Shown here: positions 1 through 64,000 of the stretch, piece after piece
How positions within the stretch are numbered: the stretch's first letter is position 1
Layout: each line of letters begins with the position of its first letter
Assembly (NCBI GenBank): GCA_016180645.1
Contig: JACPAV010000020.1
Span: forward strand, 1 to 64,000
Direction: 5' to 3'
DNA length: 64,000 bases
Source: Nitrospirota bacterium
GTDB taxonomy: Bacteria; JACPQY01
The notes under the pieces: model-generated
Told to the model about the DNA's origin: nothing
Seen by the model: the letters and a program-made list of their open reading frames with translations, nothing else
Database searches by the model: none
Position numbers and translations under genes: made by a program

Positions 1-1
1 C

Positions 2-622
2 GAAGACGAGGATCCCGCCAGGGCCAAGACTCTCTACTGGCGTGGGAAGGAATTCGGCTGGCGTTCGCTCATGGAGAACAAGTGCTTCAAGAAGCGCTTT
101 GATGCAAAGCCCGCCAACCCGGACTGGTACGATCTCGCCCAATGCTTCACGAAAAAGCAGGAGGCTCAGTATCTCGTATGGACCGCGGCGGCGTGGGGTG
201 GCTGGCTCAAGCTCAGCATGCAGGAGGAGGACGCAAGCTTCGAGATCTTCTTCGACGCCGTGCCCGTCCGGGAGTTCATGGACCGGGCGAGGGTGCTGGA
301 TGAGAACTACTACTACGGCATGCCGCTCCTGTTCTTCGGAATCCTGTACACGCAGATGCCGCCCATGGCCGGAGGCGGCAGGGACAAGGCAGAGGAAACC
401 TTTCAAAAGGCCTTCCGTGTTTCAGACGGCAGGTTCCTGCTGGCGAAAGTCATGTACGCCCGATTTCTCCTCGTCGCCATCAAGGATCGGGAGGCCTTCA
501 CCAAGACGCTGAAGGAAGTCATCGAAGCGCCCGACGATCTCCTGCCGGAGGCGCGCTTGGCCAACGCGATCGCCAAGAGAAAAGCGACGTTCTTTCTTTC
601 AAGGATGAACGAGCTTTTCTGA
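2..622 (+). CDS. TRAP transporter TatT-like component, C-terminal part
   Basis: The reading frame is open to the left edge of the window, so the start lies outside it and 206 codons are visible. The sequence is helical and TPR-like, with segments such as YWRGKEFGWRSL, YYYGMPLLFFG and AEETFQKAFRVSDGRFLLAKVMYA. These resemble the T component (TatT) of TPR-protein-associated TRAP transporters (TPATs). In that family a soluble periplasmic trimer of TatT binds the substrate-binding protein TatP. The gene is followed by four genes for such binding proteins, which supports the call. An ATG at 71 lies in the same frame but would remove a conserved-looking segment, so I treat the gene as longer. Family assignment is by recognition of pattern and context, not by a search. 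Confidence 0.72.
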   Translation, partial: EDEDPARAKTLYWRGKEFGWRSLMENKCFKKRFDAKPANPDWYDLAQCFTKKQEAQYLVWTAAAWGGWLKLSMQEEDASFEIFFDAVPVREFMDRARVLDENYYYGMPLLFFGILYTQMPPMAGGGRDKAEETFQKAFRVSDGRFLLAKVMYARFLLVAIKDREAFTKTLKEVIEAPDDLLPEARLANAIAKRKATFFLSRMNELF

Positions 623-672
623 CCATGCTCGGCGCGGTCACAATTTGAGCTTTTTCCCCGACCCTTCTCTTC

Positions 673-728
673 GTAGCGTCCGGTTTCATACCGGACGAAT
701 TATCGCCCGATGTAAAATCGGGCGCTAC
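673..728. repeat. Cloverleaf-like nested palindrome
   Basis: An outer stem GTAGCG (673-678) pairs with CGCTAC (723-728). Inside are two perfect hairpins: GTCCGGT/ACCGGAC (678-684 with 690-696, loop TTCAT) and CGCCCGAT/ATCGGGCG (704-711 with 717-724, loop GTAAA). It fills the space between the TatT-like gene and the first binding-protein gene. It has the look of a dispersed REP-type element. I found no second full copy in this window. Confidence 0.75.
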
Positions 729-737
729 CAGGGATGG

Positions 738-1832
738 TTGCCAAGAAAACGCTATTTTCGCCCCCGTGCTTGGTATCTCCTCCTCGTTCTTCTCTTACCG
801 CATCGGGAGGCGGTGCCTGCCGGCGCCTCGCGTGACGAAGGAGTTGTGCTCCGGGAACGACCTCTTGCCCTTCGATTGGCAACCGTTCCCCCCGAAGACA
901 CCAGCTACGGGATCGCCATCCGAAGGACCGCCAAGCGTATCGAGGAACGGTCAAAGGGGCGACTCAAGATCAAGCACTATGCCGGTGCTGTGCTTGGAGA
1001 TGAACCGCCCGTGGCCAAGATGGTCCAAGATGGTGAAATCGAGGCGGGAGGACTTACGGGGCTCGGCTTGGGAAAGATTTCTCCGGAGATCCGCATTCTG
1101 GAACTCCCCCTGCTGTTTGAGACGTACCAGGAGCAGGACTACATCATGCAGCGCTATTTCGCCCACTTTGCTGATGGAATGGAGAAACAGGGGGTCAAGC
1201 TCCTTTCCCTGATAAGCTACGGCAGGATCAACCTTTGGAGCAACGTTCCCATCCATACAATTGAAGATGCACTGAGCATGAAACTGTGGCTCTGGAAAGG
1301 CGATGTGCTTGCCGAAGCGATCACAGCGTCCTTGGGCGGGCGCAAGGAGAACGTGGTGCCGCTGGAGATCACGGAGGTCCCGGCTGCCCTGCATGATGGC
1401 CGGGTGAATCTCATCTACAACTTCGCGGCAGGGCTGATCATCTTGGGTTGGTACCCCTATGTGACCCATGTGATCACAGACACGCTAAGCCGGGCGGTGT
1501 CGGGCTTTGTGGTGAACCTGAAGGCGTGGAACTCCTTCCCGGCGGATCTTCAGGAAATATGCCGCGATGAGCTACGAAACACGATGGAGACACTCGGAAC
1601 GTGGATAAGTCGCGACGACCGCACTGCCTACATAGCCTTGGTGAAGCGTGGAATCCAGGGGACGGAAATGAACGAAAAGGAAAAGGAGAAATTCAGAACG
1701 AAGATGCGCGAAGTGCGGTTTTCGCTGGTGGGAAAGCTCTATTCACGAGAACTCCTCGACAGTATCCTGGCGGACCTGGAGTCTTTTCGCGCGGCGGAAC
1801 GACAGAAGGACGCTGCTCCCGGGAAGTATTGA
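738..1832 (+). CDS. TRAP transporter substrate-binding protein (DctP/TatP family), copy 1
   Basis: This is a periplasmic solute-binding protein of the TRAP family, which captures a carboxylate-type ligand and hands it to the membrane permease. The frame contains LATVPPEDTSYGIAIRRTAKRIEE, a GRLKIKHYAGAVLGDE segment and LELPLLFETYQEQ, which correspond to the DctP motifs that are clearer in the next three genes. A hydrophobic signal-like stretch (AWYLLLVLLL) follows basic residues. The frame can be opened as far as a TTG at 645, but that part translates the cloverleaf palindrome. I prefer TTG at 738, which has AGGG just upstream, giving 364 residues. It is the most diverged of the four copies. 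The start is uncertain; the family is fairly sure. Confidence 0.72.
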   Translation: MPRKRYFRPRAWYLLLVLLLPHREAVPAGASRDEGVVLRERPLALRLATVPPEDTSYGIAIRRTAKRIEERSKGRLKIKHYAGAVLGDEPPVAKMVQDGEIEAGGLTGLGLGKISPEIRILELPLLFETYQEQDYIMQRYFAHFADGMEKQGVKLLSLISYGRINLWSNVPIHTIEDALSMKLWLWKGDVLAEAITASLGGRKENVVPLEITEVPAALHDGRVNLIYNFAAGLIILGWYPYVTHVITDTLSRAVSGFVVNLKAWNSFPADLQEICRDELRNTMETLGTWISRDDRTAYIALVKRGIQGTEMNEKEKEKFRTKMREVRFSLVGKLYSRELLDSILADLESFRAAERQKDAAPGKY

Positions 1833-1861
1833 TCGTTGCGTAGTCAATGCCGCGTTCACCC

Positions 1862-1913
1862 TTCGACGAGCTCAGGGCGAACGGCTTTTTCCGCTCGTGG
1901 TGAGCTTGTCGAA
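1862..1913. repeat. Inverted repeat of the TTCGACGAGCTCA type
   Basis: The arm TTCGACGAGCTCAGGGCGAA (1862-1881) faces an imperfect inverted copy ending GAGCTTGTCGAA (about 1891-1913). Translated spuriously on the minus strand it reads VRQAHHER and FALSSSKG, a signature seen in many metagenomic genomes. It sits between binding-protein genes 1 and 2. Confidence 0.75.
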
Positions 1914-1964
1914 CCATGAGCGGGGTGGGCCCACAGGCGGCCTTATCCAGGCAAGGATCAGGGC

Positions 1965-3014
1965 GTGACTTACATGGCGATTTCGCTCACCGCGACACTA
2001 CTCGCGGTCCTGTTGCAGGCAGCTAGCGCGACTGCACCGACCATTGAGCCTCAGCCCGCCCCGGAATACCTCCTGCGCGCGGCTACCCTAGCCCCGGAGG
2101 GGTATGTTTGGGTCAAGTACGTTCGCCAACTGTACAATGAGGTTACCCGGCGGACGGACGGCAAGGTCCGGCTGGACTTATACACCGGTGGTTCCACCGG
2201 CGACGAGCCGGAAATCGTCGAGCAGATGAGGACCGGTGATCTGGAGGGAGCGGGGATGACCATCAACGGAGCGCATCGTATCGACCCGGCGTTCAGCGTC
2301 CTATCCCTACCCTTCCTGTTTGACTCGGCACAGGAGTGGCTCTACGTGGCCGAGCGCATGCTCGAATACTTCAGGCCACGGGCATGGAGGGCAGGATACT
2401 ACTTGACTTCAATCCTCATACAGGGAGGTCCCACCCAGTGGTATTCCACCCAGCCCCCGATGCCGCTATCCGATCTCATGGAGAAAGCCACATGCTGGGC
2501 TTGGGCGGGGGGTGAGCCGACCATGAGGGCGCAGTACGACGCCTGGGGCGCGAAACATGTTTTCGAGACCGGTGCTCTGGAAGTCGCGGAGGCACTCGAC
2601 AAGGGGAAAATATCCCTTTTCCGTACCTCCGGGCTTGCCATGGTCGCATTCCAGTGGTTTCCATACGTGAAAACTGTCTACATGGTGAACGTCCTCTACG
2701 AACCAGGGGTGATCGTCATCACGCGGAAGGCATGGGAGAAGCTGCCACAGGAGTTCCAAAAAGTGATCCAAGACGTCACCCGAGAGCACATGCCGCGACT
2801 CAACAAGCGCGCCTTGCACGACGACGAAGTGGCCCTGCTGGGCATGACCAAGCGATACGTGGACATCGTTCATCCCAAGCCGGAGGAGATGGCGTGGCTG
2901 AAGGAGAAGAGCATGGCCGTGTGGAAGAAGCTGGAGGGGAAGATGTTCCCGCCGGAACTGCTTTCAAAAGTGATCGAGCTGAGGGACGAATACCGCCGCC
3001 TGAAGAATCCGTGA
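1965..3014 (+). CDS. TRAP transporter substrate-binding protein, copy 2
   Basis: This 349-residue DctP-family periplasmic binding protein has a signal peptide (AISLTATLLAVLLQAASA) and the typical core. That core comprises AATLAPEGYVWVKYVRQLY, then GKVRLDLYTGGSTGDEPEIVEQM, then MTINGAHRIDPAFSVLSLPFLFDS. The start is a GTG at 1965 with AAGGATCAGG upstream; an ATG at 1974 is the alternative. The stop overlaps the GTG chosen for copy 3, so the two are probably co-translated. Length matches the family. The ligand cannot be predicted, although the association with a TatT-like protein places it in the TPAT subgroup. Confidence 0.85.
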   Translation: MTYMAISLTATLLAVLLQAASATAPTIEPQPAPEYLLRAATLAPEGYVWVKYVRQLYNEVTRRTDGKVRLDLYTGGSTGDEPEIVEQMRTGDLEGAGMTINGAHRIDPAFSVLSLPFLFDSAQEWLYVAERMLEYFRPRAWRAGYYLTSILIQGGPTQWYSTQPPMPLSDLMEKATCWAWAGGEPTMRAQYDAWGAKHVFETGALEVAEALDKGKISLFRTSGLAMVAFQWFPYVKTVYMVNVLYEPGVIVITRKAWEKLPQEFQKVIQDVTREHMPRLNKRALHDDEVALLGMTKRYVDIVHPKPEEMAWLKEKSMAVWKKLEGKMFPPELLSKVIELRDEYRRLKNP

Positions 3015-4105
3015 TCGCGCAGGAGACCCGCCGGGCAGACACAAACGCTTCCCGTGCAGCTTCGAGGACACGGGCCACTCGCATGACAGCCGCGGTTCTC
3101 CTGGCTTTCGCGCTGGGCACATCGGTTGCGCTCGCCGAACCGCCCGTGGGCCGGACCTACGTTATCCGTACCGCGAGTCTTGCGCCTGAAGGGTACGTTT
3201 GGACAAAGTACGTTCGCCGTACGTTCGAAGCAATCACCGCGAGAACGGGTGGTCAGGTCCGGTTGGAGTTGCATGCTGGAGGGGTGATGGGTGATGAACC
3301 GGAGATGATCCAAAAGCTTGAGGCGGGTGAAATAGACGCGGTGGGTGTGACGTTCAACGGCGCGAACCGCATGGACCCCGCACTAGCGGTACTGGGTTTG
3401 CCTTTCCTATTCGATTCGGACTCGGAGTACTCGTACGTAGCAAACAGTCTCCTCCAGTTCTTCCATCAGCGTCTGCTCAAGCAGGGCTACTACATGCTGG
3501 CGTTGATTTTCCAAGGTGGAGGAGCACAACTGTTTTCAACCCAACCTCCTACCAGTCTTCGGGAACTCGTATCTACGGGGGTATTCTGGACGTGGAAGGG
3601 TGACAGAACACTTGAGGTATGGTTTGAGGCCATGAGAGTGACAAAAACCGTACAGTCAGAAGTACCAGAAGCTCTGGCCCTACTTCAGGACGGACGTGTA
3701 AGCGTTTTTTCGACCACTGCGATACCGATGGTCGCCTTGGGATGGTTTCCTTACGTCCGCACAGTGTACATGGTCGATGCGGCCTATCTGATGGGCGTGG
3801 TCGTGATCACGCGGCGTGTGTGGGATCGTCTTTCGGCCGACTTGAGACGTGTCATGGATGAAGAGTGGGAAAAGGCGGTGCCCGGTTTCAACAAAGCGAT
3901 TCTCCGAGACGAAGAGATCGCCCTACTTGGCATGTTGAAGCGGAAGGTAACCATCGTCCACCCGATGCCGGAAGAGATGACTTGGCTCAAAGAGCGGAGC
4001 CTGACCATGTGGAAGAAACTTGAGGGTACGTTCTTCCCGCCGGAACTGCTCGATCGGGTCCTTCAACTGCGGGACGAATATCGCAGGCTGAATCCGAAAC
4101 CATGA
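3011..4105 (+). CDS. TRAP transporter substrate-binding protein, copy 3
   Basis: This is the third DctP-family binding protein in the row. Key segments are IRTASLAPEGYVWTKYVRR, GQVRLELHAGGVMGDEPEM, GLPFLFDSDSEYSYVANSLL and GGGAQLFSTQPP. The open frame runs back to 2654 inside the preceding gene, but that part is an overlap artefact. I chose GTG 3011, which overlaps the previous stop (GTGA) and keeps basic residues before the hydrophobic stretch TAAVLLAFALGTSVALA. An ATG at 3083 starts directly at that stretch. The stop overlaps the next ATG (ATGA at 4102-4105), another sign of translational coupling. Confidence 0.83.
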   Translation: MIAQETRRADTNASRAASRTRATRMTAAVLLAFALGTSVALAEPPVGRTYVIRTASLAPEGYVWTKYVRRTFEAITARTGGQVRLELHAGGVMGDEPEMIQKLEAGEIDAVGVTFNGANRMDPALAVLGLPFLFDSDSEYSYVANSLLQFFHQRLLKQGYYMLALIFQGGGAQLFSTQPPTSLRELVSTGVFWTWKGDRTLEVWFEAMRVTKTVQSEVPEALALLQDGRVSVFSTTAIPMVALGWFPYVRTVYMVDAAYLMGVVVITRRVWDRLSADLRRVMDEEWEKAVPGFNKAILRDEEIALLGMLKRKVTIVHPMPEEMTWLKERSLTMWKKLEGTFFPPELLDRVLQLRDEYRRLNPKP

Positions 4106-5190
4106 GATTTGACGGATTCCGAACCGTCGTGCGTCGGATTTCGTGGGTGGCTGTGGCCGCAGCTCTTTCCACATGGGCGCCGGAGGCAACAAGCCAAGGG
4201 ATGCCCTCGATGAAAATGGGCGGATCCCATTCCGAAAAGGGAGCGTACGTCCTTCATGTAGGCACGGTTGCGCCCGAAGGCGTGATGTACCACAAGTACG
4301 TGATGAGGGCGCTGAGGGAGAGCGAAGAGCGCTCGGCTGGTAGGTTGAGGTTCGTTATGCACGCGGGGGGCTCTGCGGGTGACGAACCGGAGGTCGCGAA
4401 AAAGATCCTCGACGGAAGACTGGACGGCGGCGGAATCTCGATCAACGGCGCGCAGAGACTGGAGCCGGAGACGATGATTCTCACGCTTCCCTTCTTCTAC
4501 GAGTCCGAAGAGGAGTACGAGTACGTGCGGGACAGGCTGCTCCCATATCTCACGGAACGGCTCAATGCCCGCGGGGTCGTACTTCTCGGTTTCATCGAGC
4601 GTGGGGGGCCGATCCAGCTTTTTTCAACACAGGAGCACGGGTCTGTGCGGGAGCTGATTGAGAACGCTTCGTGGTGGTCGTGGCAAGGTGATCAGTCCAT
4701 GCCACTCTTCTTTAGCGGCGTGGGTGCCGGTGCTATCGTCCCGACCGACCTGGACGGCCTCACCCAGGGTTTAAGAAAAGGAAGCATAACTGCATTCAGG
4801 ACCGCGGTTGCAGATACTGTGATTCTCGGCTGGTATCCATGGGTGAAGGCTATCTACAAGTTCGACTTGGCCCAGGAGTTCGGGATTGTGGTTATGAACC
4901 GCCGTTCCTTTGAGAGATTGCCCGCCGACTTGCAAGGTGTCATACGGCGGGTCTATGAGGAGCTGCTGCCGGACATCAACAAGAAGATCCGACGCGACGA
5001 GGAGATCGCCATGGTTGGGCTCTACAAGCGCGGGGTGAAGGTCATCCATCCTTCCAAGGAGGACCGCAACTGGCTCTCCCGAAACAAGGAGGCCATCTGG
5101 GATGCCTATCAGAAGGAGTTCTTTCCGCGGGGGTTGCTGGACCGGGTGATCGCCTTGCGGGAGGAGTACCGCCGTTCAAAGATCGAATAA
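4102..5190 (+). CDS. TRAP transporter substrate-binding protein, copy 4
   Basis: This is the fourth and last DctP-type protein of the tandem array, 362 residues. It has VGTVAPEGVMYHKYVMRAL, GRLRFVMHAGGSAGDEPEV, ISINGAQRLEPETMILTLPFF and GGPIQLFSTQEHG. All are positionally equivalent to copies 2 and 3. The N-terminus has a basic start and a hydrophobic stretch, followed by a short Met/Ser/Gly-rich segment (GMPSMKMGGSHS). It starts by ATGA overlap with copy 3. No dctQ or dctM permease gene follows it. The four copies probably arose by duplication and may bind different ligands for one permease encoded upstream of the window. Confidence 0.85.
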   Translation: MRFDGFRTVVRRISWVAVAAALSTWAPEATSQGMPSMKMGGSHSEKGAYVLHVGTVAPEGVMYHKYVMRALRESEERSAGRLRFVMHAGGSAGDEPEVAKKILDGRLDGGGISINGAQRLEPETMILTLPFFYESEEEYEYVRDRLLPYLTERLNARGVVLLGFIERGGPIQLFSTQEHGSVRELIENASWWSWQGDQSMPLFFSGVGAGAIVPTDLDGLTQGLRKGSITAFRTAVADTVILGWYPWVKAIYKFDLAQEFGIVVMNRRSFERLPADLQGVIRRVYEELLPDINKKIRRDEEIAMVGLYKRGVKVIHPSKEDRNWLSRNKEAIWDAYQKEFFPRGLLDRVIALREEYRRSKIE

Positions 5191-5650
5191 CGCCTACCGG
5201 AGAATTCTCCGCAGATTGCTCAGTGTCCATATGTTCTGGACCGGTCTCGGCGAGGCGGGACAGAGTCAACGATCAGGAACGAAGGCGAGGACGCCGCTCG
5301 CGCGCTTGTTTTCCTTTTGAAGCTTCGATCAGACTTGGGGGTGCGAATCTTGACGAAGCCCTCGAAGTTCACGCTCGACAGCTTGCATGGGTGAACTCCT
5401 CTCCATCACCACACAACGTACTCATCTCCTTCGATGAGGACCTTTCGGGTTGAGGGGTTCCGAAGAACGTCAACGCGAACGGCGTTGGCACACTGGGAGT
5501 GATGCGCTCGTCACCAGGAGAGACTCACCTCCGAATTGAGAGAAGCTGATACTTCACTCCAGTTTGCCATTCGTACGGCCATCAGCCGGTAACTGGGGCA
5601 AGGACGGGGAACGAAGGGGCAGGAAATCGCTGTCCGGAGTGGATCAGGAA
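5191..5650. other. Intergenic stretch without a supported gene
   Basis: Short open frames exist here (for example 5223-5453 on +). None has a recognisable domain, a good ribosome binding site or neighbour support. I see no convincing RNA gene or repeat. Confidence 0.5.
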
Positions 5651-5869
5651 TCAGAACGGGATAAGCTCACGCACCTTGCAGCGGAGAATGCTCGCAAGGC
5701 GGCTGAGAACCTCGATCGAAGGTCCTCGGCCACCTCGCTCGAGTAAGCCCAAGTAGTTGGGGGTAAGTCCGGCGGCAGCAGCTAGGCGTTCTTGGGTCAG
5801 GCCCGCACGCTTGCGATATTTTCGGATGGCATTGCCAATCTGGCTTCGATGATCCTGAGAGTGTTCCAT
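5651..5869 (-). CDS. Small XRE-family helix-turn-helix regulator
   Basis: This 72-residue protein is almost entirely one Cro/C1-type HTH domain. It reads IGNAIRKYRKRAGLTQERLAAAAGL, then TPNYLGLLERGGRGPS, then a closing helix with VLSRLASILRCKVRELI. The pattern (GLTQERLA, turn, recognition helix, LERG..P) is diagnostic. It would bind DNA as a dimer, probably at its own promoter; the target is unknown. The frame can be extended upstream to 6061, but the extra part overlaps the histone gene in another frame, so I start at the ATG at 5869 (a second ATG lies one codon earlier). Confidence 0.78.
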   Translation of the reverse strand: MEHSQDHRSQIGNAIRKYRKRAGLTQERLAAAAGLTPNYLGLLERGGRGPSIEVLSRLASILRCKVRELIPF

Positions 5870-5888
5870 CATGCTTCGGAAACAGGAC

Positions 5889-5931
5889 GGGGCGCCCGGC
5901 GCGAGGGTACGGGGGAGCGGCCAGGCGCCCC
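5889..5931. terminator. Strong hairpin between the histone and XRE genes
   Basis: Arms GGGGCGCCCGG (5889-5899) and CCAGGCGCCCC (5921-5931) pair at 10 of 11 positions around a 21-nt loop. It lies just downstream of the histone stop on the minus strand. There is no T-run, so it may be a weak terminator, an mRNA-stabilising hairpin or a repeat. Confidence 0.45.
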
Positions 5932-5940
5932 TGTGTGGGC

Positions 5941-6120
5941 TTACAGATCTTGTGGCTTGAGTGTCTTGCGACCGTTGGCCTTGGCGCGCGCGCAGGCCGA
6001 TGCGATGAGAGACCGAGTCTTGCCGTCGAGCGCCGGGTAGAAATCCGACGAGACGTTGCACCCCTTGGCGGCGTCCTTGGTACGGCTCTTGGAGACGATG
6101 AGTTCTTTGGTCTTGGCCAT
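5941..6120 (-). CDS. Bacterial histone-fold protein (minimal, 59 residues)
   Basis: The protein begins MAKTKELIVSKSRTKDAAKG, continues CNVSSDFYPALDGKTRSLIA, and ends ARAKANGRKTLKPQDL. This fits a single histone fold: a short helix 1, a loop with NVSSDF, a long helix 2 and an RKTLKPQD loop before a truncated helix 3. The last element parallels RKTIKAEDI of archaeal HMf. The ending RAKANGRKT is like the short bacterial histones of the Bdellovibrio Bd0055 type. Such proteins dimerise and coat DNA, acting in the nucleoid. The start is firm: AGGAGG lies four bases upstream of the ATG. It is followed by the XRE regulator on the same strand. The assignment is by motif recognition; a structure prediction would settle it. 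Confidence 0.75.
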   Translation of the reverse strand: MAKTKELIVSKSRTKDAAKGCNVSSDFYPALDGKTRSLIASACARAKANGRKTLKPQDL

Positions 6121-6284
6121 GTTCCCTCCTGTCAGTTGGTTGTTTGAGTCAGCTTCGGGTTAGCAAAGTGGTGCCGCGTTGTCAATCGTGTCGAGAGACG
6201 CAGGACGGATGTGCCGATTCTTGCGGGGCTGGATGGGAAACCCCGGTGCGAGGAATTACTGGTTGGCGAGGGCTGTACGGGCGA

Positions 6285-7187
6285 TCAGAACGGCAGATTG
6301 AGACCGCCGGTCTTCGGCTTGAGTCCCTTCCGCCTGGCTTCCTGCTCATAGGGGAAGGGACAGCCGCACTTGTCGCAGTCCACCTCCGAACCCAGCACGC
6401 AGGGCAGCTTCCGATTGAGCTTCAGATCCAGGGTGAGGGTGCGCCGGGGCATGTTGCACTTCGGCGTGATTTCCTTCGCCGTCTCACTCTTCATCAGCTC
6501 CAGCACGACCTCGGAGTTGAGAAGCAAGTCGGGATGTTTTTTCTTGACGGAGACCAGGCGGTCGATGAATCGATCCCTTTCCTCCCACGAGAAATCGAGG
6601 ACGTTCTTCTGGGTCTCGGTGTGTTTGTAGCCCCTGACCGTCTCATACTGCCGGAGCGGCGTGAAGAGCAGGACAAGAAACGAGACGGACGCCGGCTTCT
6701 CGATCCGGCGAAGGTCCTCGACCATGGTCTCCAGGCAACCTTCATTCATGCGGTGGAAGGTGGCCTGAAACACCACGTGGTCGATCGGGCTTTCGCCGAG
6801 GTTCTTCATCGTCTTGTCGTAACTGCCCCGACCCCGCACCTGATCGTGAATCCCGCGAGTGCCGTCCAACGAGACAAAAGGGATCAGCCCGGGGAGTTTC
6901 GGTATCGGCAGGGTCCCGTTCGTGAAAAGCTGGTTCATCTGGAAGAGTTTCGCCCCCCGCTCCAGAATCTGCGGCCGGTAGGTCGGCTCACCCCCACACC
7001 ATCCCATACTCACGATCTTGTGCCGCTCCTGGAGGATCTTCATCCCCGCCAGGAACTCTTCCGTGTCGATCTCCTCGGACTCATGCTCCTCCCGATAATA
7101 GAAGCAGTGCTTGCACCGAAGATTGCAGCGATCGGTAACATCGACGATGGCGGAGTGGTGTTCCGCGCCGGTCAGATTCTCATACAT
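6285..7187 (-). CDS. Radical SAM protein
   Basis: This 300-residue radical SAM enzyme has the cluster motif DVTDRCNLRCKHCFYY near the N-terminus (cysteines 21, 25 and 28). A SAM-binding glycine motif follows (SMGWCGGEPTYRP), then a TIM-barrel-like middle (PFVSLDGTRGIHDQVRG). The C-terminal half has extra cysteines (PKCNMPRR, PCVLGSEVDCDKCGCPFPYEQEA). These could hold an auxiliary iron-sulfur site, as in SPASM/Twitch-type family members that modify peptides or assemble cofactors. I start at the ATG at 7187 because a purine-rich GAGGGGG lies just upstream; the frame continues to 7226 without a better start. No peptide substrate is evident next to it. The reaction is unknown. Confidence 0.85.
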   Translation of the reverse strand: MYENLTGAEHHSAIVDVTDRCNLRCKHCFYYREEHESEEIDTEEFLAGMKILQERHKIVSMGWCGGEPTYRPQILERGAKLFQMNQLFTNGTLPIPKLPGLIPFVSLDGTRGIHDQVRGRGSYDKTMKNLGESPIDHVVFQATFHRMNEGCLETMVEDLRRIEKPASVSFLVLLFTPLRQYETVRGYKHTETQKNVLDFSWEERDRFIDRLVSVKKKHPDLLLNSEVVLELMKSETAKEITPKCNMPRRTLTLDLKLNRKLPCVLGSEVDCDKCGCPFPYEQEARRKGLKPKTGGLNLPF

Positions 7188-7581
7188 GGAACCCCCTCTG
7201 GCATGATTTTTCTGATTCCATACCATCGAGCGGCTGTGGTCAAGTGGCTAAGCCGGGCGAGGTAGTCCTCCCGGTCCTGGAGATCATGGAGTGCTCATTG
7301 TGTTTTCTTCTTGATTCCATGGGACCACACGCAGGATCACAGGCCAGGCCGTAGCCGGCGGATTGTCGTGCACGGTCTGCTTATTGGAACCTGATTTCCG
7401 CGCCGGCATGGCCGTAATTCCGCGCGCCCGGCTTCCGGGTTCGACAAATCGGATCGACCTGCTTCGCCTCTCCGGCGAGAAACATACCCCAATGTGCCAG
7501 CACAGTGCGTGAATATCTCAGCAGGATTTAGTCATCCAATCCGAAGGTTCAACAAGAAGTTGTTTTATCACCCAAACCACC
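7188..7581. other. Intergenic region between divergent genes
   Basis: It separates the minus-strand radical SAM gene from the plus-strand lipoprotein locus and should hold both promoters. I see no gene or strong palindrome in it. Confidence 0.4.
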
Positions 7582-7610
7582 TTGACATGATTTCGGCGCC
7601 GTGCTATTTG
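7582..7610 (+). promoter_or_regulatory. Sigma70-like promoter, possibly for a leaderless mRNA
   Basis: TTGACA (7582-7587) is followed after 17 bases by TATTTG (7605-7610). The ATG at 7619 lies only eight bases beyond the -10 element, so transcription would start at or next to the start codon. The paralogous lipoprotein at 59790 has the same arrangement. Confidence 0.5.
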
Positions 7611-7618
7611 CCCCGCCC

Positions 7619-10600
7619 ATGAAATTCTTTGACGCAGTGCGTCAGGCGAGAGTTCAACGAAAAATGGGCCGGAGCGACCTCGCCGAGAAGGTCGGGATCA
7701 GCCGGATCTCCATGGGAAGCAGCACTCTCCCGCCTGCGGGTATCGTATCCCCTACCGTGGCAGTCCGTGGGACTGGGCGTTTCTTATTCCGCGTTGTCCT
7801 GGGCGCGCTGTTCGCCGGCTGTACGGCCGAAAGACGATCGGACCAGGAGGCGGTTGCTCAGGCGAGGGAGATCATCGTGGACGTCCCTTTGACGCCGGAG
7901 GCAGCCGCGGCGATGGTGGGCATAGGGGAGGAGGCGATTTCAGCGGGAGTACGTCTGGGGCGACGTGGGATTTCACAGGAGGTAGTACGGGGGGGCATTC
8001 GGGCGGAGGAGACGCAACTGATTGCCTCCGGGATCCGCGGCGGCATCCGTGCGGGCGTGAGGGGCGGAATTCGGGCCGGGTCTCAGACTGGGGTTCGCGG
8101 TGGTGCTCAGGAAGGCGTGAGGCTTTCGCCGGGTCGACAGGGATCCGGAGCGCCTGACCTCTCATACGAGTTTCGAGTGACCCTCCCTGCCGGGCTCGAT
8201 GCTCAGCGGCCGGATCTGTTTGTGGACATTGCTCTCACGGGCGCGCCATCAAGGCCTTTGGTGTCGATGGTGGCTGGGGGTGCAGTGAACGTCGCGACGG
8301 GAGGGCAGGTGCAGGTCAACGAACTCGAGTTGGGCACGGGGGCGACCCTCCTGCCGGACCAGGACGGGGATGGTGTCGCGAGCCTCATTGAGGTCGCTGT
8401 TTCGATCGTGCTGGTAACGGATATTCGGCCCGATGATCCCGATTCCGTCCCAACGCAGGAACTTGTTCAGAAGGCCTTTCTTCGGATGCAGGAGCGATTG
8501 AATGCGCTGCTCAAGGATCAGGGGTTTAACGGGCTCGTGGTGGTGATCGTGGATCTGGCGGCGCCGGACACGAGTGTGAGTGCGGACGTGGCAAAGAACG
8601 GGGGCTTCACGAAGAGTACGAGAATCGTCTTTTCGCTGGGATGCACGGAACCCGGCTGCCGGTTTAGCTGCGAGCTCGATGGCGCGGCGGCTGAGCCCTG
8701 CGAATCGCCCTATTCAACGGAGGCAGGCGAGGGAAGGCACGAACTGAGGGTAAGGGCTTCGGATGCGCTGGGAAATGCGGACCGCACACCGGCGGTTTTC
8801 GTTTGGACCGTCATCACCAAGGGCGCCGCGACGGTGCCGGAGGATGTTCCGGCGCCGGTATCGAATGCGGCGGCCGCGACAGTCAAGTTCGGCTGCGGCG
8901 CGGGTTCGGGATGCGCGTTCCGGTGTGAGCTCGACGGGAAGCCGTTTCCCGCGCCTCAGGGTGCGTGCAGTTCACCCCTTGTGCTGAGCGGTCTTGGAGA
9001 GGGAGAGCATTTGCTCAAGATTGTGGCAACGGACGCGGCCGGCAACACGGAACCTCAGCCGACGGTGATTGCATGGACGGTAGATACGAAGGCGCCGGAC
9101 ACGCTGGTGAAGTCAAAACCGGCGGCACTCACGAGCAAGGTTGTTGCCGTGTTCGAATTCTCGTCCGACGATGTGGCGGCATCCTTCTCCTGTTCGGTGG
9201 ACGGCGGAGTCTCCCAAGCGTGCTCGTCCCCGTTCTCGGCGAGCGTGAGCGAAGGTAGGCATGTCTTGCAGGTAGTTGCGACGGACAAGGCGGGAAACGT
9301 GGATCCGACTCCCGCTACGGCGGCCTGGGAGTTGGATACGACGGCCCCATCCTTCGCGGGACTGAGTGGATCTCAAGTGGTCTCAGTAAACCAGGTGACA
9401 CTTTCATGGAGCGCAGCGACGGACAAGGTGACTCCGGCGCAGAAGATCGTCTACGAGATCTGCCAGAGCACGGTGGCGCAGAGTTGTGTGGGAAACTTCG
9501 TGGGGGCCGTCGCCGTGCCGGCAGGATCGACATCCTATTCGATGGGCGGGCTTTCGCCGGCCACCAGGTACTACCTTGTAGTGCGAGCGGTGGATGAGGC
9601 GGGGAATCGGGAGTCCAACCTGATTGAGAAGAGCGCCGCGACAGTGCTGGATGGGAGGGTGTCCGGCAGCGCACAACATTCGTGTGCGGTAACGGGCGGA
9701 GGACTCGTGAAGTGCTGGGGAAGGGGCAATAGCGGCGAATTGGGAGACGGCGTGACGTCGGGCCCGGTTACGTGCGGTGGGTCGTTCTATGCAAATCCGA
9801 CGCCCGTTACGGTGAACGGGCTTTCGGGAGTTGTGCGTGTTGTGGGTGGCGGAGCCTTCAGTTGTGGGTTGTCGAGTGGAGGGAGCCTACGATGCTGGGG
9901 TGGAAATTTCTACGGTCAGCATGGGGATGGCAGCCGAACGACGAAGTCAGTACCTGCCGGTAGTGATGGTGTGCAGGGGTTGAGTGACGTATCCGTGGGT
10001 GCAGGAGGATATCACGCCTGCGGAATGTTTTCGGGTGGGGTGGTCAAGTGCTGGGGAGGGAACGGCTACGGCCAACTGGGGGGCGGCGGAACAAGCGGTC
10101 CGAATGACTGCGAGGGACAGGCATGCAGCACCACGCCTGCGGCCGTGGTGGGCATCGGTGCCGCGGTTGGTGTGGTTGCGGGGGACCTCTTCGCATGTGC
10201 CTTGGAAGGGGACGGCGGTGTGAAGTGCTGGGGTGAAAATTCGATGGGTCAGCTCGGTGACGGTACCGTGGCTGGAAGAGGAACGCCGATGACCGTTCCG
10301 GGCGTGACGCCTGCCCGCAGGCTCTTTGCTGGATCCACGCAAGCGTGTGCTCTCATGACCGATGGGAACTACAAGTGCTGGGGCTCCAATGCGTACGGAG
10401 AATTGGGTACGGGAGGCACCGGCCCGGATACGTGTGGTTCTACGCCGTGCAGCAGGACTCCTGTGACGTCGGTCAATCTCGCCGGCGCCGTTTTGCCCGC
10501 CCTGGGAGCAGGGCACACTTGTGGGCTGTTCGGAGGTGGTGTTGTGAAATGCTGGGGACAAGGCGGGTTGGGCCAACTCGGAAACGGCGGGACAAGCGAC

Positions 10601-10786
10601 AGCACTGCGCCCGTGACCGTGGGCGGACTTGCCGGGGTCGTTGGGATTGCCGCGGGCTGGAATCACACCTGTGCTCTGCGGTCGGATGGGAAGATTCTCT
10701 GTTGGGGGGCGAACACATGCGGCCAGCTTGGGGACGGGACCACCGTGGACGGAAGCGTGCCGACGGCGGTCCTGAACTTCCCTTGA
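7619..10786 (+). CDS. Lipoprotein with seven RCC1 repeats
   Basis: A secreted lipoprotein of 1055 residues. A signal peptide ends in the lipobox LFAGC (Cys 68 from the first ATG). Next come basic glycine repeats (VRGGIRA type), then Cys-rich Ig-like modules of the form FSCELDG...GNADRTPAVFVWTV. A fibronectin-III-like domain follows (VTLSWSAATD). The C-terminus has exactly seven RCC1-type repeats, each with a Cys pair in the form C-x(n)-KCWG and GQLGDG, which fits one seven-bladed propeller on the cell surface. The first 31 residues (FFDAVRQARVQRKMGRSDLAEKVG) look like half an XRE HTH. The true start may instead be ATG 7712, just before the signal peptide. It is the first gene of the lipoprotein/export locus. 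Its closest relative is at 54208-59790. Confidence 0.8.
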   Translation: MKFFDAVRQARVQRKMGRSDLAEKVGISRISMGSSTLPPAGIVSPTVAVRGTGRFLFRVVLGALFAGCTAERRSDQEAVAQAREIIVDVPLTPEAAAAMVGIGEEAISAGVRLGRRGISQEVVRGGIRAEETQLIASGIRGGIRAGVRGGIRAGSQTGVRGGAQEGVRLSPGRQGSGAPDLSYEFRVTLPAGLDAQRPDLFVDIALTGAPSRPLVSMVAGGAVNVATGGQVQVNELELGTGATLLPDQDGDGVASLIEVAVSIVLVTDIRPDDPDSVPTQELVQKAFLRMQERLNALLKDQGFNGLVVVIVDLAAPDTSVSADVAKNGGFTKSTRIVFSLGCTEPGCRFSCELDGAAAEPCESPYSTEAGEGRHELRVRASDALGNADRTPAVFVWTVITKGAATVPEDVPAPVSNAAAATVKFGCGAGSGCAFRCELDGKPFPAPQGACSSPLVLSGLGEGEHLLKIVATDAAGNTEPQPTVIAWTVDTKAPDTLVKSKPAALTSKVVAVFEFSSDDVAASFSCSVDGGVSQACSSPFSASVSEGRHVLQVVATDKAGNVDPTPATAAWELDTTAPSFAGLSGSQVVSVNQVTLSWSAATDKVTPAQKIVYEICQSTVAQSCVGNFVGAVAVPAGSTSYSMGGLSPATRYYLVVRAVDEAGNRESNLIEKSAATVLDGRVSGSAQHSCAVTGGGLVKCWGRGNSGELGDGVTSGPVTCGGSFYANPTPVTVNGLSGVVRVVGGGAFSCGLSSGGSLRCWGGNFYGQHGDGSRTTKSVPAGSDGVQGLSDVSVGAGGYHACGMFSGGVVKCWGGNGYGQLGGGGTSGPNDCEGQACSTTPAAVVGIGAAVGVVAGDLFACALEGDGGVKCWGENSMGQLGDGTVAGRGTPMTVPGVTPARRLFAGSTQACALMTDGNYKCWGSNAYGELGTGGTGPDTCGSTPCSRTPVTSVNLAGAVLPALGAGHTCGLFGGGVVKCWGQGGLGQLGNGGTSDSTAPVTVGGLAGVVGIAAGWNHTCALRSDGKILCWGANTCGQLGDGTTVDGSVPTAVLNFP

Positions 10787-10863
10787 GGTGCGTGGTGGCG
10801 GTTGGTTCCAGCATGCTGAGGCACTCGCCAAGATCGTCAGCCTCACGCCGGGGAGGACGCGGA

Positions 10864-13800
10864 ATGGAACATGGCCTGCCGGGTGGTTTGCCGGCCATCC
10901 TGGCTTGGTTCCTTCTTGTGGCGCCAGGAGTCCTGTTCGGGGTGTCTTGCGAGGGCGGTGGCTTGAGAACGGTGGAGAAGAGGGGACTCTTCACCTTCGA
11001 GCCGGCGCCGGGCAGCTACACGTTCACGGAGATCGCAGCGCTTGGCGGCGTGCGCGTTTCGGGGGAAAAGACGAAGAGGATCTTCTACAGATTTTCGACG
11101 GCGCCCGTTGTGGGTGACCTGCGGACGAGCGTCATGAAGAACGGTGACCAGATACCGGCGGTGGCGTTCCCGGGGAATGGTTCAGCTCCCACCCTGGAGG
11201 CGGTGCTGTATGTTGCCGCCGAATTGGAGAGCGGCGATGTTTCCGAGGTTGTGCGGGTTGACTACAAGCTGGATCTTCCGCCCCATATCTTCTTCGATCC
11301 GCCTGTTGGAACGTATGCCGGGGCCGTCAAGGGCAGCGTCAAATGCAACGAAGGCTGTTCGCTGGTCGTTGGGAGGACGGCGGAAGGAGCAGACCGGCAG
11401 GAAACGCTGGGGAATGATTCGATGGAGTTCGACCTGGACAAGAACACGGAGGTCGTGGTGGTAGCCAAGGATTCGGCGAACCAGGTGAGACAGGTTACGG
11501 TGCACTACACCATCGGCGCGGAGATCCTGCTTACCATTGAGTCGGGGTCCTGTTCGGAAGCAGGCAGGGAGGCCGCGGAGAGCTTGATTGAGCTCAGATG
11601 CAAGACGTTTCCCGCGCGGCTCACGTTCACGAGCAACGCGGGTAAGCTGGAATTTTCGCTGGATGGGCAGACGTTTGCGCCGGTGAGCGGCGAGGTCGCC
11701 GTGGGAGAGGCGGGGGTTGTTCTGGTGCGCGCATCATCCGGCGCGGCCACGCGGACGTTCCAACTGGTTCTGGGGCAGGAGGGCGACTCGAAGATCTTCC
11801 TCTCTCCGAAACCGGGGTCGTATCGGACGGGGTTCACGCTGCGGGTCCTTTCCATACCGCGGGGTGACGTTACGGTTACCATCGTGGGGAGGGGGTTTGA
11901 GAAGAAGCCGGTTACGTGCAAATCCTGCAGCTTTGAATTCAAGGAGGAGGGGACCTACAACCTGCTCGTCTCATACGGCGTCATGCAACAAACCGTGGTC
12001 TACGTGATCGACTCGAAGGCCCCGGTCGTGACGCTCATCCCCGAGCCGGGGAGTTACAGCGTGACGACGAGCAAGCAGGAGGTCCGCTTCGAGACGGACG
12101 AGACGGCGAAAGTGAATGTGGTTGCATGCCAGGACCGGGGGAAGTGCACGGAGTTCAAGGAGGTGAAGCGCATCGGTCTTCCCAGCGGAGCGTGGACGCT
12201 GCTCTATCACTCCGTCGACGGCGCGGACAACGTGAGCGCCCCGCTTCAGGCCGTCTACACGATCTCCCAATCGCGGACCGTTCTTCCGAATGAGTTGAAA
12301 ATCGAGGCGACGCGGAACATTTCCGTGCAAGGCGGCTTCTTCCCGGTCCCGGTGAATCCGTCGACGAAAGTTCAGGCTTCCACGGCGTATCCGCCGTATC
12401 CGACCGTCGCCGTAACCCGGGCGGACATCAAGCGAGGCGTCATGTGTACCGAGGCCGGGCTGTTCGCGCCGAGCTTCACATCGACCTTGACCTGCACGGA
12501 CATGGATGTCGGAGATGCGCCGCTCTTCGCTTCCGGCAATTCCGTCTACTACGGAAACCCGGATTCGACGGCGGGCGCTTCGATCGTGATCTCCTGGCCT
12601 CTGCCGATCGAGGAGGTTCGGGCTACGGAGCCGGGGAAGATACTCTTCCTCGACAACGCGGCAAGCGTGTGCATTTGCACGCCGCCGTACGATTGTGGGA
12701 TCTCGTCGTCCGCGGACCTTGTCGCGATCGGCCAGAGCTTCGCGATGGTCAAGAGAACGGTATCGGGGTCCTCCACGAAGGAGAATACGAATATCGCCTG
12801 CCGCAAGCTGGCGTCAGGATCGAGGTTGATCGGAGCGATCTACGACCCCAACCCGGCGGCCCCGGCATCGACGGCAGCGGATCCTTTGCTGGACTTCGCG
12901 ACGAACGTGGTGGTGGCGAATTCGAGCGGGGGCGCGTTCACGGTGTCCCCTTTCCCGAGCAAGAGCCCGCTGAACGGAACGCCGCTCTTTGGCGACGTGC
13001 GCCTGCCCTACACGGTGATCTTCTATAGGGACACATCCGGGCGGGCGCATGCCGTCGTGTGGCGCGAAATCGACAAGGAGTACCAGTTTGACGAGGTGAT
13101 CCCCATCGACCCGGCCGGATTCGAAATGGTGGGAGACAAGCTCTTGGTGTGCGGCGGGCAGGGGGTCTATTTGGTTTCGGCGGGGATGAAGCAGTACGTC
13201 TACCTCGGGGAGACGGATATCGTCGGCTGCGGCATCAACTCGAACTTTTCTTTCATCGTGGTCGAGAAGGCGACGGGAGGCAACCCGAACAAGATCAAGG
13301 AACTGGACGTGCTGGCGCAGAATGCGACGCCGAGCGGCCGCGCCGTGTCTCTCCCGCAGAATGCTCATGCGAAGGTACTCACAGCGAAAGACTCGGTGAT
13401 CGTCGGCCTCCTGGACACGGGCACGGGTCTGAGCGGGTTCACGGCGGACTTTGACGAGGGAACGGCGCGGGTGATGGGAAGCGCGGCGCTGATGAGGTCC
13501 AACTACACCTATCCCGACATCGATCCATCTGTTGGGACGGCGGGCTATACAGCGCCTGCATTCAAGTCGGGCCCGGGGGCCGTGCTGGCCATGGCGTCCA
13601 CAAGCGGTGGGGATGCACCCGTGGTCATTGGATACCGGGATGTATGGTTCAATCTGCCCCTGCTTGTTGGGGGGAACAAAGGGATTTTTACAGGGGAGCG
13701 GATGACCAACACCGCTACAACTGGGAATCAGGCGACCGTTTCGGTTCCTTCGACGGCGGCGCAGTTGGCGGTCTACAAGGCGCCAACGACGTCACTGGCG

Positions 13801-14817
13801 GGGGACCGAGAGTACGAGGTCTGGGGTCCACCGGAGATGTATGGGGTGCCTGCACTTAGAAATCCGCTAAGTACGAATCCAGTTCCGAGTGCCGGCATCC
13901 AGTGTGACTTGCAGACTAACGCTGCCCTGCCGGCTATTCAGACGCCGTGCATCTACTTCGTGGGTCCGGACCCAACGACTTTAGGTACGGGATCAAGTCA
14001 CAAAATGTTGTGGTCCATGGCGCCGAACGCGGGGACTGCCTATCGGTCAACTCTTTCGACGCGATGGGGACTCTACCTGTTCGACCCGGACGACATTCAC
14101 GTCTTCGGGAACAATTTCGCCCAGGCTTCGGACTCCGCGACCGATGCGCCGGCCACCTACAAGAACCGCGCGTATCCGGGCGGAGCAGTGGATTCCGCGG
14201 CGGCCGGATCGTTGGCGGCTGCCGGCCAAACGGACGTCATCCTAAAGGTCGTGCAGGGCGGGGCGTCCAAGATCACCCTGTTGGATTTTTCGGGATCGAA
14301 GGAGCTGGGAGGCGTGGGGTCAAGCTCGTTCATGGACCTGTCCCAAGCCGTTGTCTCGGCCGGAAGCTGGGGAGACGTAGCCATGGACAACGCAGGAAAG
14401 GGTCTTGTCCTGTCGCCCACGAAGCAGATCCAGGTGACACGGGGCAGTTGTACCGCCCCGGTATGTCCGGCTGCCTTCTCGTTTCCCTACCTCTGGGTGC
14501 AGGAGGGCGGGGGCAGCGCGGTGGTGCTCAAACAATACGAGCTCTACAGCTTCACGCCGCCCGCGATGGCGTCTCCGGCCGGTGTCACGTTTTCATGGAA
14601 ACCGGCGACGCCGATTATCTTCATACAAAGTGACGACTCGTCGCTGTCGATCGACGTAGGAACTTCGTTGAGCACTCTGAAGCCTCTCCCAAAGGAAGGG
14701 TTGTCGCTTGAGGCCGTTTCGACCCTCTTCTTCAAAATACCCGTAATAGGGGGGGCGCCGGTGAGTTCCGTCAAATTGCTGGTCCGGGAAATCGGCACTC
14801 CGGACAAGCTCGAGTAA
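10864..14817 (+). CDS. Large secreted lipoprotein with repeated beta-sandwich modules
   Basis: This 1317-residue protein is probably exported as a lipoprotein: a hydrophobic signal (AILAWFLLVAPGVLFGVSC) ends at Cys 29, although the lipobox is poor at -3. The first 500 residues hold repeated units beginning PxPGSY or PPVGTY (FEPAPGSYTFTE, FFDPPVGTYAGA, FLSPKPGSYRTG, LIPEPGSYSVTT). These look like the Ig-like modules of chitobiase C-terminal type. The rest has a beta-rich, WD40-like appearance without a motif I can name. The frame is open back to 10345, but ATG 10864 has GGGGAGGA seven bases upstream and starts the signal peptide. It lies 77 bases after the RCC1 lipoprotein and seven before the next lipoprotein, so it is likely in the same operon. 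Confidence 0.72.
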   Translation: MEHGLPGGLPAILAWFLLVAPGVLFGVSCEGGGLRTVEKRGLFTFEPAPGSYTFTEIAALGGVRVSGEKTKRIFYRFSTAPVVGDLRTSVMKNGDQIPAVAFPGNGSAPTLEAVLYVAAELESGDVSEVVRVDYKLDLPPHIFFDPPVGTYAGAVKGSVKCNEGCSLVVGRTAEGADRQETLGNDSMEFDLDKNTEVVVVAKDSANQVRQVTVHYTIGAEILLTIESGSCSEAGREAAESLIELRCKTFPARLTFTSNAGKLEFSLDGQTFAPVSGEVAVGEAGVVLVRASSGAATRTFQLVLGQEGDSKIFLSPKPGSYRTGFTLRVLSIPRGDVTVTIVGRGFEKKPVTCKSCSFEFKEEGTYNLLVSYGVMQQTVVYVIDSKAPVVTLIPEPGSYSVTTSKQEVRFETDETAKVNVVACQDRGKCTEFKEVKRIGLPSGAWTLLYHSVDGADNVSAPLQAVYTISQSRTVLPNELKIEATRNISVQGGFFPVPVNPSTKVQASTAYPPYPTVAVTRADIKRGVMCTEAGLFAPSFTSTLTCTDMDVGDAPLFASGNSVYYGNPDSTAGASIVISWPLPIEEVRATEPGKILFLDNAASVCICTPPYDCGISSSADLVAIGQSFAMVKRTVSGSSTKENTNIACRKLASGSRLIGAIYDPNPAAPASTAADPLLDFATNVVVANSSGGAFTVSPFPSKSPLNGTPLFGDVRLPYTVIFYRDTSGRAHAVVWREIDKEYQFDEVIPIDPAGFEMVGDKLLVCGGQGVYLVSAGMKQYVYLGETDIVGCGINSNFSFIVVEKATGGNPNKIKELDVLAQNATPSGRAVSLPQNAHAKVLTAKDSVIVGLLDTGTGLSGFTADFDEGTARVMGSAALMRSNYTYPDIDPSVGTAGYTAPAFKSGPGAVLAMASTSGGDAPVVIGYRDVWFNLPLLVGGNKGIFTGERMTNTATTGNQATVSVPSTAAQLAVYKAPTTSLAGDREYEVWGPPEMYGVPALRNPLSTNPVPSAGIQCDLQTNAALPAIQTPCIYFVGPDPTTLGTGSSHKMLWSMAPNAGTAYRSTLSTRWGLYLFDPDDIHVFGNNFAQASDSATDAPATYKNRAYPGGAVDSAAAGSLAAAGQTDVILKVVQGGASKITLLDFSGSKELGGVGSSSFMDLSQAVVSAGSWGDVAMDNAGKGLVLSPTKQIQVTRGSCTAPVCPAAFSFPYLWVQEGGGSAVVLKQYELYSFTPPAMASPAGVTFSWKPATPIIFIQSDDSSLSIDVGTSLSTLKPLPKEGLSLEAVSTLFFKIPVIGGAPVSSVKLLVREIGTPDKLE

Positions 14818-14824
14818 GGGGGGC

Positions 14825-17047
14825 ATGAACTTGAAAAGTAAAAAAGAAAAAGTAAAAAGGAAAAAGATTGCAGCAATGCTGGGGATGGCGGGCGGGATCG
14901 GCCTCCTCGGCTGTTCGCTCCTGGACGAACCGACAGCCGGCACGGCGGCGGAGAAGGGGATCGAGACCGGGGAGCTTCTTCAAAAGGGCGTGACGAAGGA
15001 AGGAGAAGGAGAGGATCGGTTTATCGGGCGGACGTTTGAATACGAGGTCAGGGGGCTGACCCGCACTGAAATCTCACTGCAGCCCGGGCAGAAGATCACG
15101 ATCCTACCCAAGTATGAGGGGGATCCGCCGCGGCTGTTCGACCCGGACGCGCCGCGCCCGTTCGCCCCGAAAGGATCCCTCGTGTTCGGCTTTGACTTTG
15201 ACGAGAGGGGACTGTTTCTTTATGACGACTGGCGAAAGTCCAAGGTCGAATTCGTGGTGTCCAGGGAGCTGGTCGGCAAGACGCTGTTTCTTTCGAACAA
15301 CAATGGCGAGAAGCCTCTGAAGGCGGTGGTCGTGGTGGGCAAGACGGACGCGCCGGCGCCTTGGGCTCCCCGATGGACGATCTCGAGGTCGGTCAATCCG
15401 ATCTTCAATTGGGATCCGGACCCGCAGTCCGTGAAGTACAATTTCCAAATCGATTCGTCGGGGCGTTTTTCTTCGTCGGAGCTGGTGGCCAGCTTCGACA
15501 CGTTTCCGACGTCGGGTGGAAGCGAGTCTCCCCTACCGCTGCCACTTTTCAACCTGGGTGAGGTCGCGCGGGTCGTTCTCGGGGAAGGACAATATTACTG
15601 GAGGGTGGCCTCGCAGAGAAACCTCGGGCGGCCGCTGGCGCCGGAGTTTGAGTGGTCGGACTACTCCTCCCCCACGCCGTTTTCCGTTGAGTTGGGTCTT
15701 CCGCCGTTTGTGCTTTTGGAGAAGCCTCTGGAGCCTATCGCGGTGGGCCGCATACAGAAGATCCGGTTCTTCAGCAGCGCCGACGCCTCGGGGAACATTG
15801 TGAGAGTCAGCGTTGGCACGACCGAGTGCAACGACAGCAACTATGGTCGGAGCGTGGGTGACTGGAAGTTCATGGTGGACCGGCGGGAGACGCCGTACGG
15901 TCCCGTGGCGTACACCGATTTGTTTGAGCTTCAAGTGGACGAGGCTCCGAAGAAGTACACGATCACGATCGAGGTCGTTGACTCCTTCGATGTCCTTTTC
16001 CGTGACATCGCGACCGTACCCATCACGCTGAAGAGCCTCAAGAACCTCCTGCCACCGTCTCTCCAGAAGCTGGATCCGACGATTGACTTGGAGGGGCTGT
16101 TCAGTCTCCGGCGGGCGGTGATCCGGCTGAGCGAAGACACCTGTTCGGGAACCAGCGGGGAACCTCGTACGGAATTCTTCAACCCGGAAATCATTACGTC
16201 GGATGCATTGGATGCTTTCGATGCTCTGGCGACGGCCTGCCTGACTTCCATCACGGACGGTACGATCAAGTTGGCCAAGATCCTCGCGATGCCGCCCGAG
16301 GAGATTCCAACCAAACGAATGCCATTCGTGCGGTTCAAGCTGTCGACCGACCCGACAAAAACCGTGACGCAGGTGCTGACGGCGGTCTGCCAATCGCTCA
16401 CGCAGACGGCGCAGGGTCTTGCCGGGATGCAGCAGGGCGGCGGTGGCGCGGGAGACGGGACACAGCCGCAGCTCGACTGCTCGGCCTTGCAGCAGCTCAA
16501 TCCCCAGGTGATCGGCGCGGTCATCGGTCCTTTCCTCAAGTCCGGCCAGACGTTCCTGGATGCGCTGAAGAACGCCGTCAAGGTGGACCTGCTTGTGAAT
16601 GGGGATGTGTTCAGCCCCAGAATCAAACTCGGGAATCTTGCGGATTTCGTCAAAGTGGATCTGGTGTTTCTGCCGGAAATCGCGTTCATCTTCAACATCG
16701 ATGTTCCCATCATCGACTTCGAAAGCGTGATCCAAACCAAGATCAACGACGTGCTGGGATCGGCCCAGGTGGGATTGAGACAGGTCTTCAACGAATGCCT
16801 GCCGGGCCCGGTGTCGGACATACTCAACCAGTCGTTTACGAACCAGCTCGCCGCCGCCAGCGGGGTTCTTTTCCAGAACGCGCTGACGGGCCGAGCCGGC
16901 CTGGCGGGGGGCGGGCTGCCCACGGGCAAGCAGGTGGGAGTCAGACCGCCCGCGCCCGTGAATGCGCCGATGCTGTTTCCCATGAACCCGGCGAACCTGG
17001 CCGGGTGGCAGGCGTTTGCGGAGGGGAAAACGAGCAATGAGCAATGA
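14825..17047 (+). CDS. Secreted lipoprotein of unknown function
   Basis: This 740-residue lipoprotein has a very basic n-region (NLKSKKEKVKRKK), a hydrophobic core and the lipobox LLGC (Cys 30). The middle shows fibronectin-like segments (FNWDPDPQSVKYNFQIDSSG, EGQYYWRVASQ). The C-terminal half is rich in aliphatic helices (VIGAVIGPFLKSGQTFLDAL, PEIAFIFNIDVPIIDFESVI), which is unusual for a plain adhesin. The start ATG has AAGGGGGG upstream and lies seven bases after the preceding stop, so translation is probably coupled. It forms a trio with the two upstream lipoproteins, directly ahead of the LolA-like, barrel and RND genes. I do not recognise a family. Confidence 0.7.
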   Translation: MNLKSKKEKVKRKKIAAMLGMAGGIGLLGCSLLDEPTAGTAAEKGIETGELLQKGVTKEGEGEDRFIGRTFEYEVRGLTRTEISLQPGQKITILPKYEGDPPRLFDPDAPRPFAPKGSLVFGFDFDERGLFLYDDWRKSKVEFVVSRELVGKTLFLSNNNGEKPLKAVVVVGKTDAPAPWAPRWTISRSVNPIFNWDPDPQSVKYNFQIDSSGRFSSSELVASFDTFPTSGGSESPLPLPLFNLGEVARVVLGEGQYYWRVASQRNLGRPLAPEFEWSDYSSPTPFSVELGLPPFVLLEKPLEPIAVGRIQKIRFFSSADASGNIVRVSVGTTECNDSNYGRSVGDWKFMVDRRETPYGPVAYTDLFELQVDEAPKKYTITIEVVDSFDVLFRDIATVPITLKSLKNLLPPSLQKLDPTIDLEGLFSLRRAVIRLSEDTCSGTSGEPRTEFFNPEIITSDALDAFDALATACLTSITDGTIKLAKILAMPPEEIPTKRMPFVRFKLSTDPTKTVTQVLTAVCQSLTQTAQGLAGMQQGGGGAGDGTQPQLDCSALQQLNPQVIGAVIGPFLKSGQTFLDALKNAVKVDLLVNGDVFSPRIKLGNLADFVKVDLVFLPEIAFIFNIDVPIIDFESVIQTKINDVLGSAQVGLRQVFNECLPGPVSDILNQSFTNQLAAASGVLFQNALTGRAGLAGGGLPTGKQVGVRPPAPVNAPMLFPMNPANLAGWQAFAEGKTSNEQ

Positions 17048-17076
17048 GCAACGAGCAATGAGTAAAAGGAGGATCT

Positions 17077-18060
17077 ATGCCGAGTGAGTTGCGAATGATC
17101 CCGCCACCTGAAACGGGCGCGCACCCGTCCTCCGCAGTAGCTGCTACGGAGGGGGAAGCGCCCCGTTCCCTGCCTGCCGCGACGCGTGCGCGTCCTGCGG
17201 CGCAGGCAGGCGGGTCGGTTTCAGGTGGTGGGATGATGTTGCGAATGTTGGCGGGTGCCTTGATCGCAGGCGCAGTGGGGGCCGCCACGCTCGGGCCGAG
17301 GACGTCACTATCCGAGGAGGAGGGCGCCGGCGGGGCGGGGACGCCGTCGGCGGCGGCATCGCCGACGGCCGAGGAAATCATGAAGAAGGTGGCGGGGAGA
17401 CCGCGCCCGCGGACGTTTCTTTCATACATATCGATATTCACTCAGGAGTCCGCGGGTGGCAGGCCTCTTCTACAGAAGGGGTCGATCGCCGTGGATTCGA
17501 GCGGGGCCACGGGAGAGGACAAAACGAAAAACGACTACCGCATGGCCATGATCCTGAAGGATCCGCCGGATTTCGCCGGGAGCAAGGCGTACGACGAACG
17601 GAGGAACGGCGTCCGAACGCAGCTGATTTGTCCGCGGAGCATGCAGGGCCAGTGCCGGCCGGTGCCGTCGGGGTCTTCGCAGTTTTTCGGGACGGAGATT
17701 GAATGGGAGGACATCAACCAGGCCGATCCGGACCGGTTTCAGTACGAGATGGAGCGCGAAGAGACGGACCAGTGGATTATTCGCGGCAAGGTAAAGGCCG
17801 ACCCTTCGATGGGGTACCTTATTCGCGTGGACAAGGCGGAGTACGACGTGCGTTCGATCCTGAAGTACAAGGACGGGAAACTTTTCAAGGAAGTACGGAT
17901 GCAGGAACGCAAATCCATCACGGGGCTGGCCTACCCCATCCCGACGATTATCGACGTGGAGAACAAGCTTACCGGACGGACCAGCACGATGACCTTGGTG
18001 GACCCGAGGGCGGGCGTCAAGATACCGCCGGAGATGCTTCGGGTTCCAGGTCGCTCCTGA
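17077..18060 (+). CDS. LolA-like outer-membrane lipoprotein-sorting protein with an inserted repeat
   Basis: The mature part (from about residue 105) resembles the periplasmic outer-membrane lipoprotein-sorting family found beside RND exporters. These proteins are half-barrels that carry lipid or lipoprotein across the periplasm. Supporting segments are RPRPRTFLSYISIFTQ, FFGTEIEWEDIN, QWIIRGKVKAD, VRSILKYKDGKLFKEV and YPIPTIIDVENKLTGRTS. The N-terminus is odd. After MPSELR, fifty codons come from an inverted-repeat element plus its target duplication, and the signal-like sequence (LRMLAGALIAGAVGAA) resumes afterwards. Without the insert the protein would start MPSELRMLAGALIAG. An internal ATG just before LRMLAG might restore a usable signal peptide. 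An AAAGGAGG box precedes the ATG at 17077. It is followed by barrel and RND genes. Confidence 0.72.
   Translation: MPSELRMIPPPETGAHPSSAVAATEGEAPRSLPAATRARPAAQAGGSVSGGGMMLRMLAGALIAGAVGAATLGPRTSLSEEEGAGGAGTPSAAASPTAEEIMKKVAGRPRPRTFLSYISIFTQESAGGRPLLQKGSIAVDSSGATGEDKTKNDYRMAMILKDPPDFAGSKAYDERRNGVRTQLICPRSMQGQCRPVPSGSSQFFGTEIEWEDINQADPDRFQYEMEREETDQWIIRGKVKADPSMGYLIRVDKAEYDVRSILKYKDGKLFKEVRMQERKSITGLAYPIPTIIDVENKLTGRTSTMTLVDPRAGVKIPPEMLRVPGRS
17095..17237. mobile_element. Family E inverted-repeat element (MITE-like) with 7-bp target duplication
   Basis: The 143-bp element has near-perfect 20-bp terminal inverted repeats (left ATGATCCCGCCACCTGAAAC, right end GTTTCAGGTGGTGGGATGAT). It is flanked by the direct repeat GTTGCGA (17088-17094 and 17238-17244). 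Inside are further hairpins around CCTCCG...CGGAGG and CCTGCCTGC...GCAGGCAGG. Element plus one duplication is 150 bp, so it adds 50 codons without breaking the LolA-like frame. It encodes no transposase and would need one supplied in trans. Confidence 0.85.
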
Positions 18061-18129
18061 TCTCGGTAGACGCAAGAAGGGATGAGCCGTGGCCGACACA
18101 AGGCTGGGCGCGGGCCGATGGAGAGTGCC

Positions 18130-19551
18130 ATGAGGCGGCTCGGCATGGCATCGTGGGCGGTGGGGGTGCTTTTGGTTTGCGGGCATCTGGAAGTGTGGGC
18201 GGAAGACGAAGCGACGGCGCCGAGCGCGATCGAGAAGCAGACCGATCTCTCGGGGTTCGTGGAGTCGCGGACGAACTACGGCTACGGGGGCGCCGAACTG
18301 CCGATGGGCATGCGCTTCGGCGGGTACCTGGAGGGTGCAACGAGGCTGGAAAACAGCCTGCTGCGGCTGTCGGTATTGGGTCAATACGGGAATGCGTTTT
18401 CCGAGGATCGGAGAACGCAACGGCTCGATGCCGATGTGTGGTACGCGTACGCCCAGGTGTGGATGGGTGAGCACCAGCTGACAGCCGGCAGGCAAGTCCT
18501 GAACTGGGGAACGACGCAGGTGTCTCTGATCGATCAGGTCCATCCGGCCAACAGTCGGGAGACTCTCATCCCGGAGGACTTCGCCAAGGTGCCGCTTGAA
18601 ATGGTGAGCTGGAGCTACGAGGGAATGGAAGCGTACGTATCGTTCTGGCGTCCGAGCTGGCAACCCCTCCTTTCCGAGAGCCAGGCGTTCGTGAAGAGCA
18701 AGGCGGCCTTCTCAACCAAGGATCTCCTCATCGACCTGAACGACTTCACCCGCTCTCCGGAGTTCCCGGTGCAGATGGGGTTCCGCGCGGATGTGGCGAT
18801 TCCGTCCACAACCGTGCGCATCGCTCCATCGGCGCAGGTTCTGGTGGAGCGGATACCCGCATTCGAGTTGGAAAAGGGCCTCCAGGGCACCCCGGGCAAG
18901 GGGTTCGAGAAAATCGACAATATCGTGGAGGAAGACGTGGGCGAGTCGGTGGCGGCAACGGGAGAATTCCCGATCGTGATACGGCCCAAGCACTATTTCC
19001 TCCTGGGAAGCGGGTTCGAATACCAATTCTGGTACGACGAGAAGAATGATGGGTACAAGTACACGCTGCGGGGCGAAGCGGGATTCTTCTCGGGGCTCAG
19101 GCTTCCCGACGAGGATCTGAAACAGAACAGGCTCCAGATCGGTGCGGCGACGGTTGAGATCGCCCGGCGCTTCGGCGACTTCACCGTTATCGATGAGGCG
19201 ATGTATGCGCGGCACTCGAAGGAGGTTGACCTGGTTGGATTGGACCGGACTACGTGGGCGAACCTCCTGGCCGTGCAATACACGCACGGCGACAACTGGT
19301 TCCCGCGCGTGGCGGCGATCTACGTCAACTCCGAAGGGTTCGCCCTGGTTCCGATGCTGGAATATGTGGTCCATCGGGGGGTCGACGCCGCACGGAAGGA
19401 TTTTCACACAAAGCAAACGTCGATGAAGTTCCGCCTCGGGGCCGTCATGGTGGAGGGAGAGCCCATCCGGGGCCGCGGGGCGCAGGCGGAGATCTTTCCT
19501 CGTCTTCAGGCGTCCAACATGGTGTTCGCATGGGTCCGTTATGAGATGTGA
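18130..19551 (+). CDS. Outer-membrane beta-barrel protein (DUF1302-like)
   Basis: A signal peptide (MRRLGMASWAVGVLLVCG...WA) leads into a 430-residue protein rich in alternating aromatic beta strands, ending in VFAWVRYEM as outer-membrane barrels often do. The block TAGRQVLNWGTTQVSLIDQVHPAN followed by PLEMVSWSYEGMEAYVSFWRPSW resembles the conserved core of DUF1302 porin-like proteins. These are commonly encoded beside RND exporters and LolA-like carriers, as here. It probably forms the outer-membrane part of an envelope transport route. The frame opens at 18082, but the ATG at 18130 has GGAGAG at a sensible distance and begins the basic n-region. Its stop codon shares a base with a family D repeat. 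Confidence 0.72.
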   Translation: MRRLGMASWAVGVLLVCGHLEVWAEDEATAPSAIEKQTDLSGFVESRTNYGYGGAELPMGMRFGGYLEGATRLENSLLRLSVLGQYGNAFSEDRRTQRLDADVWYAYAQVWMGEHQLTAGRQVLNWGTTQVSLIDQVHPANSRETLIPEDFAKVPLEMVSWSYEGMEAYVSFWRPSWQPLLSESQAFVKSKAAFSTKDLLIDLNDFTRSPEFPVQMGFRADVAIPSTTVRIAPSAQVLVERIPAFELEKGLQGTPGKGFEKIDNIVEEDVGESVAATGEFPIVIRPKHYFLLGSGFEYQFWYDEKNDGYKYTLRGEAGFFSGLRLPDEDLKQNRLQIGAATVEIARRFGDFTVIDEAMYARHSKEVDLVGLDRTTWANLLAVQYTHGDNWFPRVAAIYVNSEGFALVPMLEYVVHRGVDAARKDFHTKQTSMKFRLGAVMVEGEPIRGRGAQAEIFPRLQASNMVFAWVRYEM

Positions 19552-19664
19552 CCCCGCACCAATCCCGCGCCCAGGCCCTCGCTTGGGTACACGCGAGAGG
19601 CGTAGCCGCCTTTCGGCTCCGATCGTTGCCTCACGACAGACAGACGATAGGATAGGTGCTGGGT
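19551..19664. repeat. Family D inverted-repeat linker, copy 1
   Basis: This is a 114-bp element with ends ACCCCGCACCAATCC and GGATAGGTGCTGGGT. Its first base is the last base of the upstream TGA stop, and its end merges with the GTG start of the RND gene. The terminal GGATAGGTG can serve as ribosome binding site. Inside is a GGCGTAGCCGCC-type hairpin. Confidence 0.8.
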
Positions 19665-22600
19665 GAACGGCTGGCTGCCGCCTGTCGAGCGCCTGATGAT
19701 CCCGGGGCTTGTCATTGCGGGGATGGTCTGCTCGATGCTGATTCGGGCGACTTGGGGCCGGAGGCCGCAGGCTGAACCCTCAAGAACGGGGGGGGCCTCC
19801 GGGAGGAATCGGGCGGGGAGAGCTTGGGCGGGGTTGGTCCTGAGGTACCGGTGGCCGATTATCGTGGGGTTCGGCCTGCTGAGCCTGCTCCCTCTATATG
19901 CCCGGCCGATCATCTACACCGACCCGATCGGAGAGTTTCCGAAAGACGACCCTCTTTACGTGCAGTACCGCAAGCAGGAACACTTGGGGACGGGCCGGCT
20001 GGCGGTGATCTCCCGGAGTTTCCGATGTCTGGACGAGCTATCGAGGATTCTTCCGCGTGACGTGGTTCTCCCGGCGGTGGAAGACACCAGTCCACTTGAT
20101 CGCAAAGGTCTGTTCTTCATGCGCCCCGAGGACTTGGACACGCTCAAGGACTTGGCGGGAAACTACCCCATCGGGTCCGTTCTGAACGCCGGGTCCGCGG
20201 GGGAGCTCTACTACGAGTACGGGAACCTCCTCAGGGTCGCGGTCACCAAGGGAAAGGTGGCCATGAATCCCCGGGACGCCGATACGCGTCTGAATGCGCT
20301 GGACCGGTTTGTGGACGACACGGAGAGGATCCTGCTGAGCGGAGCGGCGCGAGCGAGCGATGTCCTGCCTGAGGCGAATCGTGATCTCCCGCGGAATCAA
20401 GGGAGGCAAAGGCCCCCTGCGCTCCGCTCCGGAGACGATGAATGGAAGAATCATGGGGCCTCGGCATCGCAGATGGCGATGAAGAAGGCGACGCAAGGAC
20501 CGCATGACCCTTCTGATCGTCGTCCCCGGAGCGAAGCGGAGGGGGGGAACCCCGGCTGGGATCCCTTTCCGGTGGAGACGATGCTTCTTCCCGGCGATGC
20601 GGGGGCGTGGCTCGCAGGGAGGGGTTTTATTCTGCCCGTGACATGGGCATACGAGGGCCTCGAAGCCCAGGCGCGTGCGCCGGCATTCTATACCATGTAC
20701 CTCAGGGTCACGGCGCCGCACACGGTGGACCCGAACGTGGGGCGGGAGGCCAAGGCGGCCATGCTTCCCCTGTTCAGGCAGGTCGCGAAACAGAAGGGAT
20801 GTACGGTTGAGGTCACGGCCAACTTGGAGGACGGCCGTGCGGTCATCCGGGAAGAGCCGGATTTCGAGATTGGCGGCGTGTCGGTGGGAAGCGGTGAGAT
20901 CTACGACTTGGTCCTGCGTGACCTGTGGAAGACGGGATTGGCGACCAGCCTGATTGTTCTCGTGGTGTTTACGCTGTTCCTCCGACGGTTCGCCGTCGGT
21001 CTTATTGCGATGGCCGTAACGACGATTCCGGTCCTCATTGCGTGGGGCTTAGGCGGACTCCTTCTGAAAGACATCACGGTGGTCGCCAGCCTGATCATGC
21101 CGCTCCTCATCGGACTCGGGGACGACATCTGTCTCCACATGGTGACGCGCCTCCGGAACCTGGATGGAGACGAGTTCAAGGAGGGCTTGGCGGACATCGT
21201 GGGACCGACGCTGTGGGCCGGCTCGGTATTTGCCGCCGCGGGGCTGGCTCTGAGCGCCGCGTACATCATGGGCCCGCAGCGTATGGGGGCCTTGGCGACC
21301 ATTGGAATGGTCTGCACGACGGCTGCCGCCGTGATGCTTGCGCCGGCGCTGATGTCGGTGGTGCCGCTGAAGTACAGGCGGGATCGGGAGGGCTTGCTGA
21401 AAGCGTTTGCGGACGCGATCGCCGAACGCGTGCAGGTGGGGGCGACGGTGGTGCAGCGAAGGCCGCGGCTTGTCGTGACCCTGGTTGCGGGGCTGGTTGC
21501 AGTGTCGTGCGTGGTGGCGTTCGGGTACCCGGGCGTAAAGATGATATGGAACCCATACAAAGTACTGGCTGAGGTGCCGGGCAAGCGCTGGCTGCACAGG
21601 ACTCAGGAGGCCACGGGCTATTGGCCGGTACCGACCGCGGTGTATCCATCGGATGGAGGGCCGAGCAAGGGGTCGATCCGAACGGATCGACTGGTCGGCA
21701 AGGTGGAATCGTTGGAGAGAGTCATGCCGGGGCTTGAAGCTCCGCGGGTGGTCGAAGAAGCGCGGGCGATCATGGTGAGGGAGGTCGAGAGGGGGAAAAG
21801 CGGCAGGGATCGGAAACTGGCCGAGGGGCTGAGAAGGTTCGATGAGGGGCTGGATGCTCTGGGAGAGATGATGGGCTTGAGCGGCCAGGTGTCGAGCTAC
21901 TACCGCGTGAAGGAGCTACGGGAGAAGGTGCGCTCGCTGATCGCATACGCCATGGAAGACGACGCGGCGCGACGTGAGGCCCTGCGAGACCTGGATACTT
22001 GGGCCGCGGCCAGCGTGGCCGGTGGCCGTGACAAGCTGCTGCGCATGGAGACGACCCGGCCGCAGCCGGACGACCTGCCGTTTTTCGGAGAAGGGGGGCG
22101 GGAAAGGATGTGGGTGTACCCGCGGGAGGCGGTGGTCCACTTGGCCGATGAAAAGATCGAGGAATGGGTCCGGCACACGGACGCCATGGGTGAAACGATC
22201 GGCGCCGAGAAGATCATCCACCACTACATTCAAAGGATGAAGTCGAGTCTGGTGCTGTGCGTCGTCCTGGGGTTTGTCATGATCTTGCTTGCGAATCAGA
22301 TGGCGGCTGGGTCGTGGAAGACGAACTTGATCATCCTGTCCCTTCCGTTGGCCGCGGCCGTGGTGACGGCGGCGGGCATGGCGGTGGTAGGGATTCCGTT
22401 CGATACCTCAAGCGTGTGGGCCTTCGCGCTGCTCCTTGGCATAGGGCTTGACGATGCCGTTCACGTGGTTCATGTCGGCCCGCGGGGATTGGTGCCGATA
22501 CTTCCACCGATGTTGGTGACCACGCTGACGACGGTGGGAGCGGGTGTCACGTTGCTGTTCGCCGGGACTCCTGGGTTTCGCTCGTTCGGTTGGTTCTACA

Positions 22601-22725
22601 TCTTCAGTCTCACGACGGTGTGGATCCTTTCAGTCTTTTTCCTGCCGTGCCTGCTCCAAGTGATGAAGCTGCGCACGGGCGAGGCCGTGGGCCCAGGCTC
22701 AGAACCTGTCCGGGGCTCTGGGTAA
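19663..22725 (+). CDS. RND-superfamily (MMPL-type) exporter with an in-frame repeat pair
   Basis: A 1020-residue inner-membrane transporter of the RND superfamily, normally driven by the proton gradient. There are two transmembrane blocks. The first has LIVLVVFTLFL, LIMPLLIGLGDDICLHMVTRL and TLWAGSVFAAAGLALSAAY. The second has LVLCVVLGFVMILLANQM, WAFALLLGIGLDDAVHVVHV and TTLTTVGAGVTLLFAG. The GLGDD and GIGLDD motifs sit in the helices that carry the proton relay. A large periplasmic domain lies between. An extra hydrophobic segment precedes the usual first helix. Codons for about residues 250-295 come from two facing family A modules inside the first periplasmic domain. The GTG start lies at the end of a family D repeat. 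With the LolA-like and barrel genes it suggests envelope lipid or lipoprotein export. Confidence 0.85.
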   Translation: MNGWLPPVERLMIPGLVIAGMVCSMLIRATWGRRPQAEPSRTGGASGRNRAGRAWAGLVLRYRWPIIVGFGLLSLLPLYARPIIYTDPIGEFPKDDPLYVQYRKQEHLGTGRLAVISRSFRCLDELSRILPRDVVLPAVEDTSPLDRKGLFFMRPEDLDTLKDLAGNYPIGSVLNAGSAGELYYEYGNLLRVAVTKGKVAMNPRDADTRLNALDRFVDDTERILLSGAARASDVLPEANRDLPRNQGRQRPPALRSGDDEWKNHGASASQMAMKKATQGPHDPSDRRPRSEAEGGNPGWDPFPVETMLLPGDAGAWLAGRGFILPVTWAYEGLEAQARAPAFYTMYLRVTAPHTVDPNVGREAKAAMLPLFRQVAKQKGCTVEVTANLEDGRAVIREEPDFEIGGVSVGSGEIYDLVLRDLWKTGLATSLIVLVVFTLFLRRFAVGLIAMAVTTIPVLIAWGLGGLLLKDITVVASLIMPLLIGLGDDICLHMVTRLRNLDGDEFKEGLADIVGPTLWAGSVFAAAGLALSAAYIMGPQRMGALATIGMVCTTAAAVMLAPALMSVVPLKYRRDREGLLKAFADAIAERVQVGATVVQRRPRLVVTLVAGLVAVSCVVAFGYPGVKMIWNPYKVLAEVPGKRWLHRTQEATGYWPVPTAVYPSDGGPSKGSIRTDRLVGKVESLERVMPGLEAPRVVEEARAIMVREVERGKSGRDRKLAEGLRRFDEGLDALGEMMGLSGQVSSYYRVKELREKVRSLIAYAMEDDAARREALRDLDTWAAASVAGGRDKLLRMETTRPQPDDLPFFGEGGRERMWVYPREAVVHLADEKIEEWVRHTDAMGETIGAEKIIHHYIQRMKSSLVLCVVLGFVMILLANQMAAGSWKTNLIILSLPLAAAVVTAAGMAVVGIPFDTSSVWAFALLLGIGLDDAVHVVHVGPRGLVPILPPMLVTTLTTVGAGVTLLFAGTPGFRSFGWFYIFSLTTVWILSVFFLPCLLQVMKLRTGEAVGPGSEPVRGSG
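20413..20547. repeat. Family A modules, facing pair, inside the RND gene
   Basis: A minus-oriented unit (20413-20470) and a plus-oriented unit (20488-20547) face each other across 17 bases, making a long inverted repeat. They translate as ALRSGDDEWKNHGASAS and ATQGPHDPSDRRPRSEAEG. The frame is kept. Confidence 0.85.
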
Positions 22726-22736
22726 AGGAGATCGGG

Positions 22737-24728
22737 GTGGCTGGAGGAATCCTTCGACTCGGCCGGCCCGCGATGGGCGGGTTGGTATTGTTTGTCCTTA
22801 CAGGCTGCGGCCCGACGCTCGTGACCGTGAGGGCAAAAGGACGGGTCGTGCTTGACCAGGGAGAACCTGTGGCGGCCGGGGCGCCGCTGATATGTGGATT
22901 CTACACGCGCAAAGGGGGCGCGCATGAGGTTCCCTATGATGAAAAGACAGCGCGGGTTCGGCCGGATGGCACATTTGCAATCGAGCACCAGCTTCCCGTT
23001 GACGAGACCGGGGGCGTGTTTGCCGGCGTGCATGTGAGGGGACAAGCCATCTTCATTGTGGACACGGACGCAGCGGCTGCCGTCAAGGATTGTCCGGAAG
23101 GCGATCGGGGACACGTGTGCGAACTCACGGTCGAAATCGCTGAGAGCTTGACCCCGGAAGCGGCCGCGGTGGCGAAAGCGCGGAGCGAAGGGGAAACGGC
23201 GGATCTATCCGGGTTGTGCGGTCTTCGTGAGGGGCTGAACGGGGTGGGACGGATCCCTGAGCTCAAGGAGGCGGAGCAGGAAGAAAAGGCCCGGCTGTCG
23301 GGTCGTATCGGTTCGAAGGTGGGGGCGGAGCAGGCGGAGGCGCGGCGCCTGATCGAAGCCGAACGAGAGCCGGAGGCGATTGAGCGGCTGGGCTCGCTGG
23401 CGACGATACCATGCGTGGACGATGCTCGACGGAAGGAGCTTCAGAAGGAGGTTGTGCGAGCGGAGGACAGTTTGGCGGTACGGCAGGCCAGGGCGGCCCT
23501 CGGCGCCAAGGCGGTCCCTGAGGCGATGGAGATAGTGGACGGCGTGCTGAAACGCAGTCCGAAGCATGTGGGTGCAATCGAAACCCGCGCGGAGGCGTTG
23601 GTCGCGCTGGAGAGGAAGGCGGAGGCGGTGCAGGAGATCGAGAAGGCGGTGGGGATTGAGCCGAAGAATCCGGCGCTCAGGCTACGGCTGGCGGACGTGC
23701 TCTCATCGATGGATCAGATGGAGGCGGCCGTGAAGCAGTACGAGGCCCACCTTGATCTGGCCCCTCAATCCGTCGAAGGATACGCGGGATTATCAAGAAG
23801 TTTGGGGAAACTCGGTCGTTGGAAAGAAGCGATGTACGCAGCCGGCAAGGCGTTCGATCTCGGGAAGGACCGGGCGGAGTATGCGCTTCTGGCGGGGGGA
23901 TTCGCGCTGCAAGCCGGCGAGCCGGCAGTTGCAGAAGGTCGGTTTGCCGCGGTGCTCGATCTCATACCGGAGTCTTCCGAGGGAGTTGTGGGCGTGGCGA
24001 CGGCACTGGAGAGGGAGGGGCGCGCGGAGGCGGCGTTGGAAGTGTACGAGAAGGCCGTGCGGGCCGGTTTTCTGGACGCTGCAGGATCGTTATCGGCGGG
24101 AAGGGCTCTAAGGCAGGGTGGGAGACTTCAGCCTGCAGTGCGCGCACTCGAGCGGGCCGTGGAGCTGTCTCCGGGGCAGACCGAGCCGGTCTGGCGGGTC
24201 GAGGCCACGATTCTACTCGGGCAGGCGCTTTCCGAGCAGGGGTATCTGGATGCGGCGGTCGAGCGTGTCGCGGGCGCGATACGGCGCGTCCCGACGGAGG
24301 CGAGGCTCTATGTCGTGCTTGGGGAGCTGCAGCTGAAACGGAAGCGGTACGGCGACGCTATCGCCGCGGGCCTCAAAGCCTATTCGCTGGACAAGAAGGA
24401 AGAGACTCGCCTCCTTCTCCTGCATGCTTCGGTGTTGAAGGCCTCCGGAGACCTGGCGACGAGGGGGTTCTCGGCCGAGGAGATTTCCGCGTTGGACCGG
24501 TTCCTGAGCGACGCGGTCGTGGTCGATCAAATCGCAAGGCTGACCGGGATGCTGGTGGAGACCTTTCGTGGCCTGACGCTTTATCGGCGTACAGCGCTCT
24601 TGGCGATCGCGCTGAAAAAGGATGCATCGAGAAGTTGGATTGAGCTGATGCCGGTGAGACCTCCGGAGAGCCTGGTGAAGAAGCTTCTTCGGATGGGACC
24701 CAAGAAGTTTGGAGTGTGGTCGGAATGA
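22737..24728 (+). CDS. TPR-repeat lipoprotein
   Basis: This 663-residue lipoprotein has a signal peptide ending in LTGC (Cys 24). A first domain of about 150 residues looks beta-rich (VTVRAKGRVVLDQGEPVAAG). A short coiled stretch follows, then about ten TPR-like helix pairs, for example ALVALERKAEAVQEIEKAVG, YAGLSRSLGKLGRWKEAMYA and GVATALEREGRAEAALEVYE. TPR lipoproteins usually scaffold envelope complexes. The start is GTG 22737, eleven bases after the RND stop, with AAAGGAG upstream. The open frame continues further upstream only as overlap with the RND gene. The position suggests it serves the same export machine. Confidence 0.78.
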   Translation: MAGGILRLGRPAMGGLVLFVLTGCGPTLVTVRAKGRVVLDQGEPVAAGAPLICGFYTRKGGAHEVPYDEKTARVRPDGTFAIEHQLPVDETGGVFAGVHVRGQAIFIVDTDAAAAVKDCPEGDRGHVCELTVEIAESLTPEAAAVAKARSEGETADLSGLCGLREGLNGVGRIPELKEAEQEEKARLSGRIGSKVGAEQAEARRLIEAEREPEAIERLGSLATIPCVDDARRKELQKEVVRAEDSLAVRQARAALGAKAVPEAMEIVDGVLKRSPKHVGAIETRAEALVALERKAEAVQEIEKAVGIEPKNPALRLRLADVLSSMDQMEAAVKQYEAHLDLAPQSVEGYAGLSRSLGKLGRWKEAMYAAGKAFDLGKDRAEYALLAGGFALQAGEPAVAEGRFAAVLDLIPESSEGVVGVATALEREGRAEAALEVYEKAVRAGFLDAAGSLSAGRALRQGGRLQPAVRALERAVELSPGQTEPVWRVEATILLGQALSEQGYLDAAVERVAGAIRRVPTEARLYVVLGELQLKRKRYGDAIAAGLKAYSLDKKEETRLLLLHASVLKASGDLATRGFSAEEISALDRFLSDAVVVDQIARLTGMLVETFRGLTLYRRTALLAIALKKDASRSWIELMPVRPPESLVKKLLRMGPKKFGVWSE

Positions 24729-24732
24729 AGGA

Positions 24733-24826
24733 ATGTGGTCATGTATTCACGGAGTCATGTGATCATGTGCTCGGACCTGCGTCTCTTCTCCGCTACATGA
24801 CCCCATCACTACATCACCACATGGCC
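24733..24826. repeat. CATGTG-rich imperfect inverted repeat
   Basis: The gap is filled by variants of ATGTGGTCATGT on the left and ACATGACC...CCACATGGCCACAT on the right, which pair imperfectly. It could be a dispersed repeat or part of the promoter region of the next gene. Confidence 0.5.
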
Positions 24827-24828
24827 AC

Positions 24829-26307
24829 ATGAGGACGCGCGCGCTTGTGGTTGACGACTCAGACATGGACCGGTCCGTCATGGTTGAGGGTGTTCGGCTG
24901 GCGTACTCTGAGGCGGAGATTGCGGAGGCCGGCTCGGGAGCGGACGCGCTTGAGTTGATCCAAGGAAACGCGTTCAACCTGCTGATTACGGACTTGGTGC
25001 TTGGAGAGGGGATAGACGGACTCAAGATCATTGAGCACGCCAGGGATGTACTGCCGCGTATCGGCGTGGTGGTCGTCACGGGGCAGCGGGCCACCCAGCC
25101 GGATGTGCAGAAGGCCCGGGGTCTGGGAGCGAGGCACCTTCTGTTCAAACCGGTTCAACCGGATCTCGTTAGGCGTGCTTGCCGGGATGCGATGCGGTAC
25201 CGATCGCTGGCTGAGAAGGCACGAGAGGCTGTGGCTCCCAGGATGACGGTCAATCCGGAGTTGGGAGATATTGCTGAGATTGTTGGAGACAGCCCGCTCG
25301 TTAAGGCGATGAAGGCGGATATCTACCGTTTTGCGCGGATGGATTCATACCCGGTGCTTGTCACGGGGGAGACGGGAACGGGCAAGGAGCTTGTAGCCAA
25401 GGCCATCCACCGATTCAGCCCGCGGGCGAGGGGTCCGCTCATTCCCGTCAATCTTGCTGAAATCGATCGAGAGCGTTTCGAGTCGGAAATATTCGGCCAC
25501 GTGCGGGGGGCGTTCACCGGGGCGGACCGTGACAATCCGGGCGCCGTGGGGAGGGCCGAAAAGGGGATACTTTTCCTGGATGAGATTGAAGCCCTGTCAT
25601 TGGCCTTGCAGGGCAAGCTACTGAGGTTCTTGGAGTCGCGGGAATTCCAGCGAATGGGGGAGAAAGGGCAGCTTCGTTACGCGGACGTGCGAATCGTGCT
25701 GGCGACCAACCGGAACTTGGACGAGATGGTGTTGGAGGGAGAGTTCCGGGAAGATCTTTACTTCCGGGTCAATGTCTGTTCAATCGCGCTGCCGCCGCTC
25801 CGCGTGCGCGGGGCTGATATTGCAGAGCTGGTGAAGCACTTTATTCAGGTGTTGTCCGGGGAGGTGGGTGTCAAGGTGGAGCGTGTCGAGGATGGCGTAT
25901 ATGAGGCCGCTGCGAAACACGGTTGGCCTGGCAACGTAAGGCAGCTTCGGACGACGGTATTGAGGGCCCTGATGGACGTCACCAAGGCCAATGCAGATCC
26001 AGGGGTTGTCAAGGCAGAGGTGTTCGTTTCTCACATGCACGCCAGCCAGCCGTTAGGGGGTTCCATGGGATTGGGATCAGAAGACACTGCCGTGGACGAG
26101 AGGGTGGGCCAGTTGATCGAAGACGCGGCGGCGAAGGATCTGTTGGCTCAGCTTTGGTATGAAAAGGTGAGTTGGAAAGAGATATGTCGAAGGATCCCGA
26201 GGAACCGAATTACACTCCACACATGGCTGCGGCGGATGTCGGAGGCGGGAAAAATCACCGGCTATCCGCGGAGACTCCACCCGCGGAGTCGGGAGATGGA
26301 GTGGTAG
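24829..26307 (+). CDS. NtrC-family sigma54-dependent response regulator
   Basis: The N-terminal receiver has acidic residues at 9-10, phosphoacceptor Asp 55 (LITDLVLGEG) and a conserved Lys (LLFKPVQP). The central AAA+ domain has Walker A GETGTGKE (about residue 180) and the sigma54 loop GAFTGA (about 227). It also has Walker B GILFLDEIEAL, RIVLATNRNL and GWPGNVRQL. The C-terminal DNA-binding part does not look like a classic Fis helix-turn-helix. It reads WKEICRRIPRNRITLHTWLRRM, a possible divergent HTH. The protein should activate sigma54 promoters after phosphorylation. No histidine kinase is encoded next to it, so the partner is elsewhere. Its position after the export locus suggests it controls those genes. 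Confidence 0.88.
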   Translation: MRTRALVVDDSDMDRSVMVEGVRLAYSEAEIAEAGSGADALELIQGNAFNLLITDLVLGEGIDGLKIIEHARDVLPRIGVVVVTGQRATQPDVQKARGLGARHLLFKPVQPDLVRRACRDAMRYRSLAEKAREAVAPRMTVNPELGDIAEIVGDSPLVKAMKADIYRFARMDSYPVLVTGETGTGKELVAKAIHRFSPRARGPLIPVNLAEIDRERFESEIFGHVRGAFTGADRDNPGAVGRAEKGILFLDEIEALSLALQGKLLRFLESREFQRMGEKGQLRYADVRIVLATNRNLDEMVLEGEFREDLYFRVNVCSIALPPLRVRGADIAELVKHFIQVLSGEVGVKVERVEDGVYEAAAKHGWPGNVRQLRTTVLRALMDVTKANADPGVVKAEVFVSHMHASQPLGGSMGLGSEDTAVDERVGQLIEDAAAKDLLAQLWYEKVSWKEICRRIPRNRITLHTWLRRMSEAGKITGYPRRLHPRSREMEW

Positions 26308-26379
26308 GTGATTGTGGGACGGTCGGAGTAACGGGTGGTGGCGCGACGAGTTCTTTTTCAGTTATGGTATCATGGAGTC

Positions 26380-26838
26380 GTGAACATCGAACCATTCGAA
26401 ATCGACTTGGACGGCATAGGAGGGCTGCAGATGCGGCGCACGTCCCTCGCGGCGCACCTGATCGGCACGGTCCTCCCTACGCTCCCGGCAGATGTCCTGA
26501 CGCGGATACAGAGGAAGGCGCTGGAGAGACGGATTGAGGGGGTAAAACGGGTGAAGGCGGAAGAAGGAGAAGAGCCTTGGGACTGGAATCCGGGTGACCA
26601 ACTTCCCGCAGATGATGGAATCGTCGATGCGCTCCTGGGTCCGGGAACATTTCATCTGTTTCTGGCGGAGACGATGGTGGAAGAACTGATGGGCATCGAG
26701 TTCACCAGGGAGCACGTTCCGCAGATGGAGGCCTTCTTCCGCTTCGATGCGCGTACGCGAGTCGAAGCGGAGGCCCGACTGGGCATCCTCTTTGCCTGTC
26801 CTTGGTCGGATCCCGGTTGTGATATGATTGAGTCATGA
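26380..26838 (+). CDS. Conserved protein of unknown function, paralogue 1 of a tandem pair
   Basis: A 152-residue protein beginning MNIEPFEIDLDGIGGLQMRR (GTG start). It is closely related to the next gene, sharing AHLIGTVLPTLP, VKRVKA, AETMVEELMGIE and HVPQMEAFF in the same order. It has no signal peptide, no membrane segment and no motif I recognise. I start at GTG 26380 rather than 26335 because the relation to the paralogue begins exactly there. Function unknown. Confidence 0.6.
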   Translation: MNIEPFEIDLDGIGGLQMRRTSLAAHLIGTVLPTLPADVLTRIQRKALERRIEGVKRVKAEEGEEPWDWNPGDQLPADDGIVDALLGPGTFHLFLAETMVEELMGIEFTREHVPQMEAFFRFDARTRVEAEARLGILFACPWSDPGCDMIES

Positions 26839-26901
26839 AATCGACGATCGAAAGTCGACAATCATTGGATATCCGATGACGATGAATCCATCGGCCGACG
26901 G

Positions 26902-27315
26902 ATGAACATCGAACCATTCGAAATCGACGTGGACGGCATAGGGGGGCTGCAAATGCGGCTTACCTCGCTTGAGGCGCACCTGATTGGCACGGTCCTACCG
27001 ACACTGCCGGGATCGGTCCAGATGCGGATACGCAATCTGGCGCTCCACAAACGAGTTGAGGCGGTAAAGCGGGTCAAGGCCGCGTGGGGGGAAGGGCCTT
27101 GGGAATGGAAGCCTGGTGACCCACTTCCTGCACATGATGGAATTGCCAATGCGCTCCTCGGATCTGGAACGTTTTATCTGTTTGTGGCGGAGACGATGGT
27201 TGAGGAGCTGATGGGTATTGAGTGCACGAATGCCCACGTCCCCCAGATGGAGGCCTTCTTCAAGTTTGATGGGCGTGCGAAGCTGGCCTACGACGCCGCA
27301 CGGGGCGTGCTGTAG
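26902..27315 (+). CDS. Conserved protein of unknown function, paralogue 2 of a tandem pair
   Basis: This is the 137-residue twin of the preceding gene, starting with an ATG at the same point of the alignment (MNIEPFEIDVDGIGGLQMRL). The repeated strong conservation of MNIEPFEID and of ETMVEELMGIE suggests both copies are under selection, while the C-terminal ends differ. The C-terminus stops at GRAKLAYDAARGVL, whereas copy 1 continues for a further stretch. No known domain is visible. Confidence 0.6.
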   Translation: MNIEPFEIDVDGIGGLQMRLTSLEAHLIGTVLPTLPGSVQMRIRNLALHKRVEAVKRVKAAWGEGPWEWKPGDPLPAHDGIANALLGSGTFYLFVAETMVEELMGIECTNAHVPQMEAFFKFDGRAKLAYDAARGVL

Positions 27316-27361
27316 CGCCTTTCATCCGCCGGCCGGCAGATTCATGTCCTGACCCACCCCT

Positions 27362-27387
27362 GAGCGGCAGGCGGGTTATTGCCGCTC
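27362..27387. terminator. Hairpin between converging genes
   Basis: GAGCGGCA (27362-27369) pairs perfectly with TGCCGCTC (27380-27387) around a 10-nt loop. It lies between the stops of a plus- and a minus-strand gene, the expected place for a shared terminator, although no T-run follows. Confidence 0.5.
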
Positions 27388-27405
27388 GGGAAGCCCGGAT
27401 GCTCC

Positions 27406-28035
27406 TTACGCCGCGGACTCTGCGCGGATCTCTTCGGGGAGCATCGTCGGGCGATTTGCTCGCAAGAACCTCGCGACGATCTCTCGGTTTCTCGCCGGGG
27501 AAGACCAATTGACGTGCGCGAACTGGCGCATCAGGTGCAAGAGGTGATCCCTGTTTTCCGCGGTGAAGGCGTCCTCGCACTCCACCAGCTCGAGGAACCG
27601 AAGAACGGCTGTGGGGCCCGTGAGCATTTGCATCACCTTGCCGTAAGCGGCTTGGTGAATTCCCATCTGGAGCGCGACGAGCGTCGTGTCGAAGCGGCCT
27701 ACGACCTTCATATGGTCGTGCTTCAGGCGGCGGAACACGGCGGAGCCGGCAGCCAGGCGGGCTCTTATCGCGGCGCACAATCCTTCGCAATGGTTTGCGA
27801 GGAGGGTTTGCGCCGCGCTGCGGACGTGGGCGGGAGGCTCATGCTTGGCCTGCCACGCCTCGATGACCGCAATGACGTCCTCTGGATCTCTCACCCTGGC
27901 CAGGGCCTCATCCAGAGGTACGATGTCCTCTTGCGTGACGATCATGCCGAACGTGTCGTTTTCACGCTGTTCCCTGAAGTCGCTGAGGATCTGTTTCACC
28001 CTCTGCGACGGGGAGTTCGCTGCGTGTTTGATCAT
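27406..28035 (-). CDS. Hypothetical cytoplasmic protein
   Basis: A 209-residue, mostly helical protein without signal peptide or membrane segments. It starts at an ATG preceded by AAGGAGACCACC, a strong ribosome binding site. The frame remains open far upstream (to 28359), but that part runs through an intergenic inverted repeat and is not convincing. Segments such as PLDEALARVRDPEDVIAVIE and RRLKHDHMKVVGRFDTTLVA give no clear family. The Ala/Arg-rich tail may be disordered. Function unknown. Confidence 0.6.
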   Translation of the reverse strand: MIKHAANSPSQRVKQILSDFREQRENDTFGMIVTQEDIVPLDEALARVRDPEDVIAVIEAWQAKHEPPAHVRSAAQTLLANHCEGLCAAIRARLAAGSAVFRRLKHDHMKVVGRFDTTLVALQMGIHQAAYGKVMQMLTGPTAVLRFLELVECEDAFTAENRDHLLHLMRQFAHVNWSSPARNREIVARFLRANRPTMLPEEIRAESAA

Positions 28036-28214
28036 GGTGGTCTCCTTCCTTCCCGCCGCGTAGGTTCTCTCCCGAATGACGGGAGGGATCTGCGCGGCGG
28101 GAGAAAGGGCCATCAGCCGCAACGCCAAGGGCGAGGCGGCCAATTCGGGCGAGACAGTCACCAACAGGATAACAACCGCCTGCACACTCAGGCGTGGGTC
28201 AGGAATTTGCACAA

Positions 28215-28287
28215 GGATCCCACCACCTGTCCGCCTCAGGCGGACCGGAAGGCAGGTCTTCGGCCTGGTGACGGGTGGTGGGATGAT
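28215..28287. mobile_element. Family E-like inverted-repeat element, short copy
   Basis: The ends GATCCCACCACCTGTC and GACGGGTGGTGGGATGAT are inverted repeats of each other and match the ends of the 143-bp element at 17095. The inside holds hairpins TCCGCC/GGCGGA. No clear target duplication is visible. It lies in the promoter region of the minus-strand gene at 27406-28035. Confidence 0.6.
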
Positions 28288-28298
28288 GGCGCGTGGGC

Positions 28299-28320
28299 CA
28301 TGCACCACGTGGGGTGCATG
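28299..28320. promoter_or_regulatory. Perfect palindrome, possible operator
   Basis: CATGCACC (28299-28306) and GGTGCATG (28313-28320) flank six bases. It lies between the GGDEF stop and the start of the gene at 28035, so it could be an operator or a hairpin. Confidence 0.35.
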
Positions 28321-28355
28321 GTTCACACCGAAGGAGGGAGACCGAAGACTGAGGC

Positions 28356-29426
28356 TCACAGCATCCTCAAGGAGAAGCGGCCCCGGCCGGTTTCTTTCAC
28401 CTTGTAGAGTTCGTCGTCGGCGGCGCGGAGGGCAACGACAGGAGGCACGGTGGCAGGCGCTCGCACGAATCCGGAGCTGAGGGAGTAGGGCACCGACTGG
28501 AGTTCCTTGGGGACAAGGTCGTAGAGCTGTTTTGCCTTGTCCTTGAGACGGGAGGCGTCCGTGGGACAGAAAAACACCCCGAATTCGTCGCCGCCTAAGC
28601 GGCCGGCAAAACTGCCCTGACTGGTGACGGACTTGAGGCAGGCCGCCGCGGTCTTGATCGCCTCATTGCCCCCGTCATGACCGAGGCTGTCGTTGATCCT
28701 TTTGAGGAAATCCACGTCCACGAAGGCGACCCCGTAGGAATCCGTCGGCCGAAGCTGCCGGCATTCATCGACAACGCGTTTCATGAAGTAGGCGTGAAGG
28801 AACAAGCCCGTAAGTCCGTCCAGGGTGGCTCCTCGCTCGGCATATCGCGCGCGCTGGGCAAGGTTTCGGACTTTGTCGGTGTTGCGGCGTCGCATCTTGG
28901 CAAGAAGGTCGGCGCGGTTAAGGAGGAACCACGCTTCGCCGAGGTTACGAGGAGAAAGGGAGACATCGCAGCCCGCGATCAGGAGGTCGGTAACGCGATC
29001 GAGAGACAACTCATCGGTCCAGACGGCGATACAGGACACGTGGTCGGCGAGCGGACCGCCCCCGGATGCCAGGAGGAGGGCTCGGAGGGCCGTGGCGTCG
29101 TCCGCGCCGCAGTAGATGATGCGGAGGTCCCCCGGGGCCGTGGGGTCGATTCGATTCTCGTTTTGAGCCCAGGTGACACGGAGCCCGTCTGGACTGAACA
29201 CGGTCATCCGGGTTGCGAGCTGTGCCGCGCTGACATCCCCGATGAGGATCCAGACCGGTGGCGGGAGGGCGGCTGAAGTGCCGTTGTCCCCTTCGCGTCG
29301 CTCCGGGGACGACCCCCTTCGCTCCGCTCCGGGGACGATGATAGGATTCGCGATGGGGTCTTCGCGTCGCGATCGGATTTGCCGTGGGGTCTGTGCGTCG
29401 ACCCGGGGGCTAGGCTGGTACGGCAT
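28356..29426 (-). CDS. GGDEF-domain protein (putative diguanylate cyclase)
   Basis: The C-terminal 170 residues form a GGDEF domain: LDGLTGLFLHAYFMKR, VAFVDVDFLKRINDSLGHDGGNEAI and RLGGDEFGVFF (GGDEF at about residue 278). All catalytic residues needed to make cyclic di-GMP are present. No RxxD inhibitory site is visible before the motif. The middle (about 50-190) resembles a degenerate receiver or sensor domain. The first 50 residues contain family A repeat sequence (REDPIANPIIVPGAERRG). The gene starts inside the end of the HD gene (17-base overlap), so the two are co-translated. It is the last gene of the lipoprotein-HD-GGDEF operon and could tie surface signals to cyclic di-GMP. Confidence 0.85.
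   Translation of the reverse strand: MPYQPSPRVDAQTPRQIRSRREDPIANPIIVPGAERRGSSPERREGDNGTSAALPPPVWILIGDVSAAQLATRMTVFSPDGLRVTWAQNENRIDPTAPGDLRIIYCGADDATALRALLLASGGGPLADHVSCIAVWTDELSLDRVTDLLIAGCDVSLSPRNLGEAWFLLNRADLLAKMRRRNTDKVRNLAQRARYAERGATLDGLTGLFLHAYFMKRVVDECRQLRPTDSYGVAFVDVDFLKRINDSLGHDGGNEAIKTAAACLKSVTSQGSFAGRLGGDEFGVFFCPTDASRLKDKAKQLYDLVPKELQSVPYSLSSGFVRAPATVPPVVALRAADDELYKVKETGRGRFSLRML
29286..29400. repeat. Family A module plus partial copies, 5' end of the GGDEF gene
   Basis: One full minus-oriented unit (about 29313-29370) is flanked by two truncated copies. On the minus strand the unit reads as part of the GGDEF protein N-terminus. Confidence 0.78.
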
Positions 29427-30789
29427 GGCTTTGAATGTGTCGGATAATGGATTCAGGCGTGTGTTGCCTCAGCACGCGGTCCGCTTTTGCGGGTGTGACG
29501 AGGACGTCGACGGGGGTACTGAAACCATAGGAATTCACCTCTGTGGGCGGGCCGACGTCCGAGGATCTGGACGCGAGAAGCGCTGTGTTGTCCCCTTCGC
29601 TCGTGGGCCTTGCTAGGCTTCGCGCAAGGCCCACGTCCGGGGACGACGAGCAGAATTGCCATGGGATCATTGCGTCGTGGATGACAGGGCACCATCCCGA
29701 GGGGAGATGACCTTGGGGATCGGAAAACCGCCTCGGGGTTTCAAGAATGATTTCGTCCTGCTCGAGTCCCAGGAACTCGGCGAGTTCAATCTCGGCAGAG
29801 CCGGGATGGGCGGCCAGTTCGAGGAAAGCCTGCTCCCCGGGACGGAGCGATAGCACCGTCCGATAGAGACCTCTCTCGCCGACGCGTGTGCCCCGAACGA
29901 GGGCATCGGCGACCACATTGCCTTGCGTGGCGATCCATGTCTTGCAGTCGTCCGGCGTCTTGCCGCTGAGTGCGCGAAGCACGTCCTCGGGCTCCATGAG
30001 CAGGGCATCGATGGCCTTCTTGATCATCGCCCTGCCCGCACGGACGCAGGGGTGATGATACAACGTGCGGCGAAGGGCCGCGATGTTTTCGCTCCAAAGT
30101 CGCGTGAGGGGGGCAGCAAAATCCAGGACAGTGAGCCGATCGTATGAGTCGGTTGTGACAACGGACGGATAGAGAATGCCTGGAAGCTCGGCGAGGGAGG
30201 CGAGGCCTGCATGGAAGGCACTACGTGGATGGACGTCGGCCTGAACGCATCCCAAGGGGGCAAAGAGACAGTCCGCGAGGAGGGTCGCGGTCTCGCGGCG
30301 GTTCTCGTAGGCGTCGGTTGAGGGCAGGCTGTCAGGGAGTGGGTAGACCAGGTTGGCGAGAGTAAGCGGATCAAGCCCCATCGCCTTGAGCGGTTCGCCG
30401 AGTGTTTGGAGGATGATTTCGCGTCCGGTTCGGGGAATAAGGACTTCGTCCAGGGCTTCGGCGATGAGGTCCAGGAGGGGGCTGGCGGCGAAGGCAATGT
30501 CATGAACGAGCGCAGCCGCGAGGTAGCGAAGCTCGTCTTCAGGGGCCAGGATCTCCGTGATTTCCGGAACGTTGTTCCGGAGCGCGGCGAGCATGGCCTG
30601 AGCCCGTTCCAATGATCCGAGGGCGTGTTCAAAGCGGTCATTCTTGGACCCGGGATAAACCAGGTCCGCGCCGTTCCAGACGGGAGCTCTCCGCAGGCTT
30701 TGGAGCGCTTCGGATTCCACGAGCGGTATGAGAGGGAGCGGAACACGAACGCTCGACAAGGGCTGTTGAATCATGATCCATCGGGGCAT
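29410..30789 (-). CDS. HD-superfamily phosphohydrolase (SAMHD1/dNTPase-like)
   Basis: This 459-residue protein has the motif order of dNTPase-type HD proteins: VYPGSKNDRFEHALGSLERA (first His), then LRYLAAALVHDIAFAAS (the HD pair). A further VLDFAAPLTRL region follows at a plausible distance. Such enzymes hydrolyse nucleotides or phosphate esters with bound metal. The N-terminus (IQQPLSSVRVPLPLIPLVES) resembles the start of SAMHD1-like proteins. I start at ATG 30789 (MPRWIM), with AGTAGGTG upstream and seven bases after the lipoprotein stop; ATG 30774 is an alternative. The C-terminal region carries a family A module in frame (IHDAMIPWQFCSSSPD). It is followed by the overlapping GGDEF gene. 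Confidence 0.75.
   Translation of the reverse strand: MPRWIMIQQPLSSVRVPLPLIPLVESEALQSLRRAPVWNGADLVYPGSKNDRFEHALGSLERAQAMLAALRNNVPEITEILAPEDELRYLAAALVHDIAFAASPLLDLIAEALDEVLIPRTGREIILQTLGEPLKAMGLDPLTLANLVYPLPDSLPSTDAYENRRETATLLADCLFAPLGCVQADVHPRSAFHAGLASLAELPGILYPSVVTTDSYDRLTVLDFAAPLTRLWSENIAALRRTLYHHPCVRAGRAMIKKAIDALLMEPEDVLRALSGKTPDDCKTWIATQGNVVADALVRGTRVGERGLYRTVLSLRPGEQAFLELAAHPGSAEIELAEFLGLEQDEIILETPRRFSDPQGHLPSGWCPVIHDAMIPWQFCSSSPDVGLARSLARPTSEGDNTALLASRSSDVGPPTEVNSYGFSTPVDVLVTPAKADRVLRQHTPESIIRHIQSHAVPA
29590..29678. repeat. Family A module with a nested palindrome, inside the HD gene
   Basis: A minus-oriented unit is interrupted by GTGGGCCTTG...CAAGGCCCAC (about 29599-29637). The same nested palindrome occurs in the copy at 35784-35909. 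The HD frame stays open through it. Confidence 0.75.
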
Positions 30790-30796
30790 GGGGCAC

Positions 30797-33751
30797 CTAC
30801 TGGATCGTGAATTCTTTCGTGTGGGGACACGCGCCGGATAGCGACGTGTCCGGATTGCTCCAGTTGCCGCCGCGGTCGCGGACCGATACGAGGATACGCC
30901 AAGCGCCGCTTGGATCGGGTGGCCGTGGCGAATCCGGAAGTGGCACGGAGGCGGTCTTGGAGGAATCGCACACATGGAGGAGGTCGATCCATTCACGAAG
31001 GGAGGAAGGCAGCTGGGAAATGTTTTTCATGTCGCATTCGGGCGCATTCTGCACGCAGATGGCGATGCCTTTGCCTTGATACAGGATGTCCTGGCCTTCG
31101 CATGGAGTGTAGGGGGTTGACGAGCTGAGTGAGGAGACAGGGTAAAGGCTGGTCCACAAGGGGGAGAAGCTGCCGGAGCCTGCGTGGCACCCGTAGGTAG
31201 CGCCACAGTTGGACGGATCTGCGGGACTCAGGGCGAATTCGCCGAGGGGGATGCGATTCTCGCTCGTTCCGCACTTGCCCGCCGGCGGAGTCGAGGCTCG
31301 TTCCAAATAGACGGTTGCTCGATCGACGTCGGAGACGTGATCGAAGGCGACAACGTCGAGTCCAAGCTTGAGTGTTCCCGCCGAAAAGGAGGGGATACCG
31401 TTCGCGCTGAAGAGGGCCATTCGAACCTCTGGAGTGCTGGTATCCTGAGATCCGGACCCAGAAAGGTTATCCGTGAGGACCAGACGCCTGACGGTGAGGA
31501 AGTTGCCGGACGTGTCGACGGCCTCAACTGAAAGCAGGGCGCGGCAGGGGGCGCTCGGGCAGGATGGAATCATGGGATATCCGATGGGGCCCATGCTCCA
31601 GTGGCCATAGTAACCCCAGGCGTCCTCGAGGGTGTTGCGCCACGTGTCGGCCGGAGTGCGGGAAAGGTCCCTGGGGCAGTAGGTGGAGGGGAGTCCATCC
31701 TGCCAGACGGTGACGCCTTGGCGTCCGGGCTGGAGGCTTTCGATCTTGAGGCACCAGCGGTAAAGATCAATGCCTCTGTCATCCTGGAGCGCCGGGAGGG
31801 GGACCCCGGAAATCAGATTGCCGGTGTACCTGGGGTCCCCGCTGAGGAGGAGTTGCGGAGGTGTTTCGTCAACGACCACGGCGATTGATTTCACGGAAGT
31901 CTTGATGCCCGCGTAGTCGGCGGCTTCGTAGAAGAGAAATCTGGCGCAGCTGGAGCCGTGGCAGAACAGGTCCTCCGGAATACGGTAGAACGGGACAGGC
32001 TTTGTGAAAGATCGAGGGGCGCATTCGGTGGGCGAAATGTCGCCACGGGATCGGTAGCAGCGTTCCGCCTCGGTGTTGGGGGTACAGGAAGCTTGCGGAC
32101 CAGTTGGTGTCACACAATAGGAGAGACGCGATAGATCGTTGGTCTCGGGTGAAGGCGTGCGAACAAAATTGGCTGGGAGGGGGCCGGTGTAGAGGCCGTC
32201 CTTGAGATCGCAATCGAGAAGGATCTGCCCGTCCTCGAACGGAGGGCGTTTCTCCCACGAGGAACCTGACCAGCGCTTGTGGAAAGATCGGCCGGGATTG
32301 CGCACGACGCAGCGGGTGGGCTCGGTGTCGGAGTAAAATCCCCCGCAGTCGGTGGAGCAATTGCCAAGGGTATCGCAGGCCTGGACACAGAGCCCCATGC
32401 TGAGGGCCTTACCTTGCGGTACGCCAAGCGTGATCGACATCTCGAACGATGCCTGGCCGGAATCGTTCGATATCGAGTAGTCGTCCGGTATGCAGTAGAA
32501 GGGATGATCGGCGGACCAATCGTATACCTCAGCGTTCGGCCACACGCAGTAGCTGATGCGTGAGACCCCGACCTGGTCCGACGCGCTGATGAGGATCGGC
32601 ACGGAGGAGCGACCTGAGACGGCCTCACCGAAGGGTCCTGTAAGGAGAAGCCCTGGACCCGACGCGTCGACGGTAACCTTGGCGCGGACGATATCGGATA
32701 GGACGTCATCCACGGTTGCGGCCCGCGCCAGAAGCTCATATGTGCGGGTCTCGCTGAATGCCTGTGGCGGAAGAGCTTGTAGAAAGAGAGTCTCGCTGAC
32801 GGTGGTCATTTGGGTCCAGTCGGACGGTCCGCAGGTCTGTGTGGATGTGGTGACAAAGCAGTACTCCAGCCTGTGGAGCATTTGTCCCTGGGGGGCCGAA
32901 GCCTTGATGGTGATCGGGTGGTTCAGGGAAACAAGATATGCCGGACTCAGGGTGATGATCGGTTTGGGCGCGGACTCCGTCGCTGGGGGCAGGGTATCGC
33001 GAGCTGGAGCATCTGGATCGGAATTTGTAATGGTCTGAGCAGCGGGGGCTGGGAAGGGTTCAGCGTTCGAGGTTTGTGCGGCTACCGAAGCATCGCTATG
33101 GGACGCAGCCTGCATCCACGTGAGGACTGATTTGAGGCCGGCGTCGTTGACGGCGTAGAACGCAAGCCAAGTGGCGCAGTTGTTGCCCCCTGCGCTACGC
33201 TCCGGGGACGACGAATGGAAGGTCAATGGGGTCTTTGCGTCGCAGGGAGCGGTTGCACGTCGGGCCGCCGCCTGGATCTGTCCCAGTGAGATTTGGGTGG
33301 TTCGGCGCGGCGGGAGTCCGTTCAGGGCTTCTCTGATCGGAGTATGGCACGTAGCGGTTTCTATGGATGCTGTCACATCGGAACACCAGACGATTTCGCG
33401 GAGGCCGGAATCAGGGTCTTCGGCGTGCAGCAGGAATTGGAGGCCGTTCGCAAGGGACGTCTTGGTAATCTGTGTGAGGGGAGGGGTGGAATCGGTGACA
33501 ACCGCACCCTCGGATGAAACGACGGTTGGTTCGGATGGATCCTCCTCCAAGCACGAGTAGGACGATAGGGTAGCAACCGTAAGGGCAAGGATGTACAGGA
33601 TGCCACGTGCAGGACGCGCAAACGGTGCCGGCAAGGGCGAGGAGCCTACTCCGCCGAAGAAGTCAGTTCGGCTGCGAAGGGTGGATGGCCGACCCGGCCC
33701 GGCGCCGATTGTGTGTCGCCCGTTTCCAAGGCTAATGGGTGTCATGTTCAT
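30797..33751 (-). CDS. Large secreted Cys-rich (lipo)protein
   Basis: About 984 residues. A long N-terminal region is followed by a hydrophobic stretch (GILYILALTVATLSSYSC) that may be a lipoprotein signal, although the lipobox is weak. The exported part contains repeated modules of about 100 residues with conserved cysteines, for example LRYCVWPN-like strands ending in CIPDD and FYSDTEPTRCVVR. Phrases such as LFYEAADYAG and VSVRDRGGNWS resemble bacterial Ig-like surface modules. It is the first gene of an operon with the HD and GGDEF genes. A TGTTTC...GAAACA palindrome lies about 90 bases upstream. A family A module is inserted in frame near the N-terminal third (APCDAKTPLTFHSSSPERS). I prefer ATG 33751 over the TTG at 33763. 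Confidence 0.7.
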   Translation of the reverse strand: MNMTPISLGNGRHTIGAGPGRPSTLRSRTDFFGGVGSSPLPAPFARPARGILYILALTVATLSSYSCLEEDPSEPTVVSSEGAVVTDSTPPLTQITKTSLANGLQFLLHAEDPDSGLREIVWCSDVTASIETATCHTPIREALNGLPPRRTTQISLGQIQAAARRATAPCDAKTPLTFHSSSPERSAGGNNCATWLAFYAVNDAGLKSVLTWMQAASHSDASVAAQTSNAEPFPAPAAQTITNSDPDAPARDTLPPATESAPKPIITLSPAYLVSLNHPITIKASAPQGQMLHRLEYCFVTTSTQTCGPSDWTQMTTVSETLFLQALPPQAFSETRTYELLARAATVDDVLSDIVRAKVTVDASGPGLLLTGPFGEAVSGRSSVPILISASDQVGVSRISYCVWPNAEVYDWSADHPFYCIPDDYSISNDSGQASFEMSITLGVPQGKALSMGLCVQACDTLGNCSTDCGGFYSDTEPTRCVVRNPGRSFHKRWSGSSWEKRPPFEDGQILLDCDLKDGLYTGPLPANFVRTPSPETNDLSRLSYCVTPTGPQASCTPNTEAERCYRSRGDISPTECAPRSFTKPVPFYRIPEDLFCHGSSCARFLFYEAADYAGIKTSVKSIAVVVDETPPQLLLSGDPRYTGNLISGVPLPALQDDRGIDLYRWCLKIESLQPGRQGVTVWQDGLPSTYCPRDLSRTPADTWRNTLEDAWGYYGHWSMGPIGYPMIPSCPSAPCRALLSVEAVDTSGNFLTVRRLVLTDNLSGSGSQDTSTPEVRMALFSANGIPSFSAGTLKLGLDVVAFDHVSDVDRATVYLERASTPPAGKCGTSENRIPLGEFALSPADPSNCGATYGCHAGSGSFSPLWTSLYPVSSLSSSTPYTPCEGQDILYQGKGIAICVQNAPECDMKNISQLPSSLREWIDLLHVCDSSKTASVPLPDSPRPPDPSGAWRILVSVRDRGGNWSNPDTSLSGACPHTKEFTIQ
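33186..33244. repeat. Family A module inside the surface lipoprotein gene
   Basis: A single minus-oriented unit; in the gene it is read in a third frame (DAKTPLTFHSSSPERSAGG). The frame continues without interruption on both sides. Confidence 0.8.
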
Positions 33752-33841
33752 TTCTATACGCAAGGCGTGCCAGACTCATTGACTTAACTCCTTACCCCGA
33801 CTTGACATATCGCACGGTTGAACTGCGCGATCCTCCGAGTT

Positions 33842-33857
33842 TGTTTCAGCCGAAACA
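33842..33857. promoter_or_regulatory. Palindrome TGTTTCAGCCGAAACA, putative operator
   Basis: It lies about 90 bases upstream of the lipoprotein-HD-GGDEF operon, with a TTGACA nearby at 33802. It shares GTTTGTTTCAG and GAAACA with two sites at 41009 and 41085. It resembles parS but differs in the centre. Confidence 0.5.
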
Positions 33858-33868
33858 AGGGCAGGAGA

Positions 33869-34168
33869 TTAGGGGCCGTAGATCCATCCAGAGCGCCGAT
33901 AGTTGGGCCAGCCGGGGACGGGGAAGCCCCACCTCCACTTGAGATGCGCAAAATAGCCCGGTGGTTTCCCTTTCCTGGCCTTCCTTCGGAAAAGACCCAC
34001 GACGATCCCCACGAGGAGGCCGATGGGAAACGCGACATAGACGCCGAGGAGTTGCATGGTGATGAGGCTGCCGAGGGCGGTGGCGATCGCCATCGGTTTT
34101 ACATCGGACTTGTCGAGCCCGAGGATGGAAACGGGTTGATCGACGAGAGTGTGAACCTTTCGGGGCAT
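33869..34168 (-). CDS. traL: TraL-like type IV secretion protein
   Basis: This 99-residue protein has two close hydrophobic segments (MAIATALGSLITMQLLGVYV and FPIGLLVGIVVGLF). A basic cytoplasmic tail RRKARKGKPPGYFAHLKWRWGF follows, a layout typical of TraL/VirB3 proteins, which sit in the inner membrane of the secretion channel. It is the last gene of the minus-strand transfer arm, six bases after the polytopic protein gene. TraL is short and variable, so the call leans on both the pattern and the neighbours (traH, traF, traC, traU). Confidence 0.7.
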   Translation of the reverse strand: MPRKVHTLVDQPVSILGLDKSDVKPMAIATALGSLITMQLLGVYVAFPIGLLVGIVVGLFRRKARKGKPPGYFAHLKWRWGFPVPGWPNYRRSGWIYGP

Positions 34169-34174
34169 GATTCC

Positions 34175-35779
34175 CTACCTTCGTGCGATGGAAATGCCGG
34201 TTCGCACGGCTTGGAACGTGGTTCGGCCTGCACCGAGACCCTTTTGGTAGGCTGCTCGACCTGCGCCCATCCCCTTGGAGACGACCGTGCCGGAAACGCC
34301 GGATGCACCCGATGCCACCTTGTGTGTCTGATGGAAACTCCGGATGGCGGCGATACTCGGCGCAAGCAGAATATCGAAGATGACGAAGCAGGCGAGAACG
34401 GGAAGCCCGTACAAAAGAGCGAACTGGGCAAACTGAAGGGCGAACTGGGTGACGAAGAGGTCCTCAAACATCGCGCCGCGGAAGGCGCCAAGGTCCATGG
34501 AAGAACCGGAGGAATAGAGCGCATTGACGATAATGGAGCCGCTATCGTGCGTAAGATCGGGGCGATCGAGAAAGGCGGTCATCATTTTCCAGCTCAGTCC
34601 CTGAAAGGACGTGACGACGAGGTAGAAATAAGGGAGGGACCTCACGACAAACGCCAGGCCGAAAAAGCCGAGGTAGGCACGCCAGCCGATGATCGGGACA
34701 AAAGAAAGGAGCATCGTAAGGGGAAACGCGAGCGCCAGGACCAGGTTCATGACTCCGTTGACGAGTGAAAATACGTACGGGCCCACGGCGTCTGCAACGT
34801 AGGTCTTGACGAGGATCCCAAGGCCATAGAGGAAGCCCATGACGATGTACTGAGTAGATTGTGCGGCCGCTATCTTGGTGAAGCCCTTGACGCGATCGAT
34901 CACGCCATCCGTTCCCGTGAAGGCGTCAAACGCGGAAGCCTCCTGGCGGAGGTGGGCGAGCTCGATTTGGGTGCGTAGCGAGGATTCGGCCCAGAGTCGG
35001 CCGGCGCCGTGAAGAGCTCTGTTTTGCGTGAGGCCGAGATCCTGGAGGGACTTCTCGGCGAGGGTGTCGACGTTTTGGAGGCGCTGCTTGCAGGTCTCGC
35101 TGAGATTCGACCTGTTTTGCGTGTCGGCGTACTCGACCCCGCAGGTTTCGAGGAATTCATCGACCGCGTCCTGGATGGCAGGGGAAGTGAATTTTGCGTT
35201 GACGGCAGCGGAGATCCGGGTCATGTGGGCCGGGACGTCGCCTAAGGTCTTCTGCATAGCGTCCGCGGTGGCGGTCGTGATGCCGGACCAGAAGGAGTCG
35301 GTGAGCGAGAGAATGAGCCAGTAGGGGCGAGGAACGTAGACGATGTCTTGGTCACCGGTGGAAGCAAGCCGATACTTCCCTTCGGCAATCCATTGCCAGG
35401 GAAGATTGGTTGTGGGCTGCGGTGCCGTCCCTTCCGCTCCGCTCCACGGACGACGCGATGAAGAATCATGAGGTCCTTGCGTCGTAGCGGCTCCCGTCTT
35501 GGGGCCGGCATCCGGGTAGATCCTGGGAAAAGCATTCATGGAGAGAGGCGCCGGAAGGGCGATGCAGGACAGAAGGATCAGCCACGGAATGGACGTCGAG
35601 AGGATCCGGGGGGTCCGGGCGAAGTACAGACGGACGATGAGGACGAGGACGGTAACAAGGGTCGTGGCTTGGGCCAGGCTGAGAAGAAGACGGCTCTTGG
35701 TGAGGAGGGATAGGCTCTGTTCAAGGATGAGAGCTCCTTTCCAGGCCAGCTGCTGGTCGAGGAACGTCAGGGTGACCAT
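34175..35779 (-). CDS. Polytopic TraG-N-like conjugation protein, first of two
   Basis: About 534 residues with at least six membrane segments, among them TTLVTVLVLIVRLYF, LALAFPLTMLLSFVPIIGW, LGFFGLAFVVRSLPYFYLVV and LLYGLPVLACFVIFDILL. A large soluble region near the start has Cys residues (EFLETCGVEYADTQ and ETCKQRL). The tail is Gly/Ala/Lys-rich (GMGAGRAAYQKGLGAGRTTF). This is the general build of the N-terminal domain of TraG or of TrbL, which work in mating-channel assembly. The start is the ATG at 35779, with GGAGGGGGCCCC upstream, and that ribosome binding site is the end of a family A repeat. Another module (TTQGPHDSSSRRPWSGAEG) lies inside the protein. Family assignment is moderate. 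Confidence 0.6.
   Translation of the reverse strand: MVTLTFLDQQLAWKGALILEQSLSLLTKSRLLLSLAQATTLVTVLVLIVRLYFARTPRILSTSIPWLILLSCIALPAPLSMNAFPRIYPDAGPKTGAATTQGPHDSSSRRPWSGAEGTAPQPTTNLPWQWIAEGKYRLASTGDQDIVYVPRPYWLILSLTDSFWSGITTATADAMQKTLGDVPAHMTRISAAVNAKFTSPAIQDAVDEFLETCGVEYADTQNRSNLSETCKQRLQNVDTLAEKSLQDLGLTQNRALHGAGRLWAESSLRTQIELAHLRQEASAFDAFTGTDGVIDRVKGFTKIAAAQSTQYIVMGFLYGLGILVKTYVADAVGPYVFSLVNGVMNLVLALAFPLTMLLSFVPIIGWRAYLGFFGLAFVVRSLPYFYLVVTSFQGLSWKMMTAFLDRPDLTHDSGSIIVNALYSSGSSMDLGAFRGAMFEDLFVTQFALQFAQFALLYGLPVLACFVIFDILLAPSIAAIRSFHQTHKVASGASGVSGTVVSKGMGAGRAAYQKGLGAGRTTFQAVRTGISIARR
35427..35485. repeat. Family A module inside the first TraG-N-like gene
   Basis: A minus-oriented unit is read on the gene strand as TTQGPHDSSSRRPWSGAEG. 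That is the same frame and peptide as in TraU, the T4CP and the RND protein. Confidence 0.85.
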
Positions 35780-35783
35780 GGGG

Positions 35784-35909
35784 CCCCCTCCGCTCGTGGG
35801 CCTTGCTTGGCTCCCGCCTTCGCGAAGCCCGCTCCGGTGGGCGTAGGAAGGTCGCGCAAGGCCCACGTCCGGGGACGATGAGTGGAAAGATCATAAGGTC
35901 TTGGCATCG
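35784..35909. repeat. Family A module with nested palindromes, between two TraG-N-like genes
   Basis: The unit carries the same nested GTGGGCCTTG...CAAGGCCCAC palindrome as 29590-29678, and inside that a further one. Its purine-rich end provides GGAGG for the downstream ATG at 35779. Its other end abuts the TAG stop of the upstream gene. Confidence 0.78.
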
Positions 35910-37265
35910 CTACACTCTGGCGTCCAGGAATCCGCTGAAGAGCATACGAGTGATGCGGAAACTCCAGCGGGGGAGGCCCTTGAGCGCGAAGAGGCTCCCG
36001 ATATAGAAAATGTTGCGAAGCGTATCGATGTCGACGGAGTGGGATTCGTTGAAGACCGTGGAGGCGGCCTGCAGGCCGCTGAGGAGCGGGTCATGGATAT
36101 CGGCGGCCATGTTGGAGCTGAAACTGCCGAGCAGGGAGTCGATGACATGAAAGAGAAAGACGTAGATGGGCCAGCTGCGTGCCCAAAAGAGAAACATGGC
36201 GTAGCGGATGACCGTCGAGTAGTTGGTCGTTGTCAGGGTGACGATGGCAAACACAGGGTAAAGGAGGAGAATAACGAAGGAGATACCGCCCCCGATGGCG
36301 GTCATAAGGGGAAGACCGAAAAGGTGTATCACGATTTTTGAAACCCAGCCGAGGGCACTGGTGATGAGGGAGATCACGCCGCCCCCCTTGTCCACCAGGA
36401 GGCTGGTCGATTGCTCCCAGGTTTCGACCTCCTCTTCGGCCCACATCTGCATTTGTTTCTTGGCCAGGCCTTCCTTGTTAAGACCAGCGGCGGCAACGAG
36501 CTGGTCGGGTAGAGTCATGCCGACCTGCTCCCTGGCTTTTTGAAGCATCTCTTTCTGAAGGAGATCTTTCGCATCCTTGCACGACATGTGATTGACGTCG
36601 GCAGTCGACGGACCCGGCGACGCGGGGATTCCATAACGATTCTGTTCGTCGTCCCCGGAGCGAAGCGGAGGGGGCGCGGGCAGATGGCTGAGGGCCTGGT
36701 CAAGCGTCTCGCCGCCTCCGAGATATGGAGCGGCCGAGGCAAAACAGTGGTCGAGCCAAGACCGAAGATCCTGCCGCAGGCGGGGATCGGGCAGCGCGGA
36801 CGCCGCCATGAGGTAGGATTGTCTGGCGTTCAGGAATGGGGCCTCCCGAAAGGTCCCCTTCACGCCATAATCGGCCGCAGCGACGGTGAAGGTGACAAGA
36901 GAGTCAACGATGGTGACCGGAAGAGCCAGAAGGAGGGGTACGGGCGCAGATGCCCGCACGTTGATTCCTTGGTAGAAATTCACTGCCGACGGTCCGGCAA
37001 CGGTGAATTCCTTGATCCTCACATTGACCGGCATGAAGAGGAGGGCGCCCAGGAAGAGCTTGAGCACGACCTGCGGAAAGGAAAGGTAGTCGCCCTGAAA
37101 GAGGATTCTGAAGACCATATAGGCGATCAGGACCAAGGAGACGGCCGCGGCCAGAGAGGGAATGAGACCCTTCCCGAAAGGACCGAGGGCCGCCGTGACG
37201 GCCCGGAAGGCCATGTCGGTCAGGAGAGAGTCCAGCCTGGTGAGGGATTGAACGGTGAAGGTCAC
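35910..37265 (-). CDS. Polytopic TraG-N-like conjugation protein, second of two
   Basis: This 451-residue membrane protein has segments such as SLAAAVSLVLIAYMVFRILF, VVLKLFLGALLFMPVNV, TAIGGGISFVILLLYPVFAI and YAMFLFWARSWPIYVFLF. Its build (N-terminal helices, soluble middle, C-terminal helices) matches the membrane half of TraG. It may be a paralogue of its downstream neighbour or one half of a split protein. The GTG start at 37265 lies at the end of a family D repeat that supplies GGATAGGTG. A family A module in the opposite orientation is in frame in the soluble part (LRSGDDEQNRYGIPASP). It belongs to the minus-strand transfer arm. Confidence 0.6.
   Translation of the reverse strand: MTFTVQSLTRLDSLLTDMAFRAVTAALGPFGKGLIPSLAAAVSLVLIAYMVFRILFQGDYLSFPQVVLKLFLGALLFMPVNVRIKEFTVAGPSAVNFYQGINVRASAPVPLLLALPVTIVDSLVTFTVAAADYGVKGTFREAPFLNARQSYLMAASALPDPRLRQDLRSWLDHCFASAAPYLGGGETLDQALSHLPAPPPLRSGDDEQNRYGIPASPGPSTADVNHMSCKDAKDLLQKEMLQKAREQVGMTLPDQLVAAAGLNKEGLAKKQMQMWAEEEVETWEQSTSLLVDKGGGVISLITSALGWVSKIVIHLFGLPLMTAIGGGISFVILLLYPVFAIVTLTTTNYSTVIRYAMFLFWARSWPIYVFLFHVIDSLLGSFSSNMAADIHDPLLSGLQAASTVFNESHSVDIDTLRNIFYIGSLFALKGLPRWSFRITRMLFSGFLDARV
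36617..36676. repeat. Family A module inside the second TraG-N-like gene
   Basis: A plus-oriented unit, read in reverse by the gene as PPPLRSGDDEQNRYGIPAS. That is the same peptide type as in the RND gene and in the 749-residue protein at 46954. Confidence 0.82.
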
Positions 37266-37375
37266 CCCGCACCTATCCTTTCAAGGTGGCTTCGGATGCC
37301 GAAGATTGTAGCCGAAGACAGCTTCCCCTCACGCGCGATGTCGATTGAGATCCCGTGACGGGATAGGTGCGGGGT
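37264..37375. repeat. Family D inverted-repeat linker, copy 2
   Basis: A 112-bp element with ends ACCCCGCACCTATCC and GGATAGGTGCGGGGT. On the minus strand it begins at the TGA stop of the TraH gene and ends at the GTG start of the next gene, exactly as in copy 1. Confidence 0.85.
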
Positions 37376-38892
37376 CATGGGTGTTTCGCGAGCACCGAGG
37401 GAGGCGGCTGGGCGCCGGCCTCAAGGAGAACATCGACGGGGCGGATTGCACCATAGCGCACCTGCTCAATCACCCAGGCTTTCTTGGTGCGTTCGTAGGC
37501 GGCCACCTCGTTCAGAAGTTCAACGAGCGCCTGCCTGAAGATGTCATGGTAGTCTGAAAGTTTCCCGACGTTGCCCTCCAGAACGCCAAGATCGGTCTGA
37601 ACGGTCTGGATGAGCGCGCGGAGCTCCTCTTTGGCTCCCGTCTGAAGCTGGAGCGTGTCGTTGGGGACGGACTGGCCGGCGGCTTCGGGAAAGATGTGGG
37701 CGCGGTTGGCGGCCGTGAGAACGGCCTGGGTGCGTCTCAAGACGACGAAATTCGCCAGGTGTTCAGCGACGATGTCTTTGGCGAGAAAACACAAGCGGTC
37801 GAACTCGTCGTTGTGGGTTTCGGCGTTGGCGCGACAGAGCGCGGCTCCATAGTAGGTGAGGGAACCAAGGGGGATTTGACGGGCGTCCGCGAAGGCGCCG
37901 TCGCAGACTCCACCGGGCATGAGGGGGGTGTCGGAGCCGAAGGTTTTGGTCGTGCCGTAGACGGTAAGGCTGAGACCTGAACGACCCCCGGGTACGGAAT
38001 AGAGCTTTTCCAGTTCGGCCCGGGCGCCATCGGGCCCTACAATGGACGGATTGGCGGCGATCCGGTCCACGGTGCGCGTGACTTCCTCCTTGAGGCAGCG
38101 GCGGAGCTCGCGCGTCTTATCGCCAATGGGTGTGCTCGTGGTCTGACCGGCCTCGATGGAGCTTTGCATTGGCCAAAGTTTGCGCCCCCAATTCGCCCAG
38201 ACGTTTCCGGCGATCTTTTCCATGGCTTGGTCCGCAGTGAAAGCGCCGGGGATGCCGAGTTTCTTCCACCAGTCTTCCAATGCAGAGGGGTCGCTGCAGC
38301 CGCCGGCGTCCGCGGCCTGACCTTTGCGAGCGACGCACTCGAGTCGTTTGTTGTAGTCTTTGAGGAAGGGACTGCTGGATCCTTGCGTTTCTTGAGAGAG
38401 CTTGAGGGCTGCAAACTGGGCCATTTGTTGACAATCGGCCATCTGGAAGGAGGCAACCATCGCGCCGATACGTTGCAGCTCGTCGATGGTGGAACCGACC
38501 TTGGGCAGGTGTTTCATGAGATACAGGGAAGCAAAGCCGGCGGTAGCCGGCAGACTGGAGACCACCTGGCGGAGCTGGTCGACGTTGGCGTGCTGGACAA
38601 TGAAATTGTTCACGTCGAATTGGCAACCGTTCATATGAACACCCGGCATCTGCAGACGAAAGAGCTCCGTATTGGATGGCGGCTGATCAGGAGCCCAGTG
38701 CAAATTGAACGTTCGGAGATCCGTGTCCCCCGAGGCGCTTCCCGATCCATACCAAGGGGGCCTTTTGTCGGGGGTGCGACCATAATCAGTCGCGAAGGGT
38801 TCCGCATGGGCCGGAGGAACGGGCGCCACCAAAACGAGAAACGCCGTCGCGAGGCCGAACGAGACGAGAAGGATGCGACGCAAAGACCCCAT
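37375..38892 (-). CDS. traH: TraH-like F-type conjugation protein
   Basis: A periplasmic or outer-membrane-associated protein of about 505 residues. A signal peptide (RRILLVSFGLATAFLVLV...AHA) is followed by TraH-like features: GCQFDVNNFIVQHANVDQL, NVWANWGRKLW, a regular set of cysteines and a long C-terminal helical region. TraH takes part in pilus extension and mating-pair formation together with TraF and TraU, both present here. The ATG at 38892 (MGSLRR) is made by a family A repeat, so the repeat gives the basic n-region of the signal peptide. A GTG at 38991, at the end of a family D repeat, is in frame and may be the older start. The gene ends at another family D copy. Confidence 0.7.
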   Translation of the reverse strand: MGSLRRILLVSFGLATAFLVLVAPVPPAHAEPFATDYGRTPDKRPPWYGSGSASGDTDLRTFNLHWAPDQPPSNTELFRLQMPGVHMNGCQFDVNNFIVQHANVDQLRQVVSSLPATAGFASLYLMKHLPKVGSTIDELQRIGAMVASFQMADCQQMAQFAALKLSQETQGSSSPFLKDYNKRLECVARKGQAADAGGCSDPSALEDWWKKLGIPGAFTADQAMEKIAGNVWANWGRKLWPMQSSIEAGQTTSTPIGDKTRELRRCLKEEVTRTVDRIAANPSIVGPDGARAELEKLYSVPGGRSGLSLTVYGTTKTFGSDTPLMPGGVCDGAFADARQIPLGSLTYYGAALCRANAETHNDEFDRLCFLAKDIVAEHLANFVVLRRTQAVLTAANRAHIFPEAAGQSVPNDTLQLQTGAKEELRALIQTVQTDLGVLEGNVGKLSDYHDIFRQALVELLNEVAAYERTKKAWVIEQVRYGAIRPVDVLLEAGAQPPPSVLAKHP

Positions 38893-38980
38893 GGCGAATC
38901 CGATCGTCGTCCCGGTGCCGATCCTCATACCCTTCCGATCACCGTCCCCGGAGGGGGCCGGAGCGAAGCGAAGGGGGCGC
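38875..38980. repeat. Family A module (long variant) at the TraH start
   Basis: The unit carries an inner insertion (CGTCCCGGTGCC...CACCGTCCCCGGAGG) also seen at 46512-46670. On the minus strand it encodes the start MGSLRR of TraH and in-frame codons upstream of it. Confidence 0.78.
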
Positions 38981-38989
38981 GGCGTCTTC

Positions 38990-39103
38990 ACCCCGCACCT
39001 ATTCTTTCGTCTGTCTGAGGCGTGGCAAAGACAGGTGCCGATAGGCGGCTTTGCCTCCGACACGATCCCACCCGGCGCGCTTCTTTCGGAATAGGTGCGG
39101 GGT
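38990..39103. repeat. Family D inverted-repeat linker, copy 3
   Basis: A 114-bp element with ends ACCCCGCACCTATTC and GAATAGGTGCGGGGT. It starts directly after the TraF TGA and ends in a GTG that is in frame with TraH. Confidence 0.85.
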
Positions 39104-39955
39104 TCATCGGATCCAGTGGGGGAGGTCCGGCGCAACCTCGCGGAGTCTTCCGAGGATTGCATCGCGCGAGCTCAGGCCGCGCAGCTGCGTGGGTTCCGAG
39201 CTATGAGGCGAGAGAAATATCATTGTAGGTGTCGTCGTGATCTTTGCCGATTCGAAGAGCGAATCACCCGGGATGAACGGGAACGGAAGGGCGCGTTTCG
39301 GATAACCGGTGGATGGGGCGACGCCGATGACCTGAATGTGGCCGTGGGATATCTTGAGGATCTCGGCAAGAATCGGTTCCTGCTGGGCGCAAAAAGGGCA
39401 CCCCTCGCGTGAGAAATAGAGAATGGTGGGGCGGTCAGGCGCTGGAAATTGGAAGCTGGCGTTCTGGGGCGATGCGTTCTGCGGCGATGGTTGAGCTGGG
39501 AGAGGAAGGGCGCCAGGGATGGTATACCCCATGGATGCCCATTCGGCCGCAAGGGCCTGGGCGAGCAAGGCGGATCCGTAGTTGACCCGAGTCATGGTCT
39601 CTCTGAGCTTCGCGGCGATCTCCGAGGCTTTTTGTTCCGTGGGCGCGGCAAGAAACAGTTGGACCTCCTGCTCGGTCGGCCCCACGGCGCCAGGCGCCTG
39701 GGGTGGTCGCCCAGGCTCTTCCTCTTCTGTGTCTCGTGGAGCGGGGGCAAGGGTCTTGTTCTTGGGAAGCTGAGTGGGTGGCACCTTGTCGTTGGAGGAT
39801 GGCTTCACACAGTCCCGTGAAAAGAAGTTGATCTTGCACGGTAGGAAATCGATCCACGCGCCGGCGAGTCCGGGCGAGATGATGGCACCCGAGAGGATGA
39901 CAAGGGTCGATAGGACCGACCGCAGGGGAACAAGGAGCTTGGCGAGGGTATTCAT
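39104..39955 (-). CDS. traF: TraF-like thioredoxin-fold conjugation protein
   Basis: A secreted protein of 283 residues with a signal peptide (LRSVLSTLVILSGAIISPGLAGA). It has a thioredoxin-like C-terminal domain with a CPFC active site at about residue 186 (ILYFSREGCPFCAQQEP) and a later TTTPTMIFLSP, the cis-Pro region. F-type TraF proteins have this fold and help form disulfides in the Cys-rich pilus-assembly proteins. Cys-rich TraH and TraU-like proteins are encoded nearby. A small internal repeat (PQNAS twice) is present. The first four bases overlap the stop of the upstream small gene (ATGA), so translation is coupled. Confidence 0.82.
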   Translation of the reverse strand: MNTLAKLLVPLRSVLSTLVILSGAIISPGLAGAWIDFLPCKINFFSRDCVKPSSNDKVPPTQLPKNKTLAPAPRDTEEEEPGRPPQAPGAVGPTEQEVQLFLAAPTEQKASEIAAKLRETMTRVNYGSALLAQALAAEWASMGYTIPGALPLPAQPSPQNASPQNASFQFPAPDRPTILYFSREGCPFCAQQEPILAEILKISHGHIQVIGVAPSTGYPKRALPFPFIPGDSLFESAKITTTPTMIFLSPHSSEPTQLRGLSSRDAILGRLREVAPDLPHWIR

Positions 39956-40314
39956 CTGTGGGGCGGTGATGGTGGAGTGCCTTGCATCCGGTCAGGCCCT
40001 GTGGGGAGAAACAACGAATCCGAGGGTAGTGGGTCCTCCCCGGACAGGAGTTGTCGTAAGGTGGTAAGGCTCTGCCTGACTTGGTGGTATGTTTTAATCT
40101 GGGTCCGAAGGGCAGCGAGAACAGCGGTTGGCTGGGCACTGGAGGCGTCCAGGAGATGCGGGCAGCTGGCCCTTTCCGTGCAGCGGCCCTGAGATGACGG
40201 CTTGAGCAGATAGGCGGTAGCTGCCGCGGCCGCAACGAGGAAGAAGAATGTTCGGAGCAGAGGGCGAGGGCACCTCTGCGGGCCTGTCGCTGGGTTCAGG
40301 GGGCTGGTCTTCAT
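39952..40314 (-). CDS. Small single-pass protein of the transfer arm
   Basis: A 120-residue protein with one membrane helix or signal anchor (LLRTFFFLVAAAAATAYLL). A periplasmic tail with two Cys residues (RCTERASC) and a possible helix (AALRTQIKTYHQVRQSLTTLRQLL) follow. It overlaps traF by four bases and lies three bases after the SRPBCC-like gene, so it belongs to the operon. TrbI- or TraW-like roles are possible, but nothing in the sequence decides it. Confidence 0.55.
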   Translation of the reverse strand: MKTSPLNPATGPQRCPRPLLRTFFFLVAAAAATAYLLKPSSQGRCTERASCPHLLDASSAQPTAVLAALRTQIKTYHQVRQSLTTLRQLLSGEDPLPSDSLFLPTGPDRMQGTPPSPPHR

Positions 40315-40317
40315 GGG

Positions 40318-40896
40318 TCAGGCAGGCAGTGCGGAGAGGTCGGTGCGATTGAGAGTTCGATCCGCAACGAACTGTTCAATCGCGTGGGCGATGCCGGAGA
40401 GCTTCATGGCGACAACCGCGGCCGCAAATTTCTCAAGCTGGGAGAATACGAGGCGGCCAATGGTGGATCGGAGAATGCGGGATGCTCCGAGATCAAGATG
40501 AAGGAGGATCTCCGCGTCGATGCGGGTCTTCCCGTCGCCGGCTAAAAATCGGTACAAGCCTTCTCCGGTAATGTAGGCATCGAAGCCCTCGACGCGGATC
40601 GTCCAGGTGATCGAATTGGTGCGTGGGCACCAGGAACTGACCGTGACGAAAGCGATCTCCTGTGCGCCGATCGCCTTGCGGAGGAGCTTGGGAACGTTCG
40701 CCTCCACCACCCAGCGGTCGGTCCGGATTACGGTTCCCTGAGAACTCGTCTTGTGAATCGGCTTGATGGATCGAATGTCAGGCATGTAGTCCGTGAGCGA
40801 TTCGAGATTCGTAAGGGCCAGCGAGAACAGGTCATCCGCGGAGCCGGCGTGGACGACCAGGTCCTTCTGTATTCGCAGTGTCTTTTTGGTTTGCAT
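40318..40896 (-). CDS. SRPBCC/START-like protein
   Basis: A 192-residue protein that looks like a START/polyketide-cyclase fold: an N-terminal strand (TLRIQKDLVVHAGSADDLF), two short helices, a set of antiparallel strands (AFVTVSSWCPRTNSITWTIR) and a long C-terminal helix (LVFSQLEKFAAAVVAMKL). This fold binds hydrophobic ligands in a cavity. It is the first gene of the minus-strand transfer arm, an unusual partner for conjugation genes. The start is the ATG at 40896 with AGGAGG at proper spacing; a TTG at 40902 is less likely. Upstream lie two TGTTTC...GAAACA palindromes. Fold assignment is tentative. Confidence 0.55.
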   Translation of the reverse strand: MQTKKTLRIQKDLVVHAGSADDLFSLALTNLESLTDYMPDIRSIKPIHKTSSQGTVIRTDRWVVEANVPKLLRKAIGAQEIAFVTVSSWCPRTNSITWTIRVEGFDAYITGEGLYRFLAGDGKTRIDAEILLHLDLGASRILRSTIGRLVFSQLEKFAAAVVAMKLSGIAHAIEQFVADRTLNRTDLSALPA

Positions 40897-41008
40897 CTCC
40901 AACCTCCTCTTTTGGAGAAACTATAAGCATGGGCGTGCCAAGGGACTGATGCAGCCGTTCGGGATGACTGGGAATTCCACGCAGGCGGCACCACAAATAC
41001 TCCGTGTT

Positions 41009-41024
41009 TGTTTCAGGTGAAACA
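41009..41024. promoter_or_regulatory. Palindrome TGTTTCAGGTGAAACA, site 1
   Basis: It differs from the ParB site TGTTTCACGTGAAACA at one central base. It lies about 110 bases upstream of the minus-strand transfer arm and 76 bp from site 2, within the divergent control region. Confidence 0.55.
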
Positions 41025-41084
41025 TCCGGCAAGGGGGAGGAACCGCTGACGATGAGGTCGGTGATCGCGGGCGGGAGGCTCCGT

Positions 41085-41100
41085 TGTTTCAGGTGAAACA
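41085..41100. promoter_or_regulatory. Palindrome TGTTTCAGGTGAAACA, site 2
   Basis: It is identical to site 1 in the core, with flanks inverted relative to it (AAC on the opposite side). The pair could bind a dimeric repressor or ParB-like protein that controls both transfer arms. Confidence 0.55.
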
Positions 41101-41216
41101 AACGCGGAGGACTTTTGGTTAGGGTCGCATGGATTTAGGCGTCATAGCAGGGGATTGGGCAGGTACCTTGGCATGGGGTTGCTCTATGGTGTGGTCATGA
41201 GTGTGATCGAGTCCGC

Positions 41217-41362
41217 AAGACGATGTAGAGACCCCATCAACCTTCCACTCATCGTCCCCGAAGCGAAGCGGAGGGGGCGATCAGGCGCGAACGCTCTGAC
41301 GGGAGCGGCCGGGTCGGCCATCCTGGCCGCTTCCGGCACCGCTACCGCGTCCTGCGGGCGGG
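41217..41362. repeat. Family A module followed by a family C module, before the pilin gene
   Basis: A plus-oriented A unit (41217-41279) is followed by a reversed C unit (about 41287-41362, with GGTCGGCCATCCTGGCCGC and GGTAGCGG-type parts). Together they fill the leader region upstream of the pilin. I see no gene here. Confidence 0.72.
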
Positions 41363-41459
41363 AATCGATCCACCAAGAAATAAGGAAGGAAATGAATCGA
41401 AGGGAAGCAAACCGCCGCTCGATAGAGCGGCATCCCGAAAGGGAAGGAGGTACAGTCGA

Positions 41460-41858
41460 ATGAATACATCGGTAAGAAAAAGAATTGCAGCGCTCGTCGG
41501 CGGATTGTGCTTGACGATCGCCGTGCTGGCCGGAACCGCCGCAGTGGCGCGTGAAGCGGCCGCTGCAGGGACCTCGAACTCGGTGAACATCTCGCCGGAG
41601 TTCAACGATATCGTCACGTACACGGACAGCGCGACAAGCCTCACGAAGGGAGTGTTGATCCCGCTTCTTTTCGTGATCGGAATCGCGATGTTCCTGCTCG
41701 GGCTGTACATCGCGAAAGGTTCACTGGTGGTGAGAAGCCTCACGGCCTTCCTTCTCGCCGGCTTCGTGGTGGGGCTTGCGAATAAGGCGTTGACTAAGAT
41801 CAACGGGTTCAACAGCACCGCAGTGGTGGTGACCACCCCCACCAGCAGCCAGCCCTAA
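41460..41858 (+). CDS. Pilin-like protein (VirB2/TraA type)
   Basis: A 132-residue protein with a long signal peptide (RIAALVGGLCLTIAVLAGTAAVA) and two hydrophobic helices, ISPEFNDIVTYTDSATSLTKG then VLIPLLFVIGIAMFLLGLYI and SLTAFLLAGFVVGLANKAL. This is the size and layout of conjugative pilin precursors, and it lies first in the plus-strand transfer arm, directly before the TraC-type ATPase. Pilins are poorly conserved, so the call is by build and position. AAGGAGG lies eleven bases upstream of the ATG. Confidence 0.65.
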   Translation: MNTSVRKRIAALVGGLCLTIAVLAGTAAVAREAAAAGTSNSVNISPEFNDIVTYTDSATSLTKGVLIPLLFVIGIAMFLLGLYIAKGSLVVRSLTAFLLAGFVVGLANKALTKINGFNSTAVVVTTPTSSQP

Positions 41859-41870
41859 GAGCGGCCGGCG

Positions 41871-44408
41871 ATGGCGGTGTCAAGAGCTGTCCTGGAGGTC
41901 CTCTTCTCCAGAGGAGAGGACCTCGGGGAGCTCCTGCCGTACGGGTTCCATGATCGTTCGGCCGGGGTGTACATGGGAGTGGACGGCGCGATGGGCGCCA
42001 TCTTCGAGCTCACACCGTGCGCCTCGGAAAGCGAAACGGAAGAGATCCGGAACGAGGCCGTAGCGAAAGCCGAACGGTTCTTCGCGGATATCCCTTCAGG
42101 CGTTGACGCCCAGTTCATCATTGTTTCGAGTGGTCACGTCGATGAGGACGTGGACGCGTACGAAGCCGGAACGGACACGGACAATAAGATCGTGCGGGCC
42201 TTGGTGGACAACCGGATGGCGCGGCATCAACGGGCGGTACGCGAAGGGTTCGTCCCGGGTGACCCGATGCGGGCGAGATCCGTGCGGTACTACTTCACGC
42301 TGCGTTATGGCAAACGTGAGATTGAGGGTGGCTGGTCACGCGTTCTCGGGATGGTCCGTTCGGGCAGCTACCACAGGGACAAGGTAGATCGCCGGCACGA
42401 TGAAGTGAAGGAGGTTTTCCAACGCTGGGTGGAGACGGTTCGCCGAGGACTCGACTGGTTGGGCCTCGACCCGCGACCCGTGGGTCCTTCTGCTCTTCTG
42501 CGGCTACTCGACATCATCCTGAATCCGAATCTGTCGTATCAGCGTCCGCTTGACGGTCGCACACCCTTCGACCCGGAGTTGCCTTTGCGACATCAGGTTT
42601 GCCGGGAGGTGTACGAGGTCGCAGGGGGGCGGATCCTAACGGGTGCGGAACAGGGGACGGAAGGGCGCAAGGTCATCAAGGCATTCTCCCTCACGGGTCT
42701 TCCGAGTCAGGTACGGCCGGGGATGATCCAGGATCTGATCGAACGCATCCCCTACGATTTTGTGGCTACGCTGAACTTCAGAGTTGAGGACAGCCTGGAT
42801 GCCATTCAGGGCCTCGATGTCGCCCGTTTTTTTCTGGGGCGTCACTCGCGGGGTATGCTCGGCCAGGAGAATTTCGGTGCCCGGGCAACGCTGGAGGAGA
42901 TTGAGGAGGTTTCGACGGAGGTTCATTCCCAGGGGAGGCGCCTGATAAAGTTTGCGCTCCACGTCGTGGCCGTCGGCAAAGCGTCGCAAGAGGCGCGCAT
43001 TGAGGACGAGGTGGGGCAGGCGTTTCGGAGCCTGATGGGGACTGCGACGGTAGAAAGAATTGTGTGCCTGCCGGTCCTCCTTTCGTCTCTCCCGCTTGGC
43101 TTCGACGCGGCGCTCGACACGAGCCTCAGGCGCCTTCGGACCGTGCTGTCAGACCGCTTCGCTTGCCTGACGCCCGTGTGGGGCTGCTGGCGGGGAATGA
43201 ACAATCGGGTGGCGGCCTATGTCAACCGATTGGGGGAGATGGTTGGCTTTGATTTGTTTGGAGCGGACGGAGCGCCGCACGCGATGATCTTGGGTGGGAC
43301 GGGGAAGGGGAAAAGCTTTATGATGCAGGACCTCATCCTCCAGACCTTCCGGCACAGGGACAAGCCGTACTTTTTCGTGATCGACATGATGGGCGGATCC
43401 TACCGAAAACTGTGCGAGGTTTTGGGGGGGCGATACATCGAGGTGGACCTCAAGAAGCCGGTGCGGATGAACCTTTTCGCCGGCGAATATTCCGAGGACC
43501 AGGCTGCGTATTGGACGAATCTGTTGTACCTCATGGTCAAGGACCAAGGGGCCAAGGGTCCCATGTCGCACGAAGTCAGGGCCGTGCTGACCGATGGCGT
43601 TAGGTCCGCGTTCGCGGGCAAGGGAGGGGAGGAGGTTTTCCTTTCGGATGTGGCGGACGCTCTCCGATCTCTGGGGGATTTGGGAGCGGGTCTTGCGCTC
43701 AGACTACGGCCGTTTCTGAGGGGGGTCGGCGTCTTCGGCGAGATATTTGACGGTCCCTCAACCCTGCCTACGGGGGACCTGCCACGTTTCACCGTGTTTG
43801 ACCTGACGGGAGCCAAGGAACACAAAGACCTCCACGCACCACTGCTGGGCGCCGTGATCCAACAGATCCAGCGACTGGTTTCGGGGCCGGCTCTGCGCGG
43901 GGTGAGAAAGATCATCCCGATGGACGAAGGCTGGGCGGCGCTAAAGGATGATGCGGGCGAGGAGTTCGCGAGGGAGGCGTGGAAAACTTTCCGAAAAATG
44001 TACGCGGCGGTTCTGTTCATGACGCAGGACATGGAAGACGTGGCCAAGAGCGCGGCTGGACAAGCGATCATCAACAACTCATCAACCTTTATTATCTTCC
44101 AGCACAGAGACGAGGCGTTTTCATCGCTCAAGAGCGGACTTAACCTGTCAGACGCCCGGACCAACTTGGTGCGCTCCCTGCAATGGAAGAAGGGGTATTT
44201 CAGCGAAGTGTACGTGAAAACGGCACACGGCGGCCGAACGGTGGATACGGTACTGAGGGTGATTCCGGACGGGTTCAGCTATTGGATGTTCACGATGGAC
44301 GGAGACGATCTGAAGGTGCTCGATGAAAAGCAGCGGAGCGCGGGAAACCTTTTGGCAGCGATCGAGGCGCTTTCGAAGGAGAAGCCGCATGGAGCGAAGG
44401 CGGCCTAA
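41871..44408 (+). CDS. traC: TraC/VirB4-type conjugation ATPase
   Basis: An 845-residue cytoplasmic ATPase that powers pilus assembly. The C-terminal domain has Walker A GGTGKGKS (about residue 477), followed by DKPYFFVIDMMGGSYRKLC. Walker B is IPMDEGWAALKDD (about 683), and FMTQDMEDVAKSAAGQAIIN is typical of VirB4/TraC proteins. The N-terminal half matches the TraC-type substrate domain (ELLPYGFHDRSAGVYMGVDG). It starts 13 bases after the pilin stop and its end overlaps traU by 20 bases. No repeat interrupts it, unlike most of its neighbours. Confidence 0.92.
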   Translation: MAVSRAVLEVLFSRGEDLGELLPYGFHDRSAGVYMGVDGAMGAIFELTPCASESETEEIRNEAVAKAERFFADIPSGVDAQFIIVSSGHVDEDVDAYEAGTDTDNKIVRALVDNRMARHQRAVREGFVPGDPMRARSVRYYFTLRYGKREIEGGWSRVLGMVRSGSYHRDKVDRRHDEVKEVFQRWVETVRRGLDWLGLDPRPVGPSALLRLLDIILNPNLSYQRPLDGRTPFDPELPLRHQVCREVYEVAGGRILTGAEQGTEGRKVIKAFSLTGLPSQVRPGMIQDLIERIPYDFVATLNFRVEDSLDAIQGLDVARFFLGRHSRGMLGQENFGARATLEEIEEVSTEVHSQGRRLIKFALHVVAVGKASQEARIEDEVGQAFRSLMGTATVERIVCLPVLLSSLPLGFDAALDTSLRRLRTVLSDRFACLTPVWGCWRGMNNRVAAYVNRLGEMVGFDLFGADGAPHAMILGGTGKGKSFMMQDLILQTFRHRDKPYFFVIDMMGGSYRKLCEVLGGRYIEVDLKKPVRMNLFAGEYSEDQAAYWTNLLYLMVKDQGAKGPMSHEVRAVLTDGVRSAFAGKGGEEVFLSDVADALRSLGDLGAGLALRLRPFLRGVGVFGEIFDGPSTLPTGDLPRFTVFDLTGAKEHKDLHAPLLGAVIQQIQRLVSGPALRGVRKIIPMDEGWAALKDDAGEEFAREAWKTFRKMYAAVLFMTQDMEDVAKSAAGQAIINNSSTFIIFQHRDEAFSSLKSGLNLSDARTNLVRSLQWKKGYFSEVYVKTAHGGRTVDTVLRVIPDGFSYWMFTMDGDDLKVLDEKQRSAGNLLAAIEALSKEKPHGAKAA

Positions 44409-46101
44409 ATTGAGAAACCTTCGTTACGTGGTGGCGGGTGTGGCGGCAAGCGCGTGCCTGCTGTGGGACCTTTCGTCGGCCAGTGCCTCGGAGAGCCCAA
44501 CCGGAGTAGCCGGGGACCTGGTGAATCTTTGTTACTCGTTCCTCAACCCCACGTGTCTTGGGTACGGCCTTGAAGTCAAACCGGTTGTGTGCCCGGCAAC
44601 AAATGCGGCGGTCAGCTACTACACGCCGCGGTTCATTGTCGAAATCGTCAACAAGCCGGGTGAAGTGCTCTTGGGTGAACCCTTCAGCTACTTGGTCGAG
44701 AGGGCGCTGGAGGAGGTGCAAGCCGGGTGGAAAACGATGGGCATGGGTGTGATCGGGGGGGCGCTGGGAGCCTTGAGCGGAAGAAGCGCCGAAATGGCGG
44801 CGCTGGGGGCGGGGACGGGTGCGCTCCTGGGGGAGCTCGGACTCGAACGCCTGGGCTCGGGTGAAAGCAAGTACGAGAACGGATCGTTTCAATTCAGGCG
44901 CGAAGCCCACGTGTACGAGCTGGACTGGGATCCCTACTCAATGCTGGAACTGGACCAGAACTGCGAGCCGAGAATGATTCCAGATTATCCGTTGATCTAT
45001 CCGGTTTATCTCTCAGAACTGGACTTCTGGCACTGGTCGACCGGATTGGGAGATTTTGTCGCAACCGATGAGTTGGCCTTCAAGGGAAAGACGCTTGCGA
45101 CAGGGGTTCCGCGGGCCTTGTTGGGGTTCAAGACGCTCGGTCCGTACGGACCGGCGTACCCGACCTACGGTGAGGTCGAAGATCCAGGGAACGAAGCGCA
45201 GGGCGCGCTTGTACTCGCGCTGCGGGCGGTCCAACGAAGTCACGACCTGGGTCTACCCGGGCTGAGCATGGGAGACGTGAGAAGAGTTCTTCTTTCCGAC
45301 GCAGGTAAGCTTGGCGCCGGTACGTGCGTGGACCCGAACATGGACATGAAGGACATGCCGGCGCACATGTTTGACTTCTCCAAAAGTTCCGCTCTCAACA
45401 TGAATGGCTGGGTCCTCTACGTCTACGAAAAGCGCACACACTGCGTGGACAAGGCTACCTGGCGGTGCGGAGTGGGGGTTGCAGCCCGGGCCATAGGGGC
45501 CGTAACGGGACCGAAGGGATACTTGCTTGTGGAAGGTGGGGCGAGGTGGCTCAAGAGCGCGGAAGTGAGCATGCGCGTGAAGGAGTTTTCGGAGAAGGTC
45601 ATCGAGACGTATCGGGAATACAGGAAGTACATCAAGACCCTCCTCAAGCTGGCGGGCGTGGTGATCAGCGCGTACACGATCTATCGATCGGTGGATGAAA
45701 TCAGGCAGATGTCGAAAACGGCGGGAGATGAGAAGGCGGCCCGCGAGGCAACGGGGAAGGACGGTGTGGAGACGGTGTCGAGGGCCAACCGGGTCCGATC
45801 ACAGTCCGAGCGCTGCGCAGGCCTCGCCGCGGGAGACCGGGAGAGCTGTCTAAAATCCGAAATGCGCAAGGAGGAGTGTCAAGAGAATACGGAGTGTAAC
45901 TCTGTGAGCAGGGAGCAGGATGCCAGGATTAAGGGGGCGGCCACGGCGCATTCGCGCCACCTGGGCGGCGGCAGATATGAAATCAGCGACGGGACGCAGA
46001 CCACGATCATCCAACTGCCCGTCGCGCCGGAGGCGACGCAAGGCCCCGATGATTCTTCCTCTCGTCGTCCCCGGAGCGGAGCGGAGGGGAATGACAAATG
46101 A
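44389..46101 (+). CDS. traU: TraU-like conjugation protein
   Basis: A secreted protein of 570 residues. A basic start (ERRRPKLRNLRYVVAGVAAS) and signal peptide lead into LVNLCYSFLNPTCLGYGLEV and SYYTPRFIVEIVNKPGEVLLG, which resemble the opening of TraU. Many cysteines follow. It acts in the periplasm in mating-pair formation and DNA transfer. It is longer than F TraU (about 330 residues); the extra C-terminal part has predicted helices and ends in a family A module (ATQGPDDSSSRRPRSGAEG) just before the stop, so the repeat has set the current C-terminus. The start ATG 44389 has AAGGAG seven bases upstream and overlaps traC. The stop overlaps the next ATG (ATGA). Confidence 0.65.
   Translation: MERRRPKLRNLRYVVAGVAASACLLWDLSSASASESPTGVAGDLVNLCYSFLNPTCLGYGLEVKPVVCPATNAAVSYYTPRFIVEIVNKPGEVLLGEPFSYLVERALEEVQAGWKTMGMGVIGGALGALSGRSAEMAALGAGTGALLGELGLERLGSGESKYENGSFQFRREAHVYELDWDPYSMLELDQNCEPRMIPDYPLIYPVYLSELDFWHWSTGLGDFVATDELAFKGKTLATGVPRALLGFKTLGPYGPAYPTYGEVEDPGNEAQGALVLALRAVQRSHDLGLPGLSMGDVRRVLLSDAGKLGAGTCVDPNMDMKDMPAHMFDFSKSSALNMNGWVLYVYEKRTHCVDKATWRCGVGVAARAIGAVTGPKGYLLVEGGARWLKSAEVSMRVKEFSEKVIETYREYRKYIKTLLKLAGVVISAYTIYRSVDEIRQMSKTAGDEKAAREATGKDGVETVSRANRVRSQSERCAGLAAGDRESCLKSEMRKEECQENTECNSVSREQDARIKGAATAHSRHLGGGRYEISDGTQTTIIQLPVAPEATQGPDDSSSRRPRSGAEGNDK
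46032..46090. repeat. Family A module at the TraU C-terminus
   Basis: A plus-oriented unit encoding the last 19 residues but three of the TraU-like protein. Its purine-rich end lies just upstream of the next start codon at 46098. Confidence 0.85.
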
Positions 46102-46964
46102 GCGTCGTCGGGGTGGTGCAGGATCACTGGCGCGTTTTCCACTCAAGTGTATTGGGTCAGGGCGGATGGATTCCTGTCGCGCACTCGGGCGGGCTGCTGT
46201 GGCTCAGTCTCTCGCCCGGTCTGGGCTTCCTGATGCTGTGCCTTGGCGCCGCCAGCCGCGCGCGCGGCCGGCGGGGAACGGGGTTATGGGTGAACCTGGC
46301 GTTGAACCATCTGGTGCTGGGAGTTTCGTACTGGGCGCTTGTGGGTCTCAGGATCCACGGCGCACTGATGGAGTCCGCCGGATTTGGGGGAGAGATGGTG
46401 GCTCTGGAAGTCCTGCTCCTGAGCGGACTGGTCGGAGTTCATTACTACTACCGGCAAGCGGGTCGACCGAACGCTACGGTGGTTGAGGAGTGGGAGGCCG
46501 GGATGGGTCTGACGACGCAAGGCCCCCATGATTCTTCATCTCGCGACGCGAAGATCCCATGTCGATTCCTGTCGTCGTCCCGGTGCCAATCCCCATCGCT
46601 TCCAATCACCGTCCCCGGAGGGGGGCCGAAGCGGAGCGAAGGGGATCGTCCGTGGAGCGGAGCGGAGGGGACGAAGGCGCAAGCCCCCGTGCGCTTCTGG
46701 GTGAGGTGCGTCTGTTGGGTGTACTTGGTCCTTCCGGCGGTGCTGTATCTCGCAGTCCGCGCGAGGCGGGGTTGGGGTGCTGGGCGGGGCGGCGATGCTG
46801 AGATCCCACGATCCTTCCACTCACGACGCCAAGACCCCATGGCGAATCCGCCCGTCGCCCCAGAAGCGGAGCGAATGGGGTCGTCCCTGGAGCGGAGCGG
46901 AGGGGGCGGCGGCGCGGATGATTTGCGGTTGACGCCTGAAGAGCGGGGATACGATGTGGCTTGA
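46098..46964 (+). CDS. Unknown membrane protein with two compound repeat insertions
   Basis: A 288-residue protein with four likely membrane helices (GLLWLSLSPGLGFLMLCLGA, VNLALNHLVLGVSYWALVGL, VALEVLLLSGLVGVHYYY and WVRCVCWVYLVLPAVLYLAV). Between helices 3 and 4, and again near the C-terminus, long runs come from compound family A repeats (TTQGPHDSSSRDAKIP and DPMANPPVAPEAERMG). About a third of the protein is repeat-derived. It is coupled to traU by ATGA overlap and to the next gene by overlap, so it is in the transfer operon. I recognise no family. Confidence 0.6.
   Translation: MSVVGVVQDHWRVFHSSVLGQGGWIPVAHSGGLLWLSLSPGLGFLMLCLGAASRARGRRGTGLWVNLALNHLVLGVSYWALVGLRIHGALMESAGFGGEMVALEVLLLSGLVGVHYYYRQAGRPNATVVEEWEAGMGLTTQGPHDSSSRDAKIPCRFLSSSRCQSPSLPITVPGGGPKRSEGDRPWSGAEGTKAQAPVRFWVRCVCWVYLVLPAVLYLAVRARRGWGAGRGGDAEIPRSFHSRRQDPMANPPVAPEAERMGSSLERSGGGGGADDLRLTPEERGYDVA
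46512..46670. repeat. Compound family A repeat inside the 288-residue membrane protein gene
   Basis: Two or three A units in tandem, including the long variant seen at the TraH start (CGTCCCGGTGCC...CACCGTCCCCGGAGG). All are read through in frame. Confidence 0.75.
46791..46907. repeat. Second family A repeat in the same gene
   Basis: Truncated and full plus-oriented A units, read as RRQDPMANPPVAPEAERMG. That is a different frame from the module 200 bases upstream. Confidence 0.75.
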
Positions 46965-49203
46965 TCTCCTTGCGTTTTATAAGAGGTGGATCCGCGTCTT
47001 CTCGGAGGCTATTCCTTGGGCGCTAACAAAGGGAGACTGGAAGGACGTTCTACATGTCATGGCGTTGAGCGTGTGTTCGGTGGGATTTGTGGTGGGTGTT
47101 CGCCTTCTTCGAAAGTCTTGTTCGAATGGCGACGGTGCCACGATGGCAGACCGTACCCGGAGGTCCATGGATGGACCGGGAGGGTGCGGGCGGCGGAGGG
47201 CCGTCCATCGTTTCTCGTACCCGCTCGCGCAGTGCCTCATCAGTACAGGTCTGGTGTACTGGGTATTTCTCTGGTTCGGATGGGGAGGGATCTTCATGGG
47301 CTACCCATCCATTTTCGCCGGGGTAATGATCGTGTACGCGGGTACGGCGCTGCTGCATCCAAGACTTCACTACCTGCTGATTGGCCAAAAGCTCATGGAT
47401 GAATTTGCCATAACCGTGCTCTACCCGTGGTATCGGGCCACGGGCAGACCGGTCCTAACGGATCCCGGATTCGCCGTCCGGTTTGTGTCTATGGCAATTC
47501 CGCTGTCGCGCGCCGCGAGGTATGTCGTGGGGGAAATACTCAGGGATCGGAAGGCGGATTCCGGAGAAAACGCGTTTGCGTTTTGTCGACGCCTCTACAA
47601 GGAAAGCCTCGACCCATCGCGTCGGGGCGTCCTGAAGCGGCACCGGACGCCGGCAGGGTCGCCCCCTCCGCTCCGCTTCGGGGACGATGAGTGGAAGGAT
47701 CATGGGATCTCAGCATCGCCGGCTGGGAGTCATTCGCCCACGTCACCCTCCGCCGCCCTCCATGGCGCTCCGGGTACGGTCGGCCATCCTGGCACCGCAG
47801 TCGCGGTCCACGATGAAAAGACAATGGAAATTGATAGACAGCGCGAGGTCAGGGGTGAGGGGCCGCAGAGGGCGGCTTCCGTAGGGTCCACCCTTGAAAA
47901 GGCGTCGAGGCCGGAGGGGACCGCGAGTGAATCGGAGCGCGCACCTCGGCGTACCAGTGAACCTGCCCGCCGGCAGGACGCCGAAGGGGTGCCGGACCTT
48001 CCTTCGCCCGCCGTAGCGGGCTTCGCGAAGGCGGGAGCGGCCAGGATGGCCGACCCGGCCCGAAGCGGAGCGGAAGGGGCGAAAACAGCGGGCGATGGGG
48101 AGATCAGGGGTCCGCTGAAAGAGTTGGAACTGGAACTCGGGGCGAAGGAACCGTGGGTGGGCACGACTCTGCGGTATCTGACGGAAGAGCGCGTGCCTTT
48201 CCCGATGAGTGGTGAGGAGCGCGTTGAGGATCTGTTCCGGAGATCCCAGTGCCTCACGTGGAGCATTGCACGCCAGATCGGGAACGTTTCCGAGAGCGGC
48301 CGGTATGCCTCCATCACGCAAAGGATCATGTCTCGGCACAAGGGGGCGCGCATCATTACGATCCCCCCCGAGGGTCCGGGGCGGCCACTGGAGGTTCTAT
48401 TGGGGGTGGGCGCAAAGTCGGTTGATGATCCGGAATTCGTTCATTGGCTGGGAACGGGATTCCTGATGGCCGCGGTAATCCGTGAGGCGAGCGTAGCCGG
48501 AGGGTGGCGTGTGGTCATGCTGTGCCGGGAGAGGACCGTTACGCCGGCGTTGGATGAAAATGATCGGGGGACGGAGACGCACGGGCAGTTAAAGAATAAA
48601 TTCGAGCAGTACAGGGAAGTGCTCCGCTGGGTTCCCGGAGCGACATTGGTGTGGGTCACGAACAGTGAGGCGCGGGCGCTGGGGATCCTCGAGGACGCCG
48701 CGGCGGTTCTTCCGCCGGAAATGGTTTCCCGAGTATTGGTACGGGCCATGGTCGGGAGGGAGTCGGTTCTGCGTCTTGGCGGAAACGCGGCTCCGGTTGT
48801 GCTCGGGCACCTGTCGGTTCGGATGCCCACCGGTGAGACAAGGCGGGAGATTCATCTGCTCCATGACAGACGAGCTGGGGAACGTGGGCCGGGCGGCGAC
48901 AGTGTTAGACCTTTGGTGGCTCTACCCACGGCGAAAGGAGACAGGGTTGTCATGGAGAAGAGCCAACCCCCGAGTCCCACAAACACAAACGGAGAGAGTG
49001 TCGACGTTGTGGCGTACGTGACTGGCAAGGATGGAGAGAAATCGGCGGGCCAACTCCCACTGCAAGAAACGGGTGGCAGCACGGAGCGGCCGCGGGCTGC
49101 GTTGCACCCAGGCTACATGGAGCACCCTTGCGAAGTGGGTAGGCTGGTTTTCCCGGGTTACGTGCGGTTGGACGCCGCTGAAGGGACGGGAGTTCGTGCA
49201 TAG
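46954..49203 (+). CDS. Unknown transfer-operon membrane protein with four repeat insertions
   Basis: A 749-residue protein. The first 260 residues include three or four membrane helices (VMALSVCSVGFVVGVRLL, LISTGLVYWVFLWFGWGGIF and FAGVMIVYAGTALLH). The middle (about 230-380) is largely repeat-derived and low in order. The C-terminal 350 residues form a soluble domain (TLRYLTEERVPFPM, SRHKGARIITIPPEGPGRP, EASVAGGWRVVMLCRERTV). Family B, A, reversed B and C modules lie in this one gene, all in frame. The start overlaps the preceding stop. DotA- or TraG-like roles cannot be shown. I recognise no family. Confidence 0.6.
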   Translation: MWLDLLAFYKRWIRVFSEAIPWALTKGDWKDVLHVMALSVCSVGFVVGVRLLRKSCSNGDGATMADRTRRSMDGPGGCGRRRAVHRFSYPLAQCLISTGLVYWVFLWFGWGGIFMGYPSIFAGVMIVYAGTALLHPRLHYLLIGQKLMDEFAITVLYPWYRATGRPVLTDPGFAVRFVSMAIPLSRAARYVVGEILRDRKADSGENAFAFCRRLYKESLDPSRRGVLKRHRTPAGSPPPLRFGDDEWKDHGISASPAGSHSPTSPSAALHGAPGTVGHPGTAVAVHDEKTMEIDRQREVRGEGPQRAASVGSTLEKASRPEGTASESERAPRRTSEPARRQDAEGVPDLPSPAVAGFAKAGAARMADPARSGAEGAKTAGDGEIRGPLKELELELGAKEPWVGTTLRYLTEERVPFPMSGEERVEDLFRRSQCLTWSIARQIGNVSESGRYASITQRIMSRHKGARIITIPPEGPGRPLEVLLGVGAKSVDDPEFVHWLGTGFLMAAVIREASVAGGWRVVMLCRERTVTPALDENDRGTETHGQLKNKFEQYREVLRWVPGATLVWVTNSEARALGILEDAAAVLPPEMVSRVLVRAMVGRESVLRLGGNAAPVVLGHLSVRMPTGETRREIHLLHDRRAGERGPGGDSVRPLVALPTAKGDRVVMEKSQPPSPTNTNGESVDVVAYVTGKDGEKSAGQLPLQETGGSTERPRAALHPGYMEHPCEVGRLVFPGYVRLDAAEGTGVRA
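47134..47190. repeat. Family B module, copy 1
   Basis: Contains TGCCACGATGGCA and the hairpin GGTCCATGGATGGACC. The junction GGCAG-ACCGTACCC is intact here, whereas in copy 2 (51148-51260) a family A module splits it. Confidence 0.8.
47660..47719. repeat. Family A module in the 749-residue protein gene
   Basis: A minus-oriented unit, read as PPPLRFGDDEWKDHGISAS. Confidence 0.82.
47743..47806. repeat. Family B module, reversed copy
   Basis: The reverse complement of the B pattern (CTCCGGGTACGGTCGGCCATC), read through in frame. Confidence 0.72.
47962..48060. repeat. Family C module with nested palindrome
   Basis: Begins GCCCGCCGGCAGGACGCCGAAG and ends GGCCAGGATGGCCGACCCGG, with an inner hairpin CCTTCGCCCGCC...GAAGGCGGG. 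It encodes RRQDAEGVP, also found in the CPBP protein at the other end of the window. Confidence 0.75.
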
Positions 49204-49204
49204 G

Positions 49205-49447
49205 AAGCTAGGGACGACAAGGAGCTTCCCATATCCGTTGATGCAAGTGTTTCAAAGGATCGGTAAGAAGTACACGCTCCAGGATGTGCGACTGTTTTTC
49301 GCCCATCCGGATCTGGTCGTGGAATCACTGCGGAGTGAGACATGTGAAAGCTTGGGAGGGGTTCCGCTGGAGCTGACCGGGCTGGAGGACTATCTCCTGT
49401 TGTGTTCAGTTCGTTTCATCGGAGGAACCCGGAGGGGAAAGCGATGA
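49205..49447 (+). pseudogene. Degenerate fragment related to the coupling-protein gene
   Basis: The frame reads FPYPLMQVFQRIGKKYTLQD, then VRLFFAHPDLVVESLRS, then LEDYLL. It lines up with FLHPLMQALRSTGVRYTLKD, VRAFFAYPELAVRYLRS, LEDELL of the T4CP gene 2 kb downstream. It lacks both Walker motifs and has no start codon of its own outside an overlap with the previous gene. It is probably the remains of an older duplication or recombination of the coupling-protein gene. Its end overlaps the next ATG. Confidence 0.65.
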
Positions 49448-50577
49448 AGAAGGACAAGGATGCCGAATTCGATGTGATCTTGTGGATAGTCGTGGCCATC
49501 CTGGCCGGGGCCTACATGCTCCACTTGGCGGGGGGCCGCGTCCCGGGTCTGGAGGAGACGTTTGCCGAGGCGGACGGCAGTTTCGACGAGGCCCTCGATC
49601 TTTCGAGTGGAACCGCCCGCCTGCTGTCGGATCACGGCTGGTTTCCGGATCGATACATTGACGCTTCTTGGCCGATCCGTCGTGTGATCCTGGCGGCGCA
49701 CAAGAACGGAAGCCTCCCGGCGAAGATCAAGGTCCGATGTTTGGTTCATCTCTGGAGGCTTGCGGTTGGGGGGTTGTTCGTCGTGTTTGGCTGGCTCGTC
49801 TGGTGGGCTGTGTTTTCGGCCAAGCGAGACAAAGTATCTGAGATGGCAGGAAAAAATGTCGGAGAAATCGAAGCTGGATACCACATTTCAATGCGGCCGT
49901 GGGTCGCGTACCCGGTGCTTCGATTGACAACCAGAGGCCGACGACTGACTGGATGCGTTGTAGATACCGTCCGCACCCCGGAGATTGTGGAGTTGTGCCT
50001 TGAGATGGGGCTCCTCTATGCGAGTTACCCGGGTGAACGATTGACGTTCGGTGCAGGGCGTGACGGGGGGCGGCTTTTGGATGCGGTCGTAGAGATGTTG
50101 GAACACTTCCGCAGACGGAAGTGGCCGGCGAGTCTGCGACGGGACCGTCGCGCGCGGGATCTTGCGTTCGCGGGGGTCATGGGCGCTCCTCTGGGGAAGC
50201 TGGACTCCGACCAACGAGGGGAGGGAACCCACCACTTTCTTGGCCCCTATCATGAGCACAAGAGCAGGATGCTTATCGCCGGACTGAAGACCTTCCAGGC
50301 GCTCCCGCAGGATGACAGACAGCGGCTTCTGTTGTGGGTTGGGACCCATCATAGCGACTCTTTACCGGATGAGTGCAGGGGGGAGAGAGACATCGCGCGG
50401 TTCATCTGTCACGCGGAGAGCGACGTGGTGGCAGAGCGAGCCAGTGAGGTCCACGACCTCGTAGAGGGGACGACGGCCGAAGAGGCCGGTAGGCGAAGGG
50501 AGCAGGCGCGACGCAGGGACCCCATAACGATTCCTTCCGTCGTCCCCGGAGCGGAGCGCAGGGGGCATGGACTTTAG
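49444..50577 (+). CDS. Unknown membrane-anchored protein with possible HD-like C-terminal part
   Basis: A 377-residue protein with an N-terminal helix (DVILWIVVAILAGAYMLHLA), a second helix pair (LAVGGLFVVFGWLVWWAVF) and a cytoplasmic domain. The stretch HHFLGPYHEHKSRMLIAGLK, LLLWVGTHHSDSLPDE and ARFICHAESDVVAERA has the spaced His residues of HD-like folds, but no clean HD pair. The C-terminal 25 residues (RRRDPITIPSVVPGAERRG) come from a family A module that also carries the stop. The ATG at 49444 has GGAGGGG upstream. It is in the transfer operon between the T4CP fragment and the T4CP gene. The function is not known; the HD suggestion is weak. Confidence 0.6.
   Translation: MKKDKDAEFDVILWIVVAILAGAYMLHLAGGRVPGLEETFAEADGSFDEALDLSSGTARLLSDHGWFPDRYIDASWPIRRVILAAHKNGSLPAKIKVRCLVHLWRLAVGGLFVVFGWLVWWAVFSAKRDKVSEMAGKNVGEIEAGYHISMRPWVAYPVLRLTTRGRRLTGCVVDTVRTPEIVELCLEMGLLYASYPGERLTFGAGRDGGRLLDAVVEMLEHFRRRKWPASLRRDRRARDLAFAGVMGAPLGKLDSDQRGEGTHHFLGPYHEHKSRMLIAGLKTFQALPQDDRQRLLLWVGTHHSDSLPDECRGERDIARFICHAESDVVAERASEVHDLVEGTTAEEAGRRREQARRRDPITIPSVVPGAERRGHGL
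50507..50566. repeat. Family A module at a gene junction
   Basis: A plus-oriented unit that ends one gene and whose terminal GCAGGGGGC forms the ribosome binding site of the ATG at 50567. Confidence 0.82.
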
Positions 50578-50794
50578 CGGGTCAAGCAGTTGGAAGCGCG
50601 ATGGGGCCGAACGCACGCGTCACCTCGGCCTTGATCCGAGCGGGTGGCTGTTTGTGGCGCTCGTTCCGGTCACCTTCATAGTCGTGGATCCGAGCCAAGT
50701 CCCGACAGCGGCGTACGCGCTGCTGCTGGCCGTTGGCTCTATTGCCGTTTGGCGACGCCGCAGCAAGCAGCGAGAAGGAGGTTCCAATGTTTAG
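50567..50794 (+). CDS. Small two-helix membrane protein before the coupling protein
   Basis: A 75-residue protein with two short hydrophobic segments (GWLFVALVPVTFIVVD and AAYALLLAVGSIAVW) and a basic tail. It overlaps the previous stop and the next start (8 bases), so it is expressed with the T4CP. Small two-helix proteins often sit next to T4SS ATPase genes; a precise family is not evident. Its ribosome binding site is repeat-derived. Confidence 0.6.
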   Translation: MDFSGSSSWKRDGAERTRHLGLDPSGWLFVALVPVTFIVVDPSQVPTAAYALLLAVGSIAVWRRRSKQREGGSNV

Positions 50795-52514
50795 GTGGTT
50801 CGGACGGGGTGAAGACCGTCGGAGGCCGACGACGGGTGGCCGAAGGCTTGGAGGCTTTCCAAGGGTGTTTCAAACCGGACGAAGTGTGGAGAGTGGGAAG
50901 CCGGTCTGGATCTGGAACGATGGGGTGGAGCACGTGATAATCGTCGGCATCAGCGGGGCGGGGAAGACGACGTTTCTCAAGTACCTGGCGAATTGCATCA
51001 TCTCCGGGGGCGGGGGGTATCTCCATGTGACAGGTAAGCCGACAGATGAGGTCCTGAAAACGCTGCACTGGATGGCGGTTCACGCGGGGCGGGGAGACCA
51101 GTTCTATCTGCTGGACATCAACCGGATCGGGCGCGACGGGCCCGCAGTGCCACGATGGCAGACGACGCCGGGATCGGATGGCCATTCCAATCGTCGTCCC
51201 TGGAGCGGAGCGGAAGGGACCGTACCCGGAGGTCCATGGATGGACCGGGAGGGTGCGGACCGAGAGGCTGCGGGGGTATATGGTCGGGCGCTTCGAACCC
51301 ATCGGTGGGATCCGTTGTTCGGTTTGACGGCCCCGGAACAGGTTCAAGTGGTTCTGAGCGTGCTGGACCCCGAATATTTCCGGGGCGACAAGATCTACTA
51401 CTCGGAAATGGCCACGAGTTTCCTGCATCCGCTGATGCAAGCGCTGCGAAGCACGGGCGTGAGGTACACCCTCAAGGATGTAAGGGCTTTCTTTGCGTAT
51501 CCGGAACTGGCCGTACGGTATCTCCGGAGTGGAACGTATCGCCGCTCGCAAGGGATTCCGGAAGAGGTGAAACTCTTGGAGGACGAGCTGCTCCGATACC
51601 AGATGTCAAAAAGCAACACGGACAAGTTGGCCATGATGCTGTCGCAGATGGACGCGAACCTCCGGTTTTTTACCAGCCCTCCGTACGATGAAGTCTTCTG
51701 CCCGGCTGTCCCGGACTTTGAGATGATGGATTGCATCCGAGGGAATGCCGTGGTGGCCGTGTGTCTGGCGCCCATGGGGCGGGAGGATATCGCACGGAGG
51801 TTCGGGCGACTTTTCGTGGCAAACCTGAAGGCTTCCATCGGGCGGATTCTGATGAATCTCTCGTACCAGAAGCCCGACCCTATCTTCACGGTAGCTCTGG
51901 ATGAGTTCGGCGCGTTTGCTTCTCCGCAGATGGCGGTGTTATTCGAGCAATGCCGGGAGGCGCGGGTTCGACTCATTCCCGCGTTGCAGACAATCGAGAC
52001 ATTGGAGGACCCGAGCCTGGGGTTGAATCCTTCTTTTCGGAAAAGGGTCTTCGAAAACTGCGCCGTCAAGATGTTTTTTACTCTCGGGGCGGACAGCGCG
52101 GATATCGCTCAAGGTTACTTTGGACAGACGCGCAAAACATATCGGTCGGTGAGCCGGTCGGACCAACGCGGGCTTTCGATGGCCGCGCATGGGCTTTCCC
52201 ACCTGGGTCGGAGTTTGGGCAAGGGCTGGCAGGAGGGATACCAGGAGCGGGAGGCGTGGACGGTTCCGGCTCGCGAATTCATAGGGCTCAGGAAGTGGGA
52301 GGCGATTGTGGACGAGGGAGACTCAGTGCCGCGCCGGGCGGATTTGATGCGCCTGTTTGACTGCCCGGAGGGACATGAGATGAGATTGCTGTCCCATCAG
52401 GGGCACTTTGTGGGGCGGCTGCCACAGAAAGAAGGGAGGCCCGTGGGTCCGGGATCGGTCAGCATGCTGAACATGTGGGAGTCCTGCGTGAAGCAAGTCA
52501 GGCTGCAATGCTAA
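50787..52514 (+). CDS. traD: Type IV coupling protein (VirD4/TraD family)
   Basis: A 575-residue coupling ATPase that would bring substrate to the secretion channel. It has Walker A GISGAGKTT at about residue 54 (VEHVIIVGISGAGKTTFLKY) and Walker B VALDEFG at about 368, followed by MAVLFEQCREARVRLIPALQ. That is the usual TraD/VirD4 signature. N-terminal membrane helices are missing, so the neighbouring small membrane protein may supply the anchor. Between the two Walker motifs (about residues 120-158) lies repeat-derived sequence: a family B module split by a 19-codon family A module. It is shorter than F TraD. The start ATG has AAGGAGG upstream. Confidence 0.82.
   Translation: MFRWFGRGEDRRRPTTGGRRLGGFPRVFQTGRSVESGKPVWIWNDGVEHVIIVGISGAGKTTFLKYLANCIISGGGGYLHVTGKPTDEVLKTLHWMAVHAGRGDQFYLLDINRIGRDGPAVPRWQTTPGSDGHSNRRPWSGAEGTVPGGPWMDREGADREAAGVYGRALRTHRWDPLFGLTAPEQVQVVLSVLDPEYFRGDKIYYSEMATSFLHPLMQALRSTGVRYTLKDVRAFFAYPELAVRYLRSGTYRRSQGIPEEVKLLEDELLRYQMSKSNTDKLAMMLSQMDANLRFFTSPPYDEVFCPAVPDFEMMDCIRGNAVVAVCLAPMGREDIARRFGRLFVANLKASIGRILMNLSYQKPDPIFTVALDEFGAFASPQMAVLFEQCREARVRLIPALQTIETLEDPSLGLNPSFRKRVFENCAVKMFFTLGADSADIAQGYFGQTRKTYRSVSRSDQRGLSMAAHGLSHLGRSLGKGWQEGYQEREAWTVPAREFIGLRKWEAIVDEGDSVPRRADLMRLFDCPEGHEMRLLSHQGHFVGRLPQKEGRPVGPGSVSMLNMWESCVKQVRLQC
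51148..51260. repeat. Family B module, copy 2, split by a family A module
   Basis: Left part ends GCCACGATGGCAG (51161), right part resumes ACCGTACCCGG (51219). Joined, they match copy 1 at 47134. The intervening 57 bp is a family A unit. Confidence 0.85.
51162..51218 (+). mobile_element. Family A module inserted in a family B module (defines unit ends)
   Basis: It is 57 bp and, in the T4CP frame, exactly 19 codons (TTPGSDGHSNRRPWSGAEG). Because both ends can be shifted by the shared AC, a 2-bp duplication is possible. This is the cleanest view of what family A is and how long it is. Confidence 0.82.
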
Positions 52515-52539
52515 ACGGCTCGTGTTCGAAAGGCGGTGC

Positions 52540-52592
52540 CCGGACGGCGGACCGTACCCGGAGCGCCAAGGATGGCGCGAGAGGGTGCACCC
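52540..52592. repeat. Family B module, copy 3, upstream of the transglycosylase
   Basis: A diverged unit with CGGACCGTACCCGGAGCGCC and an inner AGCGCCAAGGATGGCGCG hairpin. It fills the leader of the next gene. Confidence 0.7.
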
Positions 52593-52596
52593 TGAC

Positions 52597-53361
52597 GTGA
52601 GTATGCTGTGGGGTGTGGTCTTGGCTGCGATCGTCGCTCTTGACTCGACGCAAGGACCGGATGATTCTTCATCTCGCGGCGTAAAGGCCGAACGGCCGTT
52701 CCGCTCGCCGCCCTTGGAGCGAAGCGCAGAGGGTCGTCCGTGGCTCGTGCTACGCAGCGAGGCGCCGCTTCGCAGAGTAGCAAGCGGAGCGGAGGGGACG
52801 GAGTGCCAGGATCCTTTCACACCAGCAGCGGTCGAGTTCGGTCTGTCGCCGAAGTTGCTGTACGCGATTGCAAAGGTGGAAAGTGGCGCGCGGCGAAACG
52901 CTCTAAACGTGAGAGGCAAAGGTTATCAGGGGCTGTTGCCTTCCGAAGCGGCCGGTAAGGCGCAGGTTGCCTGGCGTAGGGGGGAATCGTTTGACCTGTG
53001 CGTCATGCAGATCAATTCGCAGCATCTGGGGAAGGAGCTGGCGCGGGGAGAAGCTGTACACCTGTTGGACGCTGGCGATTGTGTTCGGCGTGGAGCACGC
53101 ATACTTGCAGAGAACTATCTCCGGACCAAGGACATCTTACGGGCAATTGCGTTGTACCACAGCCCGAATCGGGCGCGGGGCGATGCTTATGCGTTGAAGG
53201 TAATGCGTGCATGGCGGGCCATTGGGAGTGAAAGGCTTTGCGTCGAGGCGGTTGAGCCTTGGGATGGTGTTGGCAAGGTCGAAGCCCAGTCAAATAGGGT
53301 GAGTGAACCGCGCAAGAACAACCGCCAAGCGCGCCTTGTTGGTCGGGCTTCCTTCAGGTAG
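52597..53361 (+). CDS. Lytic transglycosylase (SLT domain), conjugation-associated
   Basis: A secreted protein of 254 residues. A short signal segment (MLWGVVLAAIVALD) is followed by about 50 residues of family A repeat. The SLT domain then reads LLYAIAKVESGARRNALN (with the catalytic Glu), LCVMQINSQHLGKEL and RAIALYHSPNRARGDAYALKVMRAW. It cuts peptidoglycan to let the secretion channel pass, like VirB1. It is the last gene of the plus-strand transfer arm. I use GTG 52597; ATG 52603 is two codons on. The repeat keeps the signal and the domain in one frame. Confidence 0.82.
   Translation: MSMLWGVVLAAIVALDSTQGPDDSSSRGVKAERPFRSPPLERSAEGRPWLVLRSEAPLRRVASGAEGTECQDPFTPAAVEFGLSPKLLYAIAKVESGARRNALNVRGKGYQGLLPSEAAGKAQVAWRRGESFDLCVMQINSQHLGKELARGEAVHLLDAGDCVRRGARILAENYLRTKDILRAIALYHSPNRARGDAYALKVMRAWRAIGSERLCVEAVEPWDGVGKVEAQSNRVSEPRKNNRQARLVGRASFR
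52646..52799. repeat. Compound family A repeat inside the transglycosylase gene
   Basis: Reads STQGPDDSSSRG then a rearranged unit ending AGCGGAGGGG. It separates signal peptide and SLT domain, in frame. Confidence 0.75.
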
Positions 53362-53636
53362 CGAAACCCCGTTCTTCACCGTCAGAGTTCCCATAGTCCA
53401 GCGTGTGTTGGTCGAGCTTGCGCCAGAAGGCCATCACGCTGCGTGAGGGTTCGGTCAAATTCTTTGCATGGCGACGACTTGCCCCTTATCCCGAAGGCAT
53501 GCTGGAGAGAATTCCGAAGTGGGCACTGGCATCGCGCAGCAAGTCTGATGTCAATCACGTCCCCAAGACCGACGTACCAGACCAGAGTTGAAATCAGGCA
53601 ACAATGCCCCTGGCCAATGAGGAGCCGGTGAGGAAC
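53362..53636. other. Intergenic stretch without a supported gene
   Basis: A 62-codon open frame lies here, but I see no domain, and the neighbours do not support it. It separates the transfer arm from the toxin-antitoxin and recombinase region. Confidence 0.4.
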
Positions 53637-53918
53637 CTATCTTGAGGGCGTTCGTTTTTCCGCCTGAAGCTTTTCCTTAACCCAGCGGTTTATCAGGAAA
53701 GTGGAGGACATGCCCCGCCTTCTTGCGAGCTGCTGCACTTGCCGAGAGAGCCTTTCATCGAGGGCGCAATATGTCGTCTCCGACTGGATGTCCACGTCGA
53801 TAGAAACGGGTTTCGTATTCGGCCAATAGTCGGACAGGTCGTGCGTATCCCAGAACTCCCCGATCTCCCGATAGGACTTGGCTCCCGATAGGGAACTCCT
53901 GCCTCTCCTAGATCTCAT
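53637..53918 (-). CDS. brnA: BrnA-like antitoxin (CopG/ribbon-helix-helix type)
   Basis: A 93-residue protein with REIGEFWDTHDLSDYW, VDIQSETTYCALDERLSRQ and a C-terminal segment (RRRGMSSTFLINRWVKEKL). This is a pattern of antitoxins paired with BrnT-like toxins: an acidic toxin-binding start and a DNA-binding end. It overlaps the toxin gene by eleven bases, toxin first, as in BrnT/BrnA modules. It should neutralise the toxin and repress the operon. Confidence 0.78.
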   Translation of the reverse strand: MRSRRGRSSLSGAKSYREIGEFWDTHDLSDYWPNTKPVSIDVDIQSETTYCALDERLSRQVQQLARRRGMSSTFLINRWVKEKLQAEKRTPSR

Positions 53919-54204
53919 TTCTCCTCCGTTCGGACCGACTCATGTCTCTTGCGGATAGTATGAGGGCTTGGTGGTTTTTCTTCAACACGAAGAACGCAAT
54001 CAAGTATCGTCCGGAACGTGTGCGTCCCATGGCCTCGTACACATTCTCACCCTTGCGGTACCCCTTTTCAACGAAGCGGAATGAGGGAAGATTTGACAGG
54101 AGTTCCCGTACTTCACTTTTCTCTACGTGGTGTTTCGTGGCCAACTTGTGGACGATATCGTCGAGCCAGATAAGTCCATCGATTCTCAACCGTCCGCGGG
54201 CCAC
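53908..54204 (-). CDS. brnT: BrnT-like ribonuclease toxin
   Basis: A 98-residue protein with the BrnT layout. It reads GLIWLDDIVHKLATKHHVEK SEVRELL near the start (a Trp-Asp segment, then a helix), then RFVEKGYRKGENVYEAMGRT, RYLIAFFVL and SARDMSRSERRR. The RDM..SER ending is characteristic. BrnT folds like RelE-type RNases and cuts mRNA. The start is GTG at 54204, three bases after the stop of the giant recombinase-lipoprotein frame, so this module is directly downstream of it. A TTG a few codons later could be the start instead. Confidence 0.75.
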   Translation of the reverse strand: MARGRLRIDGLIWLDDIVHKLATKHHVEKSEVRELLSNLPSFRFVEKGYRKGENVYEAMGRTRSGRYLIAFFVLKKNHQALILSARDMSRSERRRNEI

Positions 54205-54207
54205 GGA

Positions 54208-57200
54208 TTACGGCAGGTTCGTAACGGGGACGGGGGTGAGGCGGTTGACGGTGGTGCCGTCGCCGAGCTGGCCGAAATCGCCGCGTCCCCAGCATTTGAC
54301 CGCGCCGTCGGAAAGAAGGGAACAGGTGTGAGAGGCTCCCCCCGCGACGGCCACACCGCCCGAAAGGGAAGACACGGCGATGGGAGTCAGGCGATTAGCG
54401 GTCGTCCCGTCCCCAAGCTGACCGTAGCCATTGTTCCCCCAGCATTTCACCGTGCCGTCGGAAAGAAGGGAACAGGTGTGAGAGGCGCCCCCCGCGACGG
54501 CGACAGTTCCCGACAGGCTGCTCACGGCCACGGGGGTCGATTTGTCCGCCGCCGTCCCATCCCCGATCTGACCGGTGTTATTCTGCCCCCAGCATTTCAC
54601 CGTGCCGTCGGATAGAAGGGAACAGGTGTGATCGTAGCTCCCCGCCACGGCCACAGTTCCCGACAGGTTGCTCACGGCCACGGGGTTCGATTTGTCCGCC
54701 GTCGTCCCATCCCCAAGCTGACCGAAGAGATTGTACCCCCAGCACTTCACCGTGCCGTCGGAAAGAAGGGAACAGGTGTGGGAGGTGCCCCCCGCCACGG
54801 CCACAGTTCCCGACAGGCTGCTCACGGCCACGGGGTTCGATTTGTTCACCGTCGTCCCGTCCCCAAGCTGACCGAAGAGATTGTACCCCCAGCACTTCAC
54901 CGTGCCGTCGGAAAGAAGGGAACAGGTGTGAAGCCCGCCCCCCACGATGGCCACACCGCCCGACAGGCTGCTCACGGCCACGGGGGTCGACTTGTCGGCG
55001 GTCGTCCCGTCCCCGAGTTGGCCAAAATTGTTGGCACCTCCGCCGCCCCAGCATTTCACCGTGCCGTCGGAAAGAAGCGAACAGGTGTGATTCTGGCCCC
55101 CGGACACGGCGACACCGCCCGTGAGATTGCTCACGGCCACGGGGGTCGTCTTTTGCGCCCCCGTCCCGTCCCCAAGCTGACCGTAGAGATTGTATCCCCA
55201 GCATTTCATCGTGCCGTCGGAAAGAAGGGAACAGGTGTGATTGCCGAGGTGGGCGGTGAGTCCTTCGCGCCACGGCCGGGCAGGGGCGCCGGAGGCAGTG
55301 CCTTCGTGGAGGCGCGGAAGTTTCACGCCCATCGGGCTGGCGGGCATGGAGACGGTAACGCGAGTCGATTTGTCTACCGTCGTCCCGTCCCCAAGCTCAC
55401 CGTAGAGATTGTTCCCCCAGCATTTCACCGTCCCATCCGAGGCGAGGGCGCAGGTGTGGGAGTTCCCTCCCGCCACGGCAACCGCGCCCGAAAGGGCGGA
55501 AACGACGACCGGAGTCGTCTTGTTCGCCGTCGTCCCGTCCCCAAGCTGACCATTGAGATTGTATCCCCAGCATTTCACCTTCCCATCCGAGGCGAGGGCG
55601 CAGGTGTGGTAGATCCCTCCCGCCATGGCGACCGCGCCGGAAAGGGTGGAAACGGCCACCGGAGTCGTCTTGTCCGCCGTCGTCCCATCCCCAAGCCCGC
55701 CATACAAATTGCGGCCCCAGCATTTCACCGTTCCATCCGAGGCGAGGGCGCAGGCGTGATAGTACCCTCCCGCCACGGCGACCGCGCCGGAAAGGGAGGT
55801 GACGGTCACGGGGGTCGATTTATTGACCGTCGTCCCGTCCCCAAGCTGACCAGAGCCATTGTCACCCCAGCATTTCACCGTGCCGTCGGAAAGAAGGGAA
55901 CAGGTGTGCCAGTTGCCCCCCGCGACGGCGACAGCCCCGCTCAGCGCGGACACGGCGATCGGGGTCGATTTGCCCACCGTCGTCCCGTCCCCTAGCCGAC
56001 CGCTGCCATTGTACCCCCAGCATTTCACCGTGCCGTCGGATAGGAGGGAACAGGTGTGAATATTACCCCCCGCGACGGCGACAGCCCCGCTCAGCGTGGA
56101 CACAGCGATGGGCGTCGTCTTATTCACCGTCGTCCCGTCCCCAAGCTGACCCTCGTTATTGTCCCCCCAGCACTTCACTTTGCCGTCGGAATGAAGGGAG
56201 CAGGTGTGATTGTAGCCCCCCGCAACGGCTACAGCCGCGCTCAGCGCGGACACAGCGACGGGGGTCGATTTATTGACCGTCGTCCCATCCCCAAGCTGAC
56301 CACTGGAATTGTATCCCCAGCATTTCACCGCTCCACCGGAGGCGAGGACGCACGTGTGGTAGCCGAAGTGGGTCGTGACGACCTGCGCAATGCCGATGGT
56401 GGACCACGTGAGGGCGGATTTTTCGACGGTGTTGGATTCGACGTTGAGGGCTTCATCGCGGGCGCGGACGCGGTAGTAGACTTTGGTTCCCTGCGTGAGC
56501 GAGCCGTCGTTGTACGTCGTCGCACCGGCCGAGGTTGTGAACGTCACGCTCCAGGTGGTGGTGCAGTAGTTGGGCGTGGTGGCGCGACAGATTTGGTACA
56601 CGATCGCGCCGGAAGCGCTCACGGTGTCCGACGCCGCGCTCCATGCGAGATCAACGTTCGTTGCCGACGTTGCCGTGGCGGAGGTCAGCCCGCCGAACGT
56701 CGGCGGCGTGTTGTCGAATGTGAACGCGTTCCCCGCGCCGGGCGTTTCGATGTTCGTCACGTTGTCGCTCGCCCGGGACTTGATCGTGTATGCGCTTCCA
56801 CTGACCCACGTTGGAAGTGTGAAGGAAGAATTCCATGAGGTGGTCCCCGACGTGGCAAGCCACACAAGCCCCGCCTGCCATGCGGAAGTTCCATCCCAGT
56901 AGAAGCTGTCGGAATTCCTCTGAACGGAAAGCTGCACGGTGTTGATTCCGCTTCCGGCGCCATCCGCAGCCGTACCGGAAATGAGGGCCAGCGAACTTAG
57001 CTTCGCGTTGTTGGCGGGCGTTGTGATCGCGGACGACGGCGCCGCCGTATCCGGTTTGAAGCCGTCCGAGAACGCCCACGCGCCGAAATTGTTGACATTG
57101 TCCTTACCACGAACGCAGTGGTAGTAGGTCGTTCCATTCGTCAGCGCGAGTCCGGTGCGATTGATGTTCGTGGCCACCAGTTGCGTGGTGCCGGCCATGT

Positions 57201-59790
57201 CTCCGGTGCATGCGGTGGAACTGCTGATGTTCTGTTCATAGCCCGCCACTCCGCTACCGGCATCGCTGAATCCCGCCCAATTCGAGTCCGTTGCATTCGT
57301 AGCCGACTGAAAATCGACATCCGCCCCCGTGCCGTCGTTCACCGTTCCCGCGGTGGGGCCCGCGGTATCCAATGTGATCGTATCGGAGACCGGCGAGCTG
57401 GGGTTTCCCGCGGCATCCGCGAACGTGGCATAGACCGTTTTGGTTCCATCGCCCGCCGCCAGGGTCCAAGCCTTCGAGGTGGAATAGGTTTCGAAGGACG
57501 AATAGGACGAATTGTCGTTCGAGAAGGACATGGACGTCGCTCCCGTAGCCGAGAGGGTGAGCGTGACGGAGGTGGTGCCGGCGTAGGCCGCACCGGCGTT
57601 GATCGAGTTCGTGCCGCCCGTGGGGGGGGTCTTGTCATTGGTTTTTGAGGTCACCGGGCTCTGATTCCCGGCCGCATCGCGGGCCACGATGTGGATCAGA
57701 TCCGACGCATCCGACTGATTGTCTCCAATACTGAAGGCGGTGAACGAGCCAGCGCCCGCGGCGGTGGACTGACCGATGAGCGCGGTGAGAAGGCCGTCCG
57801 AGAACACTTTGACGGTGCTGCCGCTTTCGACCGCGCCTGCGGAACCGGAAAGCTGGTCTGCCGTGCCCGGCAGATTCATGGTAACTGTGAGCTTCGTAGG
57901 GTCCGGCGCGGTGGGGGCTGTGGTGTCGGGAGGCGTACAAACAGCTCCCTCGTCCGTGAGGCCGTCGCAATCGTTGTCTTTTGAGTCGCAGATTTCTGTT
58001 GCGGGAGATCCGGCAACGGCATCGCAGACCGTGCCGGCTCCGTCCGTTTTGCACACGTTCGTCCCCGCCCTCCCACATTCCCCGACACCCGCCGAGCACA
58101 CCTGCCCTTTGTTCGTGAAGTCCTCGTCCGTTTTCGCGTCGCAGTCGTTGTCGGCGCCGTCGCAGGACTCGACGCCGGGCGACACCGTGGACGCGCAGGT
58201 AAGCGCTCCGGATACGCATACTTGTTTGCCGGGCGCGCAGACGCCGGGTTGGGAGGAGGTACAGGAAGCGGAGGGGAGGTCTTCGTCTGTTTTGCCGTCG
58301 CAATCGTTGTCCTTGCCGTCGCAAACCTCGGCGGCGGGGACTGAGGGGAGAGCGGAGCAGCGGGTGCCCAAGCCATCGGGCTTGCAGATAACCGTTCCGC
58401 TGGCCTGGCAGGCACCCACGCCAGCGGTGCAAGGTTGGCCGAGGGAGGCCCCCCCACCCACACCCTCCCCCGCCAAGGGGGAGGGGGCAATTATGAAGTC
58501 CTCGTCGATGAGCTGATCGCAGTCGTTGTCTTTGCCGTCGCAGATTTCGGCGGAAGGGGCGCACGCGGGCAGGACGGTGAAAGTGACGGTCGCGGGCGTG
58601 GAATCTTTGTTGCCCAGCGCGTCGCTCGCGGCTACGTTCAATGTGTAGGACCCGTCCTTCGACAATCCGCCTGAGGCGGACAGGACGAATGGGGTGGAGC
58701 ACGGTTTGGGCTCGAACGATTCGGGGCCTGTGAGGGAGCAACGGAATGTGCATGACGCCTCGTTGCACGCGAACGCGAAGGTGTACGGGTCGTTCGACGT
58801 GCGACGTTCGACGTTCGACGACACCACCGTCTCCGGTGGTGTGAGGTCCATTTCCTTGATCTCGATCTTGACCGCTGCCGGCGGCGTGACGCCCGCGGCC
58901 TTGAAGTCTTCCTTCACCTTCGTTTCCAGCTTCGTCGCGAGCGACTGGAAGGCCGCTTGCGCCTGCTCCTGCGTCGGCTTGGCCTGGGACGTTGCATCGG
59001 AAGCAATCTGAACGGCCTGGTCGAGCGTGATCTTCTTGGCTCCCTCAAGGGCCGGCGTGGCCAGAACCGTGGCCACTTCCACCAAGGTGGAGACTCCATT
59101 CCCATCCAGATCGGGAAGATCCACGTCGTTGAGGGCGATGGAGGTCTCCTCGATTTGGATCTCGAAGGAGACCGAGCCTGAAGGCTCGGCTACGGAACCT
59201 GCGGAAGGTTGACCTGCGGAGCCTGAAGGCTCCGCTACGGGAGGAGGAACCTTCATCTTCACGGTCGTCCTGACCTCGACGAGCGGGACATCCTGGTGCC
59301 GGCCGGGACGGACCCGCGTGCGGAAGGTGTTCTCGCCATCACGGGCGGCTTTCTTGGGTAGAAAGAAAGTGACCTCAAACGCAAAGGCAAGCTCGCCCTC
59401 TTCTGCCTGGCGACGCGCCGCCCCCCTGACACCGCCCCTCACGCCTCCGCGGACACCGGATGCCTCCGCCGCCCGGATGCCTCCTTGAACATCACCGCGC
59501 ACTCCGCCCCGGATGCCCCCGCGGATCCCCTCGGCCACCAACTCGTCGTTGACCAGGATGTCCGCCACCACCTCATCCTGCTCGGCCACACCGTTCAGGG
59601 CCGCAGCGACCTCGGTGGAAAGAGGCACGGAAACCGCCATCGGAACGGCGTCCTCAACAGCCGCATCAAGCGTGGCAGATTGCTCGGTTTTTCTCAGGCA
59701 AGACGATAGGATTGCTGACACAACAAGGAAACAAATCCCCCGTGCGAACAGGCGGTCCCTTCGCTCTGGTCTTCCCGCCCTCCCGTGCAT
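54208..59790 (-). CDS. Lipoprotein with MopE metal-binding motifs and two RCC1 propellers (internal start)
   Basis: This reading of the same frame starts at the ATG at 59790 and gives 1860 residues. Signal peptide ending in ILSSC (Cys 31). Basic glycine repeats (GIRGGIRGGVRG) and a Cys-rich Ig-like module (FAFACNEASCTFRCSL) follow. Four MopE-like metal-binding motifs come next (CDGKDNDCD, CDGADNDCD, CDSKDNDCD), then fibronectin-like domains. The C-terminus has fourteen RCC1 repeats of the form C-x(n)-KCWG...GQLGDG. They fall into seven plus seven, separated by a unique linker (VSMPASPMGVKLPRLHEG). It is a paralogue of the lipoprotein at 7619. At least three repeat-derived insertions are visible. 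It is likely displayed on the surface. Confidence 0.72.
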   Translation of the reverse strand: MHGRAGRPERRDRLFARGICFLVVSAILSSCLRKTEQSATLDAAVEDAVPMAVSVPLSTEVAAALNGVAEQDEVVADILVNDELVAEGIRGGIRGGVRGDVQGGIRAAEASGVRGGVRGGVRGAARRQAEEGELAFAFEVTFFLPKKAARDGENTFRTRVRPGRHQDVPLVEVRTTVKMKVPPPVAEPSGSAGQPSAGSVAEPSGSVSFEIQIEETSIALNDVDLPDLDGNGVSTLVEVATVLATPALEGAKKITLDQAVQIASDATSQAKPTQEQAQAAFQSLATKLETKVKEDFKAAGVTPPAAVKIEIKEMDLTPPETVVSSNVERRTSNDPYTFAFACNEASCTFRCSLTGPESFEPKPCSTPFVLSASGGLSKDGSYTLNVAASDALGNKDSTPATVTFTVLPACAPSAEICDGKDNDCDQLIDEDFIIAPSPLAGEGVGGGASLGQPCTAGVGACQASGTVICKPDGLGTRCSALPSVPAAEVCDGKDNDCDGKTDEDLPSASCTSSQPGVCAPGKQVCVSGALTCASTVSPGVESCDGADNDCDAKTDEDFTNKGQVCSAGVGECGRAGTNVCKTDGAGTVCDAVAGSPATEICDSKDNDCDGLTDEGAVCTPPDTTAPTAPDPTKLTVTMNLPGTADQLSGSAGAVESGSTVKVFSDGLLTALIGQSTAAGAGSFTAFSIGDNQSDASDLIHIVARDAAGNQSPVTSKTNDKTPPTGGTNSINAGAAYAGTTSVTLTLSATGATSMSFSNDNSSYSSFETYSTSKAWTLAAGDGTKTVYATFADAAGNPSSPVSDTITLDTAGPTAGTVNDGTGADVDFQSATNATDSNWAGFSDAGSGVAGYEQNISSSTACTGDMAGTTQLVATNINRTGLALTNGTTYYHCVRGKDNVNNFGAWAFSDGFKPDTAAPSSAITTPANNAKLSSLALISGTAADGAGSGINTVQLSVQRNSDSFYWDGTSAWQAGLVWLATSGTTSWNSSFTLPTWVSGSAYTIKSRASDNVTNIETPGAGNAFTFDNTPPTFGGLTSATATSATNVDLAWSAASDTVSASGAIVYQICRATTPNYCTTTWSVTFTTSAGATTYNDGSLTQGTKVYYRVRARDEALNVESNTVEKSALTWSTIGIAQVVTTHFGYHTCVLASGGAVKCWGYNSSGQLGDGTTVNKSTPVAVSALSAAVAVAGGYNHTCSLHSDGKVKCWGDNNEGQLGDGTTVNKTTPIAVSTLSGAVAVAGGNIHTCSLLSDGTVKCWGYNGSGRLGDGTTVGKSTPIAVSALSGAVAVAGGNWHTCSLLSDGTVKCWGDNGSGQLGDGTTVNKSTPVTVTSLSGAVAVAGGYYHACALASDGTVKCWGRNLYGGLGDGTTADKTTPVAVSTLSGAVAMAGGIYHTCALASDGKVKCWGYNLNGQLGDGTTANKTTPVVVSALSGAVAVAGGNSHTCALASDGTVKCWGNNLYGELGDGTTVDKSTRVTVSMPASPMGVKLPRLHEGTASGAPARPWREGLTAHLGNHTCSLLSDGTMKCWGYNLYGQLGDGTGAQKTTPVAVSNLTGGVAVSGGQNHTCSLLSDGTVKCWGGGGANNFGQLGDGTTADKSTPVAVSSLSGGVAIVGGGLHTCSLLSDGTVKCWGYNLFGQLGDGTTVNKSNPVAVSSLSGTVAVAGGTSHTCSLLSDGTVKCWGYNLFGQLGDGTTADKSNPVAVSNLSGTVAVAGSYDHTCSLLSDGTVKCWGQNNTGQIGDGTAADKSTPVAVSSLSGTVAVAGGASHTCSLLSDGTVKCWGNNGYGQLGDGTTANRLTPIAVSSLSGGVAVAGGASHTCSLLSDGAVKCWGRGDFGQLGDGTTVNRLTPVPVTNLP

Positions 59791-61509
59791 TCCGTCTACT
59801 CTACGCCTGCCGGCCCATAGGTCAAGCATGCCAGCCAGGACGGTGCGGTACTCGGCTCCAGAGCCGAGCCACGAAGGTGAGGCATACTTGGCCGAGTGCC
59901 CCGGGGGCCGATTCCATGTGGGTTGGGGCCGAACAAACCGGTCATGCAGAATGGGGGCGCAACCGTGGCTCAAAGAAAGATCACCTATGGGAATGATATG
60001 GCGGATGGTGATGCGACGTCCTTTGACGATCACGCGGTCCACCAGGAGGCGCAGGATGTTCACCTTTTGCTCGAAGCTCGGATTCTGAAGAGCCTTGACA
60101 ACTTCCTCGCACAAGCCTTTCACGCCTTCGATCAAGTGTAGCTGTTTCCGTTCCTCTTGGCGACGCGCTTCGAGCTCGGCGAGACGGGTTCGCAGGTGCG
60201 TCTTCTGATGGGCGATCCGCTCTTTTCTTTCTTTGAGCCGGTCCATCTCGATCTGGCCGCTCTGGTACGCATCGAGCAGTCTCTCCTCCTCCTTCTCCAG
60301 CATCCGGAGCCGGATGTCGATGCGATTGTGTTCGCGCTCTTCGACCGTCTGGTGCATGGGGTCCGGGAGGCCCTGGGCCGCGTACTGAAGGATGAGATCC
60401 GGTCGGCTCAGGATCTTTTGGAGGGACTGCCACACGATCCGCTCGACGGGATCGGCCGGCACCCCGGGGGCCTTGCATCGATCGGGACGGTCCAGGGGAT
60501 ACCTCGCCGGGCAGAGGTAGAGATGCTGATCTCCGGTGCTGGGGTGGCCCACCAAGCGGCGCCCACACCCACCACAGATGAGCAGGCTCTTGAGGAGATA
60601 GGCGTGCTGGGTGTTGTGCCGCCGGGAGAACCGAGAATGCTTGTCGAGTCGCTCCTGCGCCTCCTGCCAGGTCTTCTCGTCCACGATCGCCGGACAGGGC
60701 ACCGCGATCCACTCTTCCTTCGGGCGATGCGTTCGGCCCCGTTTGAGACCCGGCCGGATGTCCTTCCATCCCTGCCGGCCGATCGGATGCACTCGGTCCG
60801 AGAACGTCTCGCGGTTGGCATACCGCCGCCCCTTGTAGCACTCCTTCCGAAGCACGGTGGAAACATACCCCGACGACCAGTACCCCGGACCTTTGCGCAT
60901 GGGCATGCGGCGTTCATTGAGGCGCCGGGCGATCTCGCGGGTGTTCAAATCCTGTTCCACCAACCCCGTGTACATCAACCGCACGGCTTCGGCTTCCGCC
61001 TCATGGATCTTGATCGCCCCGCCGATGCCGTCGTCGCTTTTTCGGATAAAGGCGTACCCAAAGGGGGCCCGACCGCCCGTGATCCGACCCTGCTTGGCCG
61101 CCAAGATGAGGGTACGTTCATACTGTGCGAACACCCCTTGCATCTGGAGAAGCATCTGGTCCTCCGGCCGGTCCGAGTACCGATGGTTCAGGAAAACCAC
61201 TTCAACTCCGGCCTTCTTGAACTCATCCAAGAGGACCATCTGGACCACGAAGTCGCGGGCCAACCGGTCCGGCTGATAGACGTAGAGGAGTTCCATCCTC
61301 CCCTCGTGGATGTCGTCGCGAAGCCGCTCCAAGGCCGGGCGGTGGAGCACCGTTCCGCTCTGGTTCACATCCACATACTCGCGTTCGGACTCCACCTCGT
61401 TGCCATCGGCCTTCGCCCGCTCCCGCAGGGCATCGACCTGACTCTCAATCGTGTGACTCTCGTCCTCCGGACGAGGCGAAATCCGGGCGTACAAGGCGCT
61501 AATCTTCAT
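54208..61509 (-). CDS. Large serine recombinase in one frame with a 14-repeat RCC1 lipoprotein
   Basis: One uninterrupted frame of 2433 codons. Residues 1 to about 510 are a large serine recombinase. The catalytic Ser is at 11 (LYARISPRPEDESHTIESQV), DRLARDFVVQMVLLDE follows, and GRAPFGYAFIRKSDDG begins the recombinase domain. A zinc ribbon (LLICGGCGRRLVG...YLCPARY) and a coiled coil come next. Its natural end seems to be near RRITIRHIIPIGDLSLSHG. The frame then runs through about 60 codons of no clear meaning into the signal peptide of a lipoprotein (see the next entry). The start ATG has AGGAGG upstream. It could be a true fusion, but a leaderless promoter and a proper start lie at the junction, so two products are more likely. 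Confidence 0.75.
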   Translation of the reverse strand: MKISALYARISPRPEDESHTIESQVDALRERAKADGNEVESEREYVDVNQSGTVLHRPALERLRDDIHEGRMELLYVYQPDRLARDFVVQMVLLDEFKKAGVEVVFLNHRYSDRPEDQMLLQMQGVFAQYERTLILAAKQGRITGGRAPFGYAFIRKSDDGIGGAIKIHEAEAEAVRLMYTGLVEQDLNTREIARRLNERRMPMRKGPGYWSSGYVSTVLRKECYKGRRYANRETFSDRVHPIGRQGWKDIRPGLKRGRTHRPKEEWIAVPCPAIVDEKTWQEAQERLDKHSRFSRRHNTQHAYLLKSLLICGGCGRRLVGHPSTGDQHLYLCPARYPLDRPDRCKAPGVPADPVERIVWQSLQKILSRPDLILQYAAQGLPDPMHQTVEEREHNRIDIRLRMLEKEEERLLDAYQSGQIEMDRLKERKERIAHQKTHLRTRLAELEARRQEERKQLHLIEGVKGLCEEVVKALQNPSFEQKVNILRLLVDRVIVKGRRITIRHIIPIGDLSLSHGCAPILHDRFVRPQPTWNRPPGHSAKYASPSWLGSGAEYRTVLAGMLDLWAGRRRVDGMHGRAGRPERRDRLFARGICFLVVSAILSSCLRKTEQSATLDAAVEDAVPMAVSVPLSTEVAAALNGVAEQDEVVADILVNDELVAEGIRGGIRGGVRGDVQGGIRAAEASGVRGGVRGGVRGAARRQAEEGELAFAFEVTFFLPKKAARDGENTFRTRVRPGRHQDVPLVEVRTTVKMKVPPPVAEPSGSAGQPSAGSVAEPSGSVSFEIQIEETSIALNDVDLPDLDGNGVSTLVEVATVLATPALEGAKKITLDQAVQIASDATSQAKPTQEQAQAAFQSLATKLETKVKEDFKAAGVTPPAAVKIEIKEMDLTPPETVVSSNVERRTSNDPYTFAFACNEASCTFRCSLTGPESFEPKPCSTPFVLSASGGLSKDGSYTLNVAASDALGNKDSTPATVTFTVLPACAPSAEICDGKDNDCDQLIDEDFIIAPSPLAGEGVGGGASLGQPCTAGVGACQASGTVICKPDGLGTRCSALPSVPAAEVCDGKDNDCDGKTDEDLPSASCTSSQPGVCAPGKQVCVSGALTCASTVSPGVESCDGADNDCDAKTDEDFTNKGQVCSAGVGECGRAGTNVCKTDGAGTVCDAVAGSPATEICDSKDNDCDGLTDEGAVCTPPDTTAPTAPDPTKLTVTMNLPGTADQLSGSAGAVESGSTVKVFSDGLLTALIGQSTAAGAGSFTAFSIGDNQSDASDLIHIVARDAAGNQSPVTSKTNDKTPPTGGTNSINAGAAYAGTTSVTLTLSATGATSMSFSNDNSSYSSFETYSTSKAWTLAAGDGTKTVYATFADAAGNPSSPVSDTITLDTAGPTAGTVNDGTGADVDFQSATNATDSNWAGFSDAGSGVAGYEQNISSSTACTGDMAGTTQLVATNINRTGLALTNGTTYYHCVRGKDNVNNFGAWAFSDGFKPDTAAPSSAITTPANNAKLSSLALISGTAADGAGSGINTVQLSVQRNSDSFYWDGTSAWQAGLVWLATSGTTSWNSSFTLPTWVSGSAYTIKSRASDNVTNIETPGAGNAFTFDNTPPTFGGLTSATATSATNVDLAWSAASDTVSASGAIVYQICRATTPNYCTTTWSVTFTTSAGATTYNDGSLTQGTKVYYRVRARDEALNVESNTVEKSALTWSTIGIAQVVTTHFGYHTCVLASGGAVKCWGYNSSGQLGDGTTVNKSTPVAVSALSAAVAVAGGYNHTCSLHSDGKVKCWGDNNEGQLGDGTTVNKTTPIAVSTLSGAVAVAGGNIHTCSLLSDGTVKCWGYNGSGRLGDGTTVGKSTPIAVSALSGAVAVAGGNWHTCSLLSDGTVKCWGDNGSGQLGDGTTVNKSTPVTVTSLSGAVAVAGGYYHACALASDGTVKCWGRNLYGGLGDGTTADKTTPVAVSTLSGAVAMAGGIYHTCALASDGKVKCWGYNLNGQLGDGTTANKTTPVVVSALSGAVAVAGGNSHTCALASDGTVKCWGNNLYGELGDGTTVDKSTRVTVSMPASPMGVKLPRLHEGTASGAPARPWREGLTAHLGNHTCSLLSDGTMKCWGYNLYGQLGDGTGAQKTTPVAVSNLTGGVAVSGGQNHTCSLLSDGTVKCWGGGGANNFGQLGDGTTADKSTPVAVSSLSGGVAIVGGGLHTCSLLSDGTVKCWGYNLFGQLGDGTTVNKSNPVAVSSLSGTVAVAGGTSHTCSLLSDGTVKCWGYNLFGQLGDGTTADKSNPVAVSNLSGTVAVAGSYDHTCSLLSDGTVKCWGQNNTGQIGDGTAADKSTPVAVSSLSGTVAVAGGASHTCSLLSDGTVKCWGNNGYGQLGDGTTANRLTPIAVSSLSGGVAVAGGASHTCSLLSDGAVKCWGRGDFGQLGDGTTVNRLTPVPVTNLP
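54230..56380. repeat. Tandem DNA repeats encoding fourteen RCC1 blades
   Basis: Units of about 150 bp recur with strong similarity (for example CCCCAGCATTTCACCGTGCC). The near-identity of neighbouring units suggests recent expansion or gene conversion. Confidence 0.8.
58446..58495. repeat. In-frame hairpin repeat (CCCTCCCCC/GGGGGAGGG) inside a MopE motif
   Basis: A perfect 9-bp stem (58463-58471 with 58477-58485) codes for APSPLAGEGVGGGAS. It interrupts the pattern DEDF-x-GQ-x-C of its neighbours by about 17 codons. PSPLAGEG is the usual translation of a repeat seen in many genomes. Confidence 0.75.
59178..59245. repeat. In-frame repeat GAGCCTGAAGGCTC, two copies
   Basis: Two hairpin units (GAGCCTGAAGGCTCGGCTACGG and GAGCCTGAAGGCTCCGCTAC) are read on the minus strand as VAEPSGSAGQPSAGSVAEPS. 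Confidence 0.7.
59798..59825 (-). promoter_or_regulatory. Sigma70-like promoter for the internal lipoprotein start
   Basis: On the minus strand TTGACC (59825-59820), a 16-base spacer and TAGAGT (59803-59798) lie seven bases before the ATG at 59790. As with the paralogue at 7619, this would give a leaderless or near-leaderless mRNA. Confidence 0.5.
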
Positions 61510-61717
61510 CGTATCCTCCTGAGGCTTTGAGCAGGGGTTCCGTCTCGACGCATCTTCCCGTCATCGACGGATCGTTCGTTTTCCTCCGGTTCATCCCAGG
61601 AGGGGAGCGCAAAATCCGATAGGCCCGCCTCAAATACGCCTCCGCCTCGCGGTGCCGGATCTCTTCCCATTCCATCTCCCACGCAGTCTCCTTCTTCCTT
61701 GACGCGATCCGAGGCAT
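61499..61717 (-). CDS. Small protein coupled to the serine recombinase
   Basis: A 72-residue charged protein (RKKETAWEMEWEEIRHREAE, YLRRAYRILRSPPG) that starts at an ATG with GGGAGGAG upstream. It ends inside the start of the recombinase gene (11-base overlap; its last codons contain the recombinase ribosome binding site). The frame and strong ribosome binding site suggest it is real. It may be a regulator or directionality factor, but nothing in the sequence proves this. Confidence 0.55.
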   Translation of the reverse strand: MPRIASRKKETAWEMEWEEIRHREAEAYLRRAYRILRSPPGMNRRKTNDPSMTGRCVETEPLLKASGGYDED

Positions 61718-62164
61718 GGAACACTCCTCCCGCCCCCCCGAACCCTCACCTCTTCCTTTTCTTCTGTGAGTCGGTCAGGGGAAGGGGAAGATTCGGCGGG
61801 CGTTCGTTTCAGGCGCGGGGGGAGAAACTTCTTCTGATACAAAAGGGGGTAGATACAGCCCCGCGCTCCTTCACGAAGAGATCGCCTCCAACGGTAAGCG
61901 ATGTGATGCCGACACTGGCACACATCCCAATAAGGCGCTTTACATTTGTTCGGCGGGAAAACCAACTTCTGAGGATGCTTGAAGATCTCGAACTCGATAT
62001 AGGTTTTTATTGAGCTAAGATTGGGGGCGTAATCCGCACAAACTCGGAATTCGAGGGCCTCCCGGCCTGTAGGACCCGTTTGCAGCGTTTCCGCAGTTCT
62101 CAGGATGTCGACCCATTACGCTCAGTGTGTCATGCGACCGATCTTGTACCAGTTCCCACCCACG
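61718..62164. other. Intergenic region with no supported gene
   Basis: It contains the promoter area of the recombinase operon and a stretch resembling the common CCCTCACC...GGGGAAGGGG repeat (about 61740-61790). A minus-strand frame (61630-61965, TTG start) has a Cys/His-rich part (CKAPYWDVCQCRHHIAYRW) but ends in that repeat and in overlap. I do not call it. Confidence 0.4.
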
Positions 62165-63178
62165 TCAGAATTTCAGCGTGAACTGGAATCGGAGGGGATT
62201 ATTCAAGGGGTCAACCAGGAATAGGGTGGTGCCGACCGCGATGTTGTACCAGAAGTGTGCGGCCACGACAGGCGCAAGACGGTGTGAGCGCTTGTCGAAG
62301 AGGAGTCCCAGGTAGAGTCCCCCAAGAGTGCCGTTCAGAAAGCGATCCGTTTTTTCCGTGGACGTGCCTGAGGGGAGGGTGTGGGCGAATCCAAAGAGGG
62401 CGGAGGCGAGGAGTATGCCCGGCCAACGACCGGTACTGTCCTGAAGTTCTTCCTGAACCATACCTCGCCAGAAAGCCTCCTCGGCCGCAGCCGTCATGAT
62501 GGACCCCGAGACAAGTTCGCTTCCGTAGAGGGCTGTGCCGGAAGATTTGGAGAACGTATGGTCGGCGCGTTCGATGGTCCTGATGTCGTCGTAACGAGAG
62601 GCGCGGCGCGTGAGCGCTTCGATCGTGGTGGCGGAGGAAGCGAGGATCCATCCGAAGTGGACCCAAGGGTCGCTGAGTGTGGTGGGTGAGAAGGGGGCAA
62701 GAAGGAGCCGCCCCTCGGAGGGCGGAGCGTTGGCCAGGCCGTTTGTGCGGGACTGTCTGAATGAATGCCGGGCGGCAAGATAGGTCGTGGCGATGCTGAG
62801 CTGGTAGGTTTTCTCGGCCAAGTGGTAGGCGATGTTTTGATCGGCATATGAATAGTCGGTGGCGGAGCGATCAAGGATGTAGCCTGTCGCGACGAGCGCT
62901 GCGGGAGCCGCGGAATACGCTGCGGCTCGGGAGTAGTCGCCAAGGTATGCGTGCCCTGCGCCGGGAATCAAAGACAGGAGCATTGCACGAGACATGCTGC
63001 GATTCGCGGGGCCGTCGACGTAGGCCGGGTCGACCGTCCTGGTCGCTTCCGGCACCGCTTCGGCATCCTGCCGGCGGGAAGGATCTGCCAGGGAGAGCCG
63101 GGGGCCGGGGGAGCAAAGGATACCGGTGATGAACGCGGTCGTTGTGACGATCAATCGACAGCGCTGTTGGGGGGCCAT
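62165..63178 (-). CDS. CPBP-family intramembrane metalloprotease-like protein
   Basis: About 337 residues. The C-terminal half has the CPBP (Abi) motifs: EEAFWRGMVQEEL (the EExxxR block), FGFAHT and HFWYN, each with metal-binding candidates. It probably cleaves or binds proteins in the membrane. The N-terminal half has a small hydrophobic repeat (AMLLSLIPGAGHAYLGDYSRAAAYSA), as in TM2/DUF5683-like domains. Near the N-terminus an in-frame family C repeat encodes SRRQDAEAVPEATRTVDPAY. The ATG at 63178 is my choice although the ribosome binding site is weak; the frame continues to 63331. It stands alone on the minus strand. Confidence 0.75.
   Translation of the reverse strand: MAPQQRCRLIVTTTAFITGILCSPGPRLSLADPSRRQDAEAVPEATRTVDPAYVDGPANRSMSRAMLLSLIPGAGHAYLGDYSRAAAYSAAPAALVATGYILDRSATDYSYADQNIAYHLAEKTYQLSIATTYLAARHSFRQSRTNGLANAPPSEGRLLLAPFSPTTLSDPWVHFGWILASSATTIEALTRRASRYDDIRTIERADHTFSKSSGTALYGSELVSGSIMTAAAEEAFWRGMVQEELQDSTGRWPGILLASALFGFAHTLPSGTSTEKTDRFLNGTLGGLYLGLLFDKRSHRLAPVVAAHFWYNIAVGTTLFLVDPLNNPLRFQFTLKF
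63014..63086. repeat. Family C module inside the CPBP gene
   Basis: A reversed unit (GGCCGGGTCGACCGTCCTGG ... GGCATCCTGCCGGCGGGAAGG), read in frame as RRQDAEAVPEATRTVDPA. Compare RRQDAEGVP at 47962. Confidence 0.75.
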
Positions 63179-63315
63179 AGGCTTTATGGAGAATTTATCA
63201 CAGAAGATGGTCGCGGAGTTGAGCCGACAGGGAACGGAATGGATGGTAGCTGGGCCGGTGCCGGGGATTGGGTGAGCTACAATAGAGGCATGTTGGCGCA
63301 TAGAAAAGGTGGCGC

Positions 63316-64000
63316 ATGATGAAGCAGGCATTGGTGAGCCCCTTTGGATTCGTGTGGCTGTGGCTACGGGTAGGCTTTATCCGGGCGGCGGCGATCCAGG
63401 TGTTTCTTCTGGTGTTGGCGGGGTTTGTTGCTGCGATGGGTCTATGGATGTTTACGGGGCAGTGGCTCTGGACGCGCCTTGGTATTCCGGCTGCGATTCA
63501 GGTGGGGATTGCGGCTTCTGGATGTGGTGCGATCGTTGTCGGATTCTATCCGAGGACGGCGAAGAGGGTTTGGCTTGTATTCTCCTCGGTAGTGGGCTCA
63601 TGGGCGGTGCGCAGGGGTGAAGGGTTTGCAGTCGAACGTTCGGTGGTGTGCGTGGGGATGGTGATCGCCGCGCTGGCATTCTTGTCCTTCTACCGGATTG
63701 AGTGGGGCCGGAGTGGAGGGGCCAAGTGTGGGGTGGTCAATAGCGTAGCAAGACTCGCGGGAGAAGGAGATGAACGGGAAAGGTGCGGCCTGTCGGTTGA
63801 GGCGCTAGGAACCTGGGCTGATCAGCGAAGCCTCATGGGAATGGGGTGGCATGGAGCTGTGCGGTGTGTGTCGAGGCCTTGGATTGGTTCGAAAGTGGCG
63901 TGGGTGAGTGACCATTTTAGTGCAACGGATGGAGCGGCGAACTCTTGGAATTGGATGCGCCAGGCGGAGGAAAAGTATGGAACGGGTTGGTGTGGCCGGG
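63316..64000 (+). CDS. Unknown membrane protein, cut by the window edge
   Basis: An open frame starts at ATG 63316 (AGGTGG upstream) and has no stop before the right edge. About 228 residues are visible. Three hydrophobic segments are evident (AIQVFLLVLAGFVAAMGLWM, IQVGIAASGCGAIVVGFY and VVCVGMVIAALAFLSFYRIE). A soluble, Trp- and Cys-containing part follows (GTWADQRSLMGMGWHGAVRC). I recognise no family. Divergent from the CPBP gene. Confidence 0.6.
   Translation, partial: MMKQALVSPFGFVWLWLRVGFIRAAAIQVFLLVLAGFVAAMGLWMFTGQWLWTRLGIPAAIQVGIAASGCGAIVVGFYPRTAKRVWLVFSSVVGSWAVRRGEGFAVERSVVCVGMVIAALAFLSFYRIEWGRSGGAKCGVVNSVARLAGEGDERERCGLSVEALGTWADQRSLMGMGWHGAVRCVSRPWIGSKVAWVSDHFSATDGAANSWNWMRQAEEKYGTGWCGR

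Follow-up and report, generated by a model that had tools for sequence, protein, structure and literature searches.

Split repeat in the coupling protein gene

The window analyzed here is the 64-kb start of contig C20, which is 118.8 kb long and belongs to a 4.7-Mb genome assembled in 65 contigs. It contains a conjugation locus in which genes for TraC- and TraU-like proteins and a lytic transglycosylase accompany a gene for a predicted type IV coupling protein (T4CP; TraD/TraG/DotL-like; positions 50787–52514, forward strand). The T4CP assignment is based on a match to Pfam TraG-D_C (E 1.4e-5), and the best solved relative of the protein is IcmO/DotL (6sz9, E 2.6e-7). Upstream of this intact gene, at positions 49217–49402, lies a fragment coding for 62 residues that are 50% identical to T4CP residues 209–270. 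The transglycosylase gene is adjoined by a CopG antitoxin/BrnT toxin pair (53637–54204, reverse strand). At 54208–61509 (reverse strand), a 2433-aa open frame contains a large serine recombinase and a lipoprotein-like MopE/RCC1-repeat protein with no stop codon between them, and probably represents two genes.

Direct reading of the sequence bore out the nesting proposed in the preliminary description, i.e. that a repeat of family B in the T4CP gene is split by a repeat of family A. The left half of B (GTGCCACGATGGCAGA; 51147–51162, forward strand) is identical to positions 47135–47150 of an unsplit B repeat (copy 1; 47135–47189), and the right half (CCGTACCC...GGGTGCGG; 51220–51258, forward strand) is identical to positions 47151–47189; the joined halves thus match copy 1 in 55 of 55 bp. 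When copy 1 was compared with the window by blastn, the two halves were recovered as matches of 41 bp (51218–51258, 100% identity, E 9e-17) and 17 bp (51147–51163, 100% identity). The intervening segment (51163–51219, forward strand) is exactly 57 bp, or 19 codons, long. Its first 56 bases (51163–51218) match the 56-position model of family A (nhmmer, E 4.3e-14), and base 57 is position 51219, the edges being taken from 49 aligned A copies.

The triplet GAC is present at both ends of the insert, which allows four equivalent placements of the 57 bp (start at 51161–51164). The earlier proposal that A splits B at a codon boundary holds for one of these placements (start at 51162), but the family-wide edge of A at 51163 (CGACGC...) falls on codon position 2, and the boundary has no special role. 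The insertion cost B no sequence and left no target-site duplication. The T4CP ORF stays open across both repeats, and its predicted product includes the peptide TTPGSDGHSNRRPWSGAEG.

The assembly is fragmented and the repeats are GC-rich, which would favor an assembly chimera or a chance low-complexity match. The strength of the matches (41 bp at E 9e-17, and E 4e-14), the frame that is open through the nest, and the occurrence of both families in a separate record, the sister genome G001, make such an artifact highly improbable.

Family B and the order of insertion

Genome search combined with profile analysis identified approximately 14 copies of family B, of which about 12, besides the one in the T4CP gene, are full-length. 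All of these full-length copies, which are located in unrelated genes and on many contigs, run uninterrupted through the position that is split in the T4CP gene. Three unsplit copies lie in the window: (i) copy 1, on the forward strand, which represents the empty site and whose codon frame differs from that of the T4CP copy (direct reading, blastn and profile), (ii) a copy in reverse orientation within the same ORF as copy 1 (47744–47797; blastn and profile) and (iii) a copy at the start of the lytic transglycosylase ORF (52536–52587, forward strand; profile). No close T4CP orthologues that could reveal the empty site were found among the relatives searched or in a contig collection of other genomes.

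Since no other full-length B copy is split, A was inserted into B, and the order given in the preliminary description (B first, then A) stands. The opposite history, in which B originally included A and a precise deletion produced the short form, had been named there as the refuting case; a deletion between the flanking GAC triplets would indeed yield the short form exactly. It is nevertheless extremely unlikely: none of the remaining full-length B copies, which are spread over different genes and contigs, has A at this point, and A is found independently in dozens of other places, including the interior of A itself.

The B unit is 54–55 bp long, and covariation in its stem is visible at pair 4–18, which switches between C-G and T-A. 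One copy is carried by gatA (C2:338978–340537; TIGR00132, E 1.9e-183), where the net addition is 54 bp (18 codons). The corresponding 18 residues are missing from the GatA structures 4wj3 and 3h0l, to which the remainder of the protein aligns throughout (E 1e-157 or better). As judged from these alignments, B behaves as an in-frame 54-bp insert in an otherwise intact housekeeping gene. In the sister genome (84% complete), the search for gatA returned only distant amidases.

Ends, stems and abundance of family A

Iterated nhmmer searches detected 86 A matches in 352 kb, and a pattern search allowing up to three mismatches detected 57 in the genome; the copy numbers of both families rest on genome searches together with approximately 0.74 Mb of sequence stretches. 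Whereas the T4CP nest gives the ends of A, as had been expected, to within 3 nt, the family alignment fixes them: the left edge (CGACGC) is sharp and common to all 49 full copies, which terminate with GGGG plus a purine at position 57, defining a 57-bp unit. The base directly 3′ of this unit is C in 38 of the 49 copies and the next base is G in 30 of 49, a C(G) bias that could instead reflect a unit of 58–59 bp with an imprecise end. The possible 2-bp duplication (AC) suspected at the T4CP site is not a target-site duplication, as the junction repeats of the 49 copies are no longer than those of mismatched flank pairs used as a control, and no duplication above chance was detected at A.

Family A is a two-hairpin unit (stem 1, CGACG...CGTCG; stem 2, GTCCCC...GGGGRC), and both stems show covariation: at pairs 3–32 (A-T/G-C) and 4–31 (C-G/T-A) of stem 1 and at pair 39–53 (C-G/T-A/A-T) of stem 2. 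A general preference of A for hairpin target sites did not emerge clearly (p = 0.23 for stems and p = 0.045 for folds).

The view that movement or copying of A involves the whole unit gained support from near-identical copies in unrelated flanks, whose identity stops at the unit edges, and from three nests of A in A with inserts of exactly 57 bp (see below). One unsplit copy in the window (50509–50565, forward strand) is identical in 58 of 58 positions to C25:4726–4783, the flanks being unrelated.

The density of A is 23.6 per 100 kb on contigs C20 and C25 but 2.0 per 100 kb in other contigs, of which 392 kb were sampled, a difference of approximately 12-fold. C20 carries an F-like conjugation locus, and C25 carries restriction and methylase genes together with a Tn3-type transposase. 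Tandem A-like units with a spacing of 57–58 bp are present at C2:101670–101837 and C13:7267–7368 (units at C13:7267 and 7324).

The phylum is represented by two species in the genome collection, the second being that of the sister genome, which contains both A and B. Beyond this genome, the A core pattern was found in none of the other genomes of 84,980 species, and none was found in viral contigs.

Two further repeat families were recorded. The first is palindromic; its ends read ATCCCACCACCTG...CAGGTGGTGGGAT and its inner hairpins vary (C20:28217–28290, 70629–70704 and 74451–74522; C25:26357–26432 and 2774–2871). The second, also hairpin-forming, consists of nine copies of 66–98 bp with B-like loops (including C13:7176, 12431 and 15602; C20:82265 and 112503; C14:46526; C19:132161).

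Recurrent nesting

The search for other nested pairs, suggested in the preliminary description, was productive. Full 57-bp A copies were excised and the sequence was searched again; this recursive excision restored three complete A units, each interrupted by exactly 57 bp between positions 31 and 32 (E 4e-14 to 1.5e-9). They are located at (i) C20:46793–46906 (forward strand; E 3.8e-14), where an outer A (46793–46823 and 46881–46906) encloses an inner A (46824–46880), (ii) C20:29287–29400 (reverse strand; E 1.5e-9) and (iii) C15:34058–34171.

Scanning with split profiles revealed inserts in A of 102, 45, 69, 33 and 30 bp, the last three being hairpins, and gave no matches in shuffled controls; several rows that were spurious joins of a weak prefix with a neighboring intact A were left out. 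The 102-bp insert belongs to a three-level nest of 159 bp, A(57)[A(57)[C(45)]], at positions 46513–46671 (forward strand), in which the outer A holds a composite of a second A and a 45-bp sister unit, C. The sister unit also splits A between positions 37 and 38 at 38876–38977 (forward strand) and at C20:69406, and a 45-bp sister unit splits A between 31 and 32 at C25:17739. Reading by eye showed a doubly interrupted A at 52646–52798 (forward strand; 153 bp): a 57-bp A occupies the point between 31 and 32, and a hairpin unit of 39 bp forms the second interruption.

Nesting is a habit of this genome, with more than one event. The length of every one of the 13 catalogued inserts (the T4CP case included) is divisible by three. 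The segments C20:46513–46660 and C20:69290–69437 are 93% alike; comparison of the two suggests that some nests may be composites copied whole, and therefore not every nest is an independent event and the 13 inserts do not amount to 13 independent trials.

In the T4CP gene B is split between positions 18 and 19, and in the nests of A in A the outer unit is split between 31 and 32. At all four sites the insert separates the two bases that pair with positions 4 and 3 of the first hairpin, and YCGTNCC follows directly; with four sites observed, this shared target is no proven rule. It is possible, although on balance doubtful, that the genome harbors hairpin units that are related to one another but differ in length (57 and 45 bp, perhaps also 54, 39, 33 and 30 bp), all multiples of three, and that they share a single-strand mechanism that prefers the stems of resident units and thereby builds Russian-doll composites in genes. 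In that case, divisibility by three would have been selected for in the mobile families themselves.

Residence in protein-coding genes

Elements were also found in sufD and in genes for an acyl-CoA dehydrogenase and an M16-type protease-like protein, among others. Gene-borne copies of family A occur in either orientation and in several phases. Its consensus contains a TGA codon in one forward frame, and at this codon the five gene copies in that frame show TGG, TGG, TCG, TGT and TGG instead; TGA is kept in none of these five copies, compared with 13 of 17 copies read in other frames (p = 0.0075). The absence of TGA from copies in the stop-containing frame indicates, at the level of codon comparison, translation of the A inserts and selection against stops.

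The in-frame reading of the elements in many proteins might also suggest peptide cassettes spread for their encoded function. However, a single unit gives unrelated peptides from both orientations and several frames, and the DNA of B copy 1 and of the T4CP copy of B is identical yet read in different frames; what is conserved is therefore the nucleic acid and not the peptide, as is also seen in the preserved stem pairing. A peptide-level origin is thus very improbable.

Possible mode of mobilization

The explanation favored here, which takes in the observed unit ends, order and precision of insertion, in-frame residence, hairpin covariation and recurrent nesting, is that A and B very probably represent two mobile repeat families, short and non-autonomous, that form hairpins, reside in protein genes and work like Rickettsia palindromic elements (RPEs), B having entered the T4CP gene before A. 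Their fixed, frame-keeping length (57 bp for A; 54 bp net for B), open in most frames, would allow an insertion to add a loop peptide and leave the gene unbroken. The T4CP locus would then have been generated by two events: (i) insertion of B into a loop following the N-terminal part of the ATPase domain and, later, (ii) precise insertion of A into the 3′ arm of the first hairpin of B. The enzyme behind insertion may act in trans on the single-stranded form of the hairpins and would most likely be a transposase of the HUH/Y1 type, and selection would subsequently remove the copies that bring stops or frame shifts. The single-strand transposase step is an unproven best guess, to which we give less than even credence.

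The genome contains seven Y1 (HUH) transposase genes, among them genes on C5, C28, C32, C34 and C37. None is flanked by A or B: no B lies near any of the seven, and the one A in the vicinity of such a gene is approximately 1.2 kb away. Contigs C20 and C25, the densest in A, carry none of the seven. On C34, two neighboring Y1 transposase genes are each flanked by a 28-bp inverted repeat, and at C5:33610–36930 a Y1 gene lies amid GTAG-type paired palindromes (GTAGGGGAG...CTCCCCTAC) in an arrangement resembling REP/RAYT systems. The inspected Y1 genes are thus flanked by repeats of their own and not by A or B, which counts against them as mobilizers. A reverse transcriptase was rejected as mobilizer, as no such gene was found in the genome.

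An alternative that overlaps with the enzyme step of the favored explanation is that A and B are REP derivatives moved by the REP-associated Y1 transposases (RAYT/TIRYT) of the genome itself. The seven Y1 genes, the hairpins, the lack of target duplication and the short flank preference are consistent with this origin, but the repeats around the inspected Y1 genes are different ones, A has neither a GTAG tag nor the stem that defines CGTC REPs, and A is densest on contigs devoid of Y1 genes. It is accordingly a tenable but not a favored proposal.

The main rival dispenses with a transposase: the units would have spread by recombination, gene conversion or template switching at replication hairpins. 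Such a process would account for the lack of a dedicated enzyme next to A or B, for the location of the nests in hairpin stems of GC-rich, partly palindromic units, and for the tandem A-like units spaced by 57 bp (C13:7267 and 7324). Slippage or template switching would, however, be expected to give variable ends, whereas insertion is precise at the base level, flanks are unrelated and the length of 57 bp is constant over dozens of copies; this route therefore appears rather unlikely.

Comparison with known repeat systems

RPEs and the palindromic elements of Wolbachia are short hairpin repeats found in frame in intact conserved genes, housekeeping genes included, and have no known transposase (PMC3767692, PMC10969869). 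Families A (dozens of copies) and B (approximately 14) are likewise dispersed hairpin repeats with covarying stems, residing in frame in intact genes, as seen from the 18-aa insert of gatA relative to 4wj3 and 3h0l and from the avoidance of stops (p = 0.0075). In contrast to RPEs, which are approximately 100–150 bp long and occur in Rickettsiales, A and B are 57 and 54–55 bp long, GC-rich and known from a phylum with two species in the genome collection. Nesting of one unit in another with exact ends is a feature of A and B for which no RPE report was found in the cited literature (PMC3767692, PMC10969869). NCBIfam scans of seven host proteins (E 1e-5) returned no model named for RPEs. By analogy, A and B appear RPE-like in their working while differing in length, composition and lineage, and they are not filed as RPEs.

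Single-strand transposition of the IS200/IS605 type involves hairpin ends and insertion next to a short preferred sequence, with no target-site duplication. A and B share the hairpins, the absence of target-site duplication and a flank preference, but no enzyme is tied to either family and the flank preference of A is a weak C(G).

MITEs, which occasionally form in-frame fusions (PMC10969869), are also small and non-autonomous; A and B differ from them in that no terminal inverted repeats related to an insertion sequence were seen and target-site duplications are absent.

REPs are single hairpins of 20–40 bp, mostly intergenic and carrying GTAG or CGTC tags (PMC3733652). GTAG and CGTC REPs are palindromic and sometimes intragenic, GTAG-15, GTAG-23 and CGTC-1 lie inside other palindromes, and CGTC repeats, too, have no dedicated transposase (PMC3733652). 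Like these, A is palindromic and in places lies within other palindromes, but it is a 57-bp unit with two hairpins that is frequently located in genes. GTAG REPs were ruled out, as neither consensus contains GTAG. CGTC REPs are defined by a CGTC tag, an 8–9-bp stem starting with A-T pairs, a loop of 4–5 nt and a CCA-like tail (PMC3733652); A holds CGTCGTCCCC, but its stem is GC-rich, its loop is 13 nt long and a CCA tail is lacking, and this class was ruled out as well. RAYT-mobilized REPs are recognized by flanking a Y1 transposase gene, which neither A nor B does.

Nesting and in-frame residence are each known separately, REPs having been described both inside palindromes and inside genes (PMC3733652). 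The T4CP locus adds nesting that is base-exact, in frame and recurrent, with a visible order of events. How RPE-like elements enter genes without breaking them is difficult to investigate, since their exact ends and empty sites can seldom be seen; the nested copies supply base-exact ends, empty sites and the order of events within one genome, and therefore the target rule and the mobilizing enzyme become testable. In several families the unit length is a multiple of three, and in-frame hairpin parasites are shown to exist far outside Rickettsiales.
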